Source: Bacteroidaceae bacterium (GTDB lineage: Bacteria > Bacteroidota > Bacteroidia > Bacteroidales > Bacteroidaceae). Taken from it: a DNA stretch of 32,973 bases. A program made the translations under genes and the position numbers. A model generated the notes under the pieces. The model saw only the letters and a list, made by a program, of their open reading frames with translations, was not told the DNA's origin and did not search any database. How positions within the stretch are numbered: position 1 is the stretch's first letter; each line of letters begins with the position of its first letter. This document shows, in pieces, positions 1 through 32,973 of the stretch. Location: positions 1 to 32,973 of the forward strand of contig JAILEU010000054.1 of the NCBI GenBank assembly GCA_024697785.1. The letters are read 5' to 3'.

Positions 1-315
1 AGGCGAGATGCAGACGTTCTCGCCCGGCTCAGCTGCCAAACAGAGCTCGCCAAAGAGTTTTTGGGCGAATTCGGTCCCCATTTGGGCGTAAGCCATCTGG
101 TTTTGGCTGGGCGCCAGGTGGAGCGGGACAGGATTCTGGCGATTGAAGATGCGGTCAACGATGCCCGTTCCTCGGATAATAGGCTCTTCGGGCGTTTCCT
201 GCTTGTCCGTAGGATGGGTGATTTCATCAATGATGGTATTGATGGGGTTGTTCTCGTTGCAGCCGCAGAACATCAAAGCTGCAAGCAAGGCGAGAGTGAA
301 AAGGGGCTTTTTCAT
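1..315 (-). CDS. Serpin-family lipoprotein, N-terminal part (truncated by window edge)
   Basis: Minus-strand frame from ATG at 313-315: MKKPLFTLALLAALMFCGCNENNPINTI...QMAYAQMGTEFAQKLFGELCLAAEPGENVCISP; lipobox FCGC and serpin-like N-terminal motif FAxKLFxEL...ENVxISP. Confidence 0.75.
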   Translation of the reverse strand, partial: MKKPLFTLALLAALMFCGCNENNPINTIIDEITHPTDKQETPEEPIIRGTGIVDRIFNRQNPVPLHLAPSQNQMAYAQMGTEFAQKLFGELCLAAEPGENVCISP

Positions 316-350
316 ATGGCTTTCGTTGTTTCGTTTAATTCGTATGGGTA

Positions 351-1610
351 TTATCTTATTTCAACATTCTTCTGGGGCAGCTTTTCATATAATCCCCAAA
401 AATAATAGGGAACAATGGCAGCGATAAATGCACCTTTTAGCTTCTTCATCGATAAGGTGACAACAATGGAATCGTCTGTTACGTGGATATATTGGTATTC
501 CAACGAATAACCAGCAGGTTTCATCACCATACCAATGAGCAGGGACTGTTCGTCGAAGTTAATCTCTGGTAACTCTTCATCCCCTGTATACAATTCCTCA
601 AATGCGGCCTGACTATTAACCAGATAGCATGTGTCTTTTTGAGAGGAAGTAAAAGATGGAGAAGGGAAGAAATCGCTCAAGATGGATTCTCCATAAGCTA
701 TCGTGGTGTTGAAAAAAGAGCGGATGTCCTCCGAAGGCGTAAGAGGAACTTGAAGGCCGGGATGCTCGACTGTGTATCCTTCCTGTACGATTTGGAACTG
801 CATGTGGCCTGTGGTGGTCTTGTCGTCGTTGAGGTTGAAGTCCAGGACGAAAAGGCGGATGAACACAGCGTTGGCAGGCTTGTTGTCTTCAGGGAGATCT
901 TCCGCATAGATGATGTAGCCGTGCAGCGGCTGTATGGGAACTCTGTCGCTCAAGCCATTAAGGGGAAGCTGTAAGGGGATGTCGTTCAGGCTCTTCATCT
1001 GGCCGAGGTCAACAATCTGTACGACGGAGTTGTTGCGATCAATGAAGAAGTTGCAGTCCTCGTCCATTTGCAGGTTGCATCTCTCGCCCAACGCCCAGGT
1101 CGTTTGTCCAGGATAGCCGTTCATGAAGGTGGTGGTGGTTCCTTTGGGGACGTTGGTGGCCTGCTGCCAGATTTCGTTCCAATCGACGAGGTCGGCTTTG
1201 TTGTCGTTCTTGGTGTAGGCGACGCCGTCCTTGATGGCGAAGCAGAAGATGCCTTGTTCGTTGATGTACAGCGTGTAGTTGCCGTTGGGGAAGAGCGAGA
1301 TGTTGATGCTGACCGACGGGGTGTTGACATACTTCAACGAGAAGAAGAACTCGGCAGCTTCCTGGTGCCAGATGGTGACGGTAAACGTAGAAGCCTTGTC
1401 GAGGGTGAGGAGAAGCCGGTTGTCCTCGATGGAAACGGTACAGACCGTTTCGTCGTGAGTGGTGTCCTCAGAGGTCATGTAGATGCGGTCGATGATGCCT
1501 CCAGCACGGATGAGGGGTTCTTCTGGGGTGTTACCTGGGTCAAAGGCGCCTTCGCAGCAGCAGAACATCAGAGCTGCAAGCATGGCGAGAGTGAAAAGGG
1601 GCTTTTTCAT
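351..1610 (-). CDS. Hypothetical lipoprotein (possibly DUF5036-like central region)
   Basis: Signal peptide MKKPLFTLAMLAALMFCCC at ATG 1608-1610, nearly identical to the upstream serpin gene; no catalytic motif recognised. Confidence 0.7.
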   Translation of the reverse strand: MKKPLFTLAMLAALMFCCCEGAFDPGNTPEEPLIRAGGIIDRIYMTSEDTTHDETVCTVSIEDNRLLLTLDKASTFTVTIWHQEAAEFFFSLKYVNTPSVSINISLFPNGNYTLYINEQGIFCFAIKDGVAYTKNDNKADLVDWNEIWQQATNVPKGTTTTFMNGYPGQTTWALGERCNLQMDEDCNFFIDRNNSVVQIVDLGQMKSLNDIPLQLPLNGLSDRVPIQPLHGYIIYAEDLPEDNKPANAVFIRLFVLDFNLNDDKTTTGHMQFQIVQEGYTVEHPGLQVPLTPSEDIRSFFNTTIAYGESILSDFFPSPSFTSSQKDTCYLVNSQAAFEELYTGDEELPEINFDEQSLLIGMVMKPAGYSLEYQYIHVTDDSIVVTLSMKKLKGAFIAAIVPYYFWGLYEKLPQKNVEIR

Positions 1611-1650
1611 TTCTGTGAGGTATTTAATTATCAATTATCCATTATCCATT

Positions 1651-1669
1651 ATCTTCAAATCTTGAAGAT
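1651..1669. terminator. Short hairpin ATCTTCAA-ATC-TTGAAGAT overlapping the 3' end of the TPR regulator gene
   Basis: Perfect 8-bp inverted repeat with 3-nt loop at the stop codon; terminator role is inference. Confidence 0.35.
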
Positions 1670-3226
1670 ACTCAGGTAGGGCTCGGCGAGCTTGGCGCGA
1701 AGGCGATGCTTGTGCGAGCGGATGGTGGTGTCGGTAACGCCTGTGCAGATGGTCTGCGTGTAGGTGGAGAAGCCGAGGCGGCAGAGGAGCAGGCAGGTGA
1801 GCTCAGAGTCGCTGAGCGTGGGGCTCTGCTGGCGCAGCTCGTCCACGATGGGACGGAAGATGCGGAACAGCTCCACCTGCAGGGCGGCGGTGCGCTCGGA
1901 GGAGAAGGCGTCAAAGCCGCGTGTGCGGCTCAGGTGGATGGCGCTGAGCTCGTCGTTCCACGGGCTTTGCATGAACTGGTTGATGCAGGCGCCCAGCTGC
2001 TCCTCGAAATAGAGGGTGCTGTTCTGGTCCTTGGCACGGCGGCTGCGGCGCAGGGCCGTCAGGGCGATGAGCGTGCCGCCCACGAGGGCGACGAGCAAGG
2101 CGGCCATCACGCTGTGGCGGGCAGACTGACGGCGATGGACTTCCGCTTCGTAGCTGCGCAGCACACCCGCCATGCGCAGCTGATCGACGGAGTGGGCAAT
2201 GGTCTCCTTGAGGCTGGCGTAATATTGGGCATGACCGAAAGCACTCTCGAACTGTCCGCTCAGCGAGTCGAGCGAGGCGAGGGCGCTGGCGGTCGAGGCT
2301 TCGAGGTAGAGATTGTTCGTCGCACCTTGGCAAAGGCGAAGATAGTGGAGGGCTGAGTCGGGCTGACCGAGGGCTTTGTATGCCTGCCCCTTTAAATAAT
2401 AAGGAAAGAGCTTGTCGTCGCCCGTGCGTAACGACTCGGCCAGCGAGGCGTAGGCGAGGGCATCGGCGGCGTTGCCCCGACGGCGCGTGATGATGGAGAG
2501 CTGCTCGGCGGCGAGGGCTGTGCCGATGGGGTTGTCGATGGCGCGGCTCAGGGCGAGCAACGTCACGTAGTTGTCGTAGGATGCGTCCCATTGCCCCTTG
2601 GCCATCTGGCATTTGGCGATGCCTTCGAGCGGCATGATCATGCGCAGGCTGTCGCCCACGCGGACAGCACAGTCGTAGGCCTGACGATACCACGTCTGCG
2701 ACTCGTCGAAGAGATGCTGGTTGAAGAGGTGGTCGGCGATGTTCTGCGACGTGCGGCGCAACATCACCCAGTCCCTAAGCCCACGGAAGCCGTCGGATGC
2801 AGGCAGATAGGCCTCGACGGCACGGAAGTCGTCGCCCAGGTCGCGGCAGACGCTTCCGAGATAGAACTGCGAGAGCGCACGCAGCTCCTTGTTCCTTCCC
2901 GGACGGGCGTAATACTCGACGGCCGTCAGGATGAGCGAGTCGGAGGTGTGGGGGATGAGGCATTTGTCCGCAGCCTGCGTGCGAAGGAGGGCGTAGAGGG
3001 CGGCCTCCCCCTTACCCCTCCTAAAGGAGGGGAGACCAGTGGACTCGGAAGCCCTTCCCTTTAGGGGAGGGTTGGGTGAGGCTATGCTCTCCAGCTCACT
3101 CAGGGCGCGAGCGGGGTCGGCGTTGATGTAGGAACGTATCTCGTTCAGCTGACGGCGGACATCGGAAGCTGTTGCGACAGACGTTGTCATCAACAGGGCG
3201 AAGAGGATAAAAACGACACGCTTCAT
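1655..3226 (-). CDS. TPR-containing membrane-anchored regulator with C-terminal HTH-like domain
   Basis: Signal peptide, TPR-like helices, TM segment VMAALLVALVGGTLIALTAL, C-terminal LSDSELTCLLLCRLGFSTYTQTICTGVTDTTIRSHKHRLRAKL (LuxR-like HTH). Confidence 0.8.
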   Translation of the reverse strand: MKRVVFILFALLMTTSVATASDVRRQLNEIRSYINADPARALSELESIASPNPPLKGRASESTGLPSFRRGKGEAALYALLRTQAADKCLIPHTSDSLILTAVEYYARPGRNKELRALSQFYLGSVCRDLGDDFRAVEAYLPASDGFRGLRDWVMLRRTSQNIADHLFNQHLFDESQTWYRQAYDCAVRVGDSLRMIMPLEGIAKCQMAKGQWDASYDNYVTLLALSRAIDNPIGTALAAEQLSIITRRRGNAADALAYASLAESLRTGDDKLFPYYLKGQAYKALGQPDSALHYLRLCQGATNNLYLEASTASALASLDSLSGQFESAFGHAQYYASLKETIAHSVDQLRMAGVLRSYEAEVHRRQSARHSVMAALLVALVGGTLIALTALRRSRRAKDQNSTLYFEEQLGACINQFMQSPWNDELSAIHLSRTRGFDAFSSERTAALQVELFRIFRPIVDELRQQSPTLSDSELTCLLLCRLGFSTYTQTICTGVTDTTIRSHKHRLRAKLAEPYLSIFKI

Positions 3227-3250
3227 GTGATTCTTTTTTCAAATTCGACG

Positions 3251-3258
3251 CAAAGATA
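3251..3258 (-). promoter_or_regulatory. Bacteroidetes-type -7 element (TATCTTTG) for the TPR regulator
   Basis: CAAAGATA on + strand = TATCTTTG on -, just upstream of ATG 3226; TTTG-like -33 about 24 nt further upstream. Confidence 0.55.
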
Positions 3259-3329
3259 GCGCCTTTTTGTCCGCTGTGCAAGCAAAAACCCGTTGCAAAA
3301 GCGTTGCAACGGGCGTGGCAAATGCGTTT

Positions 3330-4022
3330 TTATGGGGTGCTGAAGCAAAAGTGCTCTATGGAATCGGGCGGCAGGAGGGGATAGGGGATGGGCAGCCGGG
3401 GCTCGGCGGGAGGGAGGAGGGGTGTGACGGAGGCGGCGCCGGGGGCGAAGTCGGGTAGGACGCGGCGGGCACCGAGGTAGCGGGCCTGGTAGTAAGGTTC
3501 GCTGAGATGGGAGATGATGACGCCTGTGAGGGCGGCGTGGATGAAGGAGAACGACTTGCCGCCCGGGTCGGGGCCGATGTAGATGCCGACGTGGCCGGGA
3601 GTCTGCGAGATGCGCCGTCCGCTGAACACCACGATGTCGCCCCGCTGCAGGTGTTTGATGCCCTTTTTCACGGGACGTCCCTGACGCCACTGGCCGCCGG
3701 AGGAGTGGCTGAGCGAGTAGCCGAACTTGCCATAGACATAAGAGGTGAAGCCCGAACAGTCGAACGACGCAGGGCCACGAGCGGCGTAGCGGTAGGGCTT
3801 GCCTAAGGACTGACGGGCAAAGCCGATGATGCTGTCGGCCGTGGCTGCGGCACGCAGGGAATCGGGGCTGACGCCCCGCAGCGTCGAGCAGGCGGAAAGA
3901 GACAGCATAAAGGCAAAATGAAAAATGAAGAATGAAAAATAGAAGGAAAGCCTCCCCCGTCCCCTCCTGAAGGAGGGGGGATTGGTTAGGGGTGAGGGGT
4001 TGGGGGTGGGCTTAACTTCCAT
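3330..4022 (-). CDS. NlpC/P60-family cell-wall hydrolase lipoprotein
   Basis: FDCSGFTSYVYGKFG (catalytic Cys), RGDIVVFSG...PGHVGIYIG (His) motifs; lipobox LSAC. ATG at 4020-4022 (the track's first codon at 4028 is TTG). Confidence 0.85.
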   Translation of the reverse strand: MEVKPTPNPSPLTNPPSFRRGRGRLSFYFSFFIFHFAFMLSLSACSTLRGVSPDSLRAAATADSIIGFARQSLGKPYRYAARGPASFDCSGFTSYVYGKFGYSLSHSSGGQWRQGRPVKKGIKHLQRGDIVVFSGRRISQTPGHVGIYIGPDPGGKSFSFIHAALTGVIISHLSEPYYQARYLGARRVLPDFAPGAASVTPLLPPAEPRLPIPYPLLPPDSIEHFCFSTP

Positions 4023-4077
4023 TTTCAATAATGTAGTTCTCAGAGGACGTGTTCGTTAAACATTAAACCAATTATTT

Positions 4078-7969
<3,892 letters not shown>

Positions 7970-8006
7970 CCAAAAAACAGAATCTCCTGAACTTCCACAA
8001 AATAGG

Positions 8007-8720
8007 TCAGTTCCGCTGTAGATAGTAGGTCACTTGGCTGTCTCTTTCTCCCGTCAGGCCATCGTAGTCAGTCCCTTCATAAGAACTTAGATTCCAGGCT
8101 GGATAGCTCGTACTGATTGTCGCATATTGGACTATCTCCGAGAAGCTGTATGTGAGGCTCATTCTGTCGTAGCCATAGGGAAAGTCCGTGCTGGCAATGT
8201 TGTGTTCAGCGTTCTCGTCTTTCATCCAGGTGATGGTCATCTTCCGGTCTTCATATTCTTTTTTGAAAGCCTCGAAATAGGAGTCGGAGAAGAATAGGCG
8301 GACGTACATGACGCTATCGCTTGTGACGCCCCATAGGAATTCTTCCTTGAATGTATTGAAGGGGCGGTTATAAATGTTTGCGAACATGGGCGGCTGCCAA
8401 CTGCTGTCTTCTATTTGCTTGAGCGTACCCCATCCGTCGTCACGGAATGTCCAGAGAATCCGGTTTTCGTAGGTGTCCCCGCCTTGGATGTTGTCGAGGA
8501 TGTTGCCATCGGCATCTTTGACAACGGTTTGGGTCACGTTGCTGGTGGCATATTGCAGCCACTCGCCGACGAAAGGTTGGATGTACTTACGGTATTCGAG
8601 AGTGCTGCCTTCTAACGAAGAATGTTTTTCGTAATCGAACAAAGGGCTATCGTCATAGCTCGAACATGCGGCAAGGATGGAGGCGAGGATAAGCAGGAAG
8701 GAGATGTCTTTCTTTTTCAT
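8007..8720 (-). CDS. Hypothetical lipoprotein
   Basis: MKKKDISFLLILASILAACSS lipoprotein signal (lipobox LAAC); 237 aa. Confidence 0.75.
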   Translation of the reverse strand: MKKKDISFLLILASILAACSSYDDSPLFDYEKHSSLEGSTLEYRKYIQPFVGEWLQYATSNVTQTVVKDADGNILDNIQGGDTYENRILWTFRDDGWGTLKQIEDSSWQPPMFANIYNRPFNTFKEEFLWGVTSDSVMYVRLFFSDSYFEAFKKEYEDRKMTITWMKDENAEHNIASTDFPYGYDRMSLTYSFSEIVQYATISTSYPAWNLSSYEGTDYDGLTGERDSQVTYYLQRN

Positions 8721-8908
8721 ATGGCTTCAATCTTTATCATTAAACACGATTTCTTAATTCTTAGTAGTTCAGGAGTTCAGGAGTTCAGTAGTTCAGACAA
8801 TAGCTTTGCATGTTGATTTTCATCTTTAAAACTTTTTTTCTTAACTCTTAACTCTTAATTCTTAACTATTAAAACACTAAACACAAAACTCTAAACTCCT
8901 GACAATCG

Positions 8909-10210
8909 TCAGAGCGTATATTGCAGGGTGAGGCGTAGCGAGGGCGCCCAGGGATGGCCGGTGCGCGAGGTGGTGAGGCGCGTCTCGGTGAGATGATAGC
9001 TGAGGCCCGGCTGGAAGGCAAGGCTGACATGATGGCCGAGGTCGTAGCCGACGGTCATCTGTCCGCCGACGGCAAACTGCCAAGGACGTTCGTCCTGTCG
9101 CCATGTGCCGAGGCGGGCGCCAAGGCATCGTTCGACGGTGGTGCCGGCGCTGAGTGTGAGGGATAGCGCGCCCCGTCCGGCGAATCGCCACCCGGCGTAG
9201 AGCGGCAGGCCGAGGTACTGAACGCGCTGTTCGCGTGTGTTGGCAGGGGTGATGACCTGCGACGATAGGGTAGTCCACACGAGGCCTGTCTCCAGCACGA
9301 GGCGTTCGATGGGCTCGTAGGATATGCTGAGGCCCACGCTCAGCTCGGGACGGTGGTTGAAGACGTAGTTGCCTATGGTTGCGTAGGGGTTACTGGCGAA
9401 TGAAGGACCCTTCGCCGCAGGTGCGGCCATGGGGCGGCTGGAGTAGTAGTAATTGCCGTTCATGAGGGCCAGTGCTCCCGGCATGACGGAGGTGGTGCCG
9501 CCGCCAGCGCCACCACCCGGGATGCCGAAGGTGATGCGTCCGCGGCTCCGGCTCCGGGAAGCCTCCCCCGCCCCCTCCTGAAGGAGGGGGGACTGATTAC
9601 TTCCGCTCGCTGCTCCCTTCCCTTTAGGGGAGGGCTGGGGTGAGGCTTCTCCTCCGCTCGCTGCTCCCTTCCCTATAGTGGAGGGCTGGGGTGAGGCTTC
9701 TCCTCCGCTCGCGGCTCCCTTCCCTTTAGGGGAGGGCTGGGGTGAGGCTTCGGGCTGGGTTGAGGCTTCTCTGATGGCTGAAGTCATATTCTGCGCTACA
9801 ACGTTCGGGAGGATTTGCAATCCGGCCGCGTCGAGTAGAGGGATTTGCAATCCCTCGCCTGTAGCCTCCCCCGTCCCCTTCTGAAGGAAAGCCTCCCCCG
9901 TCCCCTCCTGAAGGAAAGCCTCCCCCGACTCCTCCTGAAGGAGGGGGGACTGATTACTTCCGCTGGTCTCCCCTCCTTTAGGAGGGGTAAGGGGGAGGCT
10001 ATCTGGTATGGCAAAGAACACCACCGCCAGCACGGCAGCTGCCGCAGCCGTCCATACGGCTACGCGCTTCCAGGGCACCGCTACGGGCGAGTGGCCGCCG
10101 GTGCCGCCCAGCTCCTTCTCGAGCCGTGCCCATCCCCCGTCAGGAGGCGTCATCTGCGCCCCCTTCATGCGGTCGCGCAGCCCATCCGTCCAATCTTTCT
10201 TCTGCTTCAT
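8909..10210 (-). CDS. Outer-membrane beta-barrel protein with N-terminal anti-sigma-like cytoplasmic segment and TM helix; low-complexity repeat-derived linker
   Basis: N-term MKQKKDWTDGLRDRMKGAQMTPPDGGWARLEKEL + TM VAVWTAAAAAVLAVVFFAI; C-terminal barrel-like strands (ELSVGLSISYEPIERLVLETGLVWTTLSSQ...LRLTLQYTL). Confidence 0.75.
   Translation of the reverse strand: MKQKKDWTDGLRDRMKGAQMTPPDGGWARLEKELGGTGGHSPVAVPWKRVAVWTAAAAAVLAVVFFAIPDSLPLTPPKGGETSGSNQSPLLQEESGEAFLQEGTGEAFLQKGTGEATGEGLQIPLLDAAGLQILPNVVAQNMTSAIREASTQPEASPQPSPKGKGAASGGEASPQPSTIGKGAASGGEASPQPSPKGKGAASGSNQSPLLQEGAGEASRSRSRGRITFGIPGGGAGGGTTSVMPGALALMNGNYYYSSRPMAAPAAKGPSFASNPYATIGNYVFNHRPELSVGLSISYEPIERLVLETGLVWTTLSSQVITPANTREQRVQYLGLPLYAGWRFAGRGALSLTLSAGTTVERCLGARLGTWRQDERPWQFAVGGQMTVGYDLGHHVSLAFQPGLSYHLTETRLTTSRTGHPWAPSLRLTLQYTL
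9562..9998. repeat. Cluster of GC-rich palindromic elements (GCCTCcccc...CCTCCTGAAGGAGG...CCCTTTAGGG...gggGAGGC), several tandem or partial copies
   Basis: Repeated CCCCTCCTGAAGGAGGGG and CCCTTCCCTTTAGGGGAGGG hairpins; translated in frame as EASPQPSPKGKGAASG / SNQSPLLQEGSGEAFLQEG. Confidence 0.9.
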
Positions 10211-10427
10211 AAATGGTTTAACGTTTAATGTTTAACGTTTAACGTTTAACGAACACGTCCTTTTGGTTAATGGTTAATGATTCATGGTTCATGGTTATCG
10301 TTTAACGAACACGTTCTCAGAACTATTTTTCTTAACTCTTAATTAAACTTCGTTTTTCTTCTGTCGCGACTCGGCATAGTTCAAACAAGTTTGAATCTGC
10401 TCTCGCTGCTCCATCGGTTCTTAACTC

Positions 10428-11000
10428 TTAACTACAATAAATTCCTAATTCCTCATTGCTCCAAAGGAGCCTGATGCGTGCGGCCAGCAGGGCTTTGGCG
10501 CGGGCAAGCTGCGAGGCCGACGTCCGTTCCTTGATGCCCAGCAGGCGGGCAATCTCCTTGTGCGAACAGCCGTCGATGCAGTAGAGGTTGAACACCACGC
10601 GATAGCCCTCGGGCAGCTCGCCGATGAGGCGGAAGAGGTCGTCGTCGCTGATGCGGTCGATGTCGTCCGCTGTGGGCTCGGGCACGTCCTTCAGCTCAGT
10701 CTCTGTCTCGTCTATCGGGACGAAGGCCAGCGTCCGACGCTTCCTGAGGCTGTCGATGGCCACGTTCCTCGCCACGCGCTCCATCCACACGCCCAGGCTG
10801 CCCTCGCCCTGCCAGCGGAAACGGTTCAGACCGCCGAAGATGTTCAGGAATGCATCGTGCAGCCAGTCCTCCGCCTGCTCCCGCTCTGAGGCATAGCGCC
10901 GGCATACCGCCATCAGCCGCGGCGAGTAGGCTCTATACAGCTCCGCACGAGCAGCATTGTCACCCTTCTTGCATGCTTCCACCAAATACGCTTCACTCAT
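10428..11000 (-). CDS. ECF RNA polymerase sigma factor
   Basis: Region 2 AEDWLHDAFLNIFGGLNRFRWQGEGSLGVWMERVARNVAIDSLRKRR; region 4 LPEGYRVVFNLYCIDGCSHKEIARLLGIKERTSASQLARAKALL. Confidence 0.9.
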   Translation of the reverse strand: MSEAYLVEACKKGDNAARAELYRAYSPRLMAVCRRYASEREQAEDWLHDAFLNIFGGLNRFRWQGEGSLGVWMERVARNVAIDSLRKRRTLAFVPIDETETELKDVPEPTADDIDRISDDDLFRLIGELPEGYRVVFNLYCIDGCSHKEIARLLGIKERTSASQLARAKALLAARIRLLWSNEELGIYCS

Positions 11001-11146
11001 CCATTGCGAGGTTGGATATCATTCTCTTCTTTTCCTATTACACTCATAAAACGTACGAGACCCGAAAATACTGCATGGGAAGACGAGATATTTTCCGGCA
11101 AAATTAAAAAAAATCTGAAAAACCTCCAATTTTCCTATCTTTTGTG

Positions 11147-11154
11147 TATTTTTG
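11147..11154 (+). promoter_or_regulatory. Candidate -7 element TATTTTTG upstream of ddh
   Basis: Matches TAnnTTTG 27 nt upstream of the ATG; no good -33 seen. Confidence 0.4.
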
Positions 11155-11181
11155 CAGCCAAATTAATAGGTACTTAGTAAT

Positions 11182-12078
11182 ATGAAAAAGATTCGTGCCG
11201 CCGTCATTGGTTACGGCAACATTGGCAAGTATGCGCTCGAGGCGCTGCAGGTATCACCCGATTTCGAGCTGGCAGGCGTCGTCCGCCGTCAGGGCGACAA
11301 GGACCGTCCCGCCGAGCTGGCAGGCATCCCCGTCGTCGATAACGTGTCAAAGCTGGCGGACGTCGATGTCGCCATCCTCGCCACCCCCACCCGCAAGGTC
11401 GAGGAGTACGCCCTTGAGTGTCTCGCGCTGGGCATCCACACCGTCGACAGTTTCGACATCCACACCCTCATCCCCGCGCTTCGCCAGAGGCTGGGCGATG
11501 CTGCCCGCAAGGCCGGACGCGTCAGCATCATCAGCGCCGGCTGGGACCCGGGCAGCGACAGCATCGTCCGCGCCCTGCTCGAGGCCATCGCACCCAAGGG
11601 ACTCACCTACACCAACTTCGGTCCCGGCATGAGCATGGGCCATAGCGTCTGCGTCCGTTCGAAGGAGGGCGTGCGCGATGCCCTCTCCATGACCATCCCC
11701 AAGGGCGAGGGCGTACACCGCCGCATGGTCTATGTCGAGCTTGAGGAGGGTGCCAGCCTCGATGCCGTCGCCGCCGCCGTCAAGGCCGACCCCTACTTCG
11801 CGTCCGACGAGACGCACGTCTTCGCCGTCCCCAGCGTCGATGCCCTGCGCGACATGGGTCACGGCGTCAGCCTCACCCGCAAGGGCGTGAGCGGCACAAC
11901 GCAGAACCAGCGCTTCTGCTTCGACATGAGCATCAACAACCCCGCCCTCACCGGTCAGGTGCTTGTCTGCGCCGCCCGTGCCGCCATGCGCCAGCAGCCT
12001 GGCGCCTACACCATGATTGAGATTCCCGTCATCGACCTCCTCCCCGGCAGCCGCGAAGACTGGCTCCATCTGGTGTAA
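11182..12078 (+). CDS. ddh: meso-diaminopimelate D-dehydrogenase
   Basis: MKKIRAAVIGYGNIGKYALEAL Rossmann start; SFDIHTLIPALR, SAGWDPGSDSIVRALLEAIAPKGLTYTNFGPGMSMGHSVCVR, NPALTGQVLVCAARAAMR motifs typical of Ddh. Confidence 0.93.
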   Translation: MKKIRAAVIGYGNIGKYALEALQVSPDFELAGVVRRQGDKDRPAELAGIPVVDNVSKLADVDVAILATPTRKVEEYALECLALGIHTVDSFDIHTLIPALRQRLGDAARKAGRVSIISAGWDPGSDSIVRALLEAIAPKGLTYTNFGPGMSMGHSVCVRSKEGVRDALSMTIPKGEGVHRRMVYVELEEGASLDAVAAAVKADPYFASDETHVFAVPSVDALRDMGHGVSLTRKGVSGTTQNQRFCFDMSINNPALTGQVLVCAARAAMRQQPGAYTMIEIPVIDLLPGSREDWLHLV

Positions 12079-12160
12079 TTAGAATGAAGATTGAAAATTG
12101 AAGAATAATAATATGATGGAATTCTTCATTAAAAAAATCTTCAATTCTTAAAGTTGTGTC

Positions 12161-13603
12161 ATGAAGAAAGGGAAGATTCTTGTCGTTGACGACAACGCCA
12201 ACATCCGCAGCGCGCTCGAGCTCCTGCTGCCCGCCTACTTTGCCGAGGTGGAGCTGCTGCCGTCGCCCGCAGGGCTGCTGACGGCCGTCCAGAAGTTCCG
12301 CCCCGATGCTGTGCTGCTCGACATGAATTTTCATACCGACACCAACACCGGCGGCGAAGGACTCTTCTGGACAGGCGAGCTGAAGAAAGCCTATCCCCAT
12401 GTGCAGATTGTTCTCTTTACGGCATACGCCGACATCGCTCTGGCCGTCGAGGGCATGAAGCGCGGCGCGTTCGACTTCATCGTCAAGCCGTGGGAGAACG
12501 ACAAGCTCATTCAGACCCTGCGCGACGCCTGCGAAGCCTCACCCCAGCCCTCCCCTAAAGGGAAGGGAGCAGCGAGCGGAAGTAATCAGTCCCCCCTCCT
12601 TCAGGAGGGGTCGGGGGAGGCTTTCCTTCAGGAGGGGCAGGGCGAGGCTTCGGGCGAGGCACCGATGTTCTGGGGCAGCAGCGCGGCAATGGCCGAGATA
12701 CGGCGTACCGTGGCGAAAGTGGCACCGACGGATGCCACCATTCTCATTACGGGCGAGAACGGCACCGGCAAGGATGTGCTGGCCCGTGAAATCCATGCCC
12801 AAAGCCTGCGGTCGGCCGGGCCGATGGTGAGCGTCGATGCCGGTGCCATCCCCGAGACGCTGTTCGAAGGCGAGCTGTTCGGTCACGTCAAGGGCGCTTT
12901 CACCGATGCGCGCAACGACCATGCAGGCAAGTTTGAGCAGGCATCCGGCGGCACGTTGTTCCTCGACGAGATAGCCAACATCCCCCTCACGCTGCAGGCC
13001 AAGCTGCTGCGCGTGCTGCAGAGCCGCATGGTGACACGCGTGGGAGCCGAGGCACCTGTCCCCGTCGATATCCGCCTCATCTGCGCCACCAATGGAAACA
13101 TAGAGCAGATGGTGGGCGAGGGACGCTTCCGTGAGGACCTCTACTTCCGCATCAACACCGTCCGTCTCCATCTTCCGCCGCTGCGCGAACGGCCTGACGA
13201 CATCCTGCCTCTAGCCCGGCGATTCCTGAGGGTATATGCCCAGCGATACCATCGCGCCGTCACCGCCATCTCCGACGAGGCAGCCACCGCCTTGCGCCAC
13301 CATCCGTGGAACGGCAATATCCGCGAGCTGCAGAACACCATTGAAAAGGCCGTCATCCTTTCTGAAGGCAGCACGTTGCAGGTGGGTGACTTCCGTCTGC
13401 AGCGTCTCGCCTGCGGCGGGGCGAGGCGTCCCACCACGGACGACAAAGATCCGACGGCTGACCCGCTGACCATCAAGGAGTCTGAGGAACAGCTCATCCG
13501 CGATGCCATCGTCCGTTTAAACGGCAATCTCTCCTTGGTCGCCAGGGAACTGGGCATCAGCCGTCCCACCCTCTACAGCAAATTGAAAAAATACGACATA
13601 TAA
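12161..13603 (+). CDS. Sigma54-dependent response regulator (REC-AAA+-Fis HTH; NtrC family)
   Basis: REC KILVVDDNANIR / DAVLLDMNF; AAA+ GENGTGKDVLAREIH, GAFTDA (sigma54-contact GAFTGA-like), FLDEIANIPL; C-term LSLVARELGISRPTLYSKLKKYDI. Confidence 0.95.
   Translation: MKKGKILVVDDNANIRSALELLLPAYFAEVELLPSPAGLLTAVQKFRPDAVLLDMNFHTDTNTGGEGLFWTGELKKAYPHVQIVLFTAYADIALAVEGMKRGAFDFIVKPWENDKLIQTLRDACEASPQPSPKGKGAASGSNQSPLLQEGSGEAFLQEGQGEASGEAPMFWGSSAAMAEIRRTVAKVAPTDATILITGENGTGKDVLAREIHAQSLRSAGPMVSVDAGAIPETLFEGELFGHVKGAFTDARNDHAGKFEQASGGTLFLDEIANIPLTLQAKLLRVLQSRMVTRVGAEAPVPVDIRLICATNGNIEQMVGEGRFREDLYFRINTVRLHLPPLRERPDDILPLARRFLRVYAQRYHRAVTAISDEAATALRHHPWNGNIRELQNTIEKAVILSEGSTLQVGDFRLQRLACGGARRPTTDDKDPTADPLTIKESEEQLIRDAIVRLNGNLSLVARELGISRPTLYSKLKKYDI
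12536..12660 (+). repeat. Palindromic element inserted in frame in the response regulator REC-AAA linker
   Basis: gcctcaccccagccctcccctaaagggaagggagcagcgagcggaagtaatcagtcccccctccttcaggagggg..., same sequence as in the 8909-10210 gene on its coding strand. Confidence 0.9.
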
Positions 13604-13637
13604 TTTTATTGACTATTTGACGATTTACTTTTTTTTC

Positions 13638-13800
13638 GTTTAACGTTTAACGTTTAATGTTTAACGAACACGTCTGGCGCCTTCGGCGCAATTGATAATT
13701 GATAATTGAAAATTGATAATTATCCATGGTCCATTGTCAATTGTCAATTAACGAAGTTATCTCTAACCCCTAACCCCTAACCCCTAACCTCTAATTTTTA
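13638..13800. repeat. Composite intergenic repeat block A (TTTAACG heptamers, GCGCCTTCGGCGC hairpin, AATTGAT heptamers, CTAACCCC octamers)
   Basis: Near-identical modules recur at 18350-18600. Confidence 0.9.
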
Positions 13801-13805
13801 AAAAG

Positions 13806-14684
13806 GTGTCCCTTTGGCAAATCATCCTTCTCGCCCTTGGTGTCGCCGCCATAGTGGCTGTGGTGACCGGGCTGATTGTGCACGAACGCGACCGCCGCAA
13901 GGTGGCCTATATGCTCGACTCGCTCGAGGACGGAGAGCTGAACTTCAAGTTCGTCGGGAAAACCCGCTTCAACCGCACCCTTAATCGCATCCGGGATGTC
14001 GTGGACATCTACCATCGGCAGGCTGAACAGGACTCGTGGATAAAGCTCATCCGGGTGTTGACGCACGAAATCATGAACACCGTCAGTCCCATTTCGTCGC
14101 TGAGCGAGGCGTTGAGCCGTCAGCTCGACCAGCCCGAAGCCGAGCGCGAGGTAGATGTAGAGGCCGGACTGCGCACCATCTCCTCGTCATGCCGCGATTT
14201 GTTGCAGTTCACCGAGACCTATCGTGAGCTGGCAGGCATGGTGCAGCCAAAGCGCAAAGCCCTTCTTGTTCGCGAGCTGCTGAACGAGGTCGTTGGCTTG
14301 ACAGCCACCCGATGTGCCGAGTCAGGTGTTGAGTGCCGCTGCTCGGTGGCCGATGACGACATACTCATCTATGCCGACCGTGCCCAGTTGACGCGTGTGC
14401 TTGTCAACCTCATCACCAATGCTCTTCAGGCCGGGGCTACGCTCATCACCCTCCATGCCGAGAACGACCGGAGTGAGCAGACGCTCATCCACGTGTCGAA
14501 CAATGGTGAGCCCATCAGCACCGCCAGTCAGGAGCAAATATTCATCCCCTTCTTCACGACCAAGAATGGTGGTTCGGGCATCGGCCTGAGCCTCTCCCGA
14601 CAGATTATGCATGCCCACAACGGTACTCTCGACCTTGTCCGTAGTGACCCCACCGCCACAGAATTCCTCCTCACCTTCAAATAG
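13806..14684 (+). CDS. Sensor histidine kinase (HisKA/HATPase), short N-terminal TM
   Basis: H-box IRVLTHEIMNTVSPISSLSEAL; N-box LVNLITNALQAG; GSGIGLSLSRQIMHAHNG. GTG start directly after the repeat block. Confidence 0.9.
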   Translation: MSLWQIILLALGVAAIVAVVTGLIVHERDRRKVAYMLDSLEDGELNFKFVGKTRFNRTLNRIRDVVDIYHRQAEQDSWIKLIRVLTHEIMNTVSPISSLSEALSRQLDQPEAEREVDVEAGLRTISSSCRDLLQFTETYRELAGMVQPKRKALLVRELLNEVVGLTATRCAESGVECRCSVADDDILIYADRAQLTRVLVNLITNALQAGATLITLHAENDRSEQTLIHVSNNGEPISTASQEQIFIPFFTTKNGGSGIGLSLSRQIMHAHNGTLDLVRSDPTATEFLLTFK

Positions 14685-14827
14685 TTCATGATTCTTTTTT
14701 TTATGGTTTAGTTTTTGCTCCGCAAAAGGTTTATTTTTTTTGTTTTCAAAAAAGGTTTAATGATTTTGCGTGGCAAAATCGGTTTATAAACCTCCGGCGC
14801 AGCCGGAACTAAACCTCGGAAAAGCCG

Positions 14828-14981
14828 AACGTTTTCGTTAAGCCAAATGACCAAAGCAAAGCTCGCTTTACTTTGGCATGGCGAGAAAAAGAAGGATGAA
14901 ATCCAACGTTTTCGTTAAGCCAAATGACCAAAGCAAAGCTCGCTTTACTTTGGCATGGCGAGAAAACGAAGGATGAAATCC
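14828..14981. repeat. Two tandem copies of a 77-bp unit with internal hairpin
   Basis: aacgttttcgttaagccaaatgaccaaagcaaagctcgctttactttggcatggcgagaaaa(a/c)gaaggatgaaatcc starting at 14828 and 14905. Confidence 0.95.
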
Positions 14982-15033
14982 AACTAAGCCTATAAACCTT
15001 TTTTTATAGGCATCGTTTTTGTATTGTTTGAGT

Positions 15034-15127
15034 ATTTTTATAAACACGGGCCGCGTTTATATAAACAGGGGCCCTGTTTATATAAACAGGGGCGGCGTTT
15101 ATATAAACAGGGCCCCTGTTTATAAAA
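15034..15127. repeat. 21-bp-period array of GTTTATATAAAC palindromes
   Basis: Exact GTTTATATAAAC at 15055, 15076, 15097; degenerate copies at 15034 and 15118; spacers aggggccct/aggggcggc/agggcccct. Confidence 0.95.
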
Positions 15128-15213
15128 TATCTCCTACTTCTGCAAAATAGGGAAGTCTTTACCGCTTTTCCCTCCCGCTTTTGCTCCATCCAGGCACTAT
15201 GCCCGGATGGAAT

Positions 15214-15252
15214 TGTAAAGTTTCTTTACATCGACTGTAAAGTTTCTTTACA
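15214..15252 (+). promoter_or_regulatory. Two identical 17-bp palindromes TGTAAAGTTTCTTTACA (candidate response-regulator enhancer sites)
   Basis: 15214-15230 and 15236-15252, 22 bp apart, about 75-110 bp upstream of the sigma54 promoter. Confidence 0.75.
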
Positions 15253-15306
15253 CTTTTCGCAAAGGCTGTTTTTCTTATGTGATAGATAACCAATCATTTG
15301 TGTTTG

Positions 15307-15322
15307 TGGCACGGACTTTGCT
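15307..15322 (+). promoter_or_regulatory. Sigma54 (-24/-12) promoter TGGCACGGACTTTGCT
   Basis: Matches consensus TGGCACGRNNNTTGCW at every defined position; 27 nt before ATG 15349. Confidence 0.88.
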
Positions 15323-15348
15323 TTATGATAGGCAGAACAGTCAAAGAA

Positions 15349-16947
15349 ATGTCACAGATGATAAACGTCAACTTCTCCTATTTTAAAAAGGTGCCCATTG
15401 TAGTGCTTATAGGGTTGTTCGGCTATGCAGGAACAGCTACAGCGGTTTCTCAAACGGCCGCAGCCGACACTATATCCGAGGCACCCATGTCGCTCCACGA
15501 TTGCATGGCATATGCCGTCCGACACAGCACGAAGATGCGCACGTCTGCTGCCGACCGCAGCGACGAGCGGGCACAGCGCCGTCAGGCCATCATGCAGGCC
15601 TTCACCCCCAGCGTCAGCGCCAGCACCTATGCCTATAACAACTATGGGCGTAACATCGACCCTGAGACCAACACCTATAACACCGTCACCTCGTTTCACA
15701 ACGGTTACTCGGTGAGCGCCAGCCTGACGCTGTTCGACGGTTTTCAGGCGCTGGACAATCTGCGCATAGCCACCACCACTATGAAGATGGGCATCAGCCG
15801 CGACGAGCAGACGCGCGACGCAATCTGCCTGGCTACGATGGAGGCCTATTACAACGTGCTCTACTATACCTCCCTCGCCCAAGTCCTCACCCGTCAGGTT
15901 GAGACCGCCGAGGCTATGCTGCGCAAGGCCGTGCGTGAGGAGGAGCTGGGGCAGAAAAGCCATGCCGACGTGGTGCAGATGGAGGCTGAGCTGGCTAAGA
16001 AACAGTTTGACTTGACGAGCGCCACCAATCAGCATGTCAATGCCATGCTGACGCTGAAAGACGTGATGTATTGGCCCACAGGGAAAGAATTGGAAATCAG
16101 GAAAGAAAAATCGGTTAGTGGTGAGGGGTTAGGCGCCTTCGGCGCAATTGATAATTATCAATTGTCAATTATCAACCGACGCCAAGCCGAGAGCCATCAA
16201 GCTTGCTTGAACCGACGCCAAGATGAGAGCCATCAAGCTTGCTTGAACCGACGCCAAGATGAGAGCCATCAAGCTTGCTTGAATGGCCGAGGCGCGAAGG
16301 AGGAAGACGAAGTCAATGGCCAAGGTGCGAAGGAGGAAGACAAAGTCAATTATCAATTGCTTTCATCCCTTCCCGCAGCGGCAATAGCGCGAGGTACGCT
16401 GGAGAATGCCCGCGCTGCCCTTCACACCGCCCGTTGGGCATACGCTCCTTCGTTGGGACTCTACGGCGGATGGTCCACCAACTATTTCACCTATCCCGGT
16501 ATGGCCGGTTACGTGCCCACACCCTTCCGCGAGCAGTTCCGGAACAACAGCGGCGAGTACATCCAGCTCTCCATGAGCATCCCCATCTTCGACCGCTTTT
16601 CGCGCCGCACGACTCTCCGCCTACGCCGCAATGCCGTCGAGCGGGCCGAAGCGCAGTACGAGCAGACCATGCGCGACATCGAGAACGAAGTCTCCCGTGC
16701 TGTCAACGACCGCGACGGCGCCGCTTCTGCCTACCGCCAGGCTGTTCGCCGCGCCGAGGTGGAAGAGGAGGCCTACACCCTTTCACGCCGCCAGTACGAG
16801 CAGGGACTTATTTCTCCTCTCGACTATCAGACTGCTTCGCAGGCCTACCTCAACGCCCAGGCTGAGCGGCTTGGTGCCCAGTTCAGGTATCGGCTTAAAC
16901 AAAGCGTTGTTCGATATTACAACGGCACACCTTATCTGGAGCAATGA
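15349..16947 (+). CDS. TolC-family outer membrane efflux protein (start moved downstream of the sigma54 promoter)
   Basis: MSLHDCMAYAVRHSTKMRTS, YNVLYYTSLAQVLTRQVETAEAML, VEEEAYTLSRRQYEQGLISPLDYQTASQAYLNAQAERLGAQFRY. The ORF-track start at 15298 precedes the promoter, so ATG 15349 or 15358 is more plausible. Confidence 0.9.
   Translation: MSQMINVNFSYFKKVPIVVLIGLFGYAGTATAVSQTAAADTISEAPMSLHDCMAYAVRHSTKMRTSAADRSDERAQRRQAIMQAFTPSVSASTYAYNNYGRNIDPETNTYNTVTSFHNGYSVSASLTLFDGFQALDNLRIATTTMKMGISRDEQTRDAICLATMEAYYNVLYYTSLAQVLTRQVETAEAMLRKAVREEELGQKSHADVVQMEAELAKKQFDLTSATNQHVNAMLTLKDVMYWPTGKELEIRKEKSVSGEGLGAFGAIDNYQLSIINRRQAESHQACLNRRQDESHQACLNRRQDESHQACLNGRGAKEEDEVNGQGAKEEDKVNYQLLSSLPAAAIARGTLENARAALHTARWAYAPSLGLYGGWSTNYFTYPGMAGYVPTPFREQFRNNSGEYIQLSMSIPIFDRFSRRTTLRLRRNAVERAEAQYEQTMRDIENEVSRAVNDRDGAASAYRQAVRRAEVEEEAYTLSRRQYEQGLISPLDYQTASQAYLNAQAERLGAQFRYRLKQSVVRYYNGTPYLEQ
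16176..16349 (+). repeat. In-frame tandem repeats inside the TolC gene: 3 x 36 bp then 2 x 33 bp
   Basis: ccgacgccaag..gagagccatcaagcttgcttgaa at 16176, 16212, 16248; tggccraggYgcgaaggaggaagacRaagtcaa at 16284, 16317. Confidence 0.95.
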
Positions 16948-17088
16948 ACAGAGTGCGGGTTTCAGCGTCCGCCGTGGACGCATCGGTTTTTGCCTTGGTT
17001 ACGATGGGGCGGCGTGGCTGCTGAAACCCTCTTTTTCACAAAACTGCAACTTTTTAGGTAATGAAAAACGTCTATAATATATTATACA

Positions 17089-18348
17089 ATGGATAGAGTA
17101 ATAGAAAAGAAGAAAGGCCTGAGGGCGGCCTTCACGCGCAGAGCCCTCCCGTGGTGGGGACTGGGCCTGCTGGCCGTGCTGGTCGTGTGGGCTGTGGCCC
17201 GTCCCAGCCGAAGCACCCTCAGAGTGAAAAGCGACAGCATCATCGTCGGCGACGTCAGGAGCGGCGTGTTTAACGACTACATCCGTCTGGGCGGCACCGT
17301 GCAGCCTATGACGTCCGTTCAAATCAGCCCCACCGAGGGCGGCATCGTGGAGCGTATCGTGGCCGAGGAGGGTTCGATGGTTAAGGCAGGCGACGTCATC
17401 CTCGAACTCAGCAACGAGGGGCTCGACCTGCAGATTCTCAACTCAGAGGCCGAGCTGGCCGAAAAGGAGAACATCCTGCGCAACACGCTCATCTCCATGG
17501 AGCAGCAGCGGCTCACCGTCCGTCAGGAGCGCCTTCAACTTCAGATTGACGTGCGCCGCACGCGCCGTGCCTACGAGTCTAAGAAGCAGCTCTACGACGA
17601 GCAGCTCATCGCCCGCGAAGACTATCTGAAAGCCGAGGAAGACTACCTGCTGGCCCGCGACCGTCTGGAGCTCGTCACCGAGCGCGAGGCGCAGGACAGC
17701 CTCTACCGCAGCGTCGAGGTGGCCCGTATGCGCGAGAGCCTCGACAACATGCGCACCAACATGCTGATGATACGCCGCCGTAAGGAGAACCTCAGCGTCA
17801 AGGCGCCCATCAGCGGCGAGCTGGGCCTGCTCAGCGCCGTCCTCGGCCAGAGCATTGCCGCCGGCACGAAGGTGGGACAGATCAACGACCTGAAGAACTA
17901 CAAGATTGAGGCCCAGATAGACGAGCACTACATCGACCGCGTCACCCCCGGCCTGGAGGCCACCTTCGAGCGTCAGGGCGACCGCTTCTCCGCCCTCCTC
18001 GTCAAGGTCTATCCCGAGGTGCGCGAGGGCAAGTTCAAGGCCGACTTCCGCTTCAGCGGCCCGCAGCCAGACAACATCCGCACCGGCCAGACCTACTACC
18101 TCAACGTCCAGCTCGGGGCCAGCACCGAGGCTGTCATCATCCCCAAGGGCAGCTTTTTCCAGCAGACGGGCGGCAAGTGGATCTACGTCCTCACTCCCGA
18201 CGGCAGCCGCGCCGTCCGCCGCGACATACGCATCGGACGTCAGAACCCCCAGAGCTACGAGGTGTTCGATGGCCTCGCCCCCGGCGAACGCATCATCCTC
18301 TCCAGCTACGACACCTTTGGCGACAACGAAGTGCTGATAATTAAATAA
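17089..18348 (+). CDS. HlyD/MacA-type periplasmic adaptor (membrane fusion protein)
   Basis: N-terminal TM, GGIVERIVAEEGSMVKAGDVILELSN biotinyl-lipoyl-like motif, coiled coil, SVKAPISGELGLLSAVLGQSIAAGTKVGQI. Confidence 0.92.
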   Translation: MDRVIEKKKGLRAAFTRRALPWWGLGLLAVLVVWAVARPSRSTLRVKSDSIIVGDVRSGVFNDYIRLGGTVQPMTSVQISPTEGGIVERIVAEEGSMVKAGDVILELSNEGLDLQILNSEAELAEKENILRNTLISMEQQRLTVRQERLQLQIDVRRTRRAYESKKQLYDEQLIAREDYLKAEEDYLLARDRLELVTEREAQDSLYRSVEVARMRESLDNMRTNMLMIRRRKENLSVKAPISGELGLLSAVLGQSIAAGTKVGQINDLKNYKIEAQIDEHYIDRVTPGLEATFERQGDRFSALLVKVYPEVREGKFKADFRFSGPQPDNIRTGQTYYLNVQLGASTEAVIIPKGSFFQQTGGKWIYVLTPDGSRAVRRDIRIGRQNPQSYEVFDGLAPGERIILSSYDTFGDNEVLIIK

Positions 18349-18349
18349 A

Positions 18350-18600
18350 GTTTAACGTTTAATGTTTAACGTTTAACGAACACGTCTGGCGCCTTCGGCG
18401 CAATTGATAATTGGCTTCGCCTTCCTCCTTCGCACCTCGGCCATTCAAGCAAGCTTGATGGCTCTCGGTTTGGCGTCGGTTGATAATTGAAAATTGATAA
18501 TTATCCATGGTCCATTGTCAATTGTCAATTAACGAAGTTATCTCTAACCCCTAACCTCTAACCCCTAACCTAATTTCTAATTTCTAATTCCTAATTCCTA
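18350..18600. repeat. Composite intergenic repeat block B (as block A plus an inserted ~69-bp element at 18413-18481)
   Basis: Shares TTTAACGAACACGTCTGGCGCCTTCGGCGCAATTGATAATTG and ...ATTATCCATGGTCCATTGTCAATTGTCAATTAACGAAGTTATCTCTAACCCC with block A; the insert is the reverse complement of the TolC-internal repeat. Confidence 0.9.
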
Positions 18601-18605
18601 ATTCT

Positions 18606-20954
18606 TTGAAATCCTATCTTACCTTCCTCCGCCGTAATTGGCTTTATACGCTCATCGAGATGTTCGGGCTCTCCGTAGCGTTGGGGTTCGTCGTGCTGCT
18701 GGCATCGTATGCCCGAACCGAGTTCAGCGTCGGCCGCAGGCAGCCTCTGTCAAAACAACTCTACGCCGTCGGCACAGGCTCCTTCCTCGGCATGACGCTC
18801 GGCACGGCCGAGGCGTTCTACGGCAGCATCCCCGAGATAACGGGCTGGACGCGCATCGCCCGTTACAACGGCATCGGCTATGACATCACCGTCGGTGGCG
18901 ACTTCTACGAGACGCGGGCTGCCACCATCGACACCAATTTCTTCCAGTATTTCGACTACGCCCTCGAAGGCTGCGACCGCCGCCGCGTGCTGGCCAGTCC
19001 CGACGAGGTCATCCTTTCCCGCTCGTTCGCCCGCAAGGTGTTCGGCACGGACGACCCCGTTGGCAAGACCATCGAGAGTGCCGTGGACGGTCGTCTCGTA
19101 GTGGCAGGCGTTGTCGACGACTTCGGTCCAGCGGACGTCTTTCAGCCCTTCGACATCTTTCTCGGTATGGACAAGGCACTCCTCCAGGAAATGGACAACT
19201 TTGGCATGGTGCAGACCTTCGTCACGCTGGCCGACGGCACCGACACCGAGAGCCTGAACAGCAAGCTCCTCGCCACCTACATGGACTACTGGAAAGACTG
19301 GTACAAGGCCGATGGCTCGGACGGCTCGTTCCTGTGGGGTTCGTCGTTGACGAGGCTGGACGAAATCTACTTCTCGTCGTTTGACGACGGGGGTGATAAC
19401 GTTGTCCGTAAGGGCGACAAGCGCACCGTCCATGTGCTGCTCGTCGTGGCGCTGGTGCTGCTCGTGTCTGCCGTGTTCAACTACATCAACCTCACCGTGG
19501 CACAGACGGGCAAACGGGCCAAGGAGATGGCCACGCGCCGTCTGCTGGGGCAGCAGCAGAGTGGCATCGTGCTGCGCTATCTGGGCGAGTCGCTCTTCTT
19601 CACCACACTCTGCTTCGTCATCGGCATCGTGCTGGCGGTGGCGGCGAAGCCGTTATTCGAACGGCTGTTTACGTCGTCGGAGATAGTCCTGAAGCCCGAC
19701 TTTCGCGTGACCGCCGTCGCTGTGGCTCTGCTGGCGGTGGTGGCGCTCGTCTCGGGTCTGTTGCCTGCTGCCTTCATCGCGCGTTTCCAGCCCATCCACG
19801 TGGTGAAGGGCGAGTTCCGCTTCCGTTCGAAGCTGGTGTTCAGCCGCGTGTTCATCGTCCTGCAGAACGTCATCAGCACGGTACTTGTCGCCGTCAGCCT
19901 GACGATGGCGCTCCAGATGCACCACCTCGCCACGCTGCCCACGGGCTACCGCACGGACGGCATCCTCTCCGTGTCGGCCGCGTCCATCGGCTATACCTAC
20001 GACAAGCAGTCCATCCTGCGCGAGCGGCTGCTGGCCCTGCCGCAGGTGGAGGCTGTGGGGCTGGCGGCGCAGGTTCCCATGCGCACCGGTTTCGACGGCG
20101 TCCACGTTGAGGGTGAGAAGCAGTCGTGGGTTCGCCCGTCGCATTTAGACAGCACGGCGTTCCACATGCTCGGCCTTGAGGTGGTGGAGCGCTACAGCGA
20201 GCCGCTGCCGGGCATGTTCTGGGTGACGGAGGAGACGCGCGACCGCTATGGTATCACGCCCGGCCATCCCTGGTTCGGTACGATGGACGGACAGCCGGAG
20301 CGCGAGGTCTGCGGCGTCATCCGCGACTTCCGCAGCGGCACGCCCATGGAGTCGCCCATGGACGACAGCCACAGCGTGGTGAAGGTGCTCGACACCCGCC
20401 TCTGGGTCTATAACCATCTGGTGCAGGTGAAGGGCGACCGCCGCGAGGCCATCGAGGCCGTGCGCCGCGTCTGCCGCGAGGTGAACGAGGAGCTGACGGG
20501 GCTGCCGAAGGAGATGGAGGTCACCTACGTCGATGACTACCTCCGCGACAGCCTGACGGGCAGCCGCCGCGCTATTACGCTCGTGCTCGTCTTCATGGGC
20601 ATCGCCCTCGTCATCTCCGCCCTCGGCCTGCTGGCCATGTCCATCTACTACACCGGTCAGCAGGCGCGTCAGATAGCGCTGCGCAAGGTGTTCGGCGCCG
20701 AGGTGGGCGCGGCGTCGTGGCAGCTGGCGCGGGGCTTTGTCGTGATGGCGGCCGTGGCCGTCGTCGTGGCCATGCCGTTGGCCGTGTGGGCCATGACCTT
20801 CTATCTGGAGGGCTTCTACAACCGCATCGCCACGCCGTGGTGGGTCGTTCCCGTGGCTGCGCTGTTTACCTTCGTTGTGGCCTTTGTCTCCGTCATCTCT
20901 CAGATTTTGCATATAGCCTTGGAAAATCCTGTTAAAACCTTAAAAACCGAATAA
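18606..20954 (+). CDS. FtsX/MacB-type ABC permease (MacB_PCD + FtsX)
   Basis: Repeated FtsX TM motifs: NYINLTVAQTGKRAKEMATRRLLGQQ, QQARQIALRKVFGAEVGAA, NPVKTLKTE C-terminus; TTG start directly after repeat block. Confidence 0.9.
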   Translation: MKSYLTFLRRNWLYTLIEMFGLSVALGFVVLLASYARTEFSVGRRQPLSKQLYAVGTGSFLGMTLGTAEAFYGSIPEITGWTRIARYNGIGYDITVGGDFYETRAATIDTNFFQYFDYALEGCDRRRVLASPDEVILSRSFARKVFGTDDPVGKTIESAVDGRLVVAGVVDDFGPADVFQPFDIFLGMDKALLQEMDNFGMVQTFVTLADGTDTESLNSKLLATYMDYWKDWYKADGSDGSFLWGSSLTRLDEIYFSSFDDGGDNVVRKGDKRTVHVLLVVALVLLVSAVFNYINLTVAQTGKRAKEMATRRLLGQQQSGIVLRYLGESLFFTTLCFVIGIVLAVAAKPLFERLFTSSEIVLKPDFRVTAVAVALLAVVALVSGLLPAAFIARFQPIHVVKGEFRFRSKLVFSRVFIVLQNVISTVLVAVSLTMALQMHHLATLPTGYRTDGILSVSAASIGYTYDKQSILRERLLALPQVEAVGLAAQVPMRTGFDGVHVEGEKQSWVRPSHLDSTAFHMLGLEVVERYSEPLPGMFWVTEETRDRYGITPGHPWFGTMDGQPEREVCGVIRDFRSGTPMESPMDDSHSVVKVLDTRLWVYNHLVQVKGDRREAIEAVRRVCREVNEELTGLPKEMEVTYVDDYLRDSLTGSRRAITLVLVFMGIALVISALGLLAMSIYYTGQQARQIALRKVFGAEVGAASWQLARGFVVMAAVAVVVAMPLAVWAMTFYLEGFYNRIATPWWVVPVAALFTFVVAFVSVISQILHIALENPVKTLKTE

Positions 20955-20957
20955 GCA

Positions 20958-23393
20958 ATGACATTTTTCTCTTATCTCACCTCTGCCGTGCGCACCCTGC
21001 CGGCAAAGGGGCGGCGGAACGGCCTGAAGGTGCTGACGCTGGGCATCGGGCTCTCCGTGGGTCTCGTGCTGGTCGGCGTGGTCTCATTCCGGCAGACGTT
21101 TGACAACTTCTACACCGATGCCGACCGCATCTACTATCTTTCCGAAGCCTATACGCAAAACGGCGAGGCGCGCGTATTCTCTCAGACGAGCGGCGGCATT
21201 GCGCCCACCATGGCCGCGCACTTCCCGCAGATCGAGGAGGCGACGCGCTTCCGCTGGTGGGGCGAAGGCGATGCTATCCTCGCCGAGACGAAGGAGCGTG
21301 TCCATGCCAACCTCATCTTCCTGGCCGACACGGCCTTCTTCCACATTCTCGACCGTCCCGTCGTGGCGGGCGACATTACGGAGTCGCTTGCCGTGCCGGA
21401 AAACATGGTTGTCTCCATGAGCCTCGCGCGTCGTCTCTACCGTGGCACTGGCCGGGGCGACTACACCGTTGCCGAGGCTGTCGTCGGTACGAGGCTTTCC
21501 TTCGCCGGACAGGCGGGCGGCACTGTGTTCACCGTTGCGGGCGTCTATGCCGACTATCCCTACAACGCCAACTGGCGTCCCGAGGCTGTGGTGTCGCTGG
21601 GCGCAACCAAGGCCTTTACGGGTTGGGACGGCACGATGAACATGGTGGGCAACGACTCGTACAGGAGCTTCATCAAACTCCATCGCGGCGCCGATGTCTG
21701 TGACATCAACGACCACATGGACGGCTACGTCAACGCCTACCTGCCTGTGGAGGAGGCTAGGAAACACGGCTTCACGATAAACTACATAGCCAAGCCCTTC
21801 AAGGATTTTCATTCTGAGGATGCCTCGGCGCGCAACCTAACTCTGCTGCTGGCCTTCGTAGCCTTCGCCCTGCTGCTGACGTCGGTGCTGAACTATATGC
21901 TCATCGTGGTTTCGACGTCGGTGACGCGAAGCCGCGAGATGGCGCTGCGCAAGTGTCTGGGCAGCGGTGTGGGCGACACCTTCCGTATGATGTTTGCCGA
22001 AGCCGTTGTTCACATGGTGCTGGCGTTGTTGCTGGCTGCCATCCTTGTCTATGCGGCGCGGGGTCTGGTAGAGCAGCTGGCGGGCGTGAACCCCATCGCC
22101 CTCTTCACAGGCGAGCCGCTGAGATGGGCCGTCGGCATTGTCGTGACGGTGGTGCTGCTGAACGGTCTCGTGCCCGGCATTTTGTTCAACCGCATCCCCG
22201 TGGCGGTGGCATTCCGCGGCTATGCCCGCAACCGCCGCACGTGGAAGCGCGGCCTGCTGGCCGTCGAGTTTGCCGCCGCTGCCTTTCTTGCCGTCGTCAT
22301 CTCCGTCGTGGCGCTCCAGTACCGTCTGATGACGCGCGCCGATGTGGGTTTCGAGTACGGCGATGTCGCCTCCATCATGATGCCCGAGGCTACGAAAGCC
22401 CAGAAACTAGAACTCATTGAGGCTGTGCGTGCCCTGCCCTGCGTGGATGACGCCGCGTTTGCCTACCAGAATCCCTTCGACGGCTGTAGCGGCGACAACG
22501 TTTCCCTGCCCGACGACCCGAAGGAACTCTTCAACATCCGCGACTTCTATTATGTAGATGAACACTACTGGAACGTCATGGGCATCGCCCTTGCCGAGGG
22601 CCGTAACTTCAACCCTGAACTCGGCATCGACCAGGAGATTATCGTCTCACGCTCATTTGCCGAAGCCTTGCGCACGATGGTAGGGTGGGACAATGTCGTC
22701 GGCCAGCAGGTGCGTGTCACCGACCACGAGAAGACGGTCTCGACCATTGTGGGTGTCTTCGACGATATCCACACGGGGACGTTCGACAAGGAGGGCGCCG
22801 ACCACCGCGACCGTCCGATGGGCGTATTCTTCTGCAACCCTGAGAACTATACGGGCATGTATCCCTACGTCTTCGTGAAGTACCATCAGCTGGACACGGA
22901 GGCGCTGGAGCAGACGCAGGCTGTCGTCGGCCGTGTGCTGACCGGCCAGTCGGCGCCGCTGGTGCCCTTTCGCCTGCAGGTGCTTGACAATTTTGCAGGC
23001 ACGCTTCGTTTGCGCAATGCCATCCTCATCGGCGGCATCGTCACGCTGCTCATCGCCCTGCTGGGGCTGACGGGCTACACCATCGACGAGGCGAAGCGCC
23101 GTGCCAAGGAAATCGCCATCCGCCGCGTTTGCGGCTATCAGCTTAGCATCATCCGCCGGATGTTCCTGCGCGACATTATGCTCATCGCCCTGCCGTCGGT
23201 AGCTGCGGGCTGCCTCGTTGCCGCCATCGTGGCGGGCAACTGGGAGCAGCAGTTCACGCTCAAGGCCGGGCTGCCCGTGTGGGTGTTTGCTGTCGTGGTG
23301 GTGACGATTCTCTGCATCGTTGCCCTTGTCTCCGACGGCTATGTCCGCCACATCGCTTCCGTCAACCCCGCCAAAACGCTGAAAATGGAATAG
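20958..23393 (+). CDS. FtsX/MacB-type ABC permease
   Basis: VSTSVTRSREMALRKCLGSGVGDTFRMMFAEA; AKRRAKEIAIRRVCGYQLSIIRRMFLRD; NPAKTLKME C-terminus. Confidence 0.9.
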   Translation: MTFFSYLTSAVRTLPAKGRRNGLKVLTLGIGLSVGLVLVGVVSFRQTFDNFYTDADRIYYLSEAYTQNGEARVFSQTSGGIAPTMAAHFPQIEEATRFRWWGEGDAILAETKERVHANLIFLADTAFFHILDRPVVAGDITESLAVPENMVVSMSLARRLYRGTGRGDYTVAEAVVGTRLSFAGQAGGTVFTVAGVYADYPYNANWRPEAVVSLGATKAFTGWDGTMNMVGNDSYRSFIKLHRGADVCDINDHMDGYVNAYLPVEEARKHGFTINYIAKPFKDFHSEDASARNLTLLLAFVAFALLLTSVLNYMLIVVSTSVTRSREMALRKCLGSGVGDTFRMMFAEAVVHMVLALLLAAILVYAARGLVEQLAGVNPIALFTGEPLRWAVGIVVTVVLLNGLVPGILFNRIPVAVAFRGYARNRRTWKRGLLAVEFAAAAFLAVVISVVALQYRLMTRADVGFEYGDVASIMMPEATKAQKLELIEAVRALPCVDDAAFAYQNPFDGCSGDNVSLPDDPKELFNIRDFYYVDEHYWNVMGIALAEGRNFNPELGIDQEIIVSRSFAEALRTMVGWDNVVGQQVRVTDHEKTVSTIVGVFDDIHTGTFDKEGADHRDRPMGVFFCNPENYTGMYPYVFVKYHQLDTEALEQTQAVVGRVLTGQSAPLVPFRLQVLDNFAGTLRLRNAILIGGIVTLLIALLGLTGYTIDEAKRRAKEIAIRRVCGYQLSIIRRMFLRDIMLIALPSVAAGCLVAAIVAGNWEQQFTLKAGLPVWVFAVVVVTILCIVALVSDGYVRHIASVNPAKTLKME

Positions 23394-23446
23394 TCATTCA
23401 GAAAATAATAAAAAAAACAGTATAACCTATTTAAAAACAAACAGCA

Positions 23447-24127
<681 letters not shown>

Positions 24128-24208
24128 AGGTAAACCTTCATGGATAATGGATAATTATCAATTATCAATTTTCAATTTTCAATTGCGCCGAAGGGCGCCT
24201 AAGTTATC

Positions 24209-26611
24209 ATGTTCAAATACATTTTCCAGAATTTCCTGCACACGCTGCGGCGGTACAAGGCGTCGAGCCTGCTGAACATCGTCGGTATGGCGGTGGCGTT
24301 CGCGGCGTTCTACGTCATCGTCACGCAGGTGAGCTACGGCTTCGGCTATAACCACCGCATCCCCGGGGCCGACCGCATCTATCAGCTCAGCTACCCCAGT
24401 CCGTACAACAATGGGAAGTACAACACTTTCTTTAGCCGTCCCTTCGGCGAACGGCTCATCGCGTGCAGCCCCACCGTAGAGGCGGGCGGTATGGCCAAGT
24501 TCGGCGGCCCCACGGAGTTCTGCTTCATCAAGGAGGGCGACGACGTCCGCAAATTCCCCATGAACGTCTGTGAATTTACTTCGGGCGGCGTGCAGGTGTT
24601 CGGCTTCGAGCCCGTGCAGGGCTCGCTGGACGAGCTTGCACGTCCCGGCACCGTGGCCGTCTCGGCAGCGTTCGCCGCGAAGATGAACCTCCATCTTGGC
24701 GACCGCATCTCGCAGAACTCCGACGGCGTCAGCGATGCCTTTGAGATTGTCGCCATCTGGCGCGACTTCCCCCGGAACTCCGACCTCGGCACGCTGGAAG
24801 CGCTCTACGACATCCGCGACGAGTCGCTGGAAAACACCAGCCAATGGAACTACAACTATTGGGTGCGCCTCCGCTCGGCCGACGACCGTGCTGTCTTCGA
24901 GGAGAGCATGCGCACGGTGATGCGCGAGATGCTGATGGACGACGGCACGGAGGACGAGGACATCAACGGTCAGCTGGACAGGTTCCGCATCCATCTTGTT
25001 CCCCTGCGTGACCATTACTACGCCTCTGACTTGGAGTGGGCGGGGGTGAAGTTGGGCAACCGCACGACGGACGTCACGCTGCTGGCTGTGGCCATCCTCA
25101 TTCTGCTCATAGCCTTCATCAACTTCGTCAATTTCTTCTTTGCGCTGGTGCCGGTGCGGATGCGGGCGGTGAACACCTACAAGGTCTATGGCGCGTCGCG
25201 CGGCTTTCTGGTGGCGAACTTCGTCTTCGAGGCCGTCGGCACGGTGGTGGTGGCGCTGGGCGTGGCGGCTCTCGTGGTGCTGGCCATCACGAAGTCGTCG
25301 TTAACTGGAATGCTGTCGGCGCCCGTAGCCTTCGGGCAGAATGTTCCCGTGGTGCTGACGACCGTCGCCGTGACTGTGGCGGCTGCCGTAGCGGGCAGTC
25401 TCTATCCGTCGTTCTACATCACGAAGTTCCAGGTGGCGATGGCGGTGAAGGGCTCGTTCGGCGGCTCGGCGGCAGGACGACGGCTCAGGAGCATACTCAT
25501 GGGCGTGCAGTTCGTCATCTCCATCGGCCTCATCATCTGTGCCACGTTCATCCGTATGCAGCATGCCTACATGATGAACTACGACATGGGCTTCGACAAG
25601 GAACACCTGCTCACGGGCTTCATGAGCGACGACCTCGGATGGTACGGACAATCGAACCACGCCTTCGAGGACAGGCTGCGCAGCAACCCCGACATCAAGG
25701 ATATTGCCTGGGCCGCAGGGCCCATCGTGGGTGAGATTCGCATGGGCTGGGGACGCGCTTACAAGGGGCGCCAGATTAACATGCAGACCTATCCCGTCTC
25801 GCCCAACTTCCTCTCGTTCATGGGCATCCCCGTGGTGGAGGGCAGGGACTTCCTGCCGTCGGACGACCAGGGGAATGGTGTCTTCATCTTCAACGAGCAG
25901 GGGCGGAAGGAGTATGACATCGAGTTGGACGACGTCATCACCGGCCATCGTGGCGACGCCCGCGTGGTAGGCATCTGTCGCGATTTCCACTACAAGCCCC
26001 TCCAGTATCGGAGCGAGCCGTTCGTCTTCTACGTCTTCGGCGAGAAGACCCGTTGGCAGAATCTGTCTCATATCTTCATCCGCACCCGTGCGGGCGCCAA
26101 CCCTGCCGAGGTGATGAAGTTCGTCCTCGACACGGCGCACGACGTCAGCCCCGCGACCGACATGGAGACGGTGAGCCTCCGATTCTTCGACGAGGAACTG
26201 GGCCGTCAGTATCAGAAAGAGCGCGAGCTGGCGCGGCTGGTCACGCTGTTCACCCTCATTGCCATTGTGCTGTCGCTAATGGGCGTATTCGGGCTGGTGC
26301 TCTTCGAGACGCAGCGCCGCAGCAAGGAGATAGCCATCCGCCGCGTGTTGGGCTCGGAGGTGAAGGACATCCTCGCGCTGCTGAACGGGAAGTTCGTGCG
26401 CATCGTGCTGGCGAGCTTCGCCCTGGCAGCACCCGTCAGCTGGCTGCTGATGAGCCGCTATTTCAGCACCTTTGCCTACCACACGCCCGTCCGCCTGTGG
26501 GTGTTTGCAGTCGCACTGGTGGCCGTGCTTGTTGTCACCGTGGCCATTGTCACTCTGCGCAGCCTCCACGCCGCCACCAGCAACCCTGTGGAAATGATAA
26601 AGACAGAATGA
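24209..26611 (+). CDS. FtsX/MacB-type ABC permease
   Basis: ETQRRSKEIAIRRVLGSEVKDILALLNGKF; NPVEMIKTE C-terminus. Confidence 0.9.
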   Translation: MFKYIFQNFLHTLRRYKASSLLNIVGMAVAFAAFYVIVTQVSYGFGYNHRIPGADRIYQLSYPSPYNNGKYNTFFSRPFGERLIACSPTVEAGGMAKFGGPTEFCFIKEGDDVRKFPMNVCEFTSGGVQVFGFEPVQGSLDELARPGTVAVSAAFAAKMNLHLGDRISQNSDGVSDAFEIVAIWRDFPRNSDLGTLEALYDIRDESLENTSQWNYNYWVRLRSADDRAVFEESMRTVMREMLMDDGTEDEDINGQLDRFRIHLVPLRDHYYASDLEWAGVKLGNRTTDVTLLAVAILILLIAFINFVNFFFALVPVRMRAVNTYKVYGASRGFLVANFVFEAVGTVVVALGVAALVVLAITKSSLTGMLSAPVAFGQNVPVVLTTVAVTVAAAVAGSLYPSFYITKFQVAMAVKGSFGGSAAGRRLRSILMGVQFVISIGLIICATFIRMQHAYMMNYDMGFDKEHLLTGFMSDDLGWYGQSNHAFEDRLRSNPDIKDIAWAAGPIVGEIRMGWGRAYKGRQINMQTYPVSPNFLSFMGIPVVEGRDFLPSDDQGNGVFIFNEQGRKEYDIELDDVITGHRGDARVVGICRDFHYKPLQYRSEPFVFYVFGEKTRWQNLSHIFIRTRAGANPAEVMKFVLDTAHDVSPATDMETVSLRFFDEELGRQYQKERELARLVTLFTLIAIVLSLMGVFGLVLFETQRRSKEIAIRRVLGSEVKDILALLNGKFVRIVLASFALAAPVSWLLMSRYFSTFAYHTPVRLWVFAVALVAVLVVTVAIVTLRSLHAATSNPVEMIKTE

Positions 26612-26773
26612 ATAAACTGGTTTAACGGAGATGGTTTAAGGTTTAACGTTTAAGGTTTAACGTTTAACGAGGCTGGCGCTGGTGAAATCGAAGGACGTGT
26701 TCGTTAAACATTAAACGCTAAACATTAAACAAGAATCCGAAGGACGTGTTCGTTAAACATTAAACATAAGAAA

Positions 26774-29173
26774 ATGAACTCCTTTTTCCGATTTCTGAAG
26801 CGGAACCCGCTTTATACCTTCATCAATGTCGTGGGCCTGGCGGTGTCTCTGATGTTCGTCATTCTGATATGCGACTACACGTGGCGGCAATTCAGCATCG
26901 ACGGCTGGCACAAGAAGCGCGACCGCATCGTGCTGCTTGGTCACGGCGGCACCTTCTTCTCGTGGCCCGGTGTCACCCGCCAACTGGCCGAACGCTATCC
27001 CGAGATTGAAAAGACCTGCTGCGTGATGACGAACAGCGGCTCTATCCGTAGCGAAAAAGGCTCTGTGACGTACGACGAAGGCGACCCCATCCTGCTGGCT
27101 GACGCGACATTTTTCGACCTCTTCGACTTCCGCCTTGTGCAGGGCGACCGTGCTACGGCGCTTGATGCGCCGGATAAATGCGTCATCACCGAGTCGCTGG
27201 CCCGTACGCTCTTCCCCGACCGCAACCCCGTGGGCGAGGCGCTGCGCATCGTCGGCAACCACGCTATCCACATCGGCGACGAGAACCCCTACGACTCCAC
27301 CCTCGTTTATACCGTTTCGGCTGTGGCACGCGACTTCGACAAGACCGTGCTGCCCAACGACGTGAAGGTCATTGCTTCGATGGAGCGCCATCCGCAGGTG
27401 ATGGGCTACACCGTCGGCAATAACGTCTATGTCATGAGCCAGCACGGCGCCACGAAGTCGTTCCTGCTGCTGTGCGAAGGTGCCGACCTGACGCCGCAGC
27501 TGCCGTCCATCAGCGAATGGATGCGCCAGAACGTGCCGGCGCTGCGATGGTTCGGTGAGGAGGAGTCCGAGGCAACCCTGACGCCACTGACGAAGCTGAT
27601 GTTCGCCCCGCAGAACGACGGACGCGGCATGCTGCGCGGCGACCGCGGGCGGCTCACAATCCTGCTCTCGGTCATCCTCGCCATCCTGCTCTTCGCCATC
27701 ATCAACTACGTGAACCTCACCGTCGCCAACACGGGCCTGCGCTCGCATGAGATGGCCACGCGCCGCCTCCTCGGCAATACTGCCGGCGACATCGCCCTGA
27801 AGCTGATGGGTGAATCGACGCTGATGGTGCTCGTCTCGTTCCTGCTCGGCTTAGGGCTGGCCTTCCTTGTGCAGTACGACATGGCCACGCTGTTCCGCGG
27901 GAAGATAGCCCTGCAGAACGACGTCTCGGCGGGAACCATAAGTGTTTGTGCCGCATTTATTCTCGTGACGGGACTACTCTCCGGCATCATTCCCGCCATG
28001 CAGCTGGCGAAGTACAAGCCCATCGACGTGGTGAAGGGCACATTCCGCTACCGCTCGAAGATGGTGCTGAGCCGCGTCTTCATCATCGTGCAGAATGTGG
28101 TGACGGTGGTCATGCTTGTCGCCATGCTCACCATTCGTCTTCAGCTCAGCCACCTTGTGAACGCACCGCTTGGCTTCAACACCAAGGACGTCTATTTTGT
28201 AGCACCGGACAACCCCGATGTCCTCCGCAGCGAATTAGAGGCTCTGCCCTTCGTGGAGCGTATCGGAACGTTCAGCGGTTCCGGACTTGTGGGGCAGCCC
28301 AGCAGCATGACCTCGCGGAGACTGAACGATGGCGAGCCGCAGATGTTCTATCTGACGAAGATGGACCGTGCGGCAATGGACATCTACGGCCTCAAGGTGC
28401 TGGCCGACTATGGTAACACGGAAGGCGCCTACTATGTGAACCAGGAGACCATGCGCCGTCTCGGCCTGACAGATGCCGACCGCGAAATCGTGTGGGGCGA
28501 CGAGAGCGACCCCATAGCGGGCGTGGTGGCCGACTTCCACTCGGTCAACATCCTTGCTGACGTCCGCCCCTATCTCATCAGTCTGGTCGAGACTGACGAA
28601 GCCGGTACTCCGATGCTCAACAAAGGGTTCTACAAGCCCTACTTCATCGTCAAGACGGACGGCTCGTCAGGCGTCATGGAGCGGCTGCGGAATGTCGTCA
28701 AAGAGGTCGATGGCTCGACGGCCCAGCTGGACTGGAAAGTGCAGAGTCTGGAGGCCTTTGTGGCTGAGACCTTCGACGAACAGCAGAACACGCTTCGCAT
28801 CGTGTCGCTGTTCACGCTGGTGGCAGTTGTCATTGCCGTGCTGGGCTTCACGGGGCTGTCGTTCTTCTTTATCCGTCAGCGCCGGAAGGAGATTGGAGTG
28901 CGTCGCGTCATGGGCAGTACCGAGGGTGAGGTGGTTCTGCTGATGCTGCGCCGCTTTTGTGCTCCGTTGGTGGCTTCGTTCGTCGTGGCCGTGCCCGTAG
29001 CGTGGCACGTCATGCGCAGCTGGCTCGACGGTTTCGCCTACCGCATCGCGCTCTCGTGGTGGTTTTTCGCTGCCGCCTGCAGCATGGCGCTCATATTCGC
29101 TGTACTCTCCATCATCGTCCAGATCATCAGCGCCACTCGCGTCAATCCCGCTGTGACGCTGCGCCAGGAATGA
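26774..29173 (+). CDS. FtsX/MacB-type ABC permease
   Basis: NYVNLTVANTGLRSHEMATRRLLGNTAGDIALKLMGES; RQRRKEIGVRRVMGSTEGEVVLLMLRRF; NPAVTLRQE. Confidence 0.9.
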   Translation: MNSFFRFLKRNPLYTFINVVGLAVSLMFVILICDYTWRQFSIDGWHKKRDRIVLLGHGGTFFSWPGVTRQLAERYPEIEKTCCVMTNSGSIRSEKGSVTYDEGDPILLADATFFDLFDFRLVQGDRATALDAPDKCVITESLARTLFPDRNPVGEALRIVGNHAIHIGDENPYDSTLVYTVSAVARDFDKTVLPNDVKVIASMERHPQVMGYTVGNNVYVMSQHGATKSFLLLCEGADLTPQLPSISEWMRQNVPALRWFGEEESEATLTPLTKLMFAPQNDGRGMLRGDRGRLTILLSVILAILLFAIINYVNLTVANTGLRSHEMATRRLLGNTAGDIALKLMGESTLMVLVSFLLGLGLAFLVQYDMATLFRGKIALQNDVSAGTISVCAAFILVTGLLSGIIPAMQLAKYKPIDVVKGTFRYRSKMVLSRVFIIVQNVVTVVMLVAMLTIRLQLSHLVNAPLGFNTKDVYFVAPDNPDVLRSELEALPFVERIGTFSGSGLVGQPSSMTSRRLNDGEPQMFYLTKMDRAAMDIYGLKVLADYGNTEGAYYVNQETMRRLGLTDADREIVWGDESDPIAGVVADFHSVNILADVRPYLISLVETDEAGTPMLNKGFYKPYFIVKTDGSSGVMERLRNVVKEVDGSTAQLDWKVQSLEAFVAETFDEQQNTLRIVSLFTLVAVVIAVLGFTGLSFFFIRQRRKEIGVRRVMGSTEGEVVLLMLRRFCAPLVASFVVAVPVAWHVMRSWLDGFAYRIALSWWFFAAACSMALIFAVLSIIVQIISATRVNPAVTLRQE

Positions 29174-29389
29174 TGAGGCTGGCCCGATTGTTGGGCTGTT
29201 GACTAAATGATAAAGTGCATCTGCTATACAGCGAAATTATACTATCCTTTTTAATTGTGTGTGATGCACTCGAGATTCCCGCCGCCTGCGAAGGTCGCGG
29301 GAATCATGCTTCCGAAGCTTCAGTTTTTTGTGCAATAAATACACCGTATTGCATAAAAAAGCATGTTTTAGTGCAATAGACATTGAAAA

Positions 29390-29503
29390 GTGAAGAAAAA
29401 GCGGGGAACGTGCGACAAGTTGTTCATCGTAACGAACGACGATGAGCGGGTGATAGAGAAAGACGGTTATACGATAAACGTTGTTCCGTTTATGAAGTTC
29501 TGA
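29390..29503 (+). CDS. Candidate small ORF, 37 aa (GTG start)
   Basis: VKKKRGTCDKLFIVTNDDERVIEKDGYTINVVPFMKF*; ends 7 nt before the left 73-bp element. Confidence 0.25.
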   Translation: MKKKRGTCDKLFIVTNDDERVIEKDGYTINVVPFMKF

Positions 29504-29510
29504 CCGCTTT

Positions 29511-29583
29511 GTGACGGGTTGCGAAGGGGCGTTTCCTATAAGAAAGTGGCGTTTGCTGCGCGGTTTGGTTTTCAACCCGTCAC
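29511..29583 (+). repeat. 73-bp palindrome-ended element, left copy of an inverted pair
   Basis: GTGACGGGTTG...GTTTGCTGCGCGGTTT...TTTTCAACCCGTCAC; gapless alignment by eye to the reverse complement of 32060-32132, 58/73 identical. Confidence 0.93.
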
Positions 29584-29596
29584 AAAACGGGGGGCG

Positions 29597-29758
29597 TTTT
29601 TTAATGAAGAATGAAAAATGAAGAATGAAGAATAAATAGCTTTGCCAGCGGAGGAGTCGGCAGAGGAAAGGGAACTTTTCATGCAGGACATTTTATTTTT
29701 CATTCTTCATTTTCATTCTTTATTTTTCATTCTTCATTTTTCATTCTTCATTAAAAAA
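29597..29758. repeat. 31-bp perfect inverted repeat of the AATGAAG/AATGAAA heptamer family
   Basis: TTTTTTAATGAAGAATGAAAAATGAAGAATG (29597-29627) vs its reverse complement at 29728-29758. Confidence 0.95.
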
Positions 29759-29801
29759 AACCTTCATTCTTCAATCTTCAATTTTCAATCTTTTTAAGTG
29801 T

Positions 29802-30479
29802 TCACCTGCCGAAGTGGCCCGGGACGGGGGTGTAGAAGCGGGTGCTGCGGGCACCACGCGAGCGGAGGGCACCTTCGGCTACGAGCGTTTGCAGCCAGGC
29901 GAGGGCTTGGTTGCGCGAGATGTCGAAGTGGGTCTCGAACTCGCGGCGTATCAGCCAGTCTTGACTGCCGAAGTGCTCGGTCAGGAATTCATCGACTTCC
30001 TCCCGCTCCAACGGCCTGTCGGCACGCACGCCGCTGCTGACAAAGGTGGCGTTGTTCAGTTTCTTGCGTAGCTCGCTGTCGGGGGTGAAGATGATGCGCC
30101 CTATGCGGATGTCCGTCGAGGCTATCCGCTCGTCAAGCGCCTTCGGGTGGCGTTTGCGCCCGTCGAGGTACGTCTTTTTCAGGGCGAGCGACAGGTTGAA
30201 CGTGCCGATGCCATCGACCTTGAGCCTGTCCCCGCTGAGCAACGTCTCGCCCAGCACTTGCGCCAGAGCCGTGAGCACGCCCTTGATGTCGGGCTCCTTC
30301 ACGGTACAACGTTTGGCTATGGTCTCGGCCAAGTCGTCTGTGCTGACGGTTGCCTGGTTGTAGGGCATGATGCGGACGGGCATGCGCCCCTCGGGGATGT
30401 CCTCGTTGTTGAGCGGAGCACGCAGGACGGTCTGGTAGAGGATTTTGCCCTTTGTCTTGGTCTGTGATGAGGCTTTCAT
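29802..30479 (-). CDS. HU-like DNA-binding protein (Bacteroidetes HU family) with C-terminal winged-helix-like extension
   Basis: KGKILYQTVLRAPL...LAETIAKRCTVKEPDIKGVLTALAQVLGETLLSGDRLKVDGIGTFNLSLALK: HU fold pattern; C-term QDWLIRREFETHFDISRNQALAWLQTLVAEGAL. Confidence 0.85.
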   Translation of the reverse strand: MKASSQTKTKGKILYQTVLRAPLNNEDIPEGRMPVRIMPYNQATVSTDDLAETIAKRCTVKEPDIKGVLTALAQVLGETLLSGDRLKVDGIGTFNLSLALKKTYLDGRKRHPKALDERIASTDIRIGRIIFTPDSELRKKLNNATFVSSGVRADRPLEREEVDEFLTEHFGSQDWLIRREFETHFDISRNQALAWLQTLVAEGALRSRGARSTRFYTPVPGHFGR

Positions 30480-30546
30480 GTGGTTTAAGGGTTTTTATGG
30501 GTTGAGAATAGGATTCCGTGTCGCCTATTTCGTCTTTTCTCATTGT

Positions 30547-30626
30547 CCAAAGCCGTTGGGAAACGTTTCCTAACCCGTTGGGACACGTTACCCAACCGCT
30601 TGGGATGGCTTTCCCAACGGCTTTGG
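30547..30626. repeat. Nested inverted/direct repeats (CCGTTGGGA family) in the HU/VirE intergenic region
   Basis: 17-bp perfect inverted repeat CCAAAGCCGTTGGGAAA (30547-30563)/TTTCCCAACGGCTTTGG (30610-30626), with CCCGTTGGGA, TTACCCAACCGCTTGGGA between. Confidence 0.93.
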
Positions 30627-30646
30627 AAGAATGGATTTTGACGGCG

Positions 30647-30678
30647 CAAAGGTAACGATTCCTTTTGAAAGGTGCAAA
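30647..30678 (-). promoter_or_regulatory. Bacteroidetes promoter TTTG-N20-TACCTTTG driving the HU-like gene
   Basis: CAAAGGTA 30647-30654 and CAAA 30675-30678 on + strand. Confidence 0.75.
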
Positions 30679-30724
30679 CAATCCGGTCAAATACTTCTGT
30701 CAATTTTTCGGCACTTCGATGTAT

Positions 30725-30732
30725 TATCTTTG
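30725..30732 (+). promoter_or_regulatory. -7 element TATCTTTG driving the VirE-like gene
   Basis: 22 nt upstream of ATG 30754; -33 degenerate. Confidence 0.6.
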
Positions 30733-30753
30733 CAGCGAAATTCTGTTTTCGAT

Positions 30754-31956
30754 ATGTTTTTATGTAATAGTTTTCTCGGAAAGCTGGGCCGGTGGCTTGG
30801 TGCTCCGAAGCGTCAGGAGGCGACGCCGAACAGCCTCAGCGTGAAGAACAATAATGGTAAGGACAACGCCCCGGGCGTCTCGCCGCTGGTGCAGGCGGAG
30901 TGGTACATCTACAGCCGCTACAAGGTGCGGCTGAACGTGCTGACGGGGCTGCCCGAGATGTGCCGCCGCCGCATGGTGTGGCGCGAGGGTAGAGAGGTGG
31001 CCGAGGACGACTGGAAGCCCGTCACTCGCCAGGACCGCAACCAGCTGCTGATGGAGCTGGCCGAGCAGGGCATCGGCGTGATGACGCTGGCGGCCCTTGA
31101 TGCCGTCATCAACAACCGCTCCGTCGAGGCCTTCCACCCCGTGCGCAGCTGGATGGAGTCGTTGCCCGAATGGGACGGCACGCCCCGCGTGGAGCCGCTG
31201 ATGGGGCGTGTGACGGATGACGACTATGAACGCCGTTTGCTCGTCAGGGCTTTCGTGGCGATGGCTGTGCAGATGGCTGGCTGCCGTCAGAATGGCTATG
31301 GCAACAGCCTCTGTCCCATCCTCATCAGCCAGCGGCATGGCTGGGGCAAGTCGCAGTTTGTGAAGCGCCTGCTGCCCGAGGAGCTTCGTCCTTACTTTAC
31401 CGACTCGTTCAACCCCGCCGAGGAAGACCAATGCCTGCGCCGCATGGCTACGCGGGCGCTCATCTGTCTGGACGAGTTCGACCGCTTCGTGGGTAAGCGG
31501 CTGACGACGTTGAAAAACTTCATCCAGATGTCGTCTGTTGACCTGAAGCAGCTCTATCAGGGACGCTACGAGGTGAAGGAGCGTCTGGCGAGCTTCTGGG
31601 GCACGAGCAACCGGCGGTATGTGCTGATGGACGAGACGGGCAGCCGGCGCTACCTGCCCGTCGTGGTGTCGCGTCCCATCGAGAACGAGGAGCTCGACTA
31701 CGGGCAGCTCTATGCCGAGGCGCTGGCTGCGTACCGCTCCAATCCCGACATGGTGTGGCTGACGGACGAGGAGAATGCGCAGCTGGAGGCGCACAACCGT
31801 CCCTTCTGTGCTCCGCTGGCGCTCAGGGATTTGTTCAACGCCCGTTTCGAGGTGCTGCCCGACGCGAAGGCAGGTGACGAGGGACTGCTGACGGCAGCGG
31901 ATGTCTATAACCATCTGGTGGGCGTCAATCCTGATTTGCTGAGCCGCTTCTCGTAA
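30754..31956 (+). CDS. VirE/VapE-family (PF05272-like, DUF3874-like C-terminus) ATPase; in-frame TAA removes the last 31 codons
   Basis: PILISQRHGWGKSQFVKRLLPEELRPYFTDSFN, RALICLDEFDRF, ASFWGTSNRRYVLMDETGSRRYLPV; same-frame continuation GRFGEVLRSLGAVQLRNNKVRLYNIRFIEEV* to 32052. Confidence 0.85.
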   Translation: MFLCNSFLGKLGRWLGAPKRQEATPNSLSVKNNNGKDNAPGVSPLVQAEWYIYSRYKVRLNVLTGLPEMCRRRMVWREGREVAEDDWKPVTRQDRNQLLMELAEQGIGVMTLAALDAVINNRSVEAFHPVRSWMESLPEWDGTPRVEPLMGRVTDDDYERRLLVRAFVAMAVQMAGCRQNGYGNSLCPILISQRHGWGKSQFVKRLLPEELRPYFTDSFNPAEEDQCLRRMATRALICLDEFDRFVGKRLTTLKNFIQMSSVDLKQLYQGRYEVKERLASFWGTSNRRYVLMDETGSRRYLPVVVSRPIENEELDYGQLYAEALAAYRSNPDMVWLTDEENAQLEAHNRPFCAPLALRDLFNARFEVLPDAKAGDEGLLTAADVYNHLVGVNPDLLSRFS

Positions 31957-32059
31957 GGCCGTTTCGGCGAAGTCCTGCGCAGCCTCGGAGCCGTGCAGCT
32001 GCGCAACAACAAGGTGCGGCTGTACAACATCCGCTTCATCGAAGAAGTTTAAAAAAGTA

Positions 32060-32132
32060 GTGACGGGTTGAAAAGGAAACCGCGCAGCAAACGGTACTTT
32101 TACCGTTAAAACGCCACTTTTCAACCCGTCAC
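32060..32132 (-). repeat. 73-bp palindrome-ended element, right copy (inverted)
   Basis: GTGACGGGTTGAAAAGGAAACCGCGCAGCAAAC...GTTAAAACGCCACTTTTCAACCCGTCAC; reverse complement aligns to 29511-29583. Confidence 0.93.
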
Positions 32133-32188
32133 TATCAGCTTTTGAGGGATAGGACAAGAAGAAATGATGTTCACCCAATTGGAATATA

Positions 32189-32332
32189 TTATATGGGAAT
32201 GTCGTATTTAAAGAAGAAGTCTAGCCAACCTGTGTTTTCTGCATAAAGATGTTGTTTGCCCTTGCACACAAATCCAAGCCGTTCATACAACCTATGCACA
32301 GGCGTATTGGTAGCAGTCCGATAAATTGGAAT
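32189..32332 (-). pseudogene. C-terminal remnant of a GNAT acetyltransferase
   Basis: IPIYRTATNTPVHRLYERLGFVCKGKQHLYAENTGWLDFFFKYDIPI* with no start; preceded in frame by the kinase stop codon. Confidence 0.75.
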
Positions 32333-32857
32333 TTATAAGTCTAAAATAGACTGTATCATTTGTTCATAGTCAGTGTTTATTAAAAAGACCTTTGCTCTTG
32401 CAGTCTTAAAAGCATCGATGTACCTCCTATTGTCATCCTTCAGACTCGCGATGGTGCAATTGCCGTCATCTTGCCGAGCCTCGATATCAGAACGATGTTC
32501 TCTTATTTCATCGAAGTGAGTGTCAATGTATTCATCAGAGAAGGCGAGACAAATAAAGCGGATGGAGTCTAAATATTGTTCACGAAAACTATCCTTCCAG
32601 TTGATGGGAATGTAGCCACCTTCCACAATGAGATTCTGATGATTCTCAATTGCTGTCTTTATCATTTCACGCACAATCGGCCAAAGCTCATCCGTAAGGG
32701 CATCGTCGTCTTCTGGAGTAAGATTTGTCTTACAGCTTCGGATCATACCCATTTTCAAGTGATCTATCGACAGATATGGATACTTGTATTTCTCAAGCAT
32801 ACGCTGTGCAAGAAGCGTCTTACCCGTATGTGAAGCACCTGTTATCAGTATAACCAT
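32333..32857 (-). CDS. P-loop kinase/adenylate-kinase-like protein
   Basis: MVILITGASHTGKTLLAQRML Walker A; LIVEGGYI; 174 aa. Confidence 0.75.
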   Translation of the reverse strand: MVILITGASHTGKTLLAQRMLEKYKYPYLSIDHLKMGMIRSCKTNLTPEDDDALTDELWPIVREMIKTAIENHQNLIVEGGYIPINWKDSFREQYLDSIRFICLAFSDEYIDTHFDEIREHRSDIEARQDDGNCTIASLKDDNRRYIDAFKTARAKVFLINTDYEQMIQSILDL

Positions 32858-32867
32858 ATATGTAAAA

Positions 32868-32972
32868 CTAATCTTTAATCTCTTTGATTAATGACAAATC
32901 ACCACTTGTCAAGGCTTTGAAATTTGCCTCAATCTTCTTTATATCCCAATCCCACCATTTCAGTTGCAGCAG
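32868..32972 (-). CDS. CatB-like (hexapeptide xenobiotic) acyltransferase, C-terminal part, truncated by window edge
   Basis: LLQLKWWDWDIKKIEANFKALTSGDLSLIKEIKD*; (L)K(W)WDWxxxKIxxN motif typical of CatB/Vat C-termini. Confidence 0.7.
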   Translation of the reverse strand: MLQLKWWDWDIKKIEANFKALTSGDLSLIKEIKD

Positions 32973-32973
32973 A

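Follow-up and report, generated by a model that had tools for sequence, protein, structure and literature searches.

The window, that is, the whole stretch of 32,973 nucleotides analysed here, contains on its minus strand (1655–3226) the gene of a 523-amino-acid TPR regulator, for which the ORF, Pfam TPR matches and a predicted model indicate a signal peptide, TPRs and a C-terminal domain, together with a likely membrane segment. The ORF is uninterrupted from 1655 to 3226 and encloses an 80-bp REPIN-like palindromic element (3003–3082, minus strand), which codes for residues 49–75 (ASPNPPLKGRASESTGLPSFRRGKGEA) and is delimited by its sequence and translation, by repeat matches and by its absence from orthologs. 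The element's sequence on the coding (minus) strand is GCCTCACCCAACCCTCCCCTAAAGGGAAGGG / CTTCCGAGTCCACTGGTCT / CCCCTCCTTTAGGAGGGGTAAGGGGGAGGC (31 + 19 + 30 nt), corresponding to two inverted hairpin halves with a 19-nt spacer between them (3033–3051). Sequence and family consensus resolve the left half (3052–3082) into a head, GCCTCACCC, and a hairpin, CCCTCCCCTAAAGGGAAGGG, and the inverted right half (3003–3032) into a hairpin, CCCCTCCTTTAGGAGGGG, and a tail, TAAGGGGGAGGC. As single-stranded DNA the two halves pair with each other to form a single long hairpin (z about −2.1, equalled by 3 to 8 of 200 shuffles). The first-pass annotation had described both the element, with its GCCTC/GAGGC inverted ends and two hairpins, and its in-frame position inside the regulator, and on both points sequence, coordinates and the intact ORF bear it out. 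It is close to certain that a dispersed palindrome has been placed in frame within this TPR gene, and from the sequence we infer that the element is translated.

In the AlphaFold model of the host protein residues 48–70 appear as coil with pLDDT below 50, flanked by helices at 38–49 and 72–86. Since the model as a whole scores poorly (mean pLDDT 60.8, six sequences), it serves only to show that the element block is low-confidence coil. The block is predicted to be a disordered loop, rich in P, G and K, that links the first two TPR helices, where it is expected to be tolerated as a flexible linker; any gain through altered sensing would be hypothetical.

The source genome (G000) is a 3.24-Mb rumen Bacteroidaceae MAG of 201 contigs; among named genomes, rumen Bacteroidales/Bacteroidaceae MAGs such as UBA1189 and RGIG6839 stand closest to it. 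With 50 BLAST matches in its own genome (E<=0.001) and 92 hits of a family model built from 16 copies, the element is not a chance palindrome. The 92 hits overlap, as a palindrome can match on both strands, and stand for about 50 separate copies that are full or nearly so. The model also finds the family in relatives (73 hits in G003, 58 in G017, 22 in G012 and 21 in G009), with at least one hit in 18 of the 19 genus genomes, and of 151 genomes from the bacterial family, 37 contain weaker relatives of the repeat. Of the traits that mark a MITE (terminal inverted repeats, target-site duplication, a parent transposon), inverted ends are present in the family consensus; GTAG or CGTC adjoins the stem in some variants and is absent from others, including the window copy. 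The flanks inspected show no consistent target-site duplication, the window has no Rfam match, and searches of open-licence papers yielded no description of such elements for Prevotella, Bacteroidetes or rumen bacteria.

To determine how the copies relate to reading frames, we applied a codon score trained on the window genes to both flanks of 51 copies in the source genome. Strictly in frame, with both flanks coding in one frame and no stop codon in the element, were 21 copies, which is a lower bound and a conservative count, since the window element itself is excluded only for its low-scoring upstream (N-terminal) flank. Clear gene breakage was found in none of the 51 copies; two have phase-discordant coding flanks, both at gene ends. 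Strand and phase are common to 17 of the 21 strict copies and differ in four. Of 11 representative copies, 10 are open in the common frame and far fewer in the other five frames, so that the shared orientation follows from stop codons, which usually leave one of six frames dependably open. Selection for a fixed orientation was dropped as an explanation, as stop-codon filtering accounts for it. The first-pass annotation had placed the family in three other genes of the window, each time in the same orientation relative to translation; the three genes were confirmed, but the orientation is only approximately shared, given the four deviating copies genome-wide and a chimeric copy at 9918–9999.

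The layout of two inverted hairpin units around a spacer, with its predicted single-hairpin fold, recalls REPINs, which are REP doublets and almost wholly extragenic (Bertels and Rainey, 2011, PMC3116915), and would suit a classical REPIN moved by a RAYT transposase. We regard this origin as decidedly improbable, because the RAYT domain (Y1 transposase, PF01797) is absent from the source genome and from the element-rich G003, G009 and G017 (genomes 85–89% complete) and because the intragenic share is high, with no fewer than 21 of 51 copies lying strictly within genes. The elements may also lack the constant tetranucleotide tag of REPINs.

The first of the three other genes encodes an NlpC/P60 lipoprotein, whose N-terminal region (SFRRGRGR) is coded by a degenerate copy (3950–4010, minus strand, a model hit); ortholog N-termini differ. 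Within 3900–4028, the hydrophobic part of its signal peptide (FYFSFFIFHFAF) is coded by a AATGAAAAATGAAGA repeat and the basic N-region by the GC palindrome. In the second gene (8909–10210), model hits on the minus strand reveal an array (about 9556–9999) that mixes full, partial and chimeric copies and lies within the linker of the encoded OMP/anti-sigma-like protein, including the copy at 9918–9999, a chimera of two like halves; in other species this linker contains other repeats. The third (12161–13603) encodes an NtrC-type regulator with a copy on the plus strand (12536–12621; model hit, Pfam) in the linker between the receiver and sigma-54 AAA+ domains, and the G009 gene has a diverged copy at the matching place. 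Absent from G009 are a 27-nt in-frame tandem duplication within this copy (12613–12639, plus strand) and, in the same gene, an unrelated 24-nt palindromic in-frame insertion (13402–13425, plus strand; RLACGGAR) flanked by GCGTC direct repeats.

Comparison with the syntenic region of G009 also exposed other repeats. Composite intergenic repeats at 13604–13805 (202 nt), 18387–18541 (155 nt) and 24137–24205 (69 nt) are absent there, the flanking genes being otherwise conserved. An outer-membrane efflux protein carries an in-frame tandem repeat of 36 nt (16174–16317), with three copies here versus one in G009, that recurs inverted in a downstream intergenic repeat (18400–18508). A 77-nt tandem duplication (14828–14981) and a 21-nt tandem repeat (15035–15139; TTTATATAAACAGGGGCCCTG) are both shorter or absent in G009. 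Arrays of 7- to 8-nt units (TTCAGGAG, GTTTAACG, TTGATAA, AATGAAA), often as inverted pairs, occupy 7757–7968, 8752–8823, 10196–10307, 12076–12140 and 29589–29790; AT-rich cassettes in coding linkers consist of arrays resembling them. Identity to G009 is about 70–90% in 1–12000 and about 91–98% in 15000–32300, an unevenness that suggests recombination or transfer.

According to Pfam, copies sit between domains or in loops. The element separates the lipoyl from the E3-binding domain in a 2-oxoacid dehydrogenase E2, precedes the C-terminal domain in two ABC-F ATPases, lies between GH2 domains and before the TIM barrel in a GH2 protein, between a membrane segment and the GT2 domain in a GT2 protein, between BT4734-like and DUF3987 domains in one protein, and in the central region of an MFS transporter. 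The E2 linker differs by species, being formed by the GC element in G000 (L129/L227, G000:C48), by a different long palindrome in G003 (L228) and by an unrelated AT-rich palindrome in G012 (L229). In three species hisD and hisC are one ORF, joined each time via a different palindromic repeat (G000: L143, G000:C64, element 4161–4246; G012: L218; G001: L226); five other species keep the hisD stop codon and a separate hisC. Since the E2, hisD/hisC and OMP/anti-sigma-like linkers also vary, the TPR loop is one case of a genus-wide habit.

The TPR gene belongs to a family with about 14 matches in the source genome, host included, and about 15–25 in each of the richest genomes. We read 52 TPR family paralogs and orthologs from six species, all of them MAGs represented by a single assembly each, in a sample that favoured N-terminal regions resembling the query. 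Their loop, which lies between the motifs LDS and ALYALL, is occupied by no fewer than five unrelated repeat families, each of them in frame. The cassette classes, which we assigned ourselves, include at least the window type, which may or may not enclose a nested palindrome; related GC types; PPPTPPVREGRLSPLRG; a long palindrome rich in AT that codes for EIEDSILKIEDYPAEEAGQK, and also its single arms; PNSSFLIPN types; and SEQRTVN/SDHCSL types. The loop is a repeat hotspot across a large TPR paralog family. In most classes the full-length cassettes have a fold far superior to that of their dinucleotide shuffles (e.g. z −5.8, −9.7 and −6.0), which is not true of single-arm cassettes and non-repeat loops. 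Arms of several classes are dispersed elsewhere; dispersal of cassettes C and of the nested palindrome was not demonstrated in the sample examined.

The expectation that homologs would lack exactly the block of about 27 amino acids held in part: the block is absent from all orthologs examined (G003, G009, G012, G016 and G017), but instead of an exact 27-residue gap the loop is filled differently. It comprises about 10 amino acids in G016, 17–18 non-repeat amino acids in G009 and G012, a shorter related palindrome in G003 and an unrelated AT-rich palindrome in G017. This alignment ruled out a simple model of an exact 27-residue insertion; given such varied contents at the site, the block fills a hypervariable loop or has taken its place.

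Turnover of the loop can be seen between G003 and G017. In the pairs L034/L035, L097/L106, L094/L110 and L098/L112 the distal DNA is 95–99% identical and the cassettes are unrelated, and unrelated cassette classes in ortholog pairs of these two genomes show 60–72% identity only; the pairs L095/L103 and L101/L105 have cassettes in common. As the genomes are MAGs and the cassettes short enough to confuse assemblers, such patterns might be attributed to contigs misjoined at paralog-shared repeats. This explanation is highly implausible, because a single misjoin swaps one flank, whereas here both flanks are orthologous (95–98% in the best pairs) and the cassette differs, and because the same alleles appear in independent assemblies and the frames stay open.

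Within genomes, paralogs of the same class are 93% identical in the cassette versus 80, 75 and 71% in the left, right and distal regions, the corresponding values for paralog pairs of different classes being 75, 73 and 71%. Flank identity is slightly higher beside shared cassettes (permutation P = 0.011 left, 0.023 right). The spacer CTTCCGAGTCCACTGGTCT is diagnostic of subtype A, and all of its 12 copies, from six genomes, lie in this same TPR loop, with none elsewhere in about 19 Mb; the full AT-rich cassette (type D) is likewise located in the TPR family at 11 of 11 places (at least 90% identity), though its arms are dispersed. These sequence patterns suggest that cassettes are, on balance, probably exchanged between paralogs. 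Cassette gene conversion operates in variable protein families such as bacterial surface antigens, where a short variable segment is swapped and the flanks are conserved. The TPR paralogs would be similar in exchanging a short variable segment between conserved flanks, and different in that their cassettes are dispersed palindromic repeats and reside in a regulator. The gene-conversion signal in the flanks is weak, and the sharp cassette edges would also fit precise insertion; cassettes may instead have entered afresh, in a targeted way.

The sharp edges would equally suit plain selfish insertion, in which repeats land at random, the loop is the most tolerant spot and each cassette arrives independently, with no exchange between paralogs. 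Many copies do reside in linkers of unrelated single-copy genes, and the E2 linker and hisD/hisC differ by species without any paralog donor. We nevertheless give this account a minority chance, as the full subtype A and D units are confined to the TPR loop and as the high cassette identity among paralogs and the raised flank identity argue against independent arrival. A further alternative holds that the loop evolved as a hypervariable region in a sensor family and that the cassettes are its working variants, much like antigenic or specificity cassettes. The single position shared by about 15–25 family matches in the richest genomes, and fast loop turnover next to conserved neighbouring genes, would agree with this; we think it unlikely, because the peptides are of low complexity and predicted to be disordered, because like turnover in the housekeeping linkers of E2 and hisDC makes diversifying selection unnecessary, and because no invertase or silent donor store came to light, if short of a systematic search.

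We therefore favour, as the likely explanation, a REPIN-like dispersed repeat read as a TPR loop, with landing filtered for linkers and cassettes passed among paralogs by short-tract recombination. Palindromes of several unrelated families would go on landing in the DNA of this genus, within genes as well as between them, and selection would retain only stop-free, frame-keeping copies in flexible linkers. In the TPR family, short-tract recombination via the conserved flanks would move cassettes between paralogs and probably between species. If cassettes are passed on in this way, the window gene most likely took its cassette over from a sister gene, fresh transposition being the less likely source. 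More tentatively, the genus may possess a form of recombination by which palindromes of many unrelated families take the place of flexible linkers instead of just interrupting them, entailing fast species-specific turnover, cassette exchange between paralogs and repeated fusion of neighbouring genes.

The closest parallels come from protein-coding palindromes. Rickettsia palindromic elements (RPEs) are dispersed, form several families and often lie in frame in unrelated genes, with a preferred frame (Ogata et al, 2000, 2002; reviewed in PMC10969869). The repeats described here resemble RPEs as a dispersed palindromic family with in-frame copies in unrelated functional genes and with insert-free homologs (TPR gene, hisD/hisC). 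The likeness drawn here is one of behaviour, and the host belongs to a different phylum (Bacteroidales); in contrast to RPEs, unrelated families here replace each other at one loop, paralogs share cassettes, and hisD and hisC fuse. Intragenic GTAG/CGTC REPs also include doublets coding for 20–30 amino acids inside ORFs, CGTC repeats occur in some Bacteroidetes, and recB carries different REPs at about the same site in two Xanthomonas species (Di Nocera et al, 2013, PMC3733652). Doublets coding within ORFs and different repeats at one site are thus common to both systems, but here same-site replacement spans a paralog family and six species and involves unrelated repeats, including long AT-rich palindromes. 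Since two REPIN features, extragenic placement and a RAYT, are missing here, we file the elements under protein-coding palindromes and call them neither RPE nor REPIN; by analogy, they appear to behave like RPEs, with cassette replacement and exchange in addition.

Protein-coding palindromes have so far been described chiefly as a Rickettsia curiosity, and their consequences are little understood. Here, sister species of one lineage let the process be followed, with housekeeping linkers and a regulator family rewritten and genes joined, which provides a natural experiment on the origin of linkers, insertions and gene fusions. It also calls for caution, in that linker sequence in these genomes tells little of protein ancestry.

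Follow-up and report, generated by a model that had tools for sequence, protein, structure and literature searches.

Coding palindromes, a mobile repeat within a signal peptide, heptamers near start codons, and a Bacteroidales MITE with tandem repeats have all been described. Rickettsia palindromic elements (RPE) are small dispersed palindromic repeats that are found in frame inside many protein genes (Delihas review, PMC2229807). In Yersinia, the mobile repeat YPAL/RU-2 carries a hydrophobic open frame that forms part of a predicted signal peptide, as in YPO1552 (PMC2229807). Direct repeats of the heptamer TAACTGA occur in Beggiatoaceae, Cyanobacteria, and some Bacteroidetes; their distribution is patchy, and they are often located next to start codons (PMC4679880). 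Finally, BrickBuilt, a MITE of Porphyromonas gingivalis, is built from 23-nt repeats. It is always intergenic, its frames are closed by frequent stops, and a promoter role has been proposed for it (PMC4596501).

In one Bacteroidaceae group, two kinds of scattered repeat appear to have become, repeatedly, the predicted signal peptides of secreted proteins. The preliminary description, in which repeat DNA was seen as co-opted into the secretion signal of one gene, is largely right. Judging by the names of related records, the group is rumen-associated. An instance can be found in the window, that is, the whole stretch of 32,973 nucleotides that was analyzed. Its NlpC/P60 lipoprotein gene (3330..4022, minus strand) encodes 230 amino acids from ATG 4022, or 232 if translation begins at TTG 4028. 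The preliminary description gave this open reading frame and its N-terminus correctly, apart from a length of 231. The protein belongs to the NLPC_P60 family (PF00877, 80.4 bits against a Pfam cut-off of 23, 1e-22), and the gene is under purifying selection, with a dN/dS of 0.08–0.22 for every pair among five orthologs.

The putative signal peptide, MEVKPTPNPSPLTNPPSFRRGRGRLSFYFSFFIFHFAFMLSLSA, and the lipobox Cys that follows it are encoded by repeat DNA at 3888..4022 on the minus strand, and orthologs have the same core and lipobox. Lipoproteins processed by signal peptidase II were recognized by a basic n-region, a hydrophobic core, and a lipobox of the form L-x-[AG]-C. At the sequence level all three are present, as RRGRGR, the core, and LSAC. 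The best 12-residue Kyte-Doolittle mean is 2.15, within the 1.6–3.2 spanned by 37 array peptides. The n-region is proline-rich and, at 26 residues, unusually long, which counts against the reading favored here. The repeat-encoded export signal is the sole one present in the gene. The only other in-frame ATG, at 3908, would yield MLSLSAC, in which six uncharged residues precede the lipobox Cys. This start, which the preliminary description had named as the finding that would overturn it, was rejected as not credible, since it provides neither a charge nor a hydrophobic core.

Several repeat parts can be distinguished at this locus. The hydrophobic core is encoded by a heptamer array (TTCATTY) at 3909..3943, read on the minus strand as TCTATTT TTCATTC TTCATTT TTCATTT TGCCTTT, which amounts to three perfect units with decayed neighbors. 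The n-region is encoded by a GC-rich palindromic repeat, the minus strand of which reads NPSPLTNPPSFRRGRGRLS and whose homology spans about 3945–4007. The start codon (4022–4020) lies inside a decayed left heptamer arm, ATTGAAAATGGAAG (4016..4029, minus strand), that still pairs with the array (3919–3930). Upstream of the start is a piece of a third repeat family, GTTTAAYGTTTAACGAACACGTCC (4042..4068), which is absent in the orthologs and has similar text at 10216–10315. Chance does not account for either main repeat. The core of the palindrome is matched 15 times in the window, where 0.37 matches would be expected (0/100 shuffles); the 161-bp region is matched 55 times genome-wide; and the 20-base array pattern TTCATTYTTCATTYTTCATT, allowing at most one mismatch, is matched 369 times in the genome, whereas its reversed control gives 20.

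The heptamer family does supply the core, as first described, with the amendment that it forms one arm of a larger inverted-repeat element, itself dispersed, whose other arm gives the start codon. This element has the layout [AATGAAR]n, loop, [YTTCATT]n, with its arms inverted in many places around loops that are mainly 41 or 62 nt long and share the text ATGTCCCGTATGCAG... GCAAAGCTATTTATT. Its tandem arms have no sharp ends. An intact intergenic copy with a 62-nt loop is found at 29601..29752. Read in one direction, the left arm is A-rich and contains ATG codons, the loop encodes, for example, MSRMQRSDYKA, and IYFSFFILHFSF is encoded by the right arm. All three frames of the right arm are open in the signal-peptide direction, and their translation is rich in Phe, Ile, Leu, and Ser; the opposite strand reaches a TGA in every frame within three units. 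Coding selection on the intergenic copies is not claimed: most loops are open, with lengths (41 or 62 nt) that are 21 apart, but loops of 58, 63, and 66 nt deviate.

The window contains many other tandem repeats. Further heptamer families (AATTATC, CTTAACT, GTTTAAC, CTAACCC, and others) are found at 1626–1653, 8839–8898, 10216–10297, 13637–13794, 18346–18604, 24140–24184, and 26619–26767. They lie mostly between genes, and period 7 is dominant. Octamer arrays, AGGAGTTC / CTGAACTC, flank a gene on both sides (7768–7968 and 8766–8796) and include inverted copies. At 14828–14984 and 15035–15124 there are a tandemly duplicated 77-bp segment, nearly perfect, and an array in which a 21-bp palindromic unit (TTTATATAAACAGGGGCCCCG) is repeated in tandem.

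Orthologs of the NlpC gene were found in four genus mates, at 85–91% identity. In all four the antisense heptamer array forms the hydrophobic core, and the n-region is the element loop, for example MSRMQRTNKKAIYFSFFILHFSFMLSLSAC in G009. (The NlpC sequences of the MAG Tb.RUG.90 and of UBA1189 are those of G012 and G017.) The window species lacks the loop; in its place stands the GC-rich palindrome, which the four orthologs do not have here and which gives RRGRGR. Because the heptamer core is present in every ortholog found, the heptamer step predates the window species, and only the palindrome step is specific to it. The shorter ordinary signal peptide that had been expected in orthologs is thus not seen for NlpC itself.

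Replacement of an ordinary signal peptide can, however, be observed in other genes. One example is a DUF4296 lipoprotein. Its signal peptide is ordinary, like MKRKLRNSLLAITAAMLTLVSC, in each of the 13 repeat-free sisters found, whereas the five repeat-bearing species all have an array core. Its n-region is the element loop in three of these species (of the 41-nt type in two, of the 62-nt type in the window species) and a palindrome-rich insert in the other two. This insert, GAGGGATTTATACCCCCTCT..., seen in L099/L138 (G012) and L137 (G003), differs from the window palindrome and is a third repeat family serving as an n-region. For an exo-endonuclease the window species keeps an ordinary signal peptide (MKNRKLLLTLLIPALLCAC), and four relatives have one derived from the array. 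A 5'-nucleotidase has an array-derived signal peptide in four of five repeat-bearing species and a decayed one in the fifth (G012); sisters such as G016, G005, G013, and G004 have ordinary ones.

The repeats might instead be untranslated, with the true start downstream and the array in the 5' UTR, where its frame would be open by accident since the array is stop-free in all frames. Several arrays that precede genes of cytosolic type (L276, L281, L309) do look like this, and the leaders form strong hairpins (z -5.75 in G012). As an account of the signal-peptide cases it is quite unlikely. NlpC has no usable start between the array and the lipobox Cys, and in DUF4296 there is no Met at all between the array and that conserved residue; the sister DUF4296 orthologs are lipoproteins with the Cys at the same place. 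Moreover, 15 of 40 arrays in G017 run in frame into secreted-type proteins.

This G017 census covered arrays with a TGY within 27 nt after them, read at 40 sites and judged by eye on the N-terminal sequence. Of these, 15 were classed as in-frame signal peptides, on ORFs of at least 200 aa, and roughly six as the 5' UTR of a gene of cytosolic type. Pfam matches identified GH16, SusD, PGA_cap, GH43, DUF4296, DUF4973, and Exo_endo_phos_3 proteins among the hosts of array signal peptides. An initial census based on a predictor recovered only 10 array cases among 80 predicted lipoproteins and missed known ones. Derivation of both the n-region and the core from repeat DNA, as first proposed, is therefore a pattern that recurs in orthologs and in other genes, and the case in the window is one of a few dozen across five genomes.

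A likeness to repeats could also arise by coincidence, since signal peptides are of low complexity and AT-rich codons for F, S, I, and L resemble the heptamer. Some cases with short n-regions are indeed weak, for example MKIKDIFFSFFILFVSLLGLASC, which has two units. Taken as a whole, this reading is highly improbable, as both the homology of the loops and the restriction to one clade already contradict it. Full element loops with the conserved text ATGTCCCGTATGCAG...AAAGCTATTTATT are found inside N-termini. The exact 20-base array pattern occurs in quantity in five of 19 genomes of the genus and is absent from the other 14, and the predicted lipoproteins of two control genomes contain no arrays (0/12, a small control). 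Two apparent array signal peptides (MKKILPIFFIFHFSFFISQAQ) are also found in G098, a relative at the level of the order, and suggest that recruitment there was independent.

The position of arrays relative to genes was determined for 62 arrays in 0.97 Mb from four repeat-bearing genomes. There were 18 in sense orientation within the first 50 codons, a zone that makes up 4.8% of strand territory, 42 between genes, and two elsewhere in genes. The corresponding densities per 100 kb are 19.3, 11.5, and 0.13–0.14. The excess of N-terminal over intergenic arrays is only modest (1.7-fold, p=0.05), and the strong result is the near absence of arrays from the rest of genes. Own-genome stretches were partly picked on repeat-holding contigs, a choice that bears on total density but leaves the division among classes unaffected. 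Because genes were called by a home-made procedure that took the longest start, a few of the 18 N-terminal arrays are really 5' UTR. Those at L117 8059, L281, and L285 look like this, and L117 8059-9666 was rejected as an array signal peptide because it has an ordinary one of its own downstream.

With 42 of 62 copies intergenic and inverted arms that fold strongly, the element could act mainly at the level of RNA or DNA, by placing the start codon in a long hairpin or through mobility, and its coding use would be a by-product. For Beggiatoaceae, a role in regulating translation has been suggested for heptamer repeats adjacent to start codons (PMC4679880). We consider this account unlikely, as many signal-peptide arrays lack the partner arm and it leaves unexplained the N-terminal density, the replacements in orthologs, and the frame bias of the palindrome.

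This last bias concerns the GC-rich palindrome as an n-region module. It is present in 34 distinct copies, 28 of them in ORFs, and so falls, in function, in the RPE-like class of palindromes found repeatedly in frame inside genes. The basic frame (SFRRGxG) is used by five of five copies that precede a hydrophobic stretch near the N-terminus, compared with two of 23 interior copies, which mostly read SPLLQEGTGEA or PPSGGDGGG. The p value of 2e-4 is optimistic, since the copies are not all independent (L131 contains duplicates that are related to each other) and in L111, which is among the five, the palindrome is followed by a transmembrane-like stretch at residue 51 and not by a typical signal peptide. 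A second, independent combination of palindrome and heptamer is found in L303 of G017, MIMRTLLSPFSPPSFRRGWGRLFFLLFIFHSSLSVSAQ; its apparent G012 ortholog has an ordinary element loop.

More lipoproteins in G000 (L017/L127, L020, L028) have a palindrome n-region followed by an ordinary hydrophobic core, as in MNKKPFYSLHPSFRRGRGRLFFLFIPLLFAAC. Coding palindromes are common in the window genome. Two tandem units lie in frame at 12583–12650, in the linker between the receiver and sigma-54 parts of a response regulator (gene 12161–13603, plus strand); there the G009 ortholog, 93% identical, is shorter by nine residues, in frame. Palindrome clusters are also found within an outer-membrane-barrel-like gene (9556–9990 in 8909–10210, minus strand) and a TPR gene (3000–3085 in 1655–3226, minus strand).

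Given that 7 is not divisible by 3, slippage of heptamers within an ORF might produce phase-variable exported proteins. The tracts do lie within coding sequence, and unit number differs between orthologs. Yet they are short (2–6 units) and imperfect, which should limit slippage, and every ortholog examined is in frame, so that phase variation is very unlikely. Another idea, the purging of His codons from in-frame arrays, was also dropped: A-to-T changes (His to Leu) were seen in five of 64 units compared with 2/71 and 3/46 in the other phases, which is not significant, and substitutions within arrays gave no clear excess of His-removing changes.

The best explanation is that the NlpC/P60 protein has a working, translated lipoprotein signal peptide made from repeat DNA, the element coming first and the palindrome later taking the place of its loop; we give this a probability of about 0.82. 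In an ancestor, a copy of the dispersed element, whose inverted arms consist of tandem heptamers and which abounds in one clade of the genus, would have come to lie at the gene start. The A-rich upstream sequence and the start codon would derive from one arm, the hydrophobic core from the other, and a short basic n-region of the MSRMQRTNKK type from the loop. In the lineage of the window species, the GC-rich palindromic repeat would then have replaced this loop, giving the n-region PSFRRGRGRLS. Insertion or copying most likely brings repeats to gene starts, where those supplying usable basic and hydrophobic leaders in frame are kept. Such retention is plausible given how loose the sequence demands on Sec signal peptides are: a sizeable share of random sequences can function as one. 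Translation from ATG 4022, acceptance of the peptide by Sec and signal peptidase II, and retention of the arrivals in frame through selection for export are inferences from these sequences. Some of the shared phase and frame may reflect copying of a single cassette and not repeated selection.

A further, tentative idea, which we think somewhat doubtful, is that the element is a portable secretion-signal cassette. With its start codon or codons, basic n-region, and hydrophobic core, it could confer export wherever it landed, or was copied, in frame upstream of an ORF. Together with the basic frame of the palindrome it might then be a spreading, mix-and-match supply of signal peptides for the clade.

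To our knowledge, the origin and turnover of signal peptides are poorly documented. Here the step is visible between sister species, from ordinary signal peptides in repeat-free ones to repeat-encoded ones in the clade where the repeat has spread. The repeat-encoded signal peptides range over lipoproteins, glycosidases, SusD-like proteins, and others, so that dozens of natural fusions are available for asking if a repeat makes a new export signal, repairs a damaged one, or takes the place of an existing one. When genes are modeled in these genomes, intergenic-looking repeats near starts should be kept rather than trimmed. The open-licence literature contained nothing on heptamers and signal peptides in Bacteroidetes, on miniature repeats exapted as signal peptides, or on palindromes in Prevotella, and within it no report was found of repeats serving as signal peptides at such a scale.

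Each described system shares something with these repeats. Like BrickBuilt, the element is a MITE-like element of Bacteroidales with tandem repeats, but it has heptamers and an open arm in place of 23-nt units that are always intergenic and closed in frame. It resembles the TAACTGA repeats in its tandem heptamers, patchy distribution, and position near start codons. That heptamer is a different one, however, nearly all intergenic, with one inverted set reported, and the term signal peptide is absent from the paper (PMC4679880). The palindrome behaves like RPE, a likeness of functional class with no homology claimed. The host is another, one frame is preferred at signal-peptide n-regions, and the palindrome is paired with a tandem-heptamer repeat. 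As with YPAL, the hydrophobic open frame of a repeat contributes to a predicted signal peptide. There, one small hypothetical exported protein was highlighted; here, many conserved protein families are involved, ordinary signal peptides are replaced, as seen in orthologs, and two repeat families are combined.
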